A stretch of 64,000 nt of DNA from Candidatus Methanomethylophilus sp. 1R26 (GCF_001481295.1 NZ_LOPS01000050.1:1-64000); one strand, 5' to 3'. Shown: positions 1-64,000, numbered from the stretch's first letter. Program-made: numbers and translations. The notes: generated by a model not told the origin, from the sequence alone.

Positions 1-73
1 GATTCTTCCCTTGTTTGTCCGCGCCCCGGCCCCCGCCCACCTCACCGTTTTTCTTCGGCGAGAGGTGGATATT

Positions 74-270
74 ATGTCGTCTGACACAAAATCAGAGGGG
101 AAATTCCCCCGCAGATCCTGATCTGGCTTGAAGAACTGAAAGAGCTCGGAATCCACCCCCGCAGGGCCGACGAAGGTCCTCGCGGGGTCGTCTGGCATGT
201 GCCGGAGGAGGCAAGAGAGAGCATCGGAGGGCCCGGAGATTACCTGGTCGCCTGGGAGGCTGCAGCATGA
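74..270 (+). CDS. Small hypothetical protein of the integrated element, probably frameshifted
   Basis: An AGGTGG ribosome site lies just before ATG 74, but that frame stops at 119. The next frame is open up to a TGA overlapping the following start codon, and reads as a sensible acidic protein of about 65 residues (segments such as QILIWLEELKELGIHP and VVWHVPEEARES). One A missing from the A run near 86-89 would join the two frames. I do not recognise the family. It is the first visible gene of a tightly overlapping operon whose beginning may lie left of the window. Confidence 0.45.
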
Positions 271-665
271 TCCCGGTGCGCGTCCGCGTCCGCATCCCCA
301 GGGAGGACCTGGAGGAGATGCGCGGCTGCCTGACGGCCCTTTTCGCGCCGGGATCCGGCGGCCGCAAGGGCGAGAGCACTGTCATCAGCCGCAGCGCATC
401 CTACTCCAAGGATGAGATGCTGGTCGGCGCCAAGATCCTGTTCACATGGAGCAGGCACGAAGCAACCGCTTACATTTACACGCGCAGGAAGCCGGGGGTC
501 AAGGCATCCTATTGCAGCTGCGTCGGATCCGTCAGCGGTCTCGAGCCCTCGTCTGCCGAGGAGCTCAAGGTCGTGATCTCCAACCCGGACTGGGACACCG
601 GGAAATGGACCCAGTCGCTGATGGTCCTGGAAGCAATGGATCCTGCCGGGGAGATGAGCGCATGA
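267..665 (+). CDS. Hypothetical protein, 132 aa
   Basis: The start overlaps the preceding stop as ATGA, the arrangement used throughout this operon. The protein opens with a basic beta-strand-like stretch (VRVRVRIPREDLEEM) and has a two-cysteine motif (YCSC) near residue 83. No known family recognised. The ATGA coupling to both neighbours supports it being a real gene of the integrated element. Confidence 0.7.
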   Translation: MIPVRVRVRIPREDLEEMRGCLTALFAPGSGGRKGESTVISRSASYSKDEMLVGAKILFTWSRHEATAYIYTRRKPGVKASYCSCVGSVSGLEPSSAEELKVVISNPDWDTGKWTQSLMVLEAMDPAGEMSA

Positions 666-1015
666 TCGACATCGATCTTTGGGGCGACAGCTCGATCTAC
701 ATCGACGACGGCCGGTGCGTCCAGAACTTCCACTACGACATCAGGCCAGACAGCATCCGGGTATTCGCCCGCAACAAAACCATTGAGATCGATGTCGAAT
801 TCCTCAACCACAACATCTCGGCCGTTTTCGAGGGCGACACTCTCTGCGTCGGAGACAACTGCTACGCGGTAATCACCATCACGCGCCACGGGACCAAATA
901 CCTGTTCCCGGACGAGCTCCGGGGATGTGACAAGAGGATCGACAGCAATGCCCTCGAGGCATGGATGGCCGAGCATATCGACCTCCTCCAGGATGCCGAG
1001 GAGGCAGACGAATGA
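662..1015 (+). CDS. Hypothetical acidic protein, 117 aa
   Basis: Starts MIDIDLWGDSSIYIDDG at an ATGA overlap and ends DAEEADE. The sequence alternates short beta-strand-like stretches with acidic residues and has a likely C-terminal helix (NALEAWMAEHIDLLQDAEE). A longer in-frame start exists far upstream but would overlap the previous gene by more than 200 bases, so the coupled ATG is preferred. Not recognised. Confidence 0.65.
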   Translation: MIDIDLWGDSSIYIDDGRCVQNFHYDIRPDSIRVFARNKTIEIDVEFLNHNISAVFEGDTLCVGDNCYAVITITRHGTKYLFPDELRGCDKRIDSNALEAWMAEHIDLLQDAEEADE

Positions 1016-1224
1016 CTCTCGGACCTACCGCATTCATTCTGGAGTTCCTCAAAACCCACTCCGGCGTCACATCGAGGCAGATCTGCGATGCCTACTCCGA
1101 GCACTTGGGGCATAGATGCAACCATGCCAGCATGACCACGAGGCTCAAGATGCTGAGCATGCAGCAGAGGATCGTTCGCGGAGGGATGCCCGGGCGTTAC
1201 ATCTACAGCGGGGTGAAGGAATGA
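1012..1224 (+). CDS. Small winged-helix DNA-binding protein, 70 aa
   Basis: The sequence fits a winged helix-turn-helix: ILEFLKTHSGVTSRQICDA (helix 1-2), MTTRLKMLSMQQRIVR (recognition helix region) and a short wing RGGMPGRYIYSG. Coupled by ATGA to both neighbours. Likely a transcription regulator or replication accessory factor of the element. Which promoter it binds cannot be told from sequence. Confidence 0.65.
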   Translation: MTLGPTAFILEFLKTHSGVTSRQICDAYSEHLGHRCNHASMTTRLKMLSMQQRIVRGGMPGRYIYSGVKE

Positions 1225-1559
1225 CCGCCGAGACACTGGAGCCCTGGATCATGGGGGGAGATGCCCCAGTCGACATCCCCGGCGCCGCCCCCTGCCCGTT
1301 CTGCGGGGGCATCGCCGCGCTGCAGCCTGCACACGAGCGGACCGACGAGTTCGACTCGAACGTGATCAGCACCGTCGACGACAGGGTGATCTTCAGTTAC
1401 ATGGGATGGAGCACCTACTCGCCCAACGCGCAGGATCGGAAGGACTACTACAGCAGTCCCGCAGTAAATCTCTGGCTGGTCCAGTGCAGGGATTGCGGCG
1501 CGTGCATCGGGCGCAGCTCATGGCGCGAGGCGGTCGCCGACTGGGGGGTGAGGCTTTGA
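1221..1559 (+). CDS. Lar-like zinc-ribbon protein (restriction alleviation type)
   Basis: 112 residues with a CPFCGG knuckle near residue 27 and a second knuckle CRDCGACIG near 92, followed by SWREAVADWG. This is the pattern of Lar/restriction-alleviation-like zinc ribbons found in phages and plasmids (CPFCGG, then C..CGA, then a short helix with EA...W). Family knowledge links Lar proteins to blunting host restriction. Whether this one does so is inference. It fits a mobile element facing the large defence island further right in the window. Confidence 0.65.
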   Translation: MTAETLEPWIMGGDAPVDIPGAAPCPFCGGIAALQPAHERTDEFDSNVISTVDDRVIFSYMGWSTYSPNAQDRKDYYSSPAVNLWLVQCRDCGACIGRSSWREAVADWGVRL

Positions 1560-2146
1560 CGCGGATCTTTGTCGTCGACACCGAGACCACCGGACTCGAC
1601 GGCGTCCCCGCCGGGGACCTGGTGCTCGACATCGGGATCGTCCGTGTCGACACCGTCACAGGCGAGGTTCTGCCCGCCTACTCCAAAATCGTCGGCTACA
1701 ACGTAGACGACTGGGACTATGCGAAGCGCAATGCGTGGATCTTCGGCCACTCGGATCTGACCCTGGACGACGTCAGGGACGGAGTCCCTGTTTCCTGCGT
1801 CTCGGAGGATGTGCGCACGCTCCTGGCCGGCAACATCGCCACCGCGTACAACGTCCCCTTCGACTTCGGCAAATTTTTGCGCTACAGGCCATGGGCCGTC
1901 AGCTGCCATCTCGCCCCGGACATCATGATCGCCGCCCACAATCTCGTCGACGGGGAGTACGAGTTCGAGGATGGCTCGACGTCTTGGCCGAGGCTGGAGA
2001 AGGCATACTCGCAGCTCTGCCCGACCGACCCCGCGGGTCTGAACGGGGTCCAGAAGCACCGCGCCCTGTCCGACGCCATGGCCGCCGCCCACGTCATGCT
2101 GCGCCTGGTCAATGATGGAATCTACCCGAGGGAGGTGACGGCATGA
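1556..2146 (+). CDS. DnaQ-like DEDDh 3'-5' exonuclease
   Basis: Starts at TTG 1556 overlapping the previous stop (TTGA), 196 residues. Motif Exo I is VVDTETTGLDG at residues 6-16, Exo II lies around YNVPFDFGKF near 108, and Exo III is HRALSDAMAAA near 173, giving D-E-D-H-D catalytic residues that bind two metal ions. A shadow ATG at 1406 lies deep inside the previous gene and is rejected. In an element like this it may proofread or process DNA ends during replication. A stand-alone nuclease role is equally possible. Confidence 0.85.
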   Translation: MTRIFVVDTETTGLDGVPAGDLVLDIGIVRVDTVTGEVLPAYSKIVGYNVDDWDYAKRNAWIFGHSDLTLDDVRDGVPVSCVSEDVRTLLAGNIATAYNVPFDFGKFLRYRPWAVSCHLAPDIMIAAHNLVDGEYEFEDGSTSWPRLEKAYSQLCPTDPAGLNGVQKHRALSDAMAAAHVMLRLVNDGIYPREVTA

Positions 2147-2346
2147 TCACCGTCGCCGACAGCAACACCCGCATCAAGTGCAGCTACTGCGGGTGGTCCG
2201 AGTACAAGGACCACGCCAGGTCCTGGCGCATCAGGAACGAGCGGCCTTACTGCCCCTACTGCGCCACGATCCTCTTTTCCGCGCCTCCGGAGGTGCCGCA
2301 CATGTATCCGCACGATAAGGCCGCCAAGAAGGAGGCCGAACTATGA
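2143..2346 (+). CDS. Small zinc-ribbon protein, 67 aa
   Basis: A strong GGGAGGTGA ribosome site precedes ATG 2143. Two CxxC knuckles (CSYCGW near residue 13 and CPYCA near 37) form a classic treble-clef or rubredoxin-like zinc ribbon. The C-terminus is a charged tail ending KKEAEL. Function unknown. Such single ribbons in archaeal mobile elements are usually transcription- or nucleic-acid-binding proteins. Confidence 0.65.
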   Translation: MITVADSNTRIKCSYCGWSEYKDHARSWRIRNERPYCPYCATILFSAPPEVPHMYPHDKAAKKEAEL

Positions 2347-2693
2347 CCGCGCTGCCGCAGAACGACTGGCTTGCGCAGATCCGCGATGCCGGATACCATC
2401 CGCTCAAGGTCAGGATCTTTCGGGGCGAGACCATCATCTACCTCTCCGGGGAGGAGATCGAGCGCATGATCCGCGAGTGGTGCGAGACCAAGAAGCAGCC
2501 GGAAGGGCTGTTCATCTGCGCCGACGCAGGAGGATGGACGGCCTGCGAGGGACAGACCGGGGAGTGCTATGTCGAATGGTTCCATTTCGAAAAGTACGCA
2601 CTCCGCTGGCTCGTCTATGCGGACGGCGACGACACGGACAAGCTCCACCGGCTCGATGATCTTCTGTTCAAGAGATGGGAGGCGAAATCATGA
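2343..2693 (+). CDS. Hypothetical protein, 116 aa
   Basis: Coupled by ATGA to both neighbours. Contains a helical IERMIREWCETKKQPEG segment and a Trp-rich C-terminal half (VEWFHFEKYALRWLVY) and ends KRWEAKS. Not recognised. Confidence 0.6.
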   Translation: MTALPQNDWLAQIRDAGYHPLKVRIFRGETIIYLSGEEIERMIREWCETKKQPEGLFICADAGGWTACEGQTGECYVEWFHFEKYALRWLVYADGDDTDKLHRLDDLLFKRWEAKS

Positions 2694-2908
2694 CCGGCGA
2701 AACCGTCTGGGTGCCTCATTACCGCACCGAGGGCGAGAAGCCCTGCGAGGGATGCGATCACCTGGAGAGCGGACTGGTCGAGGACGACGACGGCAAGCTG
2801 TGCCTGATGCACATTTGCCCGGTTAACAACCTGATCATGCACTACCCTAACAGGGTGGCCAGATGCCCCGATTGGGTGCATGGGAGCAAGAAGGAGGCGG
2901 GCCAATGA
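2690..2908 (+). CDS. Small cysteine-rich protein, 72 aa
   Basis: Starts MTGETVWVPHYRTEGEKP. Cysteines at CEGC (about residue 20), CLMHIC (about 38-43) and ARCPDW could together bind one metal ion. A gene of the same style recurs at 4795. Not recognised beyond this. Confidence 0.6.
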   Translation: MTGETVWVPHYRTEGEKPCEGCDHLESGLVEDDDGKLCLMHICPVNNLIMHYPNRVARCPDWVHGSKKEAGQ

Positions 2909-3300
2909 CGACGATCAGGCGCTCGATGACCGGCGAGTGGATCGTCGAGCGTGACGGCCTTCACATCGTGTGGAAGTACAACCACCGCATGACGGCGCTG
3001 AACGCCGAGCTCATGGGCGACGGCAACGCGCGCATCTACGACGATACCCTGGACGGGACCCGCACGCACCATGTCAAGATCGACGGCGTGTGGATGCAGA
3101 TGGTGGAGAGCGGGCTCAAGACGGTCGAGATCCGGTACAACGACCGCGACTACGAGATCGGCGATTGGCTGGTCATGCACCACATCGACGAGGATGGAGA
3201 TCACATCGTGCAGAGGGTGATCGGGGCCGTGCTCACGGCGAAATACGTCGACGGTCTGAAGGAGGGCTACGTCGCCCTCGTACTGGGGGGTGCGAAATGA
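2905..3300 (+). CDS. ASCH/PUA-like protein (DUF3850 type)
   Basis: 131 residues. The C-terminal two thirds follow the pattern of DUF3850/ASCH proteins: MQMVESGLKTVEIRYNDR, then YEIGDWLVMHHIDEDG, then a strand VQRVIGAVLTAKYV and a terminal GYVALVLG. These are small PUA-fold RNA- or modified-base-binding proteins common in phages. The start is the ATG coupled to the previous stop. Confidence 0.7.
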   Translation: MTTIRRSMTGEWIVERDGLHIVWKYNHRMTALNAELMGDGNARIYDDTLDGTRTHHVKIDGVWMQMVESGLKTVEIRYNDRDYEIGDWLVMHHIDEDGDHIVQRVIGAVLTAKYVDGLKEGYVALVLGGAK

Positions 3301-3533
3301 CAGAGAATGAGACGTATGATCCCCGCGACTACGACATCATCTGCCCTGCTTGCGGGGCGAGGATAGATCGCGCGGAATGCGTGTGCGACGTAAGTGTGCT
3401 GTACCCTGATTTCGCGCGCTTCGAAGGGACGGTCTGGTGCAAGTGCGGGGCGACGTTGCGGTTCTCGATCTACTACGTTCCCACCAACGATGCTCCCGAG
3501 GTCGAGGTCGTCGATGAGGAGGAAGATCAATGA
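3297..3533 (+). CDS. Zinc-ribbon protein with acidic tail, 78 aa
   Basis: CPACGARIDRAECVC near residues 16-30 and CKCGATL near 48 supply paired cysteines for zinc. The tail EVEVVDEEEDQ is strongly acidic. Coupled by ATGA on both sides. Function unknown. Confidence 0.6.
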   Translation: MTENETYDPRDYDIICPACGARIDRAECVCDVSVLYPDFARFEGTVWCKCGATLRFSIYYVPTNDAPEVEVVDEEEDQ

Positions 3534-3700
3534 GATCCTACCCGGTTGTGTGCCCCGCCTGCATGACGGAGAACCTCTGGTCATTCACCGCGCTGCCCAC
3601 CGCATATGTGAGCGGTCACATGATGTGCCGCCACTGCGGGCGGATGATCATGTTCAACACCTCGGCCATCACGAAGCACATCGAGCAGGAGAGTGAGTGA
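3530..3700 (+). CDS. Tiny zinc-ribbon protein, 56 aa
   Basis: MRSYPVVCPACMTENLWSF has the first CxxC knuckle, and CRHCGRM near residue 33 has the second. The gene ends GAGTGAGTGA and the next gene begins with the following base. It continues the series of miniature metal-binding proteins in this operon. Confidence 0.6.
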   Translation: MRSYPVVCPACMTENLWSFTALPTAYVSGHMMCRHCGRMIMFNTSAITKHIEQESE

Positions 3701-4063
3701 ATGGCCACACGTGAAGACCTAGGTATCGCCGGTTTTGCACCGGGAGGGGATGTGAGACAACTCTTCCGCGCTTCAGCGGATCGCTGGCCGTACAACAACG
3801 GCAATGGCCTAATCTGCGATTACCTCGAACTGCCGATCCTGCGCATCGAGCTCTGCTATTGCATCGGCGACCATTCCTAGAAAGAGATCATCATCACGAT
3901 CTTGAGGAACGAGCGCACGTACAACGAGAAGTTCGCAACGGCCATCAGCAGCATCAAAAAGATCCTGGATAAGGCGGACAAAATCACCGACGATATGGCC
4001 GAGAACATCATCGCGACGATTGCCGATACTGATGCGTCGTGCGATATCAGCTGGAGGCAGTGA
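3701..4063 (+). CDS. Hypothetical protein with in-frame amber codon (candidate pyrrolysine)
   Basis: ATG 3701 directly follows the previous stop. The frame meets TAG at 3878-3880 (codon 60), yet stays open in the same frame to TGA 4061, two bases before the next gene's ATG. The downstream half codes for a credible helical protein (EIIITILRNERTYNEKFA, then SSIKKILDKADKITDD) with no start codon of its own near the TAG. Reading through gives 120 residues and keeps the gene-to-gene spacing of the operon. Stopping at TAG would leave a 180-base hole in an operon that otherwise has none. The protein family is not recognised. Confidence 0.6.
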
Positions 4064-4064
4064 G

Positions 4065-4451
4065 ATGGCTCACCCGCTTTACTGGACCGCCGAAGATCTG
4101 GGCAACGACCTCGCAATAATAGTCGATATCCTCCGCGGCGGGCCGCCGCAGAGATTCTTCGACTACTTCGGCGCCGAAAAGCCGGAAGAGGCGCTTCTGC
4201 CGATTTCATACTGGTCTAAGGAGAGGATCTTGTTTTGCGTAAACAACTCTGACGCTCTCCGGCCTGCCTATCCGACGCTCAAGAGAATGAAACTGGCAGA
4301 TCTTCAGGCCTGCGCCCTCCGCCGGGTGCTGGTCGCCCCCACCGGAAGATGCTGGACCGAGGAGGGTATGAAAGCTCACGAATGGCGCCATACAACATTC
4401 TGGAGCCTCGATACCGACTGGATCAAGCGCATAGCAGAGGCGAACGCATGA
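4065..4451 (+). CDS. Hypothetical protein, 128 aa
   Basis: Starts MAHPLYWTAEDLGNDLA at ATG 4065. An upstream in-frame ATG at 4020 overlaps the amber-containing gene and is less likely. It contains a Trp/His-rich C-terminus (HEWRHTTFWSLDTDWIKRI). Coupled to the next gene by ATGA. Not recognised. Confidence 0.6.
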   Translation: MAHPLYWTAEDLGNDLAIIVDILRGGPPQRFFDYFGAEKPEEALLPISYWSKERILFCVNNSDALRPAYPTLKRMKLADLQACALRRVLVAPTGRCWTEEGMKAHEWRHTTFWSLDTDWIKRIAEANA

Positions 4452-4798
4452 AACGTGAGGCGCCTCAAGGACATAATCACGCCTGGGAAGCGAACGGCTG
4501 CGAATCTCCGGAAGAGCTCATCGAGATCGTCGAGTACCTGAGCGAGATCTGCGGGGAGCTCTTCGGTCCGGACAGGGGATGGAAGGACCTCGCCGATACC
4601 CTGGATTCCGTTGCGAACAGGGCGCAGTGTGCATCAGATAGGGCCGATATGGCATTGGAAGCGGCCGGAGACAATGAGGGATCCATCGAGGAGCTCAAAG
4701 GGGATCTCGAAAGCGAGATTAAGCACATCAGCGAACAGCTGGAGAGCCTGAACGACCGCATCTCCCATCTGGAGAGGATCGCGGGGGCAAGAGAATGA
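4448..4798 (+). CDS. Coiled-coil hypothetical protein, 116 aa
   Basis: The C-terminal half is a long amphipathic helix with leucine/isoleucine heptads (LKGDLESEIKHISEQLESL, then NDRISHLERIAG), so it probably oligomerises. The N-terminal half carries an acidic helix (EELIEIVEYLSEICGELFG). No enzymatic motif visible. Confidence 0.6.
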   Translation: MKREAPQGHNHAWEANGCESPEELIEIVEYLSEICGELFGPDRGWKDLADTLDSVANRAQCASDRADMALEAAGDNEGSIEELKGDLESEIKHISEQLESLNDRISHLERIAGARE

Positions 4799-5337
4799 CC
4801 GGGCGGGAATACGGCGATTGCAGAAAATGCGCCCATTTTTTCCGTGTGGACCTCGAGGACGAGAGCCGCCCCCGGAGGGTCTTCGAGCCTCAAGGGTTCT
4901 GCGAGCTCGGCCAATGCTGCGGAGAATGGAGCCTGTATGTGAGCAGCAGCGTGGGCGCCACCTGCCCCTGCTACTGCCACGGAGAGAGCCAGGAAAGATG
5001 CTGCGAGCTCGAGGACAGGCTGACCTGCGAGGCCGAGAAGATCGCAGATCGGGCGATAGACATGCGCACGAAGGAATACCATGCCGTGAAGAACCTCCAT
5101 CAGGCCATCGCCGAGAGGATCGGCGCAGAAGGCTGGTATGAACCTCTGATTCAAGACCGTCTGATCCTGCAGGCGGTCAAGCTTCAGATGATCCGGTCCG
5201 GGAAGTACGCCGAGGACATCAAGGACCTCCTGAAGGAACAGCGCATCACAGAAAAAGAGTACAAACGCATCCTCGCGCAGATCAGCGAGAGTATCTCATC
5301 GCTGACGAATGCCGCCGTCAGAGAGGGCAAAGAATGA
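4795..5337 (+). CDS. Cysteine-rich protein with helical C-terminus, 180 aa
   Basis: The first 85 residues hold at least ten cysteines (CRKCAHFF, FCELGQCC, CPCYCHG, RCCELEDRLTC), suggesting one or more bound zinc ions or an iron-sulfur centre. Residues 90-180 are helical and charged (KDLLKEQRITEKEYKRILAQ). Resembles the 2690 gene in style but is longer. Not recognised. Confidence 0.6.
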   Translation: MTGREYGDCRKCAHFFRVDLEDESRPRRVFEPQGFCELGQCCGEWSLYVSSSVGATCPCYCHGESQERCCELEDRLTCEAEKIADRAIDMRTKEYHAVKNLHQAIAERIGAEGWYEPLIQDRLILQAVKLQMIRSGKYAEDIKDLLKEQRITEKEYKRILAQISESISSLTNAAVREGKE

Positions 5338-5564
5338 CGCCCGAGCAGGAGAAGGCGATCATCGCCGCCGTCAGATCTTTCCGTCCGGGAGCTCCGATCA
5401 ATGTCGACGATGTGCAGTTCGCGGCCGCCGTCGACGGCCATGACCTAAGCGGAGTGCGCCCGTGGGAATGGGGGCCCGTCATGAACACCGTCTGCAAGAG
5501 TGCTGACGGGCCTTACGGCAACCACGACATGAGGACATGGATCATCCGGGAGGGGAGCGCATGA
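5334..5564 (+). CDS. Hypothetical protein, 76 aa
   Basis: MTPEQEKAIIAAVRSFRPGAPINVDDVQFAA suggests a small helical fold, possibly a degenerate DNA-binding domain (the WEWGPVMNTV segment could be a second helix). It directly precedes and overlaps the ATPase gene, which suggests a partner role, but nothing more can be said. Confidence 0.55.
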   Translation: MTPEQEKAIIAAVRSFRPGAPINVDDVQFAAAVDGHDLSGVRPWEWGPVMNTVCKSADGPYGNHDMRTWIIREGSA

Positions 5565-6919
5565 CCACGCTTGCGCGTTATGCGATCATCGAGCCCTATC
5601 TCGATGGCAACGGCCACGAAGGGCACTGCATCTATGCTCTGGGAGAAGCCCCGGAATTCGTTGATGAGGGCGACAGGGACGCTTCCTGCATCGCCGATGA
5701 GAAGGATTGGGCCGCGATCGCCGCCGTAGATAACCGCCGCATGTGGCAGCTCCCCGACAAGCCTGATATTAAGGAGCCGACAGACCTGAAGCTGATCCAT
5801 GACAGCATCTGCCGCTACATCCGCACCTATGTCTGGATCCGCGACACGAGGGCGTATGATTTCCTCGCATCCTGGGCTATTTTGACCTACATGAAGGAGG
5901 ACTACCGCTTCATGCCGCTGCTCCTGCTGGACGGAGCGACGGCCTCCGGCAAATCAACTCTGCTGGAGATCCTCGAGAGCATCAGCTACCATGGATGCAT
6001 CGTGGCAAGCTGCAGCGCCCCGTCGATCGTGCGTGCAGTAAAATGGACCTCCGCAACAGTGATTATCGACGAGGGGCTGGATACGCTGACATCGGACGGG
6101 CGCGGGACCGACGTCGTGAACGCACTTAAGTCCGTGACCAGCCCGTCCATGCGTTACATGAGGGCGAAGTACGGCACTGCGGATGATTTCACGGCCGAGT
6201 GCCTCTACACCTGCCTGGCCATGTCAATCAAGGGTGCCAACCTGGCCGAGGACATCATCAACCGCGGCGTCAGGATCCAGATGCTTGCACGCCCGGGTGG
6301 GGAGCAGTACCACGACTACGAGGACTACGACCACAACCACGGCGAGAGCTACGATCCGGAGGATGATGAGTTCATGAATGTCCGGCAGATCCGCACGGCC
6401 CTCTATGCCATGAGGATCCGGAGGCAGACCCTCGGCCCTGACAAGTGGAGAGAGTACAACGCCGTGGATCTGCGGCCGCAGATCGAGTATGTGGCCAAAG
6501 CCCTTAGAGAGAAGGACAAATGGGGGCGGCCGGCTTACATCCAGAAGTTCGACATGGACTATCCGGAGCACTGCCCTGTGATATCCAATCGCCTGGGAGA
6601 TATCGTGCGCACGATCATACCGGTGACTCTGATGACCAAAACCAGCGCCGATGTGATGGCCATGCTCATCGATGCGGACAAGGATGCCAAGGAGGCAGGA
6701 AGGACCTCCATCGAGGGTGAGACGCTGTGCGCCATGAACGACGTCATCCTCGAGAGGATCGGCGGGGACGATATCCTCCGGGCGATGTCGATAAGCCGGG
6801 AGAGCCTGGGCAGGATCATCGGCACGATCACGACGCGCGACATCGCGCAGCGCCTCAACGACAACCTGCACGATTCGGGAGACCTCCAGCCTAGCCAGAT
6901 GCTCCGACCAGGGACGTGA
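5561..6919 (+). CDS. P-loop ATPase, probable replicative helicase-like protein of the element
   Basis: 452 residues. Walker A is DGATASGKSTLLE near residue 128 and Walker B is SATVIIDEGLD near 168. An Arg-rich segment (IINRGVRIQM) follows near 228 and may be the arginine finger region. An acidic low-complexity stretch (HDYEDYDHNHGES) is inserted near 250. The order fits the P-loop helicase/DUF927-type or SF3-like ATPases that drive replication of archaeal plasmids and viruses. It is the largest gene of the operon and its likely replication engine. The C-terminus probably continues into the next short frame through a one-base loss near 6912. Confidence 0.7.
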   Translation: MTTLARYAIIEPYLDGNGHEGHCIYALGEAPEFVDEGDRDASCIADEKDWAAIAAVDNRRMWQLPDKPDIKEPTDLKLIHDSICRYIRTYVWIRDTRAYDFLASWAILTYMKEDYRFMPLLLLDGATASGKSTLLEILESISYHGCIVASCSAPSIVRAVKWTSATVIIDEGLDTLTSDGRGTDVVNALKSVTSPSMRYMRAKYGTADDFTAECLYTCLAMSIKGANLAEDIINRGVRIQMLARPGGEQYHDYEDYDHNHGESYDPEDDEFMNVRQIRTALYAMRIRRQTLGPDKWREYNAVDLRPQIEYVAKALREKDKWGRPAYIQKFDMDYPEHCPVISNRLGDIVRTIIPVTLMTKTSADVMAMLIDADKDAKEAGRTSIEGETLCAMNDVILERIGGDDILRAMSISRESLGRIIGTITTRDIAQRLNDNLHDSGDLQPSQMLRPGT

Positions 6920-7116
6920 CCGCGCACCTCAAGGCGTTGGGGATCCCCTATCAGATGGGCGCAGCCGGAGGGAGGCAGAGCCCGATCGGGCCAATCAATA
7001 TATCTTTCTGGAACCTATATCTCTCCTGCCTCACGAGGTACGATCCGACGCAGAAGGAGCTCATCGAGATCGTCTCCGAAGCCGACGGCCAGAACCAATC
7101 TACCAAAATGTGGTAG
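6916..7116 (+). CDS. Probable C-terminal piece of the ATPase (frameshifted) or separate 66-aa protein
   Basis: The frame opens at GTG 6916 overlapping the ATPase stop. Its beginning, VTAHLKALGIPY, continues naturally from the ATPase end (AQRLNDNLH...SQMLR) as the second half of a winged-helix-like domain, so a single lost base near 6912 is more likely than two genes. It ends in TAG 7114-7116, one of only two genes here ending in that triplet, and this TAG lies within a perfect hairpin. Confidence 0.5.
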   Translation: MTAHLKALGIPYQMGAAGGRQSPIGPINISFWNLYLSCLTRYDPTQKELIEIVSEADGQNQSTKMW

Positions 7117-7119
7117 ATT
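7097..7119 (+). terminator. Perfect hairpin at the end of the element operon
   Basis: Nine-base arms AATCTACCA and TGGTAGATT enclose a five-base loop. The stem contains the terminal TAG codon of the preceding gene and is followed by an AT-rich stretch. It may end transcription or protect the mRNA end. A recombination or operator role is possible. Confidence 0.45.
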
Positions 7120-7139
7120 AAACGTAACAAATTCGCGGT

Positions 7140-7247
7140 TATTCACCTAATTTCATTAAATATAAGGTGAATAGACGCGGATTTGTTCACTTTTCACTGT
7201 CTGGCTATGTGATTTTGAGTATTTAAAGAAGTGAATAAAGTGAATAA
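7140..7247. repeat. TATTCACCT/AGGTGAATA inverted repeat and GTGAATAA direct repeats before the integrase
   Basis: TATTCACCT (7140-7148) and AGGTGAATA (7165-7173) form a perfect 9-bp inverted repeat. The core recurs as two direct copies of GTGAATAA at 7231 and 7240, the first of which includes the integrase start codon. A related GTTCAC/TTCACT pair lies at 7185-7197. Spaced copies next to an integrase suggest operator sites, recombinase arm sites or replication iterons. Confidence 0.5.
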
Positions 7248-8238
7248 ATCGGGAAAATCCTCGGAAAAACTAGGACGCTACCCGTTTTCTGGTGGGATTT
7301 CACACTACATCGCCGCCCGCTCTCCGTACTGCACGGAGGCGACGGTTCGCGAGGATTCGCGCAAACTCCGGTACTTCGCTCGGATCTTCGAGGAGCTCAA
7401 ATCAGAAGGCAAGGTCCGGACGACGGATCCGCGGCACATGTCTCGCGGGGACATCGAGGCCTTCCTCATATGGATGAAGGTTCAGGGCCTGCAGGTCTCG
7501 ACCCGCGTCAAATACCTCAACATCCTCGAGGCCTACCTCACCTCGTGGGGCAACAACATCATCCGCGAGCTCAAGGCCGACAAGACGCTCCATCTGCCGA
7601 TCACCCCCTCCGGAGGGGAGATCCGCGCACTCACGCTCGGCGAGCTGCAGCATCTGCTCGACTGCACCTACAAGATGCCCTCCGATCGGGGGCAGATCAT
7701 GCGCGCAGTCATCGCCTTAGGCTTCGGCACCGGATGCCGCCCCAAGGAGATCCTTGGCGCGGAGGTCAGGGACGTCGACGTGAAAAGATCCCGTTTTTGT
7801 TAGGCACCCTAAGGGGGAGGGGTCATGGGGAACGCCTCAATGGATTCCCATCGTCCGTGGAGATATGCTCCCCTTCCTGGAGGAATATCTGGAGGTGCGC
7901 AAGAACGCCCCACAATCGACGACGAGGGGCAAAGGCGTCCCCGACTACCTATTCCCGTCCCCCGTTGATTGTGGACCGATTTCCGGCAACGCCGTCCGCG
8001 TCTACAAGCGGCAATTGGAGGACATTTCGGGCATCCAATTCATGCTCAAGGATCTCCGGAGCTCCTTGGCATCGATCACCGTCGCGGCGACGTATCCCGC
8101 ATCAAGGCGGTATCGCTGCAGCTCCGCCACAGCAAAGTCTCGACCACAGAGCACTACTATGCGCGCATCGACACGTCGGCCGAGATAGTCCACTCGATCG
8201 GGCAGGTTTGGCAGCAGCACCCGATCCAAAAGCGCTGA
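7231..8238 (+). pseudogene. Tyrosine recombinase/integrase, interrupted by two one-base losses
   Basis: XerC/D-like integrase. The N-terminal SAM-like core-binding domain (residues 15-115) precedes the catalytic domain. The first catalytic Arg is in ALGFGTGCRPKEI, the R..R/H part is near LRSSLASI...LQLRHSKV, and the nucleophile Tyr is in STTEHYYARID. Frame 1 breaks at the T run near 7795 (five T where six restore FVRHPKGEG). The next frame breaks near 8087, where one G restores ITVAGDVSRIK. It marks the region as an integrated element. Start GTG 7231 is uncertain; a later start is possible. Whether the gene is dead or misread cannot be decided here. Confidence 0.85.
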
Positions 8239-8291
8239 TATAGGCGCTATTGATTTTTCATCGACTATCTGGATTGCAAAAGGGGCAAGTT

Positions 8292-8308
8292 TGGCCGGGC
8301 CCACCATC
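8292..8308 (+). repeat. 17-bp sequence just after the integrase, repeated at 9498 (possible att half)
   Basis: TGGCCGGGCCCACCATC differs at one base from the copy at 9498-9514, which lies inside the 3' end of the MarR-family gene. A short GGCGCTAT is also shared just upstream of both copies. The position directly behind an integrase suggests an attachment-site remnant. Confidence 0.35.
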
Positions 8309-8618
8309 TTAGATGGCCAGCAAGATTTTTAGGTCATGTTAAATTTTAATCCGAAATCTCAGCCGGGTTCCGGCTGATCATCACGGCCGCGTTTCGTTAA
8401 CGGGGACCTTCTCTACACAGTGGACACCGATACTGCCGCCCTGGACGGAGGAAGGGCTCTGCCCGGAGGCGAGAGAATGAGGACAGGGCCCGGGAAGCAC
8501 GGTCGGACCGGCGTGACTGCATTCAGTATAAATATCTCCGAATGCAGTATCGATTTCAGGGAGAAGATGACGGCTCCGGAAGGAGCCGGACCCTTGAGGC
8601 GGGTCAGTCCCGATCATT
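8309..8618. other. Non-coding stretch with stem-loops and a palindrome over a TATA box
   Basis: No convincing gene. TCAGCCGG/CCGGCTGA form a hairpin with a 3-base loop (8359-8377). ACTGCATTC (8516-8524) and GAATGCAGT (8540-8548) flank AGTATAAATATCTCC, so a 9-bp palindrome brackets a TATA box. CGGCTCC GGAA GGAGCCG forms another hairpin near 8572-8589. The + strand frame downstream of the TATA box (from ATG 8567) has poor protein-like composition, so a regulated RNA is as likely as a protein. Confidence 0.4.
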
Positions 8619-8620
8619 CC

Positions 8621-8902
8621 TTACGGAATGTCGATGACGATCACGGCCTCGTCGGTCATGATCATCAGACGGAATCCGCGATTCCGACACTTGGTGACGA
8701 TCAGTACGATCTTCTCGCCTCCTGCCGGGACGGTTCCGCGCATGCCGGGTGTAAGAGGTTCGGCATGCGCGAACTTCCCGTCTCCCGGCGTCCTTCTGAA
8801 TGCGGCGTATCCGAAATAAACATATCGGGATCGCGCATCTTTACAACATACCACATCCCCGAAGGGGATGTAAGAGAACAAAATGGGGCCAGTGAGGTTC
8901 AA
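8621..8902 (-). CDS. Possible hypothetical protein, up to 93 aa
   Basis: The best part is the C-terminus (EKIVLIVTKCRNRGFRLMIM, then a strand VIVIDIP), which looks like real protein. The upstream part starts only at TTG 8902 and contains cysteine/arginine-rich sequence. The + strand frame across the same bases looks like its antisense shadow. Weak candidate. An internal start is possible. Confidence 0.3.
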   Translation of the reverse strand: MNLTGPILFSYIPFGDVVCCKDARSRYVYFGYAAFRRTPGDGKFAHAEPLTPGMRGTVPAGGEKIVLIVTKCRNRGFRLMIMTDEAVIVIDIP

Positions 8903-8918
8903 ATTTTAAGAATCGGTC

Positions 8919-9074
8919 TTATTCCATTTCTTTTTTGAGCCTAGCCAAGGCCAGTTCTATTCCATGCGACCAGCTCGCGAACTCGTGCTCCTGCACTCCC
9001 TTGTCGAGGAACTCGAAAAGATCCTGCGAGATTGTGATGTTCAGAGATTTTTTGTTGCGTTTTGTAACTACCAT
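8919..9074 (-). CDS. Ribbon-helix-helix (CopG-like) regulator, 51 aa
   Basis: ATG 9074. A basic N-terminus MVVTKRNKK leads into the ribbon SLNITISQDLFEFLDKGV, followed by two helices ending LALARLKKEME, the size and pattern of small RHH repressors. The opposite side of the 68-bp upstream gap holds the start of the 9143 gene, so both may share a control region. Too short for most ORF cut-offs. Confidence 0.65.
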   Translation of the reverse strand: MVVTKRNKKSLNITISQDLFEFLDKGVQEHEFASWSHGIELALARLKKEME

Positions 9075-9127
9075 ACGTAACAAAATTCTGCACAAACGGT
9101 TGAATAAGACCCAAATTAATCTTTGTA

Positions 9128-9148
9128 CTGCAAAGATTACCTTTGCAG
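9128..9148. promoter_or_regulatory. Palindrome between the RHH gene and the 9143 gene
   Basis: CTGCAAAG and CTTTGCAG form perfect 8-base arms around ATTAC and overlap the TTG start of the 9143 gene. The site is a plausible operator for the adjacent ribbon-helix-helix protein. Confidence 0.4.
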
Positions 9149-9394
9149 GAAGACCAGAATATAACGAAATCGACGCTATCGGCGCAAGCTTTAGACGGCT
9201 CCTCGAAGGTGTTCTGCATCATATGCCCGGACGGGTCCAGGGTGCACCTCTGCCGCACCACGGCGGAGTGGTCCGCGGCCGCCGGGGACATCCTCGTCTG
9301 CAGGGAGTATGAGGGCGACTACGCGAGGATCAACTGCGATAAGGAGGTGCGGGACGCCCTCGGCGATCAGTGGAGGACCAATCCGATAAACTGA
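9143..9394 (+). CDS. Small hypothetical protein, 83 aa
   Basis: Starts at TTG 9143 (or later). The middle FCIICPDGSRVHLC and ILVCREYEGDYARINCDKEV has four spaced cysteines and protein-like composition. It is divergent from the ribbon-helix-helix gene. Family not recognised. The 5' end is uncertain because no ATG is available. Confidence 0.5.
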   Translation: MQEDQNITKSTLSAQALDGSSKVFCIICPDGSRVHLCRTTAEWSAAAGDILVCREYEGDYARINCDKEVRDALGDQWRTNPIN

Positions 9395-9460
9395 TTCCTC
9401 GAACCTTTTTCCCAAACTTTTTCTCGTTTTTATTAGTCTGCAATCTGGCGCTATCAACGA

Positions 9461-10024
9461 TTATTTCCGCGTGTCTGGCACAAGAAAGTTACTGGTCTGG
9501 CCGGACCCACCATCCCCTTCGTTTTCGCTGATGCGCCCTTCAGGCGCTGTTCCTACTGATCCCTTGTTCCTGCCGGCTGCGATCATCTTCCTGATGTTCT
9601 CGCTGAGCCTGCGCGTATAGGCGATGACGCTGCGGATCATCTCTTCGCTCTTCTCCGCACCCAGGACATCGAAGGCATTCTCCGAGGCCTCGTACAGCGG
9701 CAGGAGCAGCTTCTCCGCGTAGGCCGTGCCCGATTCGGTGAGGCGGACCTGCTTGTTGCGGCGGTCCGAAAGGTCCTCGGACAGCTCCGCATAGCCTTTC
9801 TCCCAGAGCGCTCTCACGATCTGATTGACACTCTGCTTCGAGCACATCATCGCCTCGGAGATCTCCTTCTGGGATATCGGGCCTGCATCGTACAGTATGT
9901 CGAGCACCAGCAGGCTCGTATAGCTCATTCCGACTGATTTCGCATAATCCTGGTAGAGCCTGTCGGCGGCCGCTGTCGAGTCCATCAGCCTGTCCGTCCG
10001 GTCGGTCTTCTTGCTGCCTTCCAT
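9461..10024 (-). CDS. MarR-family transcriptional regulator
   Basis: 187 residues, slightly long for MarR (usually 140-170). Winged helix: SYTSLLVLDILYDAGPISQKEI, then MMCSKQSVNQIVRALWEKGY (recognition helix) and a wing with DLSDRRNKQVRLTESG. It lies 15 bases behind the MATE gene on the same strand, so it is probably co-transcribed with it and controls it. The palindrome at 11406-11426 in front of the MATE gene is the obvious operator. The last 30 residues are low-complexity and contain the 17-bp repeat shared with 8292. Confidence 0.85.
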   Translation of the reverse strand: MEGSKKTDRTDRLMDSTAAADRLYQDYAKSVGMSYTSLLVLDILYDAGPISQKEISEAMMCSKQSVNQIVRALWEKGYAELSEDLSDRRNKQVRLTESGTAYAEKLLLPLYEASENAFDVLGAEKSEEMIRSVIAYTRRLSENIRKMIAAGRNKGSVGTAPEGRISENEGDGGSGQTSNFLVPDTRK

Positions 10025-10039
10025 GCACCCCGTGCCTCC

Positions 10040-11372
10040 TCATGCGTAATGGAAAACGGTTTTCTTCTTCTTAAAATAGTGAACTGTCAGGACGATCGCC
10101 AGGGTCTCCTCCATGGCCAGGGATGCCCAGACCCCGTCCGTCGAGAACAGCCAGGGCAGCACCGAGAGCGGGATCAGCAGGAACAGGGTGGTCCTCAGCA
10201 GCGAGAGGATGGCAGACGTCTTCCCGTCGTTCAGGGCAGTGAACATCGCGGATGCGAATATGTTGTACCCCATGAACAGCATCGACACGGAGAACACGTA
10301 CACTCCTCTCACCCCGAGGTCCAGGACATCCGCGTTCTCGGCGGCGAACAGGGACGCCAGCGGGACCGCCAGGATCAGCAGCATTGCGAAGGTGATGACG
10401 GACAGGATGCCCATCGTCTTCAGCGCTATCCTGTAGATCTTCTGCAGATTCCCGACATCGCCGGCACCGTAATTGTAGCTGAACAAAGGAGCGATCCCCT
10501 CCGAATATCCCATGTACACGGCGGACAGCAGCATCTGGATGTTGACCACTATGGCCCCTGCGGCGACGCCATCGGACCCGGCGAGGTCCATGAGGATGAT
10601 GTTGAGGGCGATCATCTTCACGGTGACGGCCAGAGAAGTGACCATCTCGCTGCTCCCGTTGGCAAACGCCTTGACGACCGCACGGCCTTCCCACCTCGGG
10701 CGGACGAAATAGAGGTCCCCTCTGCGGTTGAACATGAAGTAGATCAGCCCCACGGCCGTCTGGAAAGTATAGCCTATCCCGGAAGCGTATGCTGCCCCGG
10801 CGACCCCCATGTCGAGGATGCCCATCAGCACATAGTCGAGGACTATGTTGATCAGGCCGCCGGCTATTGTCGCGAACAGCCCGAGATGGGGCTTCCCGCT
10901 GAGGATGAACATGACGGAGAGGACCACGCCCCCCATGGCGACAGGCATCAGCAGGAACAGGGGAATGAGATAATCCTCGCAGAGATCGTACAGCGAGCCG
11001 CGGGCCCCGAGAGCGTAGATGATCGGCTCCCTGAACACCAGTCCCGCCACGCAGAACGCCGCGCTGATGGCAATGCAGAGCACCATGAACAGGCTGAAGT
11101 TCTCCCTGGCCTGCTGCTTCCTGCCCTCTCCGAGGCGTTTCCCTATGAGCGCGCTGCCCCCTATGGCGATCATCTGCCCCACGGCCATGGTGAAGACAAG
11201 GACGGGGGGCATCGATGTTGATCGCGGAGAGAGCATCGGTGCTGATCAGGTTCGACGCGAGCGCCGAATCCACCAGGCTGTAGATGTTCTGGAATACGAA
11301 GACCAGGATCGTCGGGACTGCGAAGAACAGCAGCGAGCGCGGCGATATCCTGATATTGACTGATTCTGCCAT
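10040..11372 (-). CDS. MATE-family efflux transporter (one-base frameshift near the N-terminus)
   Basis: About 444 residues in the cytoplasmic membrane with roughly 12 helices, exporting drugs or metabolites against Na+ or H+. The N-terminal frame gives SLLFFAVPTILVFVFQNIYS and DALSAINI. The next frame resumes MPPVLVFTMAVGQMIAIGG, so one base is missing near 11220. Typical MATE features include the GGSALIGKRLGEG loop and the repeated second bundle (NYGAGDVGNLQKIYRIAL). It forms an operon with the downstream MarR gene. Confidence 0.85.
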
Positions 11373-11405
11373 CGGTTACCCTCTCGAAATTGGTATATTT
11401 TCGAT

Positions 11406-11426
11406 ATAGTAAAATAAATTTACTAT
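11406..11426. promoter_or_regulatory. Palindromic operator in front of the MATE/MarR operon
   Basis: ATAGTAAA and TTTACTAT are perfect 8-base arms around AATAA, 34 bases upstream of the MATE start, in the position of the TATA box. A symmetric AT-rich site in front of a MarR-controlled transporter is the classic layout. Binding by the 9461 protein is inferred. Confidence 0.6.
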
Positions 11427-11518
11427 TTTGCAGACGGTAGGGACGGCACAGGATAGCCCGGAATACAGGCTTACCGAGGAGGGAGAGGATACCCCATGCA
11501 CCTGAATGCAGGCGTTCC

Positions 11519-12651
11519 TCAGGGGAGCAGCGCGATGTTCTCGCTGAGGACGATGTCCCGGTGCTTCATGTTGCCGCCCAGGGCCGCCTTCGCCTCGGAC
11601 GATCTCATCCCGCGGACGCGGTTGATCTCCTCCGAGCCGTAATCGGGAAGGGCGCGGGCGATGACGGCGCCGCCGCATACGATGTCCACCGGCTTCCCAG
11701 CCTCGAACGGGCCTTCGGCGTACTTGACGCCCACTGGCAGCAGGGAACGGTGCTCCCTGAGCGCCCTGCCGGCGCCCTCGTCCACCACGATCCTCCCCAC
11801 CGGGGGCGCGGACTTGATCCATCTGCGCTTCTTGGTGATGGCGGAGTCGGCCACGAAAACCGTCCCGACCTCCTCCCCGCGGACCGCCCTGAGGATGACG
11901 TCCTCCTCGGCCGATGACGCAATGATCATCTGGCACCCTGCGTCGCGGCAGATCTCGGCGGCGCGGATCTTGGTCCTCATCCCGCCGGTGCCGGCCTTGG
12001 AGCCCGGGCCCCCGGCGGCCGAGAGCACATCGTCCCCTATCTCGGTCACCGTGCGGATAATCTTGGCGTCCGGGTTCTTCCTCGGGTCGCTGTCGTACAG
12101 CCCGTCGATGTCCGAGAGGATGATCAGGAGGTCCGCGTCCGCCCTGCTGGCTATTATCGCCGACAGGGTATCGTTGTCCCCGAAGATCGGCCCGATCTCC
12201 TTCACCGAGATGGCGTCGTTCTCGTTGAAGATGGGGACGGCCTTGTGCTTCAGGAGCTCGGCCATGGTGTTGTTCAGGTTGAGGACGACGTCCCTGTTCG
12301 AGTACCCGTCGGCGGTTATGAGTATCTGCCCGACAGTGAGGCCGTACTTCTGGAACGCATCGTTCCATTTCTGCATCAGTATGCCCTGGCCGACGGAGGC
12401 CGCAGCCTGCTTCACCGGGACCTCGTTGGGCTTGGGGACCACGTTGAGCGCTCTGAGGCCGATGCCTATGGCCCCGGAGGACACCAGCAGGACCTCTTTC
12501 CCTGCCGATTCCAGCTCCGACACCTGGCGGGCGATAGAATCCATGAAGGCGTCCGACGGGACGCTCCCGCCCATGGTGATGGAGGACGTCCCCACCTTGA
12601 CGACTATCCTCTCCGGGTCCCCGAGGACCTCTTTCCTGTCCGCCGTCTCAC
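11519..12651 (-). CDS. proB: Glutamate 5-kinase
   Basis: First step of proline synthesis: ATP-dependent phosphorylation of glutamate. The kinase core shows VVKVGTSSI, VSSGAIGIG, FNENDAISV, FGDNDTLSAIIA, SDIDGLYDSDPRKNP and GTGGMRTKI, followed by a C-terminal PUA domain (GRIVVDEGAGRAL onward). The clean frame begins at a GTG (12595) that lies inside the conserved beta strand. The upstream codons (DRKEVLGDPERI) are clearly coding but lack a start. A GTG at 12651 overlapping the proA stop would serve if one base is missing next to it. Translationally coupled to proA. Confidence 0.85.
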
Positions 12652-13961
12652 TCCCCGAGGTCGAGTTTCTTCTGTATGTGCCGGTGGAGGTACTTCTTCG
12701 CGTGCGGCCCGGTGTAGTCGGCGACCTTCTGGCCGTTCCCGATCACGACGTACTTGTAGATGCACAGCCCCTCCATGCCCATCGGACCGCGGGCGTGCAC
12801 CTTGCCGGTGGAGATGCCTATCTCCGCCCCTTTCCCGAAGCGGTAGCCGTCAGCGAAGCGGGTGGAGGCGTTGACCATGACGTCGGCGGAGTCGACGCCC
12901 TTGATGAACCTCTCGGCCGCCCTCCTGTCCTCGGTCACGATGCAGTCCGTGTGGTGGCTGCCGTAGGTGTTGATCTGCGCGATGGCGTCCTCGAGGCCGT
13001 CGACTATGCGCACGTTGATGATGCGGTCGTCGTACTCGGCGGACTTGTCCGCCTCGGTCGCCTCCTTCACCGGAAGTCCCAGCAGGTGCGGCATGCACTC
13101 GGGCGAGGCCCGGATCTCCACCCCTTTGGCGATGAGAGCGTCCGCCACCCTCGGCAGGATGAACTTCGCGATCTTCCTGTCCACGAGGAGCTGCTCGGCG
13201 GCGTTGCAGACCGCCGGATACTGGGCCTTCGAGTCCACCGTGACGTCTATCGCCTTCTGCAGCTCGGCGGCCCCGTCGATGTAGACATGGCAGACCCCCG
13301 CCGAATGGCCGAGCACCGGGATCTTGGTGTTGTCCTGGATATATTTCACGAAGGAGTAGGAGCCCCTCGGGACCAGGAGGTCGATGACCCCGTCGAGCTT
13401 CAGGATCTCCGACACATCCTCCCTGGACTCCATGAGGACGAAGGCCTCCTTCGGCACGCCCTCGGAGGCGGCGGCATCCCTCAGGATGTCGAACAGCGCC
13501 CTGTTGGACCTCTTCGCCTCTGAACCTCCCTTGAACACCACGGCGTTCCCGCTCTTGAGGCACAGGGACATGATCTGGGGGACAACCTCGGGGCGGGCCT
13601 CGAATATCACTCCCACCAGGCCGATCGGGCACCTGATCTGGTAGAGGGTAAGCCCCTCGTCGAGCTCGACGGTGTCCATGGTCTCGCCCACGGGGTCAGG
13701 GAGGGAGGCGACGGACTTCATGCTGGCTATCATGTCGTCCACCTTCCCGGCGTCCGTCTTCAGCCTCCGCATCATCTCCGGGGGGATCTTCCCCTCGGAA
13801 TCCCTGACGTCCTCGGCGTTCGCTTCCAGGATCCCGGCCTTGTGGGATTCCAGGGCCGCCGCCATGGCCTCCAGGGCCCTGTCCTTTGTTTCGGACGGCA
13901 GGGCCGCCAGCGCCAGCGCCGCCCTTTTCGCCTCTATGACCTCGGAAGTCAGATCGCTCAT
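12648..13961 (-). CDS. proA: Gamma-glutamyl phosphate reductase
   Basis: 437 residues. NADPH-dependent reduction of glutamyl phosphate to glutamate semialdehyde. The aldehyde-dehydrogenase-fold motifs are present: VGVIFEARPEV, GNAVVFKGGSEA, the catalytic cysteine in PAVCNAAEQLLVD (near 269) and GRFGKGAEIGIST-like HARGPMGMEGL at the end. Intact and in the order proA-proB. proC is not in the window. Confidence 0.95.
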   Translation of the reverse strand: MSDLTSEVIEAKRAALALAALPSETKDRALEAMAAALESHKAGILEANAEDVRDSEGKIPPEMMRRLKTDAGKVDDMIASMKSVASLPDPVGETMDTVELDEGLTLYQIRCPIGLVGVIFEARPEVVPQIMSLCLKSGNAVVFKGGSEAKRSNRALFDILRDAAASEGVPKEAFVLMESREDVSEILKLDGVIDLLVPRGSYSFVKYIQDNTKIPVLGHSAGVCHVYIDGAAELQKAIDVTVDSKAQYPAVCNAAEQLLVDRKIAKFILPRVADALIAKGVEIRASPECMPHLLGLPVKEATEADKSAEYDDRIINVRIVDGLEDAIAQINTYGSHHTDCIVTEDRRAAERFIKGVDSADVMVNASTRFADGYRFGKGAEIGISTGKVHARGPMGMEGLCIYKYVVIGNGQKVADYTGPHAKKYLHRHIQKKLDLGE

Positions 13962-14014
13962 GCCATGCTAATCTCGGTAATCCATATAAGGGTTGAGCGA
14001 TTATTCGCAAGGGA

Positions 14015-14100
14015 GCCGAGATAGCCAAGCCCGGTATGGCGGCGGTCTTGAAAACCGCTGGTCCTTGACCTCGGGAGTTCGAATCTCTCTCTCGGCGCCA
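14015..14100 (+). tRNA. tRNA-Ser (anticodon TGA)
   Basis: Cloverleaf with acceptor GCCGAGA paired to TCTCGGC, anticodon loop CTTGAAA (anticodon TGA at 14049-14051), a long variable arm typical of serine tRNA, and the T-loop GTTCGAATC. Discriminator G is followed by CCA in the genome. No intron visible. The acceptor stem matches that of the second serine tRNA at 17775. Confidence 0.95.
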
Positions 14101-14175
14101 TTTTACATTCCTGGCACCTCTCATATGCACATGGAGGGCGCCGGCCTGCGGAGGCCCTGCCGGACGCAGCCGCGC

Positions 14176-15684
14176 CACGACTGTGTTGAATAAGTCGGGC
14201 AAAGGAGATCCGGCCCGTCCGTCTTCCGTTTTCTTTGAATGAGAGTCGGTTTTTGTCTGTTCTAGGCCTGAATGTATGTTTTTATTCATTGTTTTAATAT
14301 TTAGTTTTTACGCATATATTTATATATAAAACGCATAAGGAAAATCGCTTAAAACAGCATAGCCAGACAGCAGGTTGTTGAAAAGAAGTAGGGAGGGGTG
14401 CCTCAAGTTTCGACGCTTGACACTCCTCCCAGGGGTGTCGTTTTCATGACAGGTTGCAGAAGGGAGAGGAAGGATAAAAAGAGCGGGGGCAAAAACCCCG
14501 AACGCAGCAAGAACGCCGACGCGCTCGGAGTGAAATACGATACCAGAAAAGGACATTGGACCGCCTTGGACAAGGCGGTCCTGAAGGAAGGCCGCATTTT
14601 GGACACCTGGCTTAAGCCGGAGCGGGTGGCGGCGGAACTGGAGATACTGAATCCGCCCGGAAAGATCGGACGTCCTTACGAATATCCGCCGTCGCTGATA
14701 CTGTATCTCTCATATCTCAAGGAGGACGGCGAAAGAAGCTACCGCCGTACCATCAGCAGGACCAGCGTCCTGCTGGAGTCCCGGGGCCTCCCCGAACCGA
14801 ACTATGCGACCCTGCACAAATCCCAGCTGAAGTTCGAAAAGGGCGGATTCGGACTGAAGGTCATCTCCGAAGCGACGGTGATACTGGCCGGCAGAGGGAT
14901 CAGGGAAGAATTCGACCCTCTCAGGATCATATGTTCGGGCATCTTTCCGGAGTACAAAGCCCCCCGGATGATACCGACCTCGCAGGCCGAAGCCGATATC
15001 CAGGCGGAAAGGGACTAGGAAGCGGAGAAGATAAGGGAATCCATGGAGGTCAAGGTTCTGAAATCGGCCGTCGGCGGAGAGAACATCTTCGCCGCCGTCG
15101 ACGGTTCCGGGGAAGGAATATCCGGTCCCGGGATATATCTGGAACATATCTGGCTGACGAACAACCGGAGGTTCATCAAACAGCACGCGATGGTCGACCT
15201 CCGCACCAAAAAGGTGGTGGCCTTCGCCACTACCATGGAGAAACCCGGCGATGCCCGGATGATGGCCCCCCTGGTATCGGGGGCGCTTCGGACCGGCGTG
15301 CGTCTGAAATGGGTGTCGGCGGACAGCGCGTACGATACCGTGGCGAACTGGGAGTTCATGGATGAGGCGGAAATAGCATTCTGCCCCAATCTGAAGGAAA
15401 AATTCGAAGATTGCGACACGCTCCCCAGACGCGAGGCGCTTAAGGATTTGGACAGGCACTTCGGGAAGAAGCTGGCACATAGGATCACCGGTTACAACTC
15501 GCGCAGGCATGTGGAAGCGTTCTTCTCGGCGTTCAAGAAACTGTACAGCGACCGCATAGCAAACAGGCTTTTCGACAGGATGTGTCTTACGATGCAGTAC
15601 CGGTATTCGCTGTACGACATCCATCGGGAGATTATGCTGAAGGCTTGAGACATGGGGGGTCAAGACTTATTCAACACAGTCGTG
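14176..15684 (+). mobile_element. Insertion sequence with 21-bp perfect terminal inverted repeats
   Basis: About 1.5 kb bounded by identical inverted ends (14176-14196 and 15664-15684, core GACTGTGTTGAATAAGTC) and carrying one DDE transposase gene. No target duplication is evident next to the ends. It inserted between tRNA-Ser and the membrane zinc-ribbon gene, whose last codons now lie inside the right terminal repeat. Confidence 0.85.
14446..15648 (+). CDS. IS4/IS5-superfamily DDE transposase with in-frame amber codon
   Basis: ATG 14446 (an in-frame GTG at 14398 is also possible), 400 residues when TAG at 15016-15018 (codon 191) is read. The frame is identical on both sides: AEADIQAERD before and EAEKIRESMEVKVLKS after. 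The RNase H-like core lies behind the amber codon: first Asp in AAVDGSGEG, second Asp in VSADSAYD, and the Glu in NSRRHVEAFFSAFKKLY. The N-terminal DNA-binding half (GRPYEYPPSLILYLSYLKEDG) lies before it. Stopping at TAG would remove the whole catalytic domain, so the element is active only if UAG is translated. Alternatively it is a dead copy. Confidence 0.8.
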
Positions 15685-16061
15685 AATGGATTTGAAAACC
15701 GTGAAAATCGAACCGCAGGCAACGAGATCCGCTGGATCCCCGATCGGCGCTTCTTCACAGTCTTCCTGGACTCCGTTCTGTCTGCCGCGCGCTTCATCTC
15801 CGGCTCGGTCATTCCGCAGAAAGGACACGATTTCACCAGCGCGGAACCGGCGGCGATGACGACGGCGGACAGCATGAGCAGCGAGAATACCCCGGCGGCG
15901 GCCGTCATGACCGCGCTGCCTGAGACGAACCAGATCAGGAAGACCAGGACAGCCCACCCCGTCCCGGCGGTGGCGACCATCCTCGGGAACGCCTCCCTGC
16001 GGGTGACGACCTCCTTCCCGCAGCGGGGGCAGTAAACGGTCGGCTCAGGCCCCCGGCTCAT
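15660..16061 (-). CDS. Membrane protein with zinc ribbon, C-terminus altered by the IS
   Basis: 133 residues. The N-terminal CPRCGKEVV knuckle (near 11) and a second CPFCGM (near 78) flank two predicted membrane helices (AVLVFLIWFVSGSAVMTAAA and VFSLLMLSAVVIAAGSAL). The start overlaps the nadE stop (ATGA). The last residues and stop codon lie within the right end of the IS, so the native C-terminus is lost or extended. Function unknown. Confidence 0.6.
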   Translation of the reverse strand: MSRGPEPTVYCPRCGKEVVTRREAFPRMVATAGTGWAVLVFLIWFVSGSAVMTAAAGVFSLLMLSAVVIAAGSALVKSCPFCGMTEPEMKRAADRTESRKTVKKRRSGIQRISLPAVRFSRFSNPFTTVLNKS

Positions 16062-16839
16062 TCCGGAGGCACCCCGGGCAGGGAGCGCTTGTGCTCCATG
16101 GACCTTATCTGGGATATGAGCTCCTGCGCCTTGCCGGCCGGTATCCCGGCGGCCGAGGCCATGTCCTCGGCGACCCGCCCTGCTCGAAGACGTTCAGGGC
16201 GAGGTCCAGCGACTTGTAGGATATGCCCATCTCGTCCTCGTCGGTCTGCCCTTCCCACAGCCCTGCGGTGGGAACCTTGCGGACGATCTCGTCCGGAACG
16301 CCGATGACCTTCGCCATCTCCCACACCTGGGTCTTGTACAGGCGGTACATGGGGATGATGTCCTCGGCGCCGTCGCCGTACTTCGTCATGTAGCCCATCA
16401 GGAGCTCGCTCCTGTTGGTGGTCCCGACGACCAGGGAGTTCTCCTTCTTCGCCTTGTCGTAAAGGACGATCATCCGGCAGCGGGCCATGATGTTCCCCTT
16501 CTCGAGGGGGGCCTCCTTCCCGGTCAGGAGCATGCCGGAGAAGACGTCGACCGCCGGCTGGATGCTGATCGCGTTGTAGCGGATGCCCCACTCCCTGCAC
16601 ATTGAGCGGGTCTGCCGGTAGTCCTCCCCCGGAGTGGAGGCGGTGGGCATGAACACGCACAGGACCCTGTCCCCTCCCAGGGCATCGGCGCAGAGCTTGG
16701 CCACGACAGCGGAATCGACCCCTCCGGAAATGCCGAGGACCGCTCCTTCGGCCCCGGCCTTCTCCACGGCCTCTCTTATGAACGCCTCTATCCTCTCAGC
16801 GTCCTCCAGCGTCGCCTTCTTCAGCCCCTTGTACTCCAT
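16058..16839 (-). CDS. nadE: NAD synthetase (NH3-dependent type, one-base frameshift)
   Basis: Last step of NAD synthesis: ATP-dependent amidation of deamido-NAD. PP-loop SGGVDSAVVAKL near residue 40, GTTNRSELLMGYMTKYGDGA, and VPTAGLWEGQTDEDEMG are signature segments. The frame breaks near 16180 after ALNVFEQG. The next frame supplies the normal end (VAEDMASAAGIPAGKAQELI). It has no fused glutaminase domain. The nitrilase-fold gene at 16950 starts 110 bases away in the opposite direction. Confidence 0.92.
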
Positions 16840-16949
16840 GGCGCGCTGATAGCGGTGGAACTTAATTTAATTAATCGTCGCCGCAGAAGATGTCGCGGAA
16901 CCGCCGTTTTCTGCGGTTCCTTTATAAACGATGACCCAGATTCTTCTCC

Positions 16950-17717
16950 ATGGGAATAAGGATCGCAATATGCCAGATGGCCGGAGGCGGTTCCCCGGAG
17001 GAGAACCTCAGGCTGGTCGAGGGCACGATCATGCAGAACCAGGCGGACCTCTATGTCTTCCCGGAACTGTACCTCACAGGCTACGGATACGATTCCTTCA
17101 ACAGCGAGGACGCCGAGACCGCGGTCAACCGGCTGCAGGTCATCTGCAACAACCGCGACTGCGCCGCAGTGCTCGGAACGCCCATGCAGTGGTACAACGG
17201 CATCACCGACTCGCTGCTGTTCATCACCCCCAACGAGACCTACCGCTACGACAAGCTGTACCCGGCCAACTTCGGCCCGTACGACGAGAGCAGGTTCGAG
17301 AAAGGCAGCGCGCCGCTGATGGTGACCTTCAAGGGGATGAAGATCGGATTCGAGATCTGCTACGATGTTTTCTTCCCGGAGATCCACCGGTTCTACGCCG
17401 TCCACGGCGCGGAGATGGTGGTGGTCATCTCGGCATCCAGCGAGAAGTCCAGGAAAGCTGTGGAGACCATCCTGCCCGCCAGGTCCCTGGAGAACACCGT
17501 CTACACGGTGTTCTGCAACCACTGCGGGCAGTTCGCCGAGGGCAATCCGTTCTTCGGCGGCTCGGCGCTCTACAGCCCCCTGGGCGAGGAGATCGCCAAG
17601 GCCGGGGCGGACCAGCAGGTCCTCATCACCTACGCCGACAGCAGCGTCGTGGAGCACGCGCGCGAGGAGAGGCCCCAGCTCAGGGACCTCAGGGACGATA
17701 TCCACTGGATACCCTGA
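16950..17717 (+). CDS. Carbon-nitrogen hydrolase (nitrilase superfamily)
   Basis: 255 residues with the Glu-Lys-Cys triad: Glu in FPELYLTGYG (about 43), Lys in YDKLYPANFG (about 103) and Cys in FEICYDVFFPE (about 137). It hydrolyses an amide or nitrile in the cytoplasm; the exact substrate is unknown. The catalytic fold is the same as the glutaminase domain fused to bacterial NadE, and it is divergent from a stand-alone nadE, so an ammonia-supply role for NadE is plausible but inferred. A TATA-like TTTATAAA lies about 30 bases upstream. Confidence 0.85.
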   Translation: MGIRIAICQMAGGGSPEENLRLVEGTIMQNQADLYVFPELYLTGYGYDSFNSEDAETAVNRLQVICNNRDCAAVLGTPMQWYNGITDSLLFITPNETYRYDKLYPANFGPYDESRFEKGSAPLMVTFKGMKIGFEICYDVFFPEIHRFYAVHGAEMVVVISASSEKSRKAVETILPARSLENTVYTVFCNHCGQFAEGNPFFGGSALYSPLGEEIAKAGADQQVLITYADSSVVEHAREERPQLRDLRDDIHWIP

Positions 17718-17774
17718 AAGACCGTCCGAGACGCACAAACCTTTTTAATCAAGCACCAGATACGAGCGGACGAG

Positions 17775-17861
17775 GCCGAGATAGCCCAGCCCGGTAAGAC
17801 GCAAGCCTGGAAAGCTTGTGGGTGTATACCCTCGGGAGTTCAAATCTCCCTCTCGGCGCCA
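17775..17861 (+). tRNA. tRNA-Ser (anticodon GGA)
   Basis: Acceptor GCCGAGA/TCTCGGC, anticodon loop CTGGAAA (GGA at 17809-17811), a long variable arm (TGTGGGTGTATACC region) and T-loop GTTCAAATC. CCA is encoded. A T-rich archaeal promoter element (CCTTTTTAATC) lies about 35 bases upstream. Confidence 0.95.
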
Positions 17862-18027
17862 TTCATTTTAATTTCAGTCCGCCGCCCGCTCGGTGCGGCG
17901 GTCCGTCCCGGATTTGAAGAGTTGCCCTGTGGCCCGCGGCTCTGGCACATTGAGCGCTTCCGGATAGGAGGGCATGCCGGCAGGATGTTCTGCATACCCT
18001 GACGGCATTCGATGAATTCCGAGAAAA

Positions 18028-18054
18028 TGTTACATGTATAGATTATCCGTAACA
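18028..18054 (+). repeat. 27-bp direct repeat, left copy, flanking the DUF4143 ATPase gene
   Basis: Begins TGTTACATGTATA and ends TCCGTAACA. Matches the copy at 19316-19342 in 24 of 27 positions. It overlaps the 3' end of the ATPase gene. Each copy is itself partly palindromic (TGTTAC...GTAACA). Confidence 0.7.
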
Positions 18055-19299
18055 GACTCGGACGCTTTCGGGATCCGTCAGGAATTCTATGAGTCCTATC
18101 CTTTCGATCCCGTCCTCATCGTAACGTCCCTTCCCGCCGTCCATGGTTATGATAATCTTCCTGAACGAATCCCGGATGGAAAGGTACGGGCGTTTCTCCC
18201 GCAGTTCGGCTTCTCCGTCGATACTGTAGGCGGATTGGATGTACACCCTCTCGTTCCCGCGGTTGGCAACGAAGTCTACTTCGCAGCCGATCCTCCTGCG
18301 CCCGCTGCTCCCGGACTCAGTCCTGTACAGCGAACCGACGTCTACGTCATATCCTCTGCAGCGGAGCTCGTTGTAGATGATGTTCTCCATTATGTGGGAA
18401 CGGTCATTCTGCCTGAAATGCTCTCTGGCATTCTTCAGGCCGACATCCGCGATGTAGTATTTTTTCTCCGAGTCGATATGCTTCCTCCCTTTGATATCGT
18501 ATCTTCTGGCCTCCTCGAACAGGTATGCATCGCACAGGTAATCCACGTACCTCTTCACCGTTTTATCGGCAATCTTCACGCGGTTGCGCGTATGCATGGT
18601 GTCAGTGATTTTCGCGATGCTGCCGGCCGAACCGATTGATGATATCAGGACGTCCGTGAGATCGCCGAGTTCCCTCACGTTCCTGATTTTGTGCCTTTCG
18701 ACGATGTCTGTCAGATAGACCTTGTCCAGGAGGTTCGCCAGATAGCCGGTCTTCTGCTTGGCTGAACTATACTGGAACAGTTCCGGCATCCCGCCGTAAT
18801 CCATGTATTCCTCAATGCAGTCCCTCGGATCCAGGCCCTTTGCGGCGGAGAACTCGCTGAAAGACAGGGGGCGCACCCTTATCTCCATGCTCCTCCCCCT
18901 GAATTCCGTCACGATGTCCTTGGACAGGAATCTGGAATTGCTTCCGGTTACGTAGGTGTCTATGTTGCTGCGGTGGAGGAGGCTGTTGAGCACCTCGTAG
19001 AATCCGTCAACCAACTGAACTTCGTCTATCAGGACGTAGTACATCCCGTCATCCTCGATCCTCGACAGTATATCCCGGTAAAGGGCGTTCTTCTCCCTCA
19101 GATGAGCGTTCTCAAGCAGGTCCAGTTCGTATGCGAGTATGTGGGAACGGTCCACTCCTGAATCGCGGAGGTGTTTGGCGAACAGTTCGAACAGCAGGAA
19201 TGATTTTCCACATCTCCTGATTCCGCTGATCACTTTTATCGTGCGGGTATGCTCGGATTCGATCAGACGGCTGAGATAGCTGTCCCTCTTGATTATCAT
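18043..19299 (-). CDS. AAA+ ATPase of the DUF4143 family
   Basis: 418 residues, intact. Walker A SGIRRCGKSFLL near 26, Walker B YVLIDEVQLV near 93, sensor motif VTGSNSRFLS near 117, then the DUF4143 part with PLSFSEF, YMDYGGMPE and a PD-(D/E)XK-like CEVDFVANRG near 335. These genes occur in many copies in archaea and often move between genomes; their function is unsettled (possible nuclease-linked ATPase). The gene is bracketed by 27-bp direct repeats, which suggests a mobile cassette. Confidence 0.88.
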   Translation of the reverse strand: MIIKRDSYLSRLIESEHTRTIKVISGIRRCGKSFLLFELFAKHLRDSGVDRSHILAYELDLLENAHLREKNALYRDILSRIEDDGMYYVLIDEVQLVDGFYEVLNSLLHRSNIDTYVTGSNSRFLSKDIVTEFRGRSMEIRVRPLSFSEFSAAKGLDPRDCIEEYMDYGGMPELFQYSSAKQKTGYLANLLDKVYLTDIVERHKIRNVRELGDLTDVLISSIGSAGSIAKITDTMHTRNRVKIADKTVKRYVDYLCDAYLFEEARRYDIKGRKHIDSEKKYYIADVGLKNAREHFRQNDRSHIMENIIYNELRCRGYDVDVGSLYRTESGSSGRRRIGCEVDFVANRGNERVYIQSAYSIDGEAELREKRPYLSIRDSFRKIIITMDGGKGRYDEDGIERIGLIEFLTDPESVRVCYG

Positions 19300-19315
19300 C
19301 TCTATTCCGAATAAT

Positions 19316-19342
19316 TGTTACATGTATAATTTTTCCGTAACA
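19316..19342 (+). repeat. 27-bp direct repeat, right copy, upstream of the DUF4143 ATPase gene
   Basis: Same sequence as at 18028-18054 with three differences. It lies 17 bases upstream of the ATPase start and could hold its promoter or mark an insertion boundary. Confidence 0.7.
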
Positions 19343-19613
19343 TGATGGAGAGCACGTTCGGGACCGGCATGAGGGGGAACAACTGTCCGATACCGCGTAA
19401 ATGATGCCCTGGGACATCCTTAACGCACTGCATCTATCTATGAACTGGCGCGGCAACGAAATGAGATAGAACGTATGTGGCCCGGCCTCCGAATTATGGA
19501 GCAATGGCCCGATTCCGTGCATCCGTCAGATTGAACCCTGACTCAGAGCGGCGAAATTATGCCCCAACGCAATGAGTTAAAGTTTAATTATATGAATCCT
19601 GGATGACGGCATT
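19343..19613. other. Intergenic stretch without recognised gene
   Basis: No credible frame. The last 40 bases hold an AT-rich promoter (TTAAAGTTTAATTATATG) for the small membrane protein at 19614. Confidence 0.5.
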
Positions 19614-19886
19614 ATGAGCGACCTCTTCGGACGTGCCGTGATAGTCGCCTTCACGATAGTGCTCGTAGTCTGCGCGGCGGTGTCATTCTTCGTCAGCAGG
19701 AATATCCTCGAGGATTTCGGCCTCATCGTCCTGTTGCTCACTGTACTCAGTATAATCGCAGGCATCGCGGCAATCTCATACCTGCTGATCATGCGTAATA
19801 AGATGTACGATCCCCTGGATCCCATTCTGGAATCCAATACAGAAAAGAAGCGAATCAGACCTTCTTTATGGTCTCGAACGTCGTGA
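19614..19886 (+). CDS. Small membrane protein, 90 aa, two helices
   Basis: Two hydrophobic segments (VIVAFTIVLVVCAAVSFFV and LIVLLLTVLSIIAGIAAISY) separated by a short loop, then a polar tail. A TATA-like element sits about 30 bases before ATG 19614. Its 3' end overlaps the converging glycosyltransferase gene by 32 bases. No family recognised. Confidence 0.65.
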   Translation: MSDLFGRAVIVAFTIVLVVCAAVSFFVSRNILEDFGLIVLLLTVLSIIAGIAAISYLLIMRNKMYDPLDPILESNTEKKRIRPSLWSRTS

Positions 19887-21002
19887 AATCCGGCCTCTTC
19901 ACAAGCGCGTATATCGTAGTCAGACCATCATAGAACGCCACCGGGACCTGCAGGATGAACATCAGCACAGATGTGGGCAGGGAATGCATGTACGATGCCC
20001 CGAACTGATAGTAAGCATAGAAACTCGCTACGTTCATGACGGATACGGCCACCATCAGGCCGCTGAATTCCGTGAACATGAGGATTAACGGGAACGCCAG
20101 CAGCATGATGAGGCCCAGCACCCCGTTTATGTACATGTAGATGTAGAACAGGTAAGTGCCGGGACTCAATTTCCTGATTTTGCCGTCGTTGTTCAGGATT
20201 GACCAGAACCATCTTCTGCGCTGCTTGAAATAATCTTTCGTGGTGGTAGGCGGCGCTATGTAGATGTTGCCGATTGGTACAAGCGAGAAATGATACTTCT
20301 TTGAAAGATTCAGTCCCATCAGCAGATCCTCCGCTCCGTAGGTCCCGTAATCCCATCCAATCTCGTACTCGATATCGGCGCGTATCACTATGCCCTCTCC
20401 ATGGACGAACACCGGCTTGCCCCTTAAGTTGCAGAACTTGCACCAGGTCTCGCAGTTGGAAATCCTGACAAGGTCTGAAAGCGATGAGAACAAGTGCCTT
20501 CCGAAAGCCCTCAGGCGTATGCAGCCCTGAGCGCCTTCGGCCTTGAGGTAGTACTTCACGTACATGAGATAGGGTTTGTCGACGATGCTGTCGTCATCCA
20601 GATGGCAGATATACGTCTTCTTCCCGTAACCCATCGCATGAAGAGCCTCGATACCGTACTGCATTGCACGCATTTTATTACGCGACCCCCCCCCGGAACA
20701 TAATCGGCAGGCACCGCTATTTCCCTGCATGAGTATCTGAAGGTGTCGCGAGCCTCCTTGATAACAAAGATCTCCGAGGCTAGATTGTAGCTGCGCACCT
20801 TGCGTATAATCTTCTCGACAACGTCTGTAGCCATTCCGTTGGTGGTTATCGCGACTATGACATCATTAGCCTCGAGGAGGGGCTTCTCTTTCGTGAACGA
20901 CTATCTGCTGTCGAACAGGACGGAGAAAAACATCAGATATGTCTGAAACAGAGCATATGGAGCATAGAAGAGAAGCATTAGAAGGATAATTAACTCTGCC
21001 AT
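19855..21002 (-). CDS. GT2 membrane glycosyltransferase with in-frame amber codon and one frameshift
   Basis: ATG 21002 opens a membrane helix (MAELIILLMLLFYAPYALF). Codon 34 is TAG (20901-20903), and the same frame continues SFTKEKPLLEANDVIVAITT into the Rossmann-like GT2 domain. A nine-C run at 20686-20694 then shifts the frame by one, giving VPADYVPG then SRNKMRAMQYG. Catalytic signatures follow: HLDDDS (DxD region), GAEDLLMG, and QRRRW, then C-terminal membrane helices. The order and the QxxRW motif fit processive or egghead-like GT2 enzymes that build polysaccharide or glycolipid at the membrane. Without reading TAG the protein would lose its N-terminal anchor. Confidence 0.75.
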
Positions 21003-21340
21003 TGCCTGAACTATGAGACCCAGGCTTAGATAAATAACTTATTTTGTCGAAGAGCGAAAACATCCAATATGAAAGAGCTGCCCGCAGTCATGAAGAATTT
21101 ATTGCATGTACGGCACGTCAACAGCATTGAGTTTCGAAGACTACACCTGTACCCTGCGCACAGAAAGAGATGCCGGGCTGATGATTGATCTGTCCGACCG
21201 TGTAGACGCCCAGACCGAACTGCCGATGAACGAAGCATCCGCATAGGGTCTTTCATTCTCCTATCCGGCCACATATATGTTCCAGATTCACGCCACACCC
21301 ATCACAACCGATATGAACCGACACGGCGGTCTTCCTTTTC
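21003..21340. other. 338-base intergenic region, no gene seen
   Basis: Both strands contain only short frames with non-protein-like composition. The left part is AT-rich and probably carries the glycosyltransferase promoter. Nothing else recognised. Confidence 0.5.
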
Positions 21341-21685
21341 ATGAAGGTCAACTACAGGCCCAATCCCGGGCAGTCCCGCCGCAGCCCCCCGCGGCAGTGG
21401 GAGGTATGGCTGGCCGACGCCGCCTTCCCCGGATCGGATAAGAAGAGGCGCCCGGTGGCGGTCGGGAAGAGGAACGGGATGTCGTGGACGATCTACGAGA
21501 TCGTTCCAGCATCGGCATCCGGGGGCCTCGACGCGAGGCTCTCCGACCCCGCCCGCGCGGGGCAGGACCGCCCCTCGGCGGTGAAGGTGAAGAAACCTTC
21601 CGAAGCAGGTCCGGACGCTTTCGTGCAGAAACTCGGCGAGCTGTCGCACGAGGACATCTCGAAGTGCCTCGCGGCAATGAGATGA
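21341..21685 (+). CDS. PemK/MazF-like protein, 114 aa
   Basis: The segment RQWEVWLADAAFPGSDKKRR, then PVAVGKRNG, follows the start of PemK/MazF-family toxins (strand, then a G-S-x-K-x-R-P-V motif). The rest (PSAVKVKKPSEAG, then helix LSHEDISKCLAAM) is compatible. Such toxins cut mRNA. No antitoxin gene is visible next to it, so it may be a solitary member with another function. Confidence 0.55.
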   Translation: MKVNYRPNPGQSRRSPPRQWEVWLADAAFPGSDKKRRPVAVGKRNGMSWTIYEIVPASASGGLDARLSDPARAGQDRPSAVKVKKPSEAGPDAFVQKLGELSHEDISKCLAAMR

Positions 21686-21762
21686 GACGCAACGGGCCCC
21701 GGACCGGTCTCCCGATGATAAGGAACAAGGATCCGGATTCCTTGTATTCGTCCGATTCGTAA

Positions 21763-21791
21763 TACGTATAATTCGAATAAATTCGAATAAA
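21763..21791. repeat. AT-rich TTCGAATA repeats
   Basis: TACGTATAATTCGAATAA followed at once by ATTCGAATAA; the same unit returns at 21894-21920 in front of the AlbA_2 gene. Probably binding sites of one symmetric regulator. Confidence 0.5.
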
Positions 21792-21895
21792 CACGAAGCA
21801 ACAAACAGCAAGCAAGCAGATTTTCGACCTGACCTGAATCGATATTGCAGTATCTGGCACATTATTCGGGCATAGTATTCGTCATTTTCTACATA

Positions 21896-21915
21896 CGTAT
21901 AATTCGAATTATACG
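21896..21915. promoter_or_regulatory. Perfect 20-bp palindrome upstream of the AlbA_2 gene
   Basis: CGTATAATTCGAATTATACG equals its own reverse complement and lies 34 bases before ATG 21950. It shares TTCGAAT with the repeats at 21763-21791. Autoregulation by the AlbA_2 protein is a reasonable guess. Confidence 0.6.
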
Positions 21916-21949
21916 AATAATTAATAACCAATTGGATATCAGAATATCA

Positions 21950-23242
21950 TGCAAGAAAACCAATCTACGGAACTGAAGAGAGAATATAGCAATACTCTTC
22001 TGAAAACGGTTGTTGCATTCAGCAATGTTCCGGAGGAAAGATCATCATCGGAGTGAACGATGACGGAACGGTTGCAGGTCTTGCGGATCCTGACGGTACA
22101 TGCAAAAATGTGCACAAGCCATATCCGATATGGTTCGTCCAGACATCACAACGACAAGCAAGATCGATATAGAGAACATAGACGGCAAGAATGTAGTGAT
22201 CGTCTCAGTAAATGAAGGTACCAATAAACCATATTACCTGCGTGAGAAAGGATTGCGTCCCGAGGGAGTCTTCATCAGGATGGGAACTGTCACAGAACCA
22301 GTCACTGATGGAATGTTTTACCACCTTGTCCACTATGAGTTTTCATCAAAGTACGAGGAATTCATCTCCATCCGCCAAGACCTCACCTTCAGATACCTGG
22401 AAAAGGCGGCCGGTAAAAAGAAGATGAAACTGGATACGAGCCATATGGAATCCCTCCGCATGGTCAGAGAAGGAAAATACACCAATCTGGCATTCATCCT
22501 TTCCGACCAATTCGACCAGCCCATTAAGATGGCCTCATACCCGGATCACCATAAGTCAAGGTTCATAGACCGCGAAATAGCAGACGGTTCCGCTCTTGAA
22601 CAGGCAGAAAAAGCTATAAAATACATCATGGAACACAACAGAACGGTTTCAACCATTGCGGGCATTTACCGCCAAGATATGCTGCAATTTCCCGAAACCG
22701 CAGTGAGGGAGGCCGTGCTGAATGCTGTCGTCCATAGGGATTACAGCCGCGAAGGAACGATATTGATAAGCATCTACCCGGATTGCCTGACGATCGTGTC
22801 TCCGGGAGAACTTTACACATACTACACAGAAAGCGATCTGTTCAGCGGTGTATCATCGCTGAGGAACAGGAATCTGGCTTACATAATGTACAGGCTCGAA
22901 CTGATCGAATCCTTCGGTACGGGACTTCCCAGGATCATGGACGAGTATGTGCCGTTCGATGCCGTTCCCTCCGTAAAATCGGGATCCTCGATATTCACCA
23001 TCACGCTGCCGGCGATCGGAGCGCATCAGGAAGCGGCCGACAGTTTCCTGAGAACGCACAGCACGTTCACGCGTCAGGAGTTGCAGGATGCCCTAGGCAT
23101 GAACAGGAATGAAGCAGTGATGAAGATAAGGGAACTATCGGAACAGGGCAGGATAACGAAATACGGTGCGGGGAGGAGCACCAGGTACAGACCGACAGGG
23201 ATAGAGGGGACGGCCAAGGTTCCGGAACAGGGAAAGGACTGA
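21950..23242 (+). CDS. Schlafen AlbA_2-domain ATP-binding regulator (two frameshifts)
   Basis: Starts MQENQSTELKREYSNTLLKT at ATG 21950. One-base losses near 22027 (restoring FSNCSGGKIIIGVNDDG) and 22112 (restoring CKNVAQAISDMV) rebuild the N-terminal AlbA_2 domain. The middle contains PETAVREAVLNAVVHRDYSR, the N-box of the divergent GHKL-type ATP-binding domain, then SFGTGLPRI. The C-terminus is a winged helix (RQELQDALGMNRNEAVMKI). This family is usually annotated as a putative transcriptional regulator. The upstream palindrome supports that. Confidence 0.82.
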
Positions 23243-23849
23243 CTGACCCCCGGCATCGGTCCTTGATCTCCCTGAGAACTTCTTCGGCGGACTCCTCTCC
23301 GTGATTGGCCGCCCTCTTCAGGTACTTCTCGGCCATTTTCTGATCTGCCTCGACCCCTTCGCCGGAGATGTACAGCATCCCCAGCTCCTTCTCGGCTTTG
23401 GGGTACATCTGGTCCGCGGCCTTGCGCAGGTACGATGCCGCCTTCGCGGCATCGACCGGCACGCCGAGCCCCTCGGCGTAGATGTGGTACAGGGAGTACT
23501 GGCTCTTGTAATAGCCCTGGGCGGCGGACTTCTCATACCATTTCCTGGCGGTCTCGAAGTCCTGTCTGACGCCTTCCCCCGAGGCATACGCCGTGCCGAG
23601 GTTGTGCTGGGCCTTCATCTCCCCCGCCTCGGCCGCCTTGGTCCACCACTCGATGGCGTACTGCTTCACCTGCGGAACGCCCTGACCCAGATAGTACAGC
23701 AGGCCCATGTCCGACATGGCCTCGGCGCTGCCGAGGTCGGCGGCCTGGCGGAAGAGCTCGGCTGCCTTGCCGTAGTCGTTCTTCTTGTAGAGCTCGCATG
23801 CCTCTTTGAAGACCTTGTCCGCAGGCGATTTGGGTTTGCGGCCGAACAT
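23067..23849 (-). CDS. Sel1-repeat protein
   Basis: From ATG 23849 (MFGRKPKSPADKVFKEACEL). A start at 23909 overlapping the ABC gene is possible, but a TATA-like TTCAAATAC lies between the two. At least five Sel1 repeats (for example GSAEAMSDMGLLYYLGQGV and MKAQHNLGTAYASGEGV) form an alpha-alpha superhelix for protein binding. The last ~55 residues are Pro/Ser/Cys-rich and overlap the converging AlbA_2 gene by 176 bases. The real end is probably near LREIKDRCRG, so a lost stop or frameshift is likely. Confidence 0.75.
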   Translation of the reverse strand: MFGRKPKSPADKVFKEACELYKKNDYGKAAELFRQAADLGSAEAMSDMGLLYYLGQGVPQVKQYAIEWWTKAAEAGEMKAQHNLGTAYASGEGVRQDFETARKWYEKSAAQGYYKSQYSLYHIYAEGLGVPVDAAKAASYLRKAADQMYPKAEKELGMLYISGEGVEADQKMAEKYLKRAANHGEESAEEVLREIKDRCRGSVSPFPVPEPWPSPLSLSVCTWCSSPHRISLSCPVPIVPLSSSLLHSCSCLGHPATPDA

Positions 23850-23905
23850 GGAGAGAGGATTGGAGCGGGCGTATTTGAAGGGTTCAGGAGCTCGGCCGCG
23901 GGAGC

Positions 23906-24685
23906 TCATTCGTCGTCGATCGAATCGTTCAGCACCACGTGAGGCCTCCCGCGCACCTGGATGATGTCCGCGTCGACCCCGTAGACGGTCCTTATGTTCT
24001 CTTTCGTCAGAACCTCTTCGGGAGTGCCTACTGCGAAGATCTTCCCGTCGTGGAGCATGATTATCCGATCGGCGAACTTCGCCGTGATATTGATGTCGTG
24101 GCTGATCATGATGACCAGCATCCCCTTCTCCTTCGGAAGCCTGCTCAGGACCTTCGTGACCTCAATCTGATGTTTGATGTCAAGGTTGGAAGTGGGCTCG
24201 TCCAGGAGGACGATCTCCGGGGACCTGACCAGGCCCCTCGCGAGCACCACCTTCTGATGCTGCCCGGCGGAGAGCTCATTGAAATCGCGCATAGCCAGAT
24301 GCTCGATCTTCAGCAGCTTGAGGATGTCATGGACCTTCTTCAGGTCGTCCCTGTTCCCGCCGAACTTGTAATCATTCTGGAGCCCCACCATGACCGTGTC
24401 GACGACGGTGAGCGGGAAGGAGTCCTCGCTCGATGCGGGAACATAGCCCATATGCGACGACAGGTCGCGGAGCTTGGTCTTCGAGACGTCCATATCATCG
24501 ACGAACACGGCCCCGCCGGTCGGTTTGAGGATCTTGTTGATGCAGTGTATCAGGGTCGACTTCCCGACACCGTTGGGCCCCATGATGCAGACGAACTCCG
24601 GCTTATCGAGGACATACGATACTCCCTTCAGGACGGGGTCCTTCGGGTCGTAGCCGAATTCCAGTTCTCTCAGGTCCACCTTCAC
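23906..24685 (-). CDS. FecE/BtuD-type ABC importer ATPase, set 1
   Basis: 259 residues, intact. Walker A GPNGVGKSTL near 37, Q-loop region YVPASSEDSFP, signature NELSAGQHQKVVLARGL (an LSAGQ variant), Walker B IVLLDEPTSNLD and switch His in MISHDIN. It energises the permease encoded just upstream (24690). The three ATPases of this locus share FNELSAGQHQK or close variants and the C-terminal TKENIRTVYGVD segment. Confidence 0.92.
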   Translation of the reverse strand: MKVDLRELEFGYDPKDPVLKGVSYVLDKPEFVCIMGPNGVGKSTLIHCINKILKPTGGAVFVDDMDVSKTKLRDLSSHMGYVPASSEDSFPLTVVDTVMVGLQNDYKFGGNRDDLKKVHDILKLLKIEHLAMRDFNELSAGQHQKVVLARGLVRSPEIVLLDEPTSNLDIKHQIEVTKVLSRLPKEKGMLVIMISHDINITAKFADRIIMLHDGKIFAVGTPEEVLTKENIRTVYGVDADIIQVRGRPHVVLNDSIDDE

Positions 24686-24689
24686 GGTA

Positions 24690-25783
24690 TCACCACATCG
24701 ATTTCCTCTGCTTGATGAGCAGGTACAGGAACAGCGGGCATCCGATGAACGCAGTGATCACCCCAACCGGCAGGAAAGTAGGGGCGATGATGGTCCTGGA
24801 GATCAGATCGGCGACCATCAGCAGGACGGCGCCGAAGGCGGCCGATGCTGGGATCAGGTAGCGGTTGTCCGATCCGAGGAAGATCCTCACGATATGCGGG
24901 GCCACCAGGCCGATAAACCCGATGATCCCCGTGAAGCAGACCACAGAGGCGGCCATCAGGGAGATCACCAGAAGCAGCACGATCCTAAGCTTATGGGCAT
25001 CCAGGCCGAGAGCGGTGGCGTTCTTGTCGCCGGTGATGAGTATGTTCAGCTTCTTGGACATCGCCATCAGCAGGACAGTTCCCACGGCGGTGAAGATGAG
25101 TATCACGTCGAAGGCAGTCCACGTCGCCCCGCTCAGGTCCCCGATGGACCATTGGTAGACGGCGGAGAGCGACTGCTCGGAGATGCTCAGCTTGATGAGC
25201 GTCGTGCAGGCGTTGAACAGGTACATGACGGCTATGCCCGCCAGGATCATCGTGGCCGCGGAGGTGTTCCTGAGCGACGACACTAATATGATCACGGCCG
25301 CGGGGATGAGCGCGAAGACGAAGGCCGTGACCACGAGTCCCATCGACCCGCCGATACCGGCGAACGTGAACCCCATGCTATTGCCAATGTGGCACCGAAA
25401 GAAGCCCCTGAGGATATCCCGGTAGTGTAAGGGTCGGCCAGAGGGTTCTTCATCATGCTCTGCATGGCGGCGCCTGCGACCCCGAGCGACATGCCGGCCA
25501 CTAAGCCTGTCATGATGCGCGGAAGCCTTATCGTGAACACCGCCCAGTCCGTCATCTCGTCGCATTTATCCGGATCGAAGATGTGGTACCAGATATCGCG
25601 GTAGACCTCGCCCATCGAGATGCCCGATGACCCGACCGTCACAGCGTACCCGGTGACCAGCACCATCAGGGCGATGCAGACCGCGATGAAAGCGATCTTT
25701 TTCAGGACGTAAGTGCGGTAATCCGACTCCATCTCCTCGGAGCCGTCCGTTTCGGGCGGTTCGGACATCGCTGCTGACTGCAT
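24690..25783 (-). CDS. FecCD/BtuC-type ABC permease, set 1 (one frameshift)
   Basis: The start ATG 25783 has a strong AAAGGAGGCGA ribosome site six bases upstream. A cytoplasmic N-terminus leads to helix [19 protein letters not shown], the [12 protein letters not shown] and [19 protein letters not shown] motifs typical of the family, then a break near 25385 where the frame moves by one. It then continues through [19 protein letters not shown], the coupling-helix region. About ten helices in the cytoplasmic membrane. Co-transcribed with its ATPase. Confidence 0.9.
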
Positions 25784-26517
25784 ATGCTGCCGTCGCCTCC
25801 TTTGGTAAATGAGACACTGAATGAAGCTATCATGGGCTCTCCTGCGCTGTTGGGCCTCCTCACGATGTCGGCGCATATGTCCGAAACGTTCATCTGGCAC
25901 AGTGTGCCGAAATCCCATTGGGGGCGGTCGAGGCGGCTGAGAGGCAGGCCCTCGGCAAGTCTCTCGATGATGCCGAAATCCACATTGCCGCGGTTGAAGC
26001 GCTCATGGTTCCCGACACACCCCGGTTCCGGTCGGAATGCATACCTGCCGTCGAACAGGCGGCGGTAGTAATTCCCGTCGGAAACGTAACCGCGGCCTCC
26101 CGGCCGCAGCACGCGGACCATCTCGGAGTACGCCTGACCGGGCTTTTCAAGGCACCACAGCACGCTCCGCGAGACCACGGCATCGAACGTTCCGTCCGGG
26201 AAATCCATCTTCTGGGCGTCCATGACCCTCAGGTCGATGTCCAGGCCGAACCTCCCGGCGTTCTCCCTTGCTTCGGCGATCATCCTGCCGGAGGCATCTA
26301 TCCCCGTGACATCGGCGCCTTCGCGCGCAAGCACGATGGACAGGAGCCCGGGGCCGCACCCTACATCGAGGACACGCGAGCCCGGATAGATGCCTGTCTT
26401 GGCGATGACCCTGCGTGCAATCTCCCCTCCGTGCGTCCCGAGCTCGTCGATGACCGCGTCGGAGAAACCGGCGCTTCTCATGTCCCAGTATCCGCGGACC
26501 TCTTCCGAGAGCTGCAT
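25702..26517 (-). CDS. Class I SAM-dependent methyltransferase of the uptake locus
   Basis: Starts [20 protein letters not shown]. Motif [13 protein letters not shown] near 50, acidic residue in GIDASG, motif IV region [12 protein letters not shown] and [20 protein letters not shown]. The DGNYY segment is shared with the two ArsR-fused methyltransferases at 28075 and 32975, so all three belong to one family. The domain is complete by about residue 245. The remaining ~25 residues overlap the permease start and are probably not native. There is no HTH domain here. It lies between the binding-protein and permease genes, so its substrate is probably the imported compound or a product of it. Confidence 0.85.
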
Positions 26518-26562
26518 GGTATCTTCGTTTCATGGGAGGGGCAGAAGCCCCTCCCGGCAGCC

Positions 26563-27935
26563 TCAGGCGTAAGTGTTCAGGGTCGCCAGGTCGAAGTACT
26601 CGATACCGGCGAAATCCGAAGCGCTGTAGTCGGAGTGGTAGGACGAGATATAGTCGGCGAACATCGCGTCGACGTCGAAGCTGAACCTATCCGGGTACAG
26701 ATGGTTGGCCAGATACGCGCACGCGATATAACTGGCAGGCCCCATGTAGACTCCCTGGGTCAGGAACAGGACCTTGCCGTCCCTGTATGCCTGAGTATGA
26801 TCGATGGCCTGGACATACTTGTTGTCTGTGTTGGTGAGCTGGTCGACCTCTTTGCCCTTGGTCTCCTCAAGCGTCGTGTAGGTCTCGAGGAACCCGAAGT
26901 AAGTATCGAGGACGATCCAATCGGGTTTCATATTGCGGGCGACCTCCTCGAGATCGATGCTGCCGTTCGTATAACCGGCGTCAATGGGCGTCCTCCCGCC
27001 CGCCAGGGTGACGAGCTCATGGATACCGTTGTGCATGGTGGAGATGCTGGTCCCGTTGTATGAGGCGAACACCAGCGGCCTGTCCTTCAGCTCTACTCCG
27101 GAAAGCTCGTTCTCGATGGTCTTGTAGACCGCGTCCGCCTTCTCGGCGTATTCGTAGGCTCCCTCCTCGTGAGCGGTCAGGTAGCGAGGGTGATCACAGC
27201 AGGCACGGACTGGTTGTCCTCCCAGAACGGAAGGCGGACCACGTCGCACCCCAGAGGGGCCACGGTGCTCTCCATGTTGGAGTCGAACCATGCTCTGGTG
27301 CCGGAAAGGATGTAGCTCGGAGGGCTGTCCTTCATGACCTCATAATCAGGAGTGAAACGGCTGCCGAAGCATTTCGTGTTCTCGTTGTCGAAATCGGAAT
27401 ACCACTTGTGGTACGAGCCGTCGTTCCCGACCTGGTCGCAGATGTACCTGACGGTATCCACCGCGCCGATGATCTTGAGCGACTCGTAGTTGCTCTTGTA
27501 TCCGACGGCCGCAGTGGTGAGGGGGTAGGTGCAGGAGCTGATGACCCCATCCACATCGTAGAAGTAGATCTTCATGCCCTCTTTGCGGTCGACCATGTCC
27601 TGGACCATCTGAAGATCGGTCTCATCGATCGTCCCGTCGGCATTGGCATCCGCGAACGACCTCTTGGCCACGCTGCCCTTGTATTCCTTGTAGCAGCTGA
27701 AGTACACCGGCTCCTTCTCGCCGGCGAGGATCGCTTTGATCTCGTCGACATCGTCGCTGTTGATATAATCGTCGTTGTTCGCGTTCCCGAAAACGGTCAG
27801 GCGCCCGACCATGTTGTTGCTGCTGGCAACATCATCGTCATCGCTGTTGTTGATCGCCAGCACAGCGGCGGCGCCGCCGACGACGAGGATGGCCACGATG
27901 GCGGCCGCCCATATCATTTTAGAATTCATTTCCAT
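26563..27935 (-). CDS. Periplasmic-binding-protein-type receptor with dockerin-like repeats, set 1 (one frameshift)
   Basis: An N-terminal membrane anchor (MIWAAAIVAILVVGGAAAV) and an Asp-rich linker lead to two Ca-binding dockerin/EF-hand-like loops (GNANNDDYINSDDVDEI and DANADGTIDETDL). The FecB/BtuF-type binding domain follows from about residue 115. The frame breaks near 27190 (VITL, then YLTAHEEGAYEYAEKAD), one base missing. Start ATG 27935 or 27929 (MNSKMIW). The operator palindrome ends four bases upstream. It would capture ligand outside the membrane for the 24690/23906 transporter. Confidence 0.88.
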
Positions 27936-27938
27936 CAC

Positions 27939-27955
27939 TTGGACTATACATCCAA
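27939..27955. promoter_or_regulatory. Operator palindrome, set 1 promoter
   Basis: TTGGACTATACATCCAA. One base from the consensus TTGGATTATANATCCAA seen at four other promoters of the locus. The central TATA is the likely TATA box, so a bound repressor would block TBP. The binding-protein start codon follows directly. Confidence 0.75.
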
Positions 27956-28035
27956 TGTGTAACGCTTCCGAATGTCATGATATAAAGTTAACCTAGACTG
28001 CCGTTTACATCTGAATAAAAATTCATTTATCTGGA

Positions 28036-28052
28036 TTGGATTATAGTTCCAA
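28036..28052. promoter_or_regulatory. Operator palindrome before the first methyltransferase-ArsR gene
   Basis: TTGGATTATAGTTCCAA, 22 bases before ATG 28075. Suggests that this fusion gene is itself under the common control, perhaps by its own product. Confidence 0.75.
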
Positions 28053-28074
28053 CTGCTGCCCGGAAGGTGTCCGA

Positions 28075-29250
28075 ATGACAATGTTGAAAGAAGAGCCAGC
28101 ATCCTAAGTATCTGCAGGTCCGGAGTCCCTGGAGGACAGGATAAGGGAATATTGGAACATGAGAGCTGCGGGTTACAGCCGCGCCACGCGCGTATCGATC
28201 AGGAAAGAGCGCGACCGCATCCTCCGCATCATCGGCAGCTCCGTCAACCTCGACCGGCGCCTCAGGGTCGCCGACATCGGCACCGGAGCCGGACTGACCG
28301 CGATCCAGCTGGCGCTCAGGGGGCATGAGGTGACCGCTGTCGACAATTCCCCCGAGATGCTGGACCGCGCCCGCGAGAACGCCTCGATGGCCGGGGCCGA
28401 TATCGAATTCATCCTCGGAGACGCACAGGGCCCTCCTCTGAAGAAGGGCTCCTTCGACCTGGTTGTGTCGCGCAACACTGTCTGGAACCTGACCGACCCG
28501 GCCGGCGCGTATTCGGCATGGAAAAAACTCCTGCTCCCGGGAGGAAGCATAGTGGTGATAGACGGCAACTATTACCTCGACCTTTATGATGAAGACTACC
28601 GCCGGCGCTCGCGGTACATGGAGATGACCAAGCACGGGATGAACGACGGCCTGCATGCGGAGACCAACGTGGACCATGTGGACTTCAACATCATCCGGAA
28701 CATAGCCAGAGAGCTTCCCATGAGCCGCGCCAGGAGGCCGGCGTGGGATGTTTCCGCCTTCATGGGGATAGGCATGACGGACATCCGCGTGAGGTCGCTG
28801 GACAGCCAGCCTTATTCCGTCCTGACGCGCAACGGGCTGACCGAGCTGCCGTCGAACTTCGTCATCAGCGCCAAGTCACCTTCCGGGGACGTCAGCCCGC
28901 TGGAAGACGCCACCAGTTATCCCATAATCGACACCGGCGACGTCCTGGGCATCCATGGCTACGCGGATGCCTTCGAGAAGAACATCATGCTCGTGCTGAA
29001 GGCCATGTCGGACGAGAAGCGCATGCGCATGATCTCGGCTCTGATGGCGGGGAGGCTGAACGTCAGCCAATTGGCCGAAGTATCAGGGTGCTCCCAATCG
29101 CTGACTTCCCATAATCTCCGGTTCCTGAAGGACGCCGGCGTGGTGGAAGCAGAGAAAAGCGGCAAGGAGACCCTCTACCGCCTGTCGGACAGACAGTGCA
29201 TCAGGCACATTGTGGAGATGTGCGAGGTCATCCGCGACAAGAAGAAATGA
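28075..29250 (+). CDS. SAM methyltransferase fused to ArsR-type HTH, copy 1
   Basis: ATG 28075 is followed after ten codons by an in-frame TAA (28105), beyond which the same frame continues DRIREYWNMRAAGYS, a segment conserved in the sister genes. So either the TAA is an error or translation starts at ATG 28159. Motif I is VADIGTGAGLTA, followed by GHEVTAVDNS and VIDGNYYLDLYDEDY. From about residue 285 an ArsR winged helix follows (SDEKRMRMISALMAGRLNVS, then SGCSQSLTSHNLRFLKDAG, EKSGKETLYRLSD). Methyltransferase plus ArsR in one chain suggests a sensor that binds or modifies the ligand and controls the operators nearby. Confidence 0.85.
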
Positions 29251-29282
29251 ACCTGCGCCGAACAGATCTTCGGCCCCGCCTC

Positions 29283-29350
29283 ATCTGAAGTCCGCCGTCG
29301 TCGGCTGCCCGCAGCTGAACTTGCGTCGATGATCCCATCCAGGAGATACC
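29283..29350 (-). pseudogene. Relic 3' end of a second NifK-like gene
   Basis: The bases translate on the minus strand as KFSCGQPTTADFR then stop, almost the same as the end of the NifK-like gene at 34186 (EFSCGQPTMADFR). The DNA match extends about 65 bases with small gaps. It sits right behind methyltransferase-ArsR copy 1, exactly as the intact gene sits behind copy 2. Clear remnant of a duplicated module. Confidence 0.8.
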
Positions 29351-29487
29351 TGCAGCCCCCTGTACTATGACTTTCAGATGACTCAGCATGTCAATCGATA
29401 AGGCAATACAGGGGCGCATGATCTACCGAAACGATGAATTCAAGCCCGAATTTGGATAATGTTTCTTGGATGGCAGAACGTTAACGA

Positions 29488-30252
29488 TTAAGGCATTATC
29501 ACATGCGGCCTGTCGTAATTGCTCTTATCAACGATTACATCCACTCCGTAGACCTTCTTGATGTTCTCCGGAGTTATGACATCGATGATGTCCCCTGCGG
29601 CGATGACCTTCCCGTGATAGAGAAGCGCGCCTTTGTCGCAGTACTTTATGGCCAGGTCCAGGTCGTGGATGATCGCGCACACGATGTTGCCGTCGTTTTT
29701 TGCCAATGACCTGACGGTATCCATGACATCGATCTGATAGCGTATGTCGAGATTCGATGTCGGTTCATCCAAAAGCAGGACCTTTGCCCCCTGGGCGATC
29801 GCGCGCGCCATGAGCACCCTCTGGATCTGTCCGCTGCTCAATCTGTCGAAACGTCTTGCCGACAGCGCCGATACACCCATCTTCTCCATGGCCACCCAGA
29901 CTATCTCGTTATCATGAGAATTGAGCATCCAGGACCCGTAAGGCCGCCTCCCCATCATGACGACTTCATAAACCGTTGGAAATGCTGTTTCGCTGATGTT
30001 GTTCTGCGGAACATACCCCATTATCTTGGATATATCCCTCCTCTCCATGCTCAGCAGGTCCTTGCCGTCATACAGGATGCTGCCTTGCATCGGCTTGAGG
30101 ACCTGATTCATGCATTTCAGAAGAGTCGTTTTGCCCGAACCGTTCGGCCCCAAAATCCCCATGACTTCAGAATCATCGATGCTCAGAGATACATCTTCCA
30201 GGATGGGCGCGCTGGTGTATGAGAACTTGAGGCCTTTGATTTCGAATCTCAT
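29488..30252 (-). CDS. FecE/BtuD-type ABC importer ATPase, set 2
   Basis: 254 residues, intact. Walker A GPNGSGKTTLLKC, Q-loop YVPQNNISETAFP, signature RLSSGQIQRVLMARAI, Walker B VLLLDEPTSNLD, switch IIHDLD. The signature LSSGQIQRV differs from the LSAGQHQKV of sets 1 and 3. It abuts the permease gene by four bases. Confidence 0.92.
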   Translation of the reverse strand: MRFEIKGLKFSYTSAPILEDVSLSIDDSEVMGILGPNGSGKTTLLKCMNQVLKPMQGSILYDGKDLLSMERRDISKIMGYVPQNNISETAFPTVYEVVMMGRRPYGSWMLNSHDNEIVWVAMEKMGVSALSARRFDRLSSGQIQRVLMARAIAQGAKVLLLDEPTSNLDIRYQIDVMDTVRSLAKNDGNIVCAIIHDLDLAIKYCDKGALLYHGKVIAAGDIIDVITPENIKKVYGVDVIVDKSNYDRPHVIMP

Positions 30253-30256
30253 CAGA

Positions 30257-31320
30257 TCACACCGACATCGAATTATTCCTCTTCATCAGCATGTAGACCA
30301 AAAGAGGCCCTCCGACGAGAGCGGTGATCGCACCGACCGGAAGGATGGTCGGAGCGATGACGGTCCTGCCGATGGTATCTGCCACGATCAGAAGGATCGC
30401 ACCCACCAAAGCAGAGGACGGAATCAGATACTTCAGTTCGCCTCCTATAATGATCCTGCAGACCTGAGGGGAGATGAGGCAAACGAAACCGATAGCCCCT
30501 GTGAATGCAACGGCGACAGCTGTGCAGACGCATGCTATCACGATCGCAATCAGACGAACGTTGTTCGCATTGATTCCCAGCGATTCTGCTGTATCGTCTC
30601 CCATCTTCAGGATGTTCAGATCTCTGGAGAGATACAGCGCCGCTACGACGAAGACCAATGCAGTGATCCCTACGTAGAGGACCATCCACATGGAGCATTC
30701 GTTCAGGCTCCCCACTGCCCAGAAGACTATGTCCTTAGTAGTCTCCGGAGAGGCGAAATATTGGAGTATAGTGTTGCAGGCACTGAACACCTGAGATATG
30801 GCAACGCCGCAGAGGACCAATGTGACCGGGGTCACAGACCTTCTCGCAGCTGCCATGAGAATGACGGAAACGGGGATCATCGAGAAGATGAACGCGCTCA
30901 TGATGACCGCAATCGTTGAATTGGTCATCCTCAGTCCGAATGAAATGGCGAGAGCCGCCCCGAAGCAGGCGCTGCTGGATATCCCCAACGTATAAGGCGT
31001 GGCCAGAGGGTTCCTCAGCACCGATTGGACGATACACCCGCCGGTGGCGAGTATCATCCCGACGGCCACGCCCATGAGGACGCGGGGAGCGCGGATCGTT
31101 GTCACCACTATCTTGTCTGCCCTATCCCCGACATCGAATGCGTCGGGGAATATCTGGTTCACCAATATCTTGTAGACCTCGAAAAAACCAATATCCGCGG
31201 ACCCCACGGTTATGGTGTACCCTATGCAGATGAAAACGCCGATGACCAGCAGTAAAATGAAAATTATCCTTTACGAAACAGTCTCCAGACGCCTTCGCGA
31301 TCTCCGGTTTCAGATCTCAT
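30257..31320 (-). CDS. FecCD/BtuC-type ABC permease, set 2 (frameshift near start)
   Basis: ATG 31320 reads MRSETGDREGVWRLFRK. One A missing near 31270 then joins to the first helix (IIFILLLVIGVFICIGYTIT). Family motifs are RAPRVLMGVAVGMILATGG, NPLATPYTLGISSSACFGA and ISPQVCRIIIGGELKYLIPS. Ten helices predicted. Pairs with the set 2 ATPase. Confidence 0.9.
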
Positions 31321-31399
31321 CCAGTCGAACAACGTTTCACCTTTCACACAGACGAAGATTTGATTGGGGTTTGAAAAGGTTTGAAGGTGATCTGAACGA

Positions 31400-32818
31400 T
31401 CAATCGTCCGCTTTCGGCCTGTCACCCCACGCGATGATGGCGTCCCTGTGCTCAGAGAAATCATATCCGTCGAGAGAAAGCCAGTTCACACAGAATTCTT
31501 CCATGTAGTCATCAGGATCGAATCCGGCCTTCTCGCACTGCTCAGGGTAGAATGCCTGAACGAAATATGCTGCGGCCATTATCCCGCCTGTGCTGCCGTT
31601 CCTGAATTCCTGAGGCAGCATGATCAGGTGGTCCTTGTCGATGTTGTTCTGGACGAGAAGAGGCTGATCGGCAACGCCTGCGATGGCTTCGTACATCCCG
31701 GACGCATCCGTGGCCGTCCATCCGCCTTCAGGCACTGAGGTGTCCACGCCTTTCCAGGCGTACCTCTGGAAGTGCATCGTGATGAAATCGACCTTGTGAT
31801 CGTTGAGCCACTCGGCTTCAATCGTGGACCCGTACGCGCCGCTGTCATAGCCGGCGTTTTCCTGAGCCACATTGTAGCCTCCGGCGAGATCTACTGCCTG
31901 ACTCACCGTGTCGGCTTTGAGATAGGCAGAAAGCGTGGCATCGTCCTCGTTCGTGAGATAGTGCCCGTAGTTGGATACCAGGATCCTTTCCTTATCCTCA
32001 TCGCTGATCTGGGATGAGATACTGTAGATCGTGTTCTTCAGGTCGATTAGGAATGATAGATAATTCTCGGCCCGTTCCTTGTTTCCGAATATGTACCCGG
32101 CCTCAAGTATTCCCTGAGCCCAGACCGAACTCTCCAGATTGATGCAGTCCGGTTCATACAGTCCCAGATAGACCACGTCCGTATCGGGAAGATGCTGCGT
32201 GGGGCTCTCCTTCTGCGTAGGGCTGAAGACCAGATACATATCCAGGTTCAGCTTGGCCATTCTCTCCCAGTCTCCACTGAACCACTGGCCGGACTCTGAT
32301 TTCCCCTCGCCGAAGAGGATGTCGGCATAATTCTCAATCGGAGGCCCGCCGGCGATGACGCGGTCACCGACGCCCATGATGGCGCAGATCTGGGCGTTCT
32401 GAACCTGGAACGCATAGATTCTCTGCGGGTTCGTCTTCACCTTCATAAACTCGCCGAGGCCGTCATTGAAACACACGTACGTGGCAGTGTTATTCGCAAG
32501 AGCCTCAGCCTGGGCCTTGTCATCAGAATCCACGACTCCGTTGTGGTCCGCATCAGCGAATGGATATTGAGATCCCCAGTCGATGTCGTTCGACACATCA
32601 TCATCGGAATTGCAGTCGATTATCTTCTGGATCAGATCCGCATCGTCTCCGTCCACAGTCCAGTTTCCGTCAGCATTGCCGTACACCTGAAGGGTCGTTG
32701 TGAGGTGGGATTTGTTCTGGGAATCGTTGCCATCGTCAGACAGTGTGAAAGCAGCGACGGCGGCGCCTGCTGCCACAATAATTGCGACGAGCAGGAGTGC
32801 AAGGATTTTGGTCTTCAG
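31400..32818 (-). CDS. Binding protein with dockerin-like repeats, set 2
   Basis: An N-terminal anchor (ILALLLVAIIVAAGAAVAAF) is followed by two dockerin-like loops (GNADGNWTVDGDDADLI and DADHNGVVDSDDKAQ) and a FecB/BtuF-like domain with QRIYAFQVQNAQICAIMGVG. The reading frame continues upstream of the first internal GTG to an AAGGTGAT ribosome site but has no ATG/GTG/TTG there. CTG at 32818 (or ATA before it) would have to start translation, or a base is misread. About 472 residues. Confidence 0.88.
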   Translation of the reverse strand: MKTKILALLLVAIIVAAGAAVAAFTLSDDGNDSQNKSHLTTTLQVYGNADGNWTVDGDDADLIQKIIDCNSDDDVSNDIDWGSQYPFADADHNGVVDSDDKAQAEALANNTATYVCFNDGLGEFMKVKTNPQRIYAFQVQNAQICAIMGVGDRVIAGGPPIENYADILFGEGKSESGQWFSGDWERMAKLNLDMYLVFSPTQKESPTQHLPDTDVVYLGLYEPDCINLESSVWAQGILEAGYIFGNKERAENYLSFLIDLKNTIYSISSQISDEDKERILVSNYGHYLTNEDDATLSAYLKADTVSQAVDLAGGYNVAQENAGYDSGAYGSTIEAEWLNDHKVDFITMHFQRYAWKGVDTSVPEGGWTATDASGMYEAIAGVADQPLLVQNNIDKDHLIMLPQEFRNGSTGGIMAAAYFVQAFYPEQCEKAGFDPDDYMEEFCVNWLSLDGYDFSEHRDAIIAWGDRPKADD

Positions 32819-32831
32819 TATATCACCTTAG

Positions 32832-32848
32832 TTGGATTATTAATCCAA
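32832..32848. promoter_or_regulatory. Operator palindrome, set 2 promoter
   Basis: TTGGATTATTAATCCAA is a perfect palindrome, 14 bases from the proposed start of the set 2 binding protein on the minus strand. It also lies 127 bases upstream of the second methyltransferase-ArsR gene on the plus strand. Confidence 0.8.
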
Positions 32849-32974
32849 TACGAAATTCGACGAAAAGTAGTATATTATATTTTTTGGAATTGAACAAAAT
32901 AATATCAAAAAATTTTGAAATATTATCTAAAAGATTTGAATTAAGTACATGAACAGTGAAAATGGAGTGGTAAA

Positions 32975-34102
32975 TTGTCGATTTCTGCAGACAGCGATGG
33001 CGGGGAACAGCTGACCGACAATGAGCGCGCAATCATACAGTATTGGGATTCGCATGCTCATGCTTACGGGATGATCGCTCAGATCAGAATGAACATGCCC
33101 AACAAACTGAAACAGATCTTTGAGCAGATCGCCCCCGGAAACAGATCTCTCAGAGTTGCCGACATGGGCTCGGGAATCGGATATTCTGCAGTGACTTTAG
33201 CGGAGATGGGGCATGACGTTACCGCTGTCGATCTGGGCAGGAGGATTACGGATGAGGCAGAGAACATTGCAGAAAGCAAAGGTGTGAAAATAAGATTCGT
33301 AATCTCGAACCTTTATCACACAGGCCTGAAAAAGGGGTCGTTCGACATTGTTTCCGCCGTCGACACCCTCTGCCTTCTGGATGACCCGGGAAAAGCTGTG
33401 ACGGAATGGGTCAGCTTGCTCCGGCCGGGAGGGCGGCTGGTCATCGTAGACGGCAATTATTTCATCACGAAAATAGAGGAGTACAATAAAAGAAGAGCCT
33501 ACTTCAAAATGAAATACGGAAAATCCGAGCACGAGCGCGATCTGGGAAACGGGAGCATCGATTATCCGGCACTGGAGGGTCTGTGCCGGGACCTGTATGC
33601 CAGCAGAGTCAGGAGGCCCGGATGGGAATTGTGGTTCCTCCAAGGCCTCGGGATGAATGAGATTGAGATCGAAACCCTTGATGAGGAGACATTCTATGAT
33701 ATCTCGAAGAACGGGAAAATGCTGTTCCCTGTGAAATACGCTCTTTCCGCCCGCAAGCCGTTTTTCTCTGAGAATTCTGTACTTAATGACACTGACAGCG
33801 ACGTCGATCTCATCAAGAAAATGACTACGGATTCAAACAATGATGATGTCGCAGCAGTGATGAGCGCTCTTTCGAAAAAAGAGCGTGTCAAGATAATCAG
33901 GTGCCTTGAAATGAGTTCCCTTACTGTTTCCGAGCTTATGCTGATAACAGGACTCAGAGAGAACCTCCTATCATATCATTTGAAGGTGCTGAAGGAGGCC
34001 AATCTGGTAGAATCGGAGAAGAACGGCAGGGAGATAACATACATGCTCACAGACAGAAAATCTGCAGCATCGATTCTGAATATCGCAGAAACGATGCGTT
34101 AA
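32975..34102 (+). CDS. SAM methyltransferase fused to ArsR-type HTH, copy 2
   Basis: Start TTG 32975 with GGAGTGG upstream, 375 residues, intact. Motif I VADMGSGIGYSA, acidic end in AVDLG, DIVSAVDTLCLL, and VIVDGNYFITKIEEYNKRR. The ArsR winged helix occupies about residues 290-375 (LSKKERVKIIRCLEMSSLTV, LRENLLSYHLKVLKEANLV, EKNGREITYMLTD). No clustered cysteines for metal sensing in the HTH part, unlike classical ArsR/SmtB. It converges on the NifK-like gene 83 bases downstream. Confidence 0.87.
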   Translation: MSISADSDGGEQLTDNERAIIQYWDSHAHAYGMIAQIRMNMPNKLKQIFEQIAPGNRSLRVADMGSGIGYSAVTLAEMGHDVTAVDLGRRITDEAENIAESKGVKIRFVISNLYHTGLKKGSFDIVSAVDTLCLLDDPGKAVTEWVSLLRPGGRLVIVDGNYFITKIEEYNKRRAYFKMKYGKSEHERDLGNGSIDYPALEGLCRDLYASRVRRPGWELWFLQGLGMNEIEIETLDEETFYDISKNGKMLFPVKYALSARKPFFSENSVLNDTDSDVDLIKKMTTDSNNDDVAAVMSALSKKERVKIIRCLEMSSLTVSELMLITGLRENLLSYHLKVLKEANLVESEKNGREITYMLTDRKSAASILNIAETMR

Positions 34103-34185
34103 CAGAAAATTAATATCTGGCACTTTGAAAATTTGGGATTTTCCCGCATCGGGGATTCTATTTCTTTATCAGCCGGCGATTGCAA

Positions 34186-35490
34186 TCACCTGAAGTCCGC
34201 CATCGTCGGCTGCCCGCAGCTGAACTCTCCCCTGCCGTTGATGATCCCGTCCAGGATATACCTGCAGCCGCCCAGCCCCACCAGGCTGGAGTCCCTGAAC
34301 TCCGCCTTGCGGGCGTAAGGCGCGGAGATCCCCATGCATGAGCACCTGGGGTGCTCCCTCTTGTACTCGGTCGCCTCGTAGCCGTCGGACATGAAGACTG
34401 CGGTGGAGAACGGATCGGGCTCCGCGCCGGCGGCGTCCTCCGCTCCGCATTCCCTCAGGAACGCTGATATCTCCCCGTCGTAAACGGACGGCCCGCAGTA
34501 CTGCTTCCTTACCGATCCGGGGACCAGGCCGAACCAGTCCCGCAGGAACCTCATGACCGGAAGGGTGTCGGAGGGCATCCCGGACACGGCGCAGCACTGC
34601 CCGCGGAAGGCGCGGGCGTCCTTATCGCAGTTGCGGAGGACCCGCAGGCAGCGCTCCTCCTCCCTCCGGACCATTTCCAAAGCGGGGTCGGGGGAAAGAT
34701 CCAGAGCGTCGGAGACGTCCTCCAGGAACGAGCGGACAGCATCGAAGCCGACGGGCGAGCCGGCCTTCGGGACGATGGCCGGGACGCCCTTCTTCCGATA
34801 GACCTCCGCGGTCTTCTCCGAGTTCTCGGGATGGAGTTCGATGACTGCAGAGGATTGGAACGATGCGGGGATATCGCTCACGGACGAGCGGCATCCGATG
34901 AAATGCACCTCTCCGACGCCCATCGCCGAGAGGAGCTCCCGGATGTTCTGCATCCCGAAGTGCCAGCTGCTGTCCGCCATGGTGTAGCCGAGGACGGTCA
35001 GGGAGGGCCTCCGGCCCTCCCCTCCCTCCCCGGCGTACCGTTCGGCGATGAGGGCGGCAGAAGCATCGTAGCCTTCGGCCGCGGACATCGACGAGAGCTC
35101 TGACGGAGCTGAGATGACCCTCCCTTCCGCGCCGGCATCGCGGATGGATTTGTCCTCGTCGGCGGCCTGCAGGCCCGAGGCGAGGGTGTCGATGAGCATT
35201 ATGTCCCCCAGCGAGGCCGCCAGGACCGAGCGCAGCCCCTCGGAGATCTTCCTCCCGGACCCCAAGACCATGTCGTCCCCGTTGAGATAGGTGCAGGGAA
35301 GGGCGGACTGCCTGGACAGGAACTCCGTGCGGCAGCTGCCCGGGTCCTCCCCGAGATACTCCTCGGAGAGCTCCCGCCAGAGGTTCAGGGCGCGGGAGCG
35401 GCATCCTCCCGGCCCGTTGATCATCGCCCTGAGGCCGCACCCCTCGGCGGCCAGGACGGCCCCGATGAGGCCGTCGGGCTGCACTTTCAT
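34186..35490 (-). CDS. Nitrogenase component 1-like protein (NifK/NifE type)
   Basis: 434 residues, start overlapping the NifHD stop (ATGA). The N-terminus PDGLIGAVLAAEGCGLRAMI and NGPGGC carry Cys18 and Cys30, with Cys53 and Cys66 (SALPCTYLNGDD) following, fitting partial Fe-S cluster ligation like NifK (PLGAVLAAEG...HGSQGC). The usual third Cys loop (STC.AEVIGDD type) is replaced by IDTLASGLQAAD. The end GEFSCGQPTMADFR adds another conserved Cys. It should pair with the NifD-like half of the upstream gene. The function is a reductase of unknown substrate. It is not a nitrogenase: no nifENB and no cofactor-binding Cys/His pattern recognised. Confidence 0.82.
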   Translation of the reverse strand: MKVQPDGLIGAVLAAEGCGLRAMINGPGGCRSRALNLWRELSEEYLGEDPGSCRTEFLSRQSALPCTYLNGDDMVLGSGRKISEGLRSVLAASLGDIMLIDTLASGLQAADEDKSIRDAGAEGRVISAPSELSSMSAAEGYDASAALIAERYAGEGGEGRRPSLTVLGYTMADSSWHFGMQNIRELLSAMGVGEVHFIGCRSSVSDIPASFQSSAVIELHPENSEKTAEVYRKKGVPAIVPKAGSPVGFDAVRSFLEDVSDALDLSPDPALEMVRREEERCLRVLRNCDKDARAFRGQCCAVSGMPSDTLPVMRFLRDWFGLVPGSVRKQYCGPSVYDGEISAFLRECGAEDAAGAEPDPFSTAVFMSDGYEATEYKREHPRCSCMGISAPYARKAEFRDSSLVGLGGCRYILDGIINGRGEFSCGQPTMADFR

Positions 35491-37640
35491 CCGCAGCACC
35501 CCCCGGGACCGTTCCCGGCGCCGCACCCGGCATGACCGTCCGAACGGTACGCGACCGCCTCCGGCGGGAGATGCAGGGAGCGCACGATCCTCCCGGCCCA
35601 GTCGAGGGCGCCGTCCGTGCCGTAATACCTCTCGCCGAGGCCGGTCCACGGGAGGCCGGCCCTCCCGGCGCGCATGTCGCCGGAGACGATCAGGTCCGCG
35701 GAGACCTTCTCCGCCTCCTCCCTGAGGGCGCACAGCGGGACCTCCTCGGCCCGGGGGATCTCCGGGTGCTCCGACGGAGGCTCCCCGCGGTCGACGAAGT
35801 TCGCCGGCCAGTGGGCGATCTCGGCCACCTCCATCCCCAGGTCCTGCAGGACGTCGATGTGCCAGTCTAGGTCGAAGTCGGACCTGGTGTAGATCAGCGC
35901 CCTCTTCCCGGCGGCCTTCGGCCGGAGGCGGGAGAGCCCCTCTTCATAGCGCTTTCTCTCGGCGGCCAGGAAGGCCGCGCCGGCCTCCTCCCTCCCGGTC
36001 ATCTCCGAGAGGGCCTTCACCCAGCCTTCCAGCCCTCTCATGCCGTGCATGAAGGGCACCGTGCGCACCTCCCGGTGCGCCTTCACCGCCTCCGCGATCT
36101 TCGAGTAGAGCCCGCGGGGCTCCACCTGCAGCAGGTACCGGGCCTCGGAGACCGCCAGGATGTCCTCCATGCGGGCGGTGTCGGTGAACCCTGTCGCCCT
36201 CCTGAGCCCGAAGGCTCCCAGGATGCGGTCCAGCTCCGCGCGGCCTTCGGCAGCGGCGGCCATGCTGCCGCCCATCCCGAGCATGGCGGCCGTGTCCGGC
36301 ACCGGCTCCCTGTCCCAGTCGACCAGGCCCGCCAGGGCCCTCGCGGCCCCGCCGAAGCACCCCCATTTGGAGCCGAGGAACTTCCTGTCCGAGGGGACGA
36401 CGATGACGTGCGCGTCCTCCAGGCGCATGTCATCGGCGATGCTCTGAAGGTCGGAGCCGAGGATCTCCGAGGTGCAGGTGCGCACCACGAAGATCCACCT
36501 GAAACCGTCAGCGTAGGCCCTCGAGATTGCGTCGCGCAGGGCCCCTGCGTCGCCCGCGAAGGACGACAATCCGTCCACGCCGCTGCTGTAGACGTTGCAT
36601 GCCCTGGCGACCCCTCTGGAGAACGACGTCCAGTAGGTCTCCCTCCTCCAGGCGTACTCGTCGAGGAAGGCGCAGTTCCGGGGCCCGTGCAGGACCACGG
36701 CGGCGTCCGCGATTCCGGAAAGCAGCTCGAAGGCCCCGTGAGAGGTGCAGGCGGGCATGACGAACCTCCCGCGGTAGGAGATCCCGCGCTCGCTGTCGTA
36801 GGAGTCGAAGCCGCAGGTGTTTCGTACTGCGGCGCCGGAGGTGTCGGTGACCGGCTGCCCGGCGGCGATCTGGGTCATGGCCCTGTCTGAAAGCGGGGAG
36901 GCTTTGACCCCCATCAGCTCCCCTTTCATCGCATCCTCCACTGCATCCGCCAGGGCATTGAGCTGCCTCGCGGGCTCCGAATCTGGGAACAGGGAGCACA
37001 GCGTCCTCCCGGCGGCCTCCGCCTTGGAGAACAGGGGGCTCCTGCCGATCTCGGCGACGATCGGCACCCCGGAGGCGGCGGAGAAGGACTCGGCCCTCGC
37101 GCGGTCCTGCGGGTCGCGGCTGTTGAGCACCAGGCCCAGCACGCAGGGCGTCCCGTTGAGGTTGACGATGCCGCGCAGGATGTTGTTGGCGGCGTAGAGC
37201 GCCATGAACTCCTCGGAGACGATGATGAGGATGCCGTCGACGTTGTTCCGGCGCATGGGGACGCTGAACCCGCCGCAGACGACATCGCCCAGGACGTCGC
37301 AGATGCGGACGTCGGTGCCTTCCGGGGTGTGGTCCTCCATGTAGGAGAACATGGCGGTCATGCCCTTGCCGGCGCAGCCGATGCCGGGCTCGGCTCCGCC
37401 GCATTCCACGCAGGAGATCCCGTTGTCGCCTTCCTGCACTGCGTCGCCTTCCTTCTCGGTCAGGCAGTCGAGGAAGGTCCGCTGGGGGACCCCGCCGGTC
37501 AGGAGGCGGGTGGAGTCGTGCTTGGGGTCGCAGCCGATGTGGAGGACCTTGTGGCCGCGGAGGCTCAGGAGATAGGAGAGGTTGGAGGAGACGGCGGACT
37601 TGCCGACGCCTCCTTTGCCGTAGACGGCGAGGCGGTACAT
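35487..37640 (-). CDS. Fused NifH-like reductase and NifD-like catalytic subunit
   Basis: About 717 residues from MYRLAVYGKGGVGKSA (37640). Longer starts at 37658 and 37676 overlap the operator. Residues 1-250 are a complete NifH-like ATPase: P-loop GKGGVGKS (9-16), CDPKHDST (37-44), 4Fe-4S ligands Cys89 (EPGIGCAGKG) and Cys122 (DVLGDVVCGG). Residues 275-717 are NifD-like with Cys298 (VMPACTSHG), Cys323 (HGPRNCAF) and Cys389 (VVRTCTSEILGSDLQ). In F430 synthesis (CfbC/CfbD), chlorophyll and nitrogenase systems these are separate chains. Fusion of the ATP-dependent electron donor to its acceptor is unusual. Very GC-rich compared with the neighbouring transporter set 3. Confidence 0.88.
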   Translation of the reverse strand: MYRLAVYGKGGVGKSAVSSNLSYLLSLRGHKVLHIGCDPKHDSTRLLTGGVPQRTFLDCLTEKEGDAVQEGDNGISCVECGGAEPGIGCAGKGMTAMFSYMEDHTPEGTDVRICDVLGDVVCGGFSVPMRRNNVDGILIIVSEEFMALYAANNILRGIVNLNGTPCVLGLVLNSRDPQDRARAESFSAASGVPIVAEIGRSPLFSKAEAAGRTLCSLFPDSEPARQLNALADAVEDAMKGELMGVKASPLSDRAMTQIAAGQPVTDTSGAAVRNTCGFDSYDSERGISYRGRFVMPACTSHGAFELLSGIADAAVVLHGPRNCAFLDEYAWRRETYWTSFSRGVARACNVYSSGVDGLSSFAGDAGALRDAISRAYADGFRWIFVVRTCTSEILGSDLQSIADDMRLEDAHVIVVPSDRKFLGSKWGCFGGAARALAGLVDWDREPVPDTAAMLGMGGSMAAAAEGRAELDRILGAFGLRRATGFTDTARMEDILAVSEARYLLQVEPRGLYSKIAEAVKAHREVRTVPFMHGMRGLEGWVKALSEMTGREEAGAAFLAAERKRYEEGLSRLRPKAAGKRALIYTRSDFDLDWHIDVLQDLGMEVAEIAHWPANFVDRGEPPSEHPEIPRAEEVPLCALREEAEKVSADLIVSGDMRAGRAGLPWTGLGERYYGTDGALDWAGRIVRSLHLPPEAVAYRSDGHAGCGAGNGPGGCCG

Positions 37641-37659
37641 TCTGGAGGGGATATGCATA

Positions 37660-37676
37660 TTGGATATATATTCCAT
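37660..37676. promoter_or_regulatory. Degenerate operator/TATA before the NifHD gene
   Basis: TTGGATATATATTCCAT keeps one half-site (TTGGAT) and most of the other. Its central TATATA lies about 25-30 bases before ATG 37640, right for a leaderless mRNA. This suggests NifHD-NifK is transcribed from its own regulated promoter, although it also follows the set 3 operon. Confidence 0.6.
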
Positions 37677-38479
37677 CTAAACCCGGAAGATGCAATCCTC
37701 AGTCACTGTTCGAGAATGCTGAACCGAGGATGATATGAGGCGTCCGTGATCGACGATGACCTCTGCCTCTATCCCATAAACCGTTTCCACAGTCTCTTTG
37801 GTAATGACTTCCTCCGGCGGCCCGACCTTGTAGATCTCCCCGGGAGGGCGCATCACTATCACTTCATGAGCATATTTGGCCGAGATGTTGAGGTCGTGGC
37901 TGATCATCAAAACAATCATATCATCTTCTTCGGCAAGAGCACGCAAAAGTTCTGTAACATACACCTGATGCTTCACATCGAGATTGGATGTGGGCTCGTC
38001 TAGGATCAGCATCTTCGGTTTCTGGACCAACCCTCTGGCGATTGCTACCTTCTGATGCTGACCTGCAGACAGTTCATTGAAACCGCGCATGGCCAGATTT
38101 CGATACCCATCATCTTCATGACCTGATGGACTATCCTGAGATCCTCTTTGCTTGTCTTCCATTTCTGACGGCTATAGCGTCCGATCATGATCGAATCTAT
38201 GACCGGCATAGAGAACAGGTCCTCCGTCTTGACTGGAACATAAGCCACCGATTTTGAAAGCTCTTTCAGGGATATTTCCTTCAGATTACGGCCGTCGATG
38301 AAGACATCTCCTGAGGTCGGAGATAGGAGTTTGTTCATGCACTTTATCAGAGTGGACTTCCCGACACCGTTGGGACCTACGACACAGTAGAGGCCCGGTT
38401 TATCGATCCTGAGATTGATGTCACGGAGAACAGGCAATTTGCCGTAGGAGAAATCGACATGGGACAAAATCATCTCCAT
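37677..38479 (-). CDS. FecE/BtuD-type ABC importer ATPase, set 3 (one frameshift; ends in TAG)
   Basis: Start ATG 38479 (MEMILSHVDFSYGK). Walker A GPNGVGKSTLIKC, then a break near 38099 (one base missing restores NLAMRGFNELSAGQHQK), then Walker B MLILDEPTSNLD and MISHDLN. Nearly the same as set 1. It ends in TAG directly followed in the same frame by ATG of the longest NifHD frame, so UAG readthrough would fuse ATPase and NifHD. The operator located there argues that this TAG normally stops translation. Confidence 0.88.
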
Positions 38480-38483
38480 GCTT

Positions 38484-39626
38484 TCACCCCCATACTCTGC
38501 TGTCACGTTTCAGGATTATCCACAGGAACATCGGACCTCCGATGAATGCCGTTATGACTCCCACCTGAATTGTGGCAGGAGCAATTATCGTTCTTCCTAC
38601 AAGATCGGCAAGAATCAGGAGTGCCGCTCCGAACAGCATGGATGCAGGAAGCAAGTAACGGTTGTCTGCTCCTATGAAAATCCTTACAATGTGAGGGGCC
38701 ACAAGCCCTACAAATCCTATCAAGCCTGTGAAACTCACTACTGATGCCGCCATAAGAGCCACGATCACCATACAGATTTCGCGCAGAGTATCGGCATTGA
38801 TACCGAGAGACTTGGCGCTGTCATCTCCGGTAGCAAGAACATTGAGTTTCTTAGACAGGAACTGCAGAGCAACGATGCCGGGAACAACAACCGCCAACAT
38901 GACCGGCACATCATCCCAACCGGCATAGGTCAGAGTGCCGACGCTCCACTGATATATCTCTTGAAGGGACTCGGCATCAGCCCACAGCTTAATCATCGTT
39001 GTGCAGGCGTTGAATATGTACATCACAGCGATGCCTGCCATTATCATGACTGTAGGGGAGGTATTCTTGATCCTCGCAACCAATATGATGACAAGCATCG
39101 GCATGAGCGAGAACACGAAAGCATTGGCCACGATCGAAGTGGATCCGAAGATGCTAATGCCCATGATAGATGCTAAGGTTGCGCCGAACATCGCTCCCGA
39201 TGAAACGCCTGTGGTGTAAGGATCGGCAAGAGGATTCATCAGCGTGCTCTGCATCACGGCCCCGCAGATGGCCAGAGCGGCACCGGTGATGATACCGATC
39301 ACAATCCAGGGCGCTCTGAGATTGATTATCACGTAATCCTTGTTGACGTCCGTTATATTGTCCGTAAGATGGTCCCAGATAATCGCATAAGTCTCCCAAA
39401 ACCCAATATCATACCCTCCTACTGTGAGAGCATAACCGGTAACCAGGAAGATCACGGCCAAACAGATGGCCATGAATACCCATTTCCTGAGAATGTATCT
39501 TGAATAATCCTCATAGGCTTCATCAATTTCAGAACTGTCTTCGGCCTCTTCCCACATCCTGACCGAATCCAGAACAGCTGATTTCAGCAACGGGTCCCTG
39601 ATGACTTCATCTTTCACATTCTCCAC
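38484..39626 (-). CDS. FecCD/BtuC-type ABC permease, set 3
   Basis: 380 residues, intact, start GTG 39626. An acidic cytoplasmic N-terminus of ~50 residues precedes the first helix (WVFMAICLAVIFLVTGYAL). Motifs: [38 protein letters not shown] and [20 protein letters not shown]. Very similar to set 1, so sets 1 and 3 are duplicates while set 2 is more distant. Noticeably AT-richer than the nif-like genes. Confidence 0.93.
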   Translation of the reverse strand: MENVKDEVIRDPLLKSAVLDSVRMWEEAEDSSEIDEAYEDYSRYILRKWVFMAICLAVIFLVTGYALTVGGYDIGFWETYAIIWDHLTDNITDVNKDYVIINLRAPWIVIGIITGAALAICGAVMQSTLMNPLADPYTTGVSSGAMFGATLASIMGISIFGSTSIVANAFVFSLMPMLVIILVARIKNTSPTVMIMAGIAVMYIFNACTTMIKLWADAESLQEIYQWSVGTLTYAGWDDVPVMLAVVVPGIVALQFLSKKLNVLATGDDSAKSLGINADTLREICMVIVALMAASVVSFTGLIGFVGLVAPHIVRIFIGADNRYLLPASMLFGAALLILADLVGRTIIAPATIQVGVITAFIGGPMFLWIILKRDSRVWG

Positions 39627-39672
39627 CAGACATAGAGAGAAAACGGCCGGGCAATGCCCAGCCTGAAAAGTT

Positions 39673-41013
39673 TCAGCTCATTCCGTAGACGATGAGCCCG
39701 CCGCACTTCGTGATATCAGTGTACTTCAGTTCTGTGAAATTGTCAATGGACTCTTTGAAGTAATTCCAGGCTGTTGCTTCGTCGAAAATATCGGGCCACA
39801 TCATGGAACATAACAAAGGCAGAGTACCGATGCCGAGAGTGGTGCCCATCGAATCATAACTGATTCCGAACATCTTGCCGTTCGCATAAGCATCTGTCTT
39901 CTCATACAGTGCAAACTTCTCGTCGAATATCTTCTGCACCTCGTCAGGATCGTCAAGTGCACTCAGAGATGCGACTAACGACACCACGATGAAGTCCGGA
40001 TTCTTCTTCATTATGTCCTCTGTCTGAATCACCGGACAGCTGCCGTTGTCGGACACGATGAGATCATTCATAGGAAGAAGAGACATAGCATAAACATCGC
40101 CGAGCATCGAACCGCTGGGATTCTTGGTATCGACGGTATTCTCCACCAGACTGTCGGGGTTGTACGGCATAACATAGGTGTATTCTTTGGTCAGTTTCTT
40201 GGCATTCTCCTCGATATAAGCTGCCACACCGTCGAAATAGTCGGCATATTTCTGAGCCGCCTCTTCGCAGGAGCATAGGGTTCCGAGAGTGATGATCGAT
40301 GAAATGACGTCAATCCCACTGGCGCTTTGGCCAGAGCCCTTGACCATCAGCACATCAATGCCGATTTCCTTCAGCCGGTCGTATCTGTCCTGGTTTCCTG
40401 CACCGAGAACAGCTTTAACATCAGTCTTCATCAGCAGCTCACTGTCGAATGTGTAATTTGTCCCCACCATGGTGAAGCTATTGCAGCCAGGGAACATGTC
40501 TTCCTTGTAATTGATCACACGATCGGTAGAGGCAGTGATGCGGTCATAAATGCCCAGGGCCATAGCGTCATAACACCCGTAGTACATGTTGACGGCGTAG
40601 TCTCAGGTTATAGGATAGGAAACTGAGTATGTGTTGCCGTTCGATCCGGTGTAGTACATGTTGATTTTGTCGGTCTCGTCGCCTTTGACATCGAGAAGTT
40701 TCTCCAGATGATCAACATCTTTCTGATCGAGCACTCCATCAGCGTTGGTATCAGCATACGGATTCGCTTTGCAGTCCCATCCCCCGTTCGCAATGAAGGC
40801 CTTTATCATCGCAAGATCGTCAGCGTCCAGATCATCATCGTTGTCTGCATTTCCGAATACAACAAGCCGCGAAGGGACGCTGCTAATGTAAACAGATCCC
40901 TCCTTCGATCCATTATCATCATCGTCATCGCTCATCACGACATATGCCGCAACGGCAGCAACCGCTACCACGGCAATTATGCCGACAGTCAATATTGTGA
41001 ACTTAGAATCCAT
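39673..41013 (-). CDS. Binding protein with dockerin-like repeats, set 3, interrupted by in-frame TGA
   Basis: ATG 41013 gives anchor ILTVGIIAVVAVAAVAAYVV, an Asp-rich linker, and two dockerin-like loops (GNADNDDDLDADDLAMI and DTNADGVLDQKDVDHL). After SVSYPIT the frame meets TGA (40603-40605) and then continues in the same frame DYAVNMYYGCYDAMALGIYD through a full FecB/BtuF-like domain. A CGA-to-TGA change is the simplest reading. No sign of selenocysteine machinery is visible. Could be a true nonsense mutation, since sets 1 and 3 are redundant. Confidence 0.85.
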
Positions 41014-41022
41014 CGGAATCTA

Positions 41023-41039
41023 TTGGATTATACATCCAA
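41023..41039. promoter_or_regulatory. Operator palindrome, set 3 promoter
   Basis: TTGGATTATACATCCAA, ten bases before the binding-protein ATG on the minus strand. The best match to the locus consensus. Confidence 0.8.
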
Positions 41040-41229
41040 GTAGGTATATAATGTTTCCATGAGAAATTCGACAACCCCTGAAACCACACGACTATCACTA
41101 GATTTCAAAGAAATGCGTGAAAAAATCAACTTAAATGTGCATTAAACTAGGTTTAATAATTATCATTGATATAGAACGAAATGCGACCAGACCCAACTTT
41201 GACAAATACGTCCGAAAACTGCGGAAACA

Positions 41230-41497
41230 TAATCGGAGTAGAAGACCTAACGATGAAAAGGTTCAGCGAACTCTCTGCGGCCAGCGACCTCACGATATTG
41301 ATGATCAGCCACGACCTGAACCTGGCCGCAAAATTCGCCGAAGGATAATTCTCATGGCCGAACCAGGAATCATCCGCAGCATCGGGACACCTGAGGAGGT
41401 GCTGACGGAGAAGAACATCGAGGAGGTCTACAGGGTTTCCTGCAGGGTCATCGATGACTGCGGTTCTCCGCACATCATCCTTCAGTACATCGCCTGA
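41230..41497 (+). pseudogene. Relic of an ABC importer ATPase
   Basis: Fragments GVEDLTMKRFSELSA and LTILMISHDLNLAAKFAE are joined with the Walker B region deleted. After a further frame change the C-terminus follows (GTPEEVLTEKNIEEVYRV), matching the intact ATPases of the locus. No promoter or start. A decayed fourth copy in opposite orientation. Confidence 0.75.
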
Positions 41498-41500
41498 ATC

Positions 41501-41830
41501 TCAGATCTCCGGCACAACGGCGAAGAACACGAGGTCCTCGTTCCCCTCGCAGATGACAGTGTGAGAAGAACCGCACGGACAGTAGTGGCAGACTCCTGGT
41601 TCAAGTGCCTCTTCCTTCCCGTCGCAGATTGCCTTTCCGTGCCCGCTGATAATGTACTCGATCTCGCGGTTTGAACTGTGGGTATGAAGCCCGACTGTGC
41701 ACCCGGGACGCACGCGCATCATCATGATCTTGACGGCGCCGTCCTTGAAGAGCTTCTGGAGGACGGAGCCCTCGCCGCCCTGGAAGGACTTGATCTCATT
41801 CTCCGGCATGCTGTTGAAGTCGATTCTCAT
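41501..41830 (-). CDS. Small cupin-domain protein
   Basis: 109 residues, single cupin barrel. Metal ligands are likely His in VGLHTHSSNREIEY (two His and a Glu) and His in GSSHTVICEG. Motifs GCTVGLHTH and PGVCHYCPCGSSH fit the two conserved cupin boxes. Stand-alone small cupins may be isomerases, dioxygenases or ligand binders. The substrate is unknown. It lies beside the uptake locus but has its own promoter (TTTTAAATT). Confidence 0.85.
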   Translation of the reverse strand: MRIDFNSMPENEIKSFQGGEGSVLQKLFKDGAVKIMMMRVRPGCTVGLHTHSSNREIEYIISGHGKAICDGKEEALEPGVCHYCPCGSSHTVICEGNEDLVFFAVVPEI

Positions 41831-41884
41831 GCCTGAGGATTTTAAATTGACAGATAAATTGATTTTCGATATTGAAATGAAATT

Positions 41885-41926
41885 ATGAAATCACCACAAA
41901 ACCAATTTTGCGTGCAGTGATTTCAT
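41885..41926. repeat. 10-bp inverted repeat in the gap before the AIPR gene
   Basis: ATGAAATCAC (41885-41894) and GTGATTTCAT (41917-41926) are perfect inverted arms 22 bases apart, in an otherwise AT-rich non-coding gap. Operator or insertion scar; no further support. Confidence 0.4.
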
Positions 41927-42063
41927 CGGCTTCTCCGGAAAACAAACATGCTAGCGCTAAGGTTCTAACATACAATTGTTAGCAAGTTGCTTTTCATCGT
42001 GATGTTAGAAAATTGAATAAATAACCTGTTATATGTAAATACTTGAACGTCTATATCATCAGT

Positions 42064-44174
42064 ATGGAAATGGAAGAATTCAGGCACGAACTGATTTCCG
42101 ACATCAATGAGAATAACGATGACCAGGAGTCCAGAAGAGAAGCGTACCTGGGTATGGTCGTCAATGATCTGACGGAATCCAACGAAGCCGTAGGTTTTGA
42201 CGGCTGCCGCTACAACGGGAAGGCCAAGAACGGGCGCGATATCGAGATCGACGGTTATCATTATGATGAGGACGACGGCACGCTCTGCGTTTACATCTGC
42301 AGGTACATCGGCGGGGATGAAGCAGAGACCCTGACCAGGGCGGAAATCGAGCACCTGCTGTCCCTGGAGACGGAATTCATCAACTCATCCTTCGACGGAA
42401 CTATCGACGAGAACAGCCCCGAAAACTCCCTGGAGCGCAACGTCGCGGATTTCATAGAACTCTACAGAGAAAAGATCCAGAGGTTCAGGCTGTACATCAT
42501 AACCGATAAAGTCCAGACAAGCAGGACCGTGAAGAACCTGAGCATCGATCTCGACGGGAAGAACGCGCAGATCAGCATCTTCGACATCAGGAAGTATTTC
42601 GAACTTGTCAGCAACAGCAAGGATTACGAATCCAGCGAGATCGAGCTCGAGGATTACGGGTATCCCGGAATCAGCTGCATCAAAGCCGACACCGGCGAGG
42701 AATCCGGATACGAGGCCTACCTGAGCATCATCCCGGGCAAAGTGCTCTCCGAGATTTACGATAAATACGGCTTCCATCTGCTGGAGGCCAATGTCCGCTC
42801 TTACCTCAACCACACCACCAAGATCAACAGAGGCATCAGAGGGACCATCGTCAACGAACCCGGGAAATTCTTCGCATACAACAACGGGATAACAGCAACC
42901 TGCTCGGACCTGGAGATCTCCCAGATCAACGGGAAGAGCATGATCACAAAGGTGAAGTCGCTCCAGATAGTCAACGGCTGCCAGACGATGGCTTCCATCC
43001 ACGATGCGGATGCGAACAGCCGTCCGAAGATAGATGTGAGCTCCGTAATGGTTCCCCTGAAGATCATCAAGATTGGCCCGGAGCACAACAGCGACCTCAC
43101 CATGAAGATCTCCAATTACTCCAACAGCCAGAACAAGCTGAGCGATTCGGACTTCTTCTCCAACAGCCCATTCCATATCAAGATAGAGAGGATTTCCAAG
43201 CGCCTCGATGCCCCAGCGGTTGACGGGTCGATATATTCGACCAAATGGTACTATGAGCGCGCCCGGGGCTCTTACCTGCAGGAACAGTCCGGGATGACGC
43301 CCGCTGAACGCAGGAAGTTCCGCGCAGAGCACCCCAAGAACCAGTGCATCACGAAAACGGACCTGGCCAAGTACCGCAACACCTTCGAGATGCGGCCTCA
43401 GTTCGTGAGCAAGGGGACTCAGAAGAACATGAAGAAGTTCGCTGAGACCGTGGAGAAAGAATGGAGCAACACCAAGATCAACGGGGCCTCGTTCACCGAC
43501 AACTACTACAAGGAGACGGTTGCCATGGCGATCATCTTCAAGAATCTCGAGAAGGCCATCATGAACCCTGAGCTAGCCCCTTGGTACCAGAACGGGTACA
43601 GGGCGAACATCGTGACTTATTCCATCGCCAAGCTCGTCTACGAGTTTTCCGAAATAGGCGCCTCCATCGATTACCTCCGCATCTGGGCGGATCAGAGATG
43701 CCCCGAGTGCATCAGGGATCAGCTGCTCAGCATAGGGAAGCTGGTCTTGGAAAAATTACCGCCCCGTCTCACGGGGACGTCAGGGAGTTCTGCAAGAAAG
43801 ACGATTGCTGGACCCTCATCAAGGGGATGGAGATCGACTTCCATCCCGAAGAGCTGAAACCGTACCTCAAGAGCACGGCCCGCACCAATTACGAAAGGAG
43901 AGTATCGTCCCGGCAGGAATCCGACAGAGGAAAGATGAACGCCAGGATAACGGTCGTGAATCTGGGGAACGAATTCTGGAAAAAAGCGGCCAGCTGGGCC
44001 GCTGCTTCCGGAGGATACGGGGGTGGCGAGATCTACCTGCTCAACAAAGGGGCGGAGATGGGGCCCGGGAACGTTCCGACAGAATACGATGCCGTGAAGA
44101 TGCTGAAAATCCTCGAAAAATGGAGAAGGAAGGATTCCAGTAATCGAGGCCTTGCAGCAAAAACCCGGAATTAA
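42064..44174 (+). CDS. AIPR-family abortive-infection protein (one frameshift)
   Basis: About 704 residues from ATG 42064; TTATATG about 38 bases upstream is the probable TATA box. The AIPR core shows NVRSYLNHTTKINRGIRGTI, FFAYNNGITATCSDLEI and LQIVNGCQTMASIH, the conserved N..I/NNGIT/QIVNG.QT blocks. An A run near 43754 has lost one A; restoring it joins LVLEK to ITAPSHGDVREFCKKDD. AIPR proteins are linked to phage abortive infection and accompany restriction systems of the Z1 type. The gene opens a two-gene + strand operon with the methyltransferase. Confidence 0.88.
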
Positions 44175-44199
44175 TTAATACAGGACAGTATTGAGCGGT

Positions 44200-45240
44200 A
44201 TGACCTCCAGGGATTTCGATTTCATCGACCTGTTCGCAGGCATCGGGGGAACCCGGAGAGCTTTCGAATTGGCAGGGGGCGGATGCGTATTCGCCTCTGA
44301 AAAGGATGAGGCCGCCTGCAAGGTTTATGAAAAAATTTCGGGATGGAACCTAACAGAGACATCACCGAAGTCGATCCCAGCGATGTACCAGACCATGATG
44401 TTTTGGTAGCAGGATTTCCCTGCCAGCCATTCTCTCTCGCAGGGAACAGGCACGGGTTCAATGAACCTGACAAAGGCACCATGTTCTACTGCATACGCAA
44501 TATCGTCAGAGAGAAAAAACCAAAAGCATTCTTTCTTGAAAATGTGAAGGGACTCCTAAGCATCGAGGGCGGAGACACGATAAAGACGATGCTTCACCTC
44601 CTCAGAGATCAGTGCGAATACTACGTTCCGGAACCGGAAGTAATCAATGCTCTCGATTTCGGATTGCCACAGGACCGGGAAAGAGTGTTCATCGTAGGAT
44701 TCAGCAAAGAAACCGGCATCGAAGATTTCGAATACCCGGCTCCGATGATTTCTGCAGAAAAAGGAAGAAGCTCCATCTCGGCACAGTGTTGGAAGACTGG
44801 GAGAGATGCCTAAATTAAGAGACAAAATCCCCAAGAAATACTACCTGTCAGAGGGCTATCTGAAGTGCCTCGAAAATCATAAAGAGACCCAGAAAAAGAA
44901 AGGATACGGCTTCGGCTACTGCATCAAAGATCCGGAAAAGGATCCGGCCAGCACTCTGATGGTGGGCGGAATGGGTAGAGAGAGAAATCTCATACAGGAT
45001 CCTAATATCGACATGAACAGCAAAGACACGGGAAAGAAGACGCCCATCAACGAAGGACTCATCCGCACTCTGACTCCCAGGGAATTCGCCCGCCTTCAGG
45101 GATTCTCAGATGATTTCGACTTCAGTATGGTCTCGGACATCAACGCCTATCGGCTGTTCGGAAACTCGGTGGCGATACCTGCAGTCAAGGCAACTGCCGA
45201 CTGCATCATAGAGAGATTGTCCCAGGCCGGCCTCCTGTGA
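44200..45240 (+). CDS. C5-cytosine DNA methyltransferase (Dcm-like, three frameshifts)
   Basis: Motif I is DLFAGIGGTRRAF, motif IV is GFPCQPFSLAGNRHGF with the catalytic Cys, motif VI is FFLENVKGL, motif VIII is LPQDRERVF, and motifs IX/X are ARLQGFSDDF and YRLFGNSVAIP. Frames break at an A run near 44335 (restoring YEKNFGMEPNRDI), near 44757 (restoring KKLHLGTVLEDWE) and near 44802. It would protect host DNA for the adjacent predicted nuclease system by methylating C5 of cytosine at an unknown site. Start ATG 44200 or TTG 44191. Confidence 0.88.
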
Positions 45241-45256
45241 TATCCGGTCCTGCAGC

Positions 45257-46201
45257 TCACAGTTTTTTGTCGTTTGAGTAATGTTTGGAAATTTCTCTCG
45301 CATCGATCCGCTCATAGTTCAGTGCGCTGAGATCTGTGACGTATTGAATACTTTTGATGCCTTCCGGGATTTTATTGTCCTTGAACGATTCAGACGTTAT
45401 CTTCGGGAACTTCTCGTCTACCAGATAGACCCTCATCTCGACGAGCCTGTATTTGGTTGTCAGAGCCTGTGTGCCAGACTGACCCCGTTTGCGTATGTTT
45501 TCCAGAAGCATTGCTCTGTCTTCGGAAGAGACAGAGTTCAATACATCTTCCAGGGACAGCCCGCTTTCCGAACGTTCGAAAATGCAGTATACCAGATAAA
45601 GAGGGTTCTCCCTCTTCTCCAGCTGGAACTTACTTGACACTGTAATCTCCAGCTTGGTCCTGTCGACAGTGGATTTTACCTCATAGTCCGAGTTCGTTCC
45701 TATGATGTCCACGACGGAAAAACTGCATCCTTCCCATTTCATCCCGGAATCTGATTCCCTGAGATGAAGATAGGACAGGACTTCTCCCAGAACATCGTAC
45801 GGCTGACAGTCCACATTGCGGTTCCCGATGCTCTTTTTCCATTTCTCCCACCAGGAAAGAGGATCTTCGAGGAGCGCCTCCCTCTTCTCTCCGTTCTCCC
45901 CGGGACTGACGAAATCAGCGCAGACGATGCTGAATACATCGATTCCCTGCCGATAATCGCTGATCAGGCTGATTCTGGTTCCCGGTACACCGTTCCGAGA
46001 GCAGCTGCTGCTCTTGATTCTGATTTCGGAAAAGCTCTCGTCGATATCTGCGGAGTTGCTTGTGAAGATGCTGACCCCGAACTCGTTTCCCTCAAGAAAG
46101 ATCTGCGCAGGATATCCATCAGGCAGATTTCTGATGTCCCAGAATCCGTCGCGGAAAGCATTTTTCAGCACATGTCTGATTTCTTCGGATAGCTCGGACA
46201 T
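45257..46201 (-). CDS. PD-(D/E)XK motif protein (restriction nuclease candidate)
   Basis: 314 residues, intact. The active-site pattern is visible as SVVDIIGTNSDYEVKST near 165-181 (D then E-x-K), preceded by HLRESDSGMKWEG. The family (DUF4420-like) is found in operons with Z1 helicases, GHKL ATPases and C5 methyltransferases and is the predicted cutting subunit. Starts immediately after the stop of the upstream gene. Confidence 0.8.
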   Translation of the reverse strand: MSELSEEIRHVLKNAFRDGFWDIRNLPDGYPAQIFLEGNEFGVSIFTSNSADIDESFSEIRIKSSSCSRNGVPGTRISLISDYRQGIDVFSIVCADFVSPGENGEKREALLEDPLSWWEKWKKSIGNRNVDCQPYDVLGEVLSYLHLRESDSGMKWEGCSFSVVDIIGTNSDYEVKSTVDRTKLEITVSSKFQLEKRENPLYLVYCIFERSESGLSLEDVLNSVSSEDRAMLLENIRKRGQSGTQALTTKYRLVEMRVYLVDEKFPKITSESFKDNKIPEGIKSIQYVTDLSALNYERIDAREISKHYSNDKKL

Positions 46202-46924
46202 TCAAGCACCGCACCGATTGAAGAGCATTTCAACATATGCATCCAGGCCGCCATCGTAAAGCTCTGGCACAATGGTTGCGCAGTTTAACACATTGAGTTT
46301 TAGCACTCTTTTCAGAAGGATTTTCCCGTGATTGGGCGTATTGCCGTATCTCCTCATGATGCTCCTGCAGAGTTCGACACGGTATCCGTTGCCTTTGCGA
46401 TCGAGCAGCTGGTAGATGTCGTCCGATCCGTTGTTTTTCAGTATCTCGTAGGTTTCATCGAGCGAGTCATTCTGCATCGAGAGGTAGATGTACCACCAGA
46501 GGGATTTGAACCACAGCCTTGCACCGATGCTCCAGCACCTTTTGGCGTTAACCCGTTCGGAACCTGCCCAGCGGGCGTACATGATGCCCGGCACGACCTT
46601 CATGTGAATATAGATCCAGATATCGTCTTCGGAGGCTATGGCCGGGGTCATGCCCATCGATTGGACTGTATAGCGGTACAGGTCGACAGCCAGCTTAAGA
46701 TCCATTGAGTAGTCCCAATGCTGATAGCAGACATCGTCTGTGCCGGTATATTTCCTGGCCGCCCCGTACAGATAAGCCCTCAGTTTCGAATAATCGTCGG
46801 AGATTCCGGAAACCTTGTCGAGCGACCATTCTTCCAACTGCCGGTCAAATGTATCCGTATCCATTTTGTTCAATGAATCGGTCAGGGATTTTGCTTCGAT
46901 CTTGCTCATTTTCATCCAGTTCAT
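46202..46924 (-). CDS. DUF6339-like protein of the Z1 defence operon
   Basis: About 240 residues from ATG 46924, coupled by ATGA to the upstream gene. Mostly helical and Trp/Tyr-rich (ARWAGSERVNAKRCWSIGAR, LWFKSLWWYIYLSM). Position between the 311-aa protein and the PD-(D/E)XK gene matches DUF6339 members in comparable operons. Assignment is by context and general look, so moderate. Biochemical role unknown. Confidence 0.6.
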   Translation of the reverse strand: MNWMKMSKIEAKSLTDSLNKMDTDTFDRQLEEWSLDKVSGISDDYSKLRAYLYGAARKYTGTDDVCYQHWDYSMDLKLAVDLYRYTVQSMGMTPAIASEDDIWIYIHMKVVPGIMYARWAGSERVNAKRCWSIGARLWFKSLWWYIYLSMQNDSLDETYEILKNNGSDDIYQLLDRKGNGYRVELCRSIMRRYGNTPNHGKILLKRVLKLNVLNCATIVPELYDGGLDAYVEMLFNRCGA

Positions 46925-47856
46925 AAGCGGATCGCCCCCTCGACATACTCCCTGATGGATTTGGCCAGAAGTTCGGGGCTGCTCCAATCGAAACCGTTTG
47001 TTTCAATGATGTACTTTATCGCTTCCTGTATTGACCCGATGGGAGGGTTAGCCTCGGTGGTGATGGCCTCCCATTCTTCATTTTTGGACTTTGCTTTCTC
47101 GATGATGCACTGCACCGCCGATGACATGACCTCGATCAGCATGGGTTCTGAGAAGGTCTCCGGACTACTCCTGTCCAGAAGCTTGTAGTTTTTATGGGCC
47201 CGATTGATGACGACTGCGACATAATCCGAATTGAATTGATCGCTTGAGATGTCATACCAATTGCAGTCAACCCACCAGAGCGGAGCTCCGGGCACGCTCT
47301 TCTCCACCACCGGGAACCGGTCTGCCGGCTCATCCGCAGTGAACCTAATCTCATCGATGTAACCGAGTATGGTCCCGACAGGGCAGCCGTCCATGTTTAA
47401 CCCGCTTCCGGGATCTGAGAGATAAGCGGCAACCCTTACCGTTATCCCCCTGCGGTATTCGGTCCTCTGGAACATCAGTTCCTTTTCGATTGAAAACCCA
47501 TCCTTGCTTCCGAAATCCTCGAGCCTGACAACATCTGTGCGGCATGAATCGGGAGAGCTGATAATCAGCGCTATCCCTATCCGGGCATCCAGATCGACCT
47601 TGCCTTCCCTGCCGAAGAACTTGTCCGGGCTGGCAATGAATATCTTCAGGTCTATCCCGAACCCAAATGCGGACATGGACCACAGTTCTTTCGGATCGCT
47701 GATCTGGATTTCGCCCGTGTGGTCATACTGGCATTTCAGTTCGATCTTTTTCCCTTGCGAGATGTAGAACGGCTGCAGATAGGAACGCGTATATCCCGCT
47801 TCTTTGACATCCGCCTCGTTTACTCTCGGGTAAAACGAACCGAGCATTTCGATCAT
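46921..47856 (-). CDS. Unrecognised protein of the Z1 defence operon, 311 aa
   Basis: Intact, coupled by ATGA to both neighbours. Beta-rich N-terminal two thirds (GIDLKIFIASPDKFFGREGK, ITVRVAAYLSDPGS), then a helical C-terminus ending in SIREYVEGAIRL. No catalytic motif seen. Being translationally tied to the GHKL ATPase, it is probably a structural or specificity subunit of the same complex. Confidence 0.7.
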   Translation of the reverse strand: MIEMLGSFYPRVNEADVKEAGYTRSYLQPFYISQGKKIELKCQYDHTGEIQISDPKELWSMSAFGFGIDLKIFIASPDKFFGREGKVDLDARIGIALIISSPDSCRTDVVRLEDFGSKDGFSIEKELMFQRTEYRRGITVRVAAYLSDPGSGLNMDGCPVGTILGYIDEIRFTADEPADRFPVVEKSVPGAPLWWVDCNWYDISSDQFNSDYVAVVINRAHKNYKLLDRSSPETFSEPMLIEVMSSAVQCIIEKAKSKNEEWEAITTEANPPIGSIQEAIKYIIETNGFDWSSPELLAKSIREYVEGAIRL

Positions 47857-49971
47857 TGCGGAATCACCTCGTAATCGAGCCCGGCCAGGATCCTTCTCTC
47901 CGAGCTTTCGAAGACCAGGGTCCCCTGCATGCTGCAGTCGGAGTAGGAGGTCACCTGCACTCCGTAAAGAGCGCCCCTGCTGCTTCTCAGCGGCTTTGCC
48001 GAGAGATATTTTTCTGTTTTGATGCTGTCGTCGGCTATGTCGATTCTGACTGCCGCATCCTTCAGCTTTTTCTTGTCCGCGGTAAGCGAGTCTACCGACA
48101 GGCTCTTCAGGGTGATGGGGAACACCGTTCCTATCGATTCTTCATCTTCCCAATCTGAACTGTTCATAATCTCGGATTCCGTCTGCACAACGGGAAACAG
48201 CCTTACCGGGCATCCGTTGTTCAGATCGATGGTGAATTTCACGATCAGGCGGCCGTCTGACAGCTCCGTGTCAAGAACCTCGAAATGAGACCTGCGGTTA
48301 TTATGGGCAGTTTTCTTCTTTTTAAGCGTAACCGTTTTGCTCTGAGGGCCCGAACCTCCCGAAGATATCTCCATTTCCGAAGGGGAGACGTGGGAAGGAA
48401 CAGTTCCGTCATTACCCTGCTGATGGATGACGGCCCCTCATATTGCTCCGTACTGTCCTTGGAGAATGCTTTGGATAATTTGCTCTGAATATTGGACTGA
48501 ATCTTCTGAATCAGCGTGAACCCCTGGCGGTCGGCCCAGCTGTCATGGGCTTCCTCTTCGCAGGAACGGACGTATTCTTCGACTTTGTCGAGCCCGTTCT
48601 GCTTGTCGCGGAAATCCGCTTTCGAGTTCAGCCTGAAGAATGCTATGAGCACCTTGTCCTGGGGGATGTTCTGAATTCCGGAAATCCACGCGCTGTTGCC
48701 AGTTTCATATCCCACGATCATGGCTGGTTTTCTGCAGTATGCGATGATGGGGTCCCCCTGCTTGGCTTCGAATTTCCCTATTGCCGAATAGACATTGCGG
48801 AATTCCTCCGTTGTCTTGGTGCCTTCAAGAGATCCGATATCTGCGAGGGCCCACATGAGGTCTCCCACATACATGCCCCTTACCTGTTTTACATCGATGC
48901 GCTCACGATGGATCTCGGCTCCTTCCTGAGGGAGAATGGAAGAGCCCGAACTGTCGGAGTCCGGCATCCTGTACATATGTGCCAGAAGGGAGAATACTCC
49001 GTATGACTGATTGTCTGACGCAAAGTCCATTCCGAAATTCAGCCGCTTTCTGTTTATCTAGGCAATCAGGTAGGATCCGTCGTAATCCGTATTGTTAAGG
49101 CGCGGCGCATACCATTTCTGTATCGCTATCGACAGGTAATCCTCCAGGCTCCGAGTCCAATTCGGAGGCCTTTGGGTGCTTTCGTCGGTGATGCGGGGGG
49201 AGACATCATCAAGGAGCTTTTTCGTATCGATATACGGGATGATAATGAGGGTCCCTGTTTCATCGTCTTTGTAACGAACAAGACCGAACACACTCAGCAT
49301 GCTTTCGATCTCATCCGGATCGTCCTCTGTGAAGGGATACGTGTCTTCCGAGTAATCATCGGCTCCCCCGGTTTTCTTTCCGAAGAAAGCGACTCCCCGG
49401 TTCGGGATGTCGGGAGGGATCAGGGCGTTTTCGTTATCGGCATAATCGTCCGCTGGGTCTGTGTTTTCTATCAGCGAAGCCACGAGTCTTTCATGATATC
49501 TGCCGTCTTCCTGGATCCTGGATAGTAGATGACGAGGCCTATGCCTACCCTCAGGTAGATCGTCTTGCCGATGCCCCAGTACCCGCCTGCTTCCTTGTCA
49601 GATTTTTCGCGGGATATGCGGTAAACCAGATTGTTGATGTTGTTTGAGCTCCTGAAGTCCACTTCGCCGGTGAGCCCCACGGTGTTCTTATCGCCGATGG
49701 CTATGAAATCGCACGTCCCGGGATATCTTTCGTTCAGGCATTTGCTTATGAGCTCGAACCTGTCGTTCAGTTCGCCGGCTTTGAACTGGCCCGTGGTGAA
49801 GTCAACATTCACGTGGCTGTGCTTCTCGCTGCTCTTGGCCGCGTCCAGGCTGTTTTGGATTGATTCCCTGACGAACATGTCGAGGATGCCGATGTGGTTC
49901 TTGAGCCTCCTGTACAGAGACTTTCCAGCCTCTGTCATCTTGGAATCTTGGGATATCTCAATCCTCATCAT
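47853..49971 (-). CDS. GHKL ATPase of the Z1 defence system, with in-frame amber codon and two frameshifts
   Basis: About 706 residues. N-box FVRESIQNSLDAAKSSEK, G1 box FIAIGDKNTVGLTG and G2 GGYWGIGKTIYLRVGIG mark a MutL/MORC/Hsp90-type ATP-binding domain. A one-base loss near 49484 joins ADIMKDS to VASLIENTDP. At 49058-49060 the frame meets TAG after YDGSYLIA and continues unbroken with INRKRLNFGMDFASDNQSYG. A second one-base loss near 48388 joins to SPSEMEISSGGSG and the beta-rich C-terminus. Operon position (between Z1 and the 311-aa gene, with overlaps on both sides) supports a single full-length chain. Confidence 0.82.
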
Positions 49972-52736
49972 CGGTCAAATCCTCTCCGCTGACCATTCTC
50001 TTGGGTATGTGCAGGTACTTAGCTTCGGCCGTCTCCTTGGTGTCGCTGGGAAGGACCACGCAGACGCCGATCATGTCCGTCTTCGCGTTGAGGTCGTATC
50101 TGCGGGTGGATCCGGCTCTGGCCTTTGAATCCTTGTCGATGCAATACAGGATCAGCAGGGGCGTATTGCCCAGGCCCGCAATGATGCGCATCCTTCCTGA
50201 GTTCTGCGATATCTTACTCTTGAGGCTGTCGAATTCCTTCTTGTTTTCCGGACTCAGGGAATCCCTGACCACATCCGCTATCAGGTCCGACGGGTTGCTC
50301 AGGCTCGCTATCATCGCATAGCGGTCATTCTTGGAACGTTTCTTCCTGACCGAACGGGAGATCATGCCGACTTCCAGATTGCCGGAAATCTCAAACTTCT
50401 TTTCGTTGCTGTCGACAGAGCCGAAAACCACATTCCAATTCGAGAGATCGCGGTTCTTCATCCACTTCTTCAGTTCGCCTATCTCGCTGAAACCGTTCCG
50501 GTCTCCGCCTTGATCGAAATCGAAGCGCTCCATGAATTCCTTGAATACGGTCTCGTTCGGAACGTTCCTCCATACCGGATCGGATTTCTGGATGGAGCTG
50601 TATTCCCATTTCCCTGCCTTCGCCAGGAAGTCCCTCACGACCCGCATGTTGCTTTCCTGGAAATCTTCATCGTCAACAAGGGAAGGAGTGGAGATGGTCT
50701 GACCTGAGAAATCAAAGTCCTCGACTGCCGCACGTCTCTTGTTGGCCGCTGTAACATCCACTAGATAGCCCACCTTGGAGAATTTCTTCACCAGCGGCGG
50801 GAATTCTTCCGGGGTGTAGATGTCGTAATAGGACCTGATGAAGCTCCTGAGCGCATAATCGACATCGGCAGACAGCTGGAAATCGTCATACGTCTTCTCG
50901 GACATCCAGATCCGGAGAAGGAGCTCATAGCCGGGCCGATACCCGAACCAGCGGCCCATCTGGATGAGCGTGTCCATCTGCTTTACGGACCGCCCGAAAT
51001 ACGAGCTCACCAATCCCTCGATGGTCAGCCCTCTGGACAGCGTGTTCCCGCCGACAACGATGAACGCCGTCGCAAATCCGAGTTCCTTTTTCGGATAGAT
51101 GAGCCGGGGCATCACGGATTCCCAGTCTCCGGGCAGTGTGTCCCCGGAGGAGTTGTCTATGCAGATGTGTATTCCCCTGTGATATTTCGGTTCCCCTTCT
51201 TCATTGATCTGGATGTTTGAAGCGTTGAACTCAAGCAGTTCCTCGATGTGAGGTTTGATGGCACTGAATTCCAGATACCCGTTGATTTCCTTCTCATTGA
51301 TCCCGAAACCTCCCGGGTAATCTCTGCACAGATCCGCGGCGGAGATGAAGCTCTTCACCTTATCGTATACCGCCTGGCATCTGGAAACGGTGATGATGCC
51401 GTTGTTCCTCCCCAGGCAGTATTGTATCGCCTCGGCCATCTTCTTGTGGTCGTCCTTGCGCATGCTGGTGTGAACGAGCATGCTCACCGGTTTGGTGTAT
51501 CCGCGGAATCTCTGAACCCCGACGCAACAGACGAACCAGCAAAGCGCCTCCACCAATCCCGGCTGCGCCTGCTCGGATCCCCGGCATATCGCCCTGGCTT
51601 CATTGTCGACCGAGAACTCGGTGCTGACGATATTGAGCCCCGGTGCCCAGTCCTGGTCCGGAAGACCGAAGATTTCCGTCTGTCCGAAATAGGTGTTCGG
51701 CGGACGGAGCACCGTTATGAAATTTCTGGGGTAGAGCGATTCCTCGGAGCCTTCGCTGAGGAAATTGGCATACGGCGTGGCAGTGTAGCAGACGTAATTC
51801 ATTGCCCCGTAATCGTAATTGGCTGCCCCGCTGCTCTTTTTGCCGGACCTGCCGGTGTTATTCACCATCTGCACGATCCAGCGGTTGACCGCCTTCCTCT
51901 CCTTATCAGGCTTGGCGGTATTGATGCTGGCCTGATCGGCCTCGTCATCGATGAGAAGGATTCTCAGAGAGCGCTTGTTCTTATCGCTGTTTAACCATCC
52001 GTACAGGTCTTTCAGCCTGCTTGAATTTTTCAGACATACGCAGAGATAGCTACGCCGTCGCTTTCCCCCAACCTCATTTTGCTCAGTAGGTTCTGAGCAT
52101 CATTCTTCTTGGGATTTTCCAGCAATTCAAACCTGACGTCGGATTCCTGGCTCCTGAGATCGTCGTCCAGCCTGTCTCTTGTCTGAATACGCAGGCTGTC
52201 GATGGTGCCAGTGAGGACGATGAACATGTTCCATCCGTTGTCAGCCGCCATGGCGATGAGCCCCGCCATGTTTGCGGTCTTGCCTGACTGAACGCTACCG
52301 ACAACCATGCCTTTCACAGGATTGTCCTTTGTCTCTTTCTTCAGATGCTTAAGGATATTGAAGCACTCTGCCTCTATCCTGTCTACGCTGGATTCTGAAA
52401 AATTCTTCTCATGCAGAAGTCTTTTACGATACAACTGCCAGCAAGAAAATTCTCCTTTCGGAAGATCTACTTTGGAACAGTCCCTGTCGCTGAGAGTGTT
52501 CGATTCCACATCGTACTCGTATTCTTTTCTCCTCTCTTCGACCTTCCTCACGGAGTCGACAAGTATGATCCATTGCTCCTTGTCTACTATCGGGCAAGAT
52601 AAGAATTTGAGAGACTGACGGAAATCGGCAGAGTCTATTTCTTGCTCTATTTTATCCCACGGCGTATCGTTTTTTGAAAGATTTTTATCAGATCTTTCAA
52701 AACTTCATACTGATCTGAATCGGGATCGAACGGCAT
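49958..52736 (-). CDS. Z1-domain superfamily II helicase (two frameshifts)
   Basis: About 926 residues from ATG 52736 (MPFDPDSDQYEVLKDLIKIF). A run of A near 52690 has lost one A (restoring QKNDTPWDKIEQEID). A second loss near 52035 restores GVAIS, then CVCLKNSSRLKDLYGWL. Walker A is VVGSVQSGKTANMAGL, Walker B is LLIDDEADQAS, and SRGLTIEGLVSSYFGRS-type motif V/VI segments follow with the Z1 domain around 400-600. In this class the helicase is thought to move DNA for the nuclease. First gene of the five-gene operon. Confidence 0.88.
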
Positions 52737-52778
52737 AAAATCCGTGTCTCAATCCGTTTACGCATACTAATAAGATTG

Positions 52779-52787
52779 CCGGAATAT
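52779..52787 (+). repeat. 9-bp target-site duplication, left
   Basis: CCGGAATAT directly outside the left inverted end of the IS; the identical copy is at 54196-54204. Confidence 0.8.
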
Positions 52788-54195
52788 TACAACGTTCGAT
52801 AATTAACTCGCGACAATGATTGCTGCCAGAACCGATGCCGGCATCAGGATGATGCCAGGCATCCGCTCAGCAGGATCGCCCTCTGTTCCTTGTACCTGCT
52901 GAATGTCTCCGTCTTCATCAGCAGCTTGCGGACTGCCCCTTTCATCGTGAACGCATGTATCGACTCCCCGAAGAGACGTTTCACGTCGCTGAATCCGCAT
53001 TCCGATTTCCAACGGCGTCCGTAACCGCTTTTCTCTACCCATTCCGCATACGGCATGCTGCACCAGAGCCTGGTCGCCTCTCCTCTGTAACGAGAACCGC
53101 CGTTCACAGGCTTCGTGTTCACTTTGAAGCTGGTGACGAATCTTGTCCCGAGTCTTCCGCAGACGTGATCGAAGTTCTCCGCCGAGCTGTATGCCCCGTC
53201 GGCATACACGGTGCCGATACGGTGGCCTGCGGCCACCGCCGCATCCAGCAGGGGGATCATCAGCGGCGAATCGCCCGTGTTTTTGTCCGTCACCGCGAAC
53301 GCGATGACTTCTCCCGTATCCACATCGGACAGCACATGGAGTTTCAGCCATCCCCTGCGTTTCGGACCCGTCCCCCATTTCTCCTTCCTCCAGAGACAGG
53401 TGTTCGAGAGGTTGAATCCGGAAGAATCTATGCCTACGTTGCGCGGGCGGCCGATGACATTGCTTCCTGCCCTGATGATGTACGTTTCGCCATTCTCTGA
53501 AAGCATCCGGTCCAGCATTTCCGCAGAACGTTCGAAGAGTCTGGAATACGAAGGTGCCTTCATGCCGTGGCCCTCCAGTATGGCCGCCGCCAAGCCGGCG
53601 GCCGTACGGTATGTGCCCTTGATCAGTGTCTGGAGGGATACGATCCAGACAATCATCGAATCACAGAAAGAATAAGGTCTCCCGACCTTCCCCGAGTTCA
53701 TTTCCGCCAGTTCCTTCCGGAACAGCGGGATCCAGTTTCCGACCGAAGCCGATTCCCTGGAGAATTCGACTGGGGCGAGGTTGTTCGCCCGCTGTTCCTC
53801 GGAGGTCGGTTTCCTCGGCGGAAGCTTCACTTTCTTCGGCGGTTCGGCGAATGTGCCCTTAACCTTCACATCGCAGGGGGTCATCCGAGCATCGGTCTTT
53901 AAATTCCTCTGAGCCTTATTCCTTCTTGTCATCTGTTGTCATCTCCAGGTGGCCGCCCGCAAGGTGTGGTAATCGTTACGGGCGTACTTCTGTTTTCGAA
54001 TGAGCCAGCAGTTGTTCTTACTGGCAGTATACAGTATGCATTTCTACTATTTAATACCGAAAAACTAAATATTAGAAGTGCACACGAAACGGTGGTTTAT
54101 TTAAATACCGTTTCCACTGGAAACCAAAACAGGCGGTCGAGATTACCGCAGATCGGGGCCGTCACAAGTCATTCGGAGAATTGCCGAACGTTGTA
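52788..54195 (-). mobile_element. Insertion sequence with imperfect inverted ends and 9-bp target duplication
   Basis: Ends read inward as TACAACGTTCG followed by two mismatches and AATT on both sides, length 1408 bp. It carries one DDE transposase and sits 51 bases upstream of the Z1 gene, between it and the Vsr gene. Removing it restores a continuous site GCCGGAATATTGTTCCGGC, itself a palindrome, so it landed in a probable hairpin or operator. Confidence 0.85.
52844..53932 (-). CDS. IS4/IS5-superfamily DDE transposase
   Basis: 362 residues, intact. First Asp in VGIDSSGFNLSN, second Asp in VYADGAYSSAEN, Glu in WKSECGFSDVKRLFGE, with the N-terminal half containing GRPYSFCDSMIVWIVSLQTL. It has no amber codon and is only distantly like the 14446 transposase. 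Confidence 0.9.
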   Translation of the reverse strand: MTRRNKAQRNLKTDARMTPCDVKVKGTFAEPPKKVKLPPRKPTSEEQRANNLAPVEFSRESASVGNWIPLFRKELAEMNSGKVGRPYSFCDSMIVWIVSLQTLIKGTYRTAAGLAAAILEGHGMKAPSYSRLFERSAEMLDRMLSENGETYIIRAGSNVIGRPRNVGIDSSGFNLSNTCLWRKEKWGTGPKRRGWLKLHVLSDVDTGEVIAFAVTDKNTGDSPLMIPLLDAAVAAGHRIGTVYADGAYSSAENFDHVCGRLGTRFVTSFKVNTKPVNGGSRYRGEATRLWCSMPYAEWVEKSGYGRRWKSECGFSDVKRLFGESIHAFTMKGAVRKLLMKTETFSRYKEQRAILLSGCLASS

Positions 54196-54274
54196 CCGGA
54201 ATATTGTTCCGGCAAACCAGAAGAACATCATAAGTGACTTGAAATTCCAAATACGGGTGTTCAGATTTGAGACT
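53933..54274. other. Right end of the IS and leader of the Vsr gene
   Basis: Up to 54195 this is non-coding IS sequence. Beyond the target duplication (54196-54204) about 70 bases lead to the Vsr start. An upstream continuation of the Vsr frame exists but is chance read-through of IS DNA. Confidence 0.6.
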
Positions 54275-54694
54275 GTGGACAACCATACCCCCGAGCAGCG
54301 CCATAAGAACATGGCCGCCATCAAATGCAAGGACACCGAGATCGAGGTCCGGCTTCGGAAAGAGCTGTGGAGCAGGGGCCTCAGATACCGGAAGAACTGC
54401 AGGGATGTCCCGGGCAAGCCCGATATCGTGTTCAAAGGTGCGAAGGTCGCGGTGTTCTGCGATTCGGAGTTCTGGCACGGGAAGGATTGGGAGAAGAGGA
54501 AGGACGAAATCCAATCGAACCGCAATTATTGGATTCCGAAAATCGAGCGCAACATCGAACGTGACAAGGAAGTCAATTCTTTACTCGAGGAGAACGGGTG
54601 GAAAGTAATCAGGTTCTGGGGAGAAGATATCGACAAGCACACGTCCGAATGTGCGGATAAAGTCGAAGCCGCCGTCAGAGGTATGCGGAATTGA
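54275..54694 (+). CDS. Vsr-type very-short-patch repair endonuclease
   Basis: 139 residues from GTG 54275. TPEQRHKNMAAIKCKDTEIE, then RLRKELWSRGLRYRKN, PGKPDIVFKGAKVAVFCD, FWHGKDW and a C-terminal VIRFWGEDI are the standard Vsr blocks, including the catalytic Asp and the His/Trp segment. Vsr cuts at T:G mismatches arising when 5-methylcytosine deaminates, which fits the two cytosine methyltransferases in this island. Confidence 0.9.
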   Translation: MDNHTPEQRHKNMAAIKCKDTEIEVRLRKELWSRGLRYRKNCRDVPGKPDIVFKGAKVAVFCDSEFWHGKDWEKRKDEIQSNRNYWIPKIERNIERDKEVNSLLEENGWKVIRFWGEDIDKHTSECADKVEAAVRGMRN

Positions 54695-54699
54695 TTTCC

Positions 54700-55743
54700 T
54701 CAGCTTAGATTCTCATTATGGCCACGCGGAATACTGAAATCCATATAGTATGAGCCATCGCCCAAATCAATGAACGTAACTGTTTTACGGCCGTAACGGT
54801 CGAGATCTTCTGTTTTCACGACTTCTCCGGAACCGACTTCCAGTCTTCTCCTGAAATACGCTCCCAGTTCGCTGTTGTCGTTGGATGTCTCTATGGCTTT
54901 TGGGACTCTTCCTTTCTCATTCTGAGCAGTCACGCATTGGAATACAAAACCGTCATCAGTCATAACAGTGAATACCGTTCCTTTCGGCGGGAAGAAATTT
55001 TTCCTCCCTATCGAAGCGGGAATCGGGATATAAGCCTGGTTGGGATCCCGGTTTGGCCTCTGGCCCCAGTTGAGTCCTGAACGGCTCCCGACCTTCCCTT
55101 CCCTGTCTACGAGCGGCAAGTCCACGTACTTTTTCTTGTCAGTCGGGGTTTTCTTCATCTCATCTATTTCTCTGCGGAACTTATTTTCCGACACAATCAT
55201 GACGGCGTCTTCAATCTCGTTGAAATCACAGGAAGCAGATTCAGGTTCGATGCTTTCGTAAAACTCCAAAGCTGACTGAGGATCGCATTTTACCATGGCT
55301 TCTGCACGTTTGCCGAAGAATGCATTCTGAGAATAATTTGCCGAACCAGAAAATGCCAAGACTGGGACCCCGTTTCTTCTCCATATGTACAGTTTTGCAT
55401 GACACGGGATGGCGTTGGTCATGGTATAGGAGCACTTTACATTGGGGTGTTTTTTAACAAGATCCTTGAAAGCCTCATGCTCTACATATGAAATGCAGTC
55501 TTCAGAAGCCATGCCGATGATTAACTGGATGCGGATTGTTTTTCCTTTGGGCTTTAATTTCTGATCCAGGATATCGAGATGGCGTTTAAGCATTGAAGAA
55601 CTGGCATACCCGGAAACAATAAGCAACTCGTCGCATGTATCCGCAGGATCCAGCAATATGCGATTGAAGAATTCAATGTCTGGCTCAGACTGTTTCTGAT
55701 TCGAAATTAGGGCTTCCGTTCGACATCCTTCCTTTGTTCTCAT
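54700..55743 (-). CDS. Type II restriction endonuclease, PLD family (NgoFVII-like)
   Basis: 347 residues. The PLD-type active site is HAKLYIWRRNGVPVLAFSGS, then ANYSQNAF (H-x-K with the downstream S-x-N). The C-terminal half is a beta-rich DNA-recognition region. The gene starts inside the 3' end of the methyltransferase gene (59-base overlap), the usual coupling of modification before cutting. Convergent with Vsr, five bases apart. Confidence 0.82.
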   Translation of the reverse strand: MRTKEGCRTEALISNQKQSEPDIEFFNRILLDPADTCDELLIVSGYASSSMLKRHLDILDQKLKPKGKTIRIQLIIGMASEDCISYVEHEAFKDLVKKHPNVKCSYTMTNAIPCHAKLYIWRRNGVPVLAFSGSANYSQNAFFGKRAEAMVKCDPQSALEFYESIEPESASCDFNEIEDAVMIVSENKFRREIDEMKKTPTDKKKYVDLPLVDREGKVGSRSGLNWGQRPNRDPNQAYIPIPASIGRKNFFPPKGTVFTVMTDDGFVFQCVTAQNEKGRVPKAIETSNDNSELGAYFRRRLEVGSGEVVKTEDLDRYGRKTVTFIDLGDGSYYMDFSIPRGHNENLS

Positions 55744-56803
55744 GAATCATCTCAGGAAGCGATGCGGGAACCGATTCATATTCGATTCCGAGGCAGGTCT
55801 TGAATATCGCTTCGAAGATTATTTTCGCCCCCTCAGGCGGCACTGCCATTCCGATCTGTTTCCTGACACTCTCTTTGTTGCCTTCGAAAACGAAATCATC
55901 AGGGAACGTCTGTATCCTTGCCCTTTCGCGGTTGGTAAGGGCACGCGATTCCGACCAATGATACATGTGCGTCCCTCCTCCTCCGGAACTGGTTAGCGTA
56001 TAGGCCGGTTTATCGGGATCCAATCTGCGGTAGATCTGGCTTATCTTGGCGCCTTTGATGTTCAGACGCAGATTTTCCGGGAGATCTGCAGTGAATGCAT
56101 TTTCGCCTGGTTTGATATATTTCAGACGCTCAACGACTGCCTCGCTCTGTACCGTGCGTTCATTGTTGGGAGCATCGGAAGGTATCGGAGGGACTTCGAT
56201 GGCCTCTCTGGCTGTTTTGATTTTGTAACTCGGCTTCGGAATCTGGAACTTCAGGCCGAGATCCTCCCTGAAACCAACGATGATGATCCTGTGCCTGGCC
56301 TGCGGCACCCCGTAATTCTCGAAACAGTAGAGGTTAGGGAAAAGATCGTAACCTGCATTGAACATCTCATCGAGAATCTTTTGAAAATCCCGACCGTCGT
56401 TTGAATTGCGAAGACCGCTTACATTCTCGGCCATGAACCAATCGGGCTTATGGCTGCGAAGAATCTTCACACCGTAGGAGTAAAGCGGACCGTAGTCCCC
56501 GTTCATCCCTTTATGCTCGCCAACCACACTGTAATCATTGCATGGGAACCCGAATGAAAAAGCGTTGATGGGCGGCAAAGATTCCAGGTCCAAACGGCGT
56601 ACGTCTTTGCACTTTATGCTCTTCGGATCAATGTTGATGTTCCTCTGATATGTCTTGCAGGTGTCTCTGTCGAAATCATTTGCCCATTCATGGACTAATT
56701 CTACAGAGCCATTCATTGACTTGACGGCCAAGTCTGCACCTAATGCGATTCCTCCAGGTCCAGAGAACAATTCGCCCATCTGAAAGTGCAGCTTGTCGAC
56801 CAT
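55685..56803 (-). CDS. C5-cytosine DNA methyltransferase of the type II system
   Basis: 372 residues, intact. Motif I GELFSGPGGIALGADL, motif IV FGFPCNDYSVVGEHKG (Cys nucleophile, PCN variant of PCQ), motif VI MAENVSGLRNS, motif VIII VPQARHR, then ERARIQTFPDDFVFEG and IGMAVPPEGAK. Methylates the recognition site of the paired nuclease; the site is not predictable from sequence. Confidence 0.93.
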   Translation of the reverse strand: MVDKLHFQMGELFSGPGGIALGADLAVKSMNGSVELVHEWANDFDRDTCKTYQRNINIDPKSIKCKDVRRLDLESLPPINAFSFGFPCNDYSVVGEHKGMNGDYGPLYSYGVKILRSHKPDWFMAENVSGLRNSNDGRDFQKILDEMFNAGYDLFPNLYCFENYGVPQARHRIIIVGFREDLGLKFQIPKPSYKIKTAREAIEVPPIPSDAPNNERTVQSEAVVERLKYIKPGENAFTADLPENLRLNIKGAKISQIYRRLDPDKPAYTLTSSGGGGTHMYHWSESRALTNRERARIQTFPDDFVFEGNKESVRKQIGMAVPPEGAKIIFEAIFKTCLGIEYESVPASLPEMIHENKGRMSNGSPNFESETV

Positions 56804-56926
56804 GATTCAAAGAAAAACTATGGTATATATTTCCTTATGGGGAAGGGGTAACCGATTCTGACCGATTCTGAGCATTAAATACCCAAAATACATCGCTATT
56901 CATTTGTTAATGCCCTGAAGTTTTGA

Positions 56927-58878
56927 TTACGAATCAAGAAACAACTTTTTTTCTCCATTATTGCTAACAATGATGAATTCTTTCTCTTTTCTACACAGAG
57001 CCTCCCCGTTCCTGAAATCCCCTGCCTCCTCATACCTCTCGGGATACAGCGGTTTCCCATAGGTATCAATGTGGTACCATCCGTCCGCGTCCCTGACCGC
57101 CGAATACCCCTCCGAATAAGGCCGGCACTCGATGTGCCAGTCGTCGATAAGCAGCTCCCCCGCATCCGAGATGAAGGTGCACCCGAGGCCGTCCCTCCAC
57201 ACCGGCGCCGCCGTGTTCGAGAAGGGATCGGCATCGTCGAAGCGGAAGCGGTAGGGCTGCACCCCGTCCTCCCGCACGTGCCCGCAGCTGCCGTCCTCCC
57301 TCCTGAACGGCACCATCCCGTTCTCCGCTCTTCCCGCCCAGGCGTACAGCCCGCCGATCCTCTTCCCGGAAGCATCGAGGACCCAGCCTCCTTCGAACCT
57401 CATGCCCTCGCCGAGATCATGAGAGCCAGATTCCTCTGAAGGAAGCTCTTTCCTTCTCCACAGCGGCGCGGTGTCTATCGCCTTCCGCGGGAACCTGTCC
57501 GGAAGAGGGAATTCCTTCCCCCTCAACACGAAGAACTCCTCCTTCCCGCGCCTGATGAGCATGAACCCCTCGCAGAAATCCGCCCAGGTGTCGTCCGGGT
57601 ACCTCCCCGCGAGGTATCCGATGACCCTCATCAGGTACAGGTCGTGGGTGACGCACACCGTCAGCAGCCCGCCCTCCTCCAGCTTCGGCCTCAGCGCCTT
57701 CAGCAGGAGCTCCGCGTTCTTCTCGGGCGGGTGCAGCCCTGGCGTGCTCGCGCCCGCGAGGTCGCAGAAGGTAATCTCGGACACTGGATAATCCTTCCAC
57801 GTCTACTCCACGGCAGCCTCGTCGGAGACGAACGGGGTCCCTGGCTCCCCGAGGACCTCCGACGGCACCGGTTCCGGGCCGCGGCATTCGTCCGAGATGA
57901 ACCCGGCCGTCTGCATGCACCTCTGCACCGGGCTGGAGTAGATCTCGATATGACAGCCATGGGACTCCAGCGCCTTCCTCACCGCCTTTCCAGCGGCGCG
58001 CGCCAGCGGCTCTCCCTGCGCGTTCAGGGACGGGGAGTGGATCTGGAAGTCGGAGCGGGAGAAACGGTCCCTGGCCGAGTGCCTCATGACCAGCACGCAG
58101 GAGTCCCAGCGCCTCGATGGCATGTCGGAGAACCACCATAGGTCCCGGCCGTATGTCAGCGACGGTCTGTCCGGAAGGTTCATCAGATAATGGACCGATG
58201 CTCTGCCGCCTTCATCCGACAGCAGCAGGACCTCCTTCCCGCGGACCGCCCTCCATTCCCCGCAGCCCTTGTACACGATGCTGCCGTAACGCTCCGGGCC
58301 GATCTCCTTCCCGGAGGCGTCGATCCCGAACCATCCCCTGACGTCCCTGACAGGTGCCTTCCCTTCATGGAAGTCCCCGCATTCCAGGAACCTCGCTGGA
58401 TACGCAGGCCCGCAGTCCTTCCGGACGTGGAACGCCTTCCCGTCCGCCGAGATGACCGGCGCGAGCCTTCCGAGAAGTCCCCCGCCCACAGGAAATCCCC
58501 TTTGATCCCGAACCCGGGGCCGAGGAACGCGTACCTCCCGTCCTCCTTCCTGACGGCGCACATCCCCTCGCGGAAATTCCCGCACCAGCGGAACCGCATC
58601 GGATAGGCGGGCGAGCCGTCCTTCCGGATGTGGAACCATCCGGAACCGTCCTTCACTGCCGCCAAACCCTCGGAGAAGGAGTACGCATCGAGGAACCTGG
58701 CACTGTAGGCGGGCTCCCCGTCATATCCGATGTGGTACGCGGATGGCCCGTCCCTGACGGCCGACAGCCCCTCGGAGAACGGCAGGACCCTGCCGAATTT
58801 CCTTCCGTAGAGCGGCACGCTCAGCAGGTCCGTGTGGTACCTTCCGTCACGGGAAACCAGAACCGTCCGCTCCTCCAT
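56927..58878 (-). CDS. WG-repeat protein with inserted histidine-phosphatase domain, in-frame amber codon and one frameshift
   Basis: About 651 residues from ATG 58878. N-terminal WG-type repeats (SEGLSAVRDGPSAYHIGYDG, GSGWFHIRKDGSPAYP) run to a one-base break near 58470. The next frame continues through DVRGWFGIDASGKEIGPERY. A phosphoglycerate-mutase-like domain follows: VLVMRHSARDRFS holds the catalytic RH, SSPVQRCMQTA the second Arg. After SDEAAVE comes TAG (57803-57805), and the same frame continues TWKDYPVSEITFCDLAG to the second catalytic His in VCVTHDLYLMRVIGYLAG. More WG repeats end the protein. The single phosphatase domain spans the TAG, which is strong evidence for readthrough. Confidence 0.78.
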
Positions 58879-59089
58879 ATGCTCGGGCCATGGCGGGGCC
58901 GTTAATCACTGTTGCGGGGGTTTCCTCCGATTTCCGGCATATTCTGCCCGAAATGCGGCAGGAAGCTGCATGGAGAGGATCGGCGGACCGGGGCGCGGAC
59001 CGATGCAGGCGGCGGCCGCCGGCTCTGTTTGATAAGCACGGACAGCATCATCCTCTTTCGAATAACATGATGGGAGAACGTGATGGGAT
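58879..59089. other. Intergenic region between divergent genes
   Basis: About 210 bases holding the promoters of the WG/phosphatase gene (left) and the membrane protein (right). No gene or strong repeat seen. Confidence 0.5.
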
Positions 59090-59627
59090 ATGAAGGGGAA
59101 AGCATCCGCCATGATCGCCGTGCTGGTCATCGTCATCTCGGCAGCGGCGGCGTTCTCGGTGTTCGCCGACTGGGCGTCCGAGACCGTCACCGTGAGCAGC
59201 AGCCTGCTGGGGAGCACATCCAGCACCGATTCCGGCACAGGCCTGGAGGTCGCCGGGAAGGAGTTCTTCACCGAGATCGACAGCGATGGGAACACCGTCG
59301 CCGTCGACGACTGGCACGTTTACGTGCCTTATGCGGCCGCCATCATCGCGGCGCTGATCGTCATCATCTGCGCCGCCGGGCTCGCGAAGGGATCCGAAGG
59401 TGCCGGCGCGCTGGCCGCCGGCACCGTTCTCGGCCTGGCCGGGGCCGGGGTCTCCGCGGCCTTCGTCCTCTGGGACAGGTTCGGCACCTCCGAGTACAGC
59501 ATCCTCGGCGTGAAGACGACCTACGACGTCTCCCCCGAGCTCGGGCATGGATGGCCCTGGCGTGCTTCGCCTGGTCTTCATCCTCTCGCTCGCGGGGCTG
59601 GCGAGGTCCGCCTCAGGCAGGCACTGA
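59090..59627 (+). CDS. Membrane protein of unknown function (one frameshift)
   Basis: ATG 59090. The N-terminal helix (MIAVLVIVISAAAAFSVFAD) precedes an extracellular loop of about 55 residues. Two further helices follow (AAAIIAALIVIICAAGLAKG, LAAGTVLGLAGAGVSAAFVL). A one-base loss near 59555 shifts into LVFILSLAGLARSASGRH, giving a fourth helix and a natural stop at 59625. Family not recognised. Confidence 0.6.
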
Positions 59628-59739
59628 AAGCATCGGCCTGCCCGTACGCGTCCGCAACCTATGATATCAACCTCCGCCGTTATCCCCGTCAGACAGGGAG
59701 CGGCCTTTGGCCGCCCCTCCGATAAAGAGAGCGGTTCGG

Positions 59740-60462
59740 ATGGCATACGACATCGATTCATACCTGAAGGACGGAGACCTCCAGGCGGGCATTGAGTGCT
59801 TCAAGAGAGAGAGGATTGGAAGGGCACGTTCGAGTACTATCTCGAAAGCGCGACCGCAGGCAACCCGGAGGCGATGGTGCGCCTCGGCGGCCTCTACTAC
59901 TACGGCCGCGGGACCGAGGCGGACACCAAGAAGGCGCTGATCTGGTACCGCAAGGCCGCCGAGGCGGGGTCCCCCGCAGCGATGAACGAGACCGGGATGC
60001 TGTACCATCTCGGGAACGGGGTCCAGCAGTCGGACAGGAAGGCCTTCGAATGGCTGAAGGCCGCCGCCGACGCCGGCTACCCCCAGGCCTTCTACAACCT
60101 CGGGACCCTCTACGAGAGGGGGCAGGGCGTGGACACCGACTACGCGCAGGCGGTGGCGCTCTACGAGCAGGCCGCCGACCGCGGCGTGGTCCAGGCGGAA
60201 TACTGCCTCGCGCACATGTACCACAACGGGTACGGTGCGCGAAGGACCTCGCGAAGGCCGCAGAGCTGTGCCGGGCCGCCGCCGACGCCGGCCACCCCGA
60301 CGCCTGCTACGACACCGGCGTGCTGTACCTCGAGGGGGACGGCGTGCAGAGGTCGTACGCCACTGCGCTGCAGTATTTCGAGAAGGCTCGGTCGCTCGGA
60401 GTGAAGGACGCCGAGCCCAGGATCGCCTTCGTGAAGGGAGAGATGCTAAGGGGATCCGCTGA
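59740..60462 (+). CDS. Sel1-repeat protein (two or more frameshifts)
   Basis: Starts MAYDIDSYLKDGDLQAGIEC at ATG 59740. A one-base loss near 59815 leads to EDWKGTFEYYLESATAGNPE and five or more Sel1 repeats (AMVRLGGLYYYGRGTEADTK, AFYNLGTLYERGQGVDTDY). A second loss near 60235 leads to CAKDLAKAAELCRAAADAG. The exact stop is uncertain (60462 in one frame, 60607 in another). The sequence past 60462 looks non-coding. Soluble scaffold-type protein. Confidence 0.75.
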
Positions 60463-60628
60463 CACGCCGCTTCCCCTGCGCCGGCCCTTCTTCCCTCCAG
60501 ACCTATCTCTGACTTCTGCCCGGGCCGCGGGCGCAGGCCCCGAGACCTTTCCTTGTTCCCGCGACATGCGCCCCCGCCCTTCCGCGGTTCCGTTTAATAC
60601 ATCATGACGAATCCCCTCGGCGTTAACC

Positions 60629-61789
60629 ATGATCAGGAAGATCTCCGATTCCGTCACGCTAGTCTCCGAGGACGACCTCAGCGGGCACCCTTTCGAGTCC
60701 CAGTACCCCGTCCCCGACGGCATGGCGTACAACACCTACATCGTGAAAGGGGAGAAGACCGCCCTCCTCGACGCCCCCCGACGAGTCCGTGGCGGACAGG
60801 TGGGCGGAGGAGCTCCTCGAAGCGCTCGGAGGACGGGCCGTGGACTACTATGTCGTCCACCACATGGAGCCCGACCACTCCGCGAGCATGAAGAGGGTGC
60901 TCTCCATGTTCCCCGGGGCGAGGATCGTCGCCTCGGCCAAGGCCCTGAGGATGATGAACCAGTTCCTGAACGCCGACATGTCCGCGGTGACGGACACCGT
61001 GAAGGAGGGCGACGTCCTCGACCTGGGCGGGGGGACGCAGCTGAAGTTCATCGAGGCCCCCAACGTCCACTGGCCCGAGGTGATCATGTCGTACCTTCCG
61101 GCCGAGAGGACGCTGTTCTCGGTGGACGCCTGGGGCCGTTTCGGCCCCGGCTCAGCAGATTACGAGTGGATGGCAGGGGCCCGCCGGTACTACTTCAACA
61201 TCGTCGGGAAGTTCGGCGCCGCCGTGCTGAAGGTCCTGGACAAGGCCTCCGGGCTGGACATAGCCAGGATCTGCCCCCTGCACGGATGCCCCCTGGAGGA
61301 GGGCATCGGGAAGTACGTCTCCATCTACAGGGGATGGGCGTCGTACGAGCCGAGGATGACGGCATCGCCGTCATCTGCGCCTCCTTCTACGGCAACACGA
61401 AGAGGGCCGCCGAGCATGCGGCGGAAACTGCAAGGAAGATGGGCAGGCCCGCCACCTTCGTCGACCTCATGGAGCAGGACGCCTCGTACGCGATCGAAGC
61501 GGCCTTCAGGCACCCGGCGATGATCGTCGCCGCCACCACCTACGAGGGCGGGCTCAACCCCCGCATGAAGATCTTCCTGGAGGAGCTGGTCTCCAAGAAG
61601 TACGGCTCCCGCCGGGTCGGCATCATCGAGAACGGTTCCTTCGGCCCCCGCTCCGGGAAGATCATGAGGGAGATCCTGTCCGAGGCCGAAGGCATCTCCG
61701 CAGCCGAGAATAATGTTACCATCTCCTCAGCGCCTACCGAGGAGAACATGGCGCAGATCGAGAGCCTGACGAAATCCCTCCTTGAATGA
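60629..61789 (+). CDS. fprA: A-type flavodiiron protein (FprA, F420H2 oxidase type; two frameshifts)
   Basis: N-terminal metallo-beta-lactamase-like diiron domain: VVHHMEPDHSASM (H-x-E-x-D-H), APNVHWPEV and SVDAWGRFG supply iron ligands, with a last His in PLHGCPLEEG. The C-terminal flavodoxin domain begins AVICASFYGNTKRAAEHAA (FMN phosphate loop). A six-C run near 60775 has one C too many (removing it gives LLDAPDESVADRW), and one base is missing near 61352. In methanogens this enzyme reduces O2 to water with reduced F420, protecting the anaerobe. A TATA box (GTTTAATAC) lies about 35 bases upstream. Confidence 0.9.
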   Translation: MIRKISDSVTLVSEDDLSGHPFESQYPVPDGMAYNTYIVKGEKTALLDAPRRVRGGQVGGGAPRSARRTGRGLLCRPPHGARPLREHEEGALHVPRGEDRRLGQGPEDDEPVPERRHVRGDGHREGGRRPRPGRGDAAEVHRGPQRPLARGDHVVPSGREDAVLGGRLGPFRPRLSRLRVDGRGPPVLLQHRREVRRRRAEGPGQGLRAGHSQDLPPARMPPGGGHREVRLHLQGMGVVRAEDDGIAVICASFYGNTKRAAEHAAETARKMGRPATFVDLMEQDASYAIEAAFRHPAMIVAATTYEGGLNPRMKIFLEELVSKKYGSRRVGIIENGSFGPRSGKIMREILSEAEGISAAENNVTISSAPTEENMAQIESLTKSLLE

Positions 61790-61963
61790 AGCGGCCGCCG
61801 GGGGAGGGACGGATCTCAGCCCTCTCCCGGCATTCCGTTCTGTGCCCGTTTCCGTTCCGCAGGCCTCTTTCCCGCGATCCTTCCCGGGATTCCCGCGGGA
61901 ATCATAATACAAATAAAACGTAATAACAAGTAATTATAAATACTCCGGGCGCATCTATCTTAC

Positions 61964-62272
61964 ATGGAAAACGTAACTAAGAACACTCCGGTAATGCCGA
62001 GGATAGGGGATGCACGCTCCTGCATCATCCTCGGCAGGATGTACTGGTCGGGGGACGGCGTCCCCCGCGACATAAGCTTCGCCAGGGCCCTCTACTACAG
62101 CGCCGAGATCTCCGACGACCCGAGCGCCGTGCGCGAGATGGCCCGCATGTACGAGGAAGGGGACTGCAGCACCGAGGACCCGGTCCGCGCCCGCGAGCTC
62201 ATGCTCAGGGCCGACGAGCTCGAGATCGCGGCGCTCCGGAAGACCGAGCGCGGGAAGGCCGCCGCGGAATGA
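61964..62272 (+). CDS. Short Sel1-like protein, 102 aa
   Basis: One and a half to two Sel1 units (GDARSCIILGRMYWSGDGVP and SAVREMARMYEEGDCSTED). The upstream AT-rich stretch (ACAAATAAAACGTAATAAC) supplies a promoter with few leader bases. Small relative of the neighbouring Sel1 genes. Confidence 0.7.
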   Translation: MENVTKNTPVMPRIGDARSCIILGRMYWSGDGVPRDISFARALYYSAEISDDPSAVREMARMYEEGDCSTEDPVRARELMLRADELEIAALRKTERGKAAAE

Positions 62273-62297
62273 GCGCCTGCCGAAGGAGGAGAGGACC

Positions 62298-62759
62298 ATG
62301 GCCGGGAACAACAGAAAGAAGGCCACGGAAGATTCCGTGCCCGTCAGGTACAAGGACGGGAAGATGGGGCAGACAGACCCCCTGCTGGAAGCAGTATGGT
62401 TCTGCTACTGCTACCGCGACGCGGACTTCAGGGACAGATCGCTGTCCATATTCGACGCTGAGGCCGTCTTCGGCAAGCGCAAATGGCTCAGGGACGGGCA
62501 TCACGGCCCCGCCTGGTTCAAGAAAGTCCTGGAGCGCGGAGAGAAGGAAGGCCTTCTCTACAGTACGGACGTGCACGAGACCGAGGACGGCTGCGAGGAA
62601 TCGGACTACAGGCTCTGGTTCATCACCCTCTACGGCATATCCAAGATGCTCGACCTCGACGCTGTCCAGGAGGAGCACCACGAGTGGGAGGACTGGAACG
62701 AGAGGCTCTACGGATTCGGATTCAGAGAGTGGGACGAGGGTCGGAACGGCCGTCTCTGA
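62298..62759 (+). CDS. Hypothetical acidic protein, 153 aa
   Basis: Start ATG 62298 behind AGGAGAGG. Trp/Tyr-rich (VWFCYCYRDADFRD, AWFKKVLERGEKEGLL, EEHHEWEDWNERLYGFGF). The middle could be a winged-helix-like fold, but no family is recognised. Probably in one operon with the small Sel1 gene 25 bases upstream. Confidence 0.6.
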   Translation: MAGNNRKKATEDSVPVRYKDGKMGQTDPLLEAVWFCYCYRDADFRDRSLSIFDAEAVFGKRKWLRDGHHGPAWFKKVLERGEKEGLLYSTDVHETEDGCEESDYRLWFITLYGISKMLDLDAVQEEHHEWEDWNERLYGFGFREWDEGRNGRL

Positions 62760-62811
62760 CGGCTCCCGCATGCGGGAACGTATTATCTACAACCCGCGCC
62801 ATCATTCGCCC

Positions 62812-63522
62812 ATGACTGAGACAGAGGGCCCCCTGGCAGAGGGCAAAGAGGCCTTCATGCAGAGGGACTTCGGGAAGGCGTTCTCGCTCTTCTCCGAGGG
62901 AGCGGAGGCCGGCGACGCAGAGTGCCAGTTCCGCGTCGGGAACATGCTGTACTTCGGGATCGGATGCCCGAAGGACAGGAAGAAGGCGTTCATGTGGTTC
63001 CGCAAAGGCGCGGAGAACGGCAGCGCGGACGCCATGTGCGAGCTGGGGCTGATGTACTGCTCCGACAAGGAGGTACAGCACTCCCCCGAGAGGGGGATGT
63101 ACTGGACCTGCAGGGCGATCGAGGCCGGGAGCAAGGTCGCCGTCTACAACCTCGGGTCCATGTACGAGCACGGGGTCGGATGCGACCGCGATTATGCGAA
63201 GGCGGCGGCGCTGTACCACAACGCCATGCGCGAAGGGGTCGTGGAGGCGGAATACGCCATCGCGCACCTCTACCATGAGGGCGCAGGCGTGGAGAAGGAC
63301 AGGGAGAAAGCGTTCGCCTACTGCAAGGCGGCCGCCGACCGCGGCCTCGCCAACGCCCAGTTCGACACCGCCGAGCTCTTCCTGACCGGAGACGGGTGCG
63401 AGAGGGACCTGAAGACCGCACGGGAGTACTTCATGAAGGCGTTCGCCGCCGGGCGCACCGACGCCGCCCCCATCATAGCCAGGATAGATAGGGAGATGAA
63501 CGGGTCCGGGAAGGGAGAATGA
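62812..63522 (+). CDS. Sel1-repeat protein, 236 aa
   Basis: Intact. ATG 62812 with TATTATCTA upstream as TATA box. Five to six Sel1 repeats (AECQFRVGNMLYFGIGCPKD, AVYNLGSMYEHGVGCDRD, AEYAIAHLYHEGAGVEKD). Closest in style to the 59740 protein (both have the AEY..AH.YH.G repeat), so probably paralogues. Confidence 0.85.
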   Translation: MTETEGPLAEGKEAFMQRDFGKAFSLFSEGAEAGDAECQFRVGNMLYFGIGCPKDRKKAFMWFRKGAENGSADAMCELGLMYCSDKEVQHSPERGMYWTCRAIEAGSKVAVYNLGSMYEHGVGCDRDYAKAAALYHNAMREGVVEAEYAIAHLYHEGAGVEKDREKAFAYCKAAADRGLANAQFDTAELFLTGDGCERDLKTAREYFMKAFAAGRTDAAPIIARIDREMNGSGKGE

Positions 63523-63523
63523 C

Positions 63524-64000
63524 ATGCCCTCCGATCCTCCCGGGGCCCGCAGCCCCCGCCTGAAGAAGGGCGCCGAGCTGCTGGCGTCCTCCGATTACTC
63601 CGGTGCCCTCTCCGAGTTCATGGCCGCTGCCGCCGACGGCGATGCGGTCGCCAGTTCGCGGCCGCCGCGGTGATCTCCGACTTCCCGGAACTGGGGCACA
63701 CTGCGGAGGAATCGTTCGAGCTCATGAGCGACTCCGCAGAGCAGGGCTACGCCGAGGCTCAGTACCACCTCGGCAACTACTATTCCCTGGGATACGGCAC
63801 CGCCAAGGACCTGTCCAAAGCTTACGTCTGGTACAGCAGGGCCGCGGAGCAGGGGCACGCCCGCGCCCAGAACCAGATGGGGATCATGCTGCTGGACGGC
63901 TCCGGCCCGAAGAGGGACGATGCCCTCGCGGCCGAGATGATCGCGAAGTCCGCAGAGCAGGGCTATTCCGGGGCCCAGTTCAACCTCGCCGTCCTCTACG
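63524..64000 (+). CDS. Sel1-repeat protein, 3' end beyond window (one frameshift)
   Basis: ATG 63524 follows the previous stop by one base. MPSDPPGARSPRLKKGAELL reads on to a false stop; one base missing near 63650 restores AQFAAAAVISDFPELGHTAE and Sel1 repeats (AEAQYHLGNYYSLGYGTAKD, ARAQNQMGIMLLDGSGPK). Still open at the window edge. Confidence 0.75.

Follow-up and report, generated by a model that had tools for sequence, protein, structure and literature searches.

Among the genes in a 64,000-nucleotide stretch of DNA from Candidatus Methanomethylophilus sp. 1R26 (the window), one appears to join a NifH-like electron donor (H) to a NifD-like catalytic subunit (D), and a NifK-like gene (K) lies directly beside it. 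The locus raises the question of whether the two halves are truly one polypeptide, as a first-pass annotation had claimed, and if so what kind of nitrogenase-like enzyme HD and K form and on what it may act. The coordinates of the features are collected in Table 1.

Table 1. Features of the HD–K locus and its surroundings in the window.
Feature	Position	Strand	Remarks
H–D fusion gene (NifH-like + tether of about 26 residues + NifD/NifE-like)	35487–37640	-	Frame open up to ATG 37676
NifH-like domain	36870–37634	-	P-loop, GCDPKHD, two [4Fe-4S] cysteines (Cys101 and Cys134)
Interdomain tether, residues 282–307	36756–36833	-	pLDDT <50 in model
NifD/NifE-like domain	35490–36749	-	Cys310, Cys335, Cys401; no FeMo-co Cys275/His442 equivalents
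K subunit (BchB/NifK-like)	34186–35490	-	Oxidored_nitro; invariant Cys30; ATGA overlap with fusion stop
ABC transporter ATPase, FecE/BtuD/heme type	37677–38506	-	Frameshift-broken, two ORFs in this assembly
FecCD/BtuC-type permease	38484–39626	-	Same strand, contiguous
Substrate-binding protein	39673–41013	-	Weak Peripla_BP_2 match; two ORFs near 40600, probably frameshift
Second FecCD-type importer (ATPase, permease, substrate-binding-protein-like)	29488–32776	-	
SAM-dependent methyltransferase with C-terminal ArsR-type DNA-binding domain	32975–34102	+	Recurrent beside the window's subclade

A fused donor and catalytic subunit

The fusion is encoded in a single frame (35487–37676, minus strand; 729 residues) with no internal stop codon, and both expected Pfam domains lie in that frame (Fer4_NifH, residues 15–269, E = 1.2e-62; Oxidored_nitro, residues 310–666, E = 2.6e-33), so the joining of NifH and NifD in one chain is real. 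Many relatives begin at the residue equivalent to the ATG at 37640 (MYRLAVYGKGG), which is therefore the likely start, as first annotated. The nucleotide-binding and [4Fe-4S] motifs of the H half are all present (GKGGVGKS in the P-loop, GCDPKHD and the two cysteines), in agreement with the earlier description. The ATG of the K gene overlaps the TGA of the fusion by four bases, and the K protein also matches Oxidored_nitro (E = 1.6e-23). The locus, with its NifH-type ATPase carrying [4Fe-4S] cysteines and its component-1 subunits, thus belongs to the nitrogenase-like (Nfl; PF00142 plus PF00148) systems.

The same fusion is found unbroken, with 91% amino-acid identity, in a complete genome of the same species (G070), a single contig in which the set binding protein–permease–ATPase–HD–K is intact. 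Other HD-type genes of the window's own genome (G000, contigs C6, C27 and C1) are frameshifted, and unbroken fusions in G070 appear to match those of C6 and C27; the G000 assembly probably contains indel errors. The HD–K pair (34186–37676) has a G+C content of 68%, as it also does in G070, against 49% for the neighbouring importer, a contrast for which transfer or different constraints are possible explanations.

Strong matches to the fusion (E ≤ 1e-58) were obtained in 89 of 147 Methanomassiliicoccales genomes, and the fusion was not found in the other 58. Presence is patchy inside genera, up to seven paralogues are listed per genome, and the relatives fall in the Methanomethylophilaceae, Methanoplasma and Methanomassiliicoccus groups (52 of 61 relatives matched, a count that includes stand-alone CfbC-type proteins). 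In a sample of 341 genomes of the phylum, strong matches were confined to the order. A separate scan reaching beyond the order used a seven-sequence D alignment with a single motif (a 21-sequence alignment was too divergent), so that fusions of the window's subclade (RTCTSEIL), and others as well, are poorly sampled there. In total, 60 distinct fusions were collected, a set that does not include the fusions reported from Firmicutes in 2012 (Dos Santos 2012; PMC3464626).

No clean split between the halves was seen among the close relatives inspected. Three apparent splits proved to be two single frameshifts in a fused frame and one gap of Ns, and a frameshift or split artefact was rejected. The fourth (L197) carries an in-frame TAG (6796–6798) in the H–D linker of an otherwise normal fusion, and the same pattern occurs in G095. 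TAG can be read as pyrrolysine in Methanomassiliicoccales, and the codon in the L197 linker may either be read through or divide the enzyme in two; other fusions carry in-frame TAG codons at other positions. The fusion is no assembly accident and is widely conserved.

The predicted HD structure (pLDDT 79.7, pTM 0.61) contains two folded domains separated by the 26-residue segment, and its pTM supports no particular orientation of H relative to D. The spacing between Leu262 and Cys310 ranges from 36 to 67 residues across the family. The K model (pLDDT 87.1, pTM 0.88) matches NifK and BchB structures. Profile searches against the PDB gave NifE, BchB and NifH as the best matches for D, K and H, respectively, and the top hits of a fold search with the HD model were structures of the NifH type. 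The first-pass annotation had reasoned that known systems keep donor and acceptor apart because the reductase must dissociate in each cycle. This is a weak argument, since the low pLDDT of the segment between the domains suggests that H could undock even though it is tethered.

Cluster ligands and family relationships

The cysteines of the fusion are strongly conserved. Cys101 and Cys134 of H are invariant in the 60 fusions, as are Cys335 and Cys401 of D, with Cys310 present in 98%. The three D cysteines, already noted as Fe–S ligands in the earlier description, align with the cluster positions of NifD/NifE and correspond to the three P-cluster cysteines of NifD. A K gene lies beside 58 of the 60 fusions, and in these 58 proteins only Cys30 is invariant (Cys66 occurs in 81%); it aligns with the column of NifK βCys95 and NifN Cys44, adjoining the BchB aspartate. 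A P-cluster takes six cysteines, three per subunit, whereas here three are conserved in D and one is invariant in K. Judged by sequence, this set is the single-[4Fe-4S] pattern of NifEN. The K partner had been called unusual; it does have fewer cysteines, but it is less odd than claimed, as this pattern is that of NifEN. By analogy with NifEN and DPOR, one [4Fe-4S] cluster is predicted for each D–K half, with no large cofactor.

No equivalent of the FeMo-co ligand Cys275 is conserved in the 60 fusions (the column is mainly Gly, Asn, Ser or Asp), and the window protein lacks the stretch that would hold His442. Because the FeMo-co ligands are absent and only 3+1 cluster cysteines are present, the enzyme is not a nitrogenase. 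A fused nitrogenase or FeS-cofactor enzyme reducing N2 or C–S bonds, for which membership of the superfamily is the one argument, is very improbable on these grounds, and the clade of the fusions is also distinct both from Nif and from the bacterial relatives clustering with the Chlorohelix Nfl protein.

When more references were included, the tree placed the fused H domains, among them a bacterial one (L172, Syntrophobacteraceae), in one clade (100/100). The fused D and K proteins form clades with SH-aLRT values of 96 and 100, respectively, and CfbD is separate at 100. CfbC/CfbD, NifHDK(EN), BchLNB and the bacterial unfused Nfl proteins all fall outside the fusion clades. In a larger, quick H tree the fusions are not one group, and a very long BchL branch lies close by; the rooting and deeper branching order are unsure. 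D is sister to BchN at 83, or 78/84, in D–K trees with few references, long BchL and BchN branches and no verified MarD; because of these few references and long branches, this deeper placement is not claimed. The separation of the fused H, D and K from the known families upholds the earlier proposal of a distinct nitrogenase-like type. Placement within CfbC/CfbD, which would have spoken against that proposal, was not seen: H and D lie outside, and the same genomes carry separate CfbC and CfbD. Both the H and the D of L172 join the same archaeal subclade, for which the simplest reading of the sequence trees is one origin of the fusion followed by transfer. Plasmid pTS1 of Treponema saccharophilum (L136, 8028–11201) encodes unfused NifH-like, D-like and K-like proteins, followed by a binding protein, a FecCD permease and an ATPase; T. 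saccharophilum NflHDK was rejected as an unfused ancestor, its D lacking the first cluster cysteine and its H grouping elsewhere.

Comparison with characterized systems places the fusion near, but outside, each of them. It shares with DPOR (BchL/BchN/BchB) and COR (BchX/BchY/BchZ) a catalytic component that is [4Fe-4S]-only by ligand pattern, and probably an organic substrate; its K profile is closest to BchB and its D is weakly sister to BchN. It differs in having H joined to D and in using the invariant Cys30 of K as the candidate ligand instead of the BchB aspartate, and its scores against the BchL, BchN, BchB, BchX and BchY equivalogs are far below the cut-offs. NifEN shares the 3+1 pattern, and NifE is the closest profile to D among solved structures; the fusion, however, lacks the Cys275 equivalent, has H fused and forms a separate clade. 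Among NCBIfam models, H scores best with CfbC, although far below the cut-off (221.6 versus 402); the clades are separate, CfbD has no K partner whereas the fusion has one, and the genomes encode their own CfbCD elsewhere. MarHDK and the group IV Nfl proteins are likewise nitrogenase-like and ATP-dependent, but MarHDK contains a large [Fe8S9C] cofactor (PMC12552129) and a separate H, while the fusion lacks the Cys275-type ligand. The bacterial Chlorohelix-type Nfl proteins form another clade than the fusions, in trees without verified MarD.

The H–D architecture, implied at first to be new, had already been mentioned: Dos Santos 2012 described, in one sentence with 'data not shown', a fused nifH/nifE-like ORF followed by a nifN-like gene (PMC3464626), and one table entry in Borrel 2014 lists 'fused nifH/nifE', a case in the same order (PMC4153887); the quoted passage names M. 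intestinalis. The architecture is identical, a NifH plus NifE-like ORF followed by a NifN-like gene, and the window fusion very probably belongs to the same family. Those fusions were mentioned without sequence analysis, phylogeny, context or function, and no characterization was found in the open-access literature searched. New here are the clade of fused H domains, the 3+1 ligand pattern, the absence of FeMo-co ligands, the importer enrichment, the tracking with CobN and the bacterial locus.

Genomic context and candidate substrates

Given sequence and gene context, the best explanation, to which we assign a probability of about 45%, is that HD–K acts as an ATP-driven low-potential reductase on an imported tetrapyrrole, or on the metal in it, in concert with CobN-type metallation or demetallation. 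The first line of evidence is the importer. In the window the genes for the binding protein, permease, ATPase, HD and K all share one orientation, are separated by short gaps or overlap slightly, and the importer is probably co-transcribed with HD–K. At the corresponding position G070 carries another paralogue of this importer type, whose ATPase is unbroken. Between the two genomes of the species, HD–K has 88.6% DNA identity, whereas the importer permease and binding protein have 56% and 25% identity, respectively; a conserved HD–K beside a differing paralogue indicates that the type of importer is kept while its member turns over. Comparison of window positions 26500–46500 with L142, from the same species, shows about 88% DNA identity in HD–K and one flank, with different importer paralogues between. 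The importer region between the shared flanks is a turnover hot spot.

A FecCD permease occurs in 23 of 44 fusion loci compared with two of 20 random 20 kb windows of relatives (p = 0.001), and any of FecCD, CobN, ChlID or CbiZ in 27 of 44 compared with three of 20 (p = 5e-4). All but a few of the 44 loci span at least 12 kb, and these loci also served to build the family profiles; as the loci are related and not independent, these p-values are optimistic. In roughly half of the fusion loci, the stretch retrieved contains no FecCD permease. The bacterial L172 locus comprises a TonB receptor, HD, K, a Peripla_BP_2 protein, FecCD, an ATPase and a binding protein–CbiZ fusion, and its TonB receptor scores best with heme and B12 receptor models.

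Two further observations concern the neighbourhood. The methyltransferase–ArsR-type fusion occurs twice near the enzyme (28159–29250 and 32975–34102) and is possibly a metal- or SAM-linked regulator. An N-terminal repeat resembling dockerin type I is found on archaeal substrate-binding-type proteins beside FecCD permeases (L142, 1885–3300 and 13892–15232; L057, 11056–12420), an unusual pairing.

The FecCD/FepB-type importers are classic siderophore systems, and highly variable binding proteins accompany a conserved enzyme, as would suit reductive release of Fe, Ni or Co from an imported non-tetrapyrrole metallophore. This role is distinctly unlikely: it explains neither the tight co-occurrence with CobN nor the presence of CbiZ and of TonB genes of heme/B12 type, and known siderophore reductases need no ATP-driven low-potential donor. 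For the tetrapyrrole reading, it nevertheless counts as a difficulty that siderophores and other metal chelates are also cargo of FecCD importers and that the window binding protein is too divergent to name.

The second line of evidence is the distribution of CobN. Across the 147 genomes, 79 have both fusion and CobN, ten the fusion only, five CobN only and 53 neither (Fisher p = 9e-24, with genomes counted as if unrelated). In genomes at least 90% complete the counts are 41, four, zero and 29, so that CobN never occurs without the fusion. The pattern recurs within genera (for example g2, g9, g11, g12 and g15; in g15 the two genomes with the fusion are the two with CobN), which argues for repeated joint loss or gain. 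The link with CbiZ is much weaker (84 both, five fusion only, 39 CbiZ only, 19 neither), and CbiZ was discarded as a specific marker: it is nearly ubiquitous in Methanomassiliicoccales (123 of 147), and its presence is therefore weak evidence. Loci of the Methanomassiliicoccus type have CbiZ, ChlI, ChlD, HD, K and CobN as neighbours. Several CobN genes contain in-frame TAG codons (G036:C4, G094:C1, G099:C4), possibly pyrrolysine. Against the tetrapyrrole reading stand the ten genomes with the fusion and no CobN, the absence of CobN, CbiZ and ChlID genes from the 20 kb fusion locus of the window, the fusion loci that lack FecCD, and the paralogues, which may differ in substrate.

The same genes could serve the biosynthesis of a reduced tetrapyrrole cofactor of a new kind, resembling F430 or a corrinoid; CobN/ChlID would then insert its metal, and the importer would supply precursor or metal. 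CfbCD, DPOR and COR, which are nitrogenase-like and lack large cofactors, all reduce tetrapyrroles in biosynthetic pathways (PMC7242693, PMC12552129). CobN/ChlID normally act in metal insertion (models matched), and CbiX adjoins one fusion (L035). We nevertheless consider biosynthesis unlikely, as the patchiness within genera, the several paralogues and the importer turnover look more like uptake or scavenging than an essential cofactor pathway. Methanomassiliicoccales methanogens depend on corrinoid methyltransferases, and HD–K might instead activate corrinoids, from Co(II) to Co(I), for those of methyl-dependent methanogenesis; this is quite improbable, since RamA-type activases already do so, the fusion was not found in the 58 genomes of the same order and the importer would be unexplained. 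'Cobalamin reduction' had been suggested for some NflD (Dos Santos 2012; PMC3464626), in line with such activation.

Proposed reaction and its significance

For the preferred tetrapyrrole reductase, an (HD)2K2 composition is proposed by analogy, electronically like DPOR/NifEN. The H domains of two HD chains would form an ATP-binding [4Fe-4S] donor. From it, low-potential electrons would pass one at a time to a [4Fe-4S] cluster with three cysteine ligands from D and one from K, and onward to an organic or metal-complex substrate in a putative D–K cavity. The flexible tether may hold the donor near the acceptor and permit undocking in each cycle. HD–K probably acts on an imported tetrapyrrole, of corrinoid or porphyrin type, or on its metal, which would be reduced in the cytoplasm after uptake via the adjacent BtuFCD/FecBCD-type importer. 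A CobN/ChlID-type chelatase, encoded elsewhere in the genome or sometimes adjacent, might then remove or exchange the metal.

HmuS, a CobN relative, is a heme de-chelatase that depends on a reductant, and it is encoded together with a heme importer (PMC12583661). The hmu operon thus resembles the present case in coupling a CobN-like chelatase to a tetrapyrrole importer in gut anaerobes, with reductant needed, but its reductant is derived from NADH and it has no nitrogenase-like enzyme (PMC12583661). It is possible, and we advance it tentatively, that tethered HD–K reduces imported corrinoids or porphyrins so that the archaeal CobN-type chelatase can then remove or exchange their metal.

In the characterized members of the superfamily the donor is a separate protein that binds and then departs. 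With a donor that is tethered in nature, one can test directly if complete dissociation is needed and if the cycle is altered by a 1:1 stoichiometry. The fusion makes up a large family, in 89 of 147 genomes of one methanogen order, with up to seven listed paralogues. The role of archaeal CobN/HmuS homologues was posed as an open question in 2025 (PMC12583661), and the near-perfect co-occurrence of the fusion with CobN bears on it. If the proposal is true, the fusion would represent an anaerobic route of metal scavenging or cofactor conversion in methanogens and would give archaeal CobN homologues a role.
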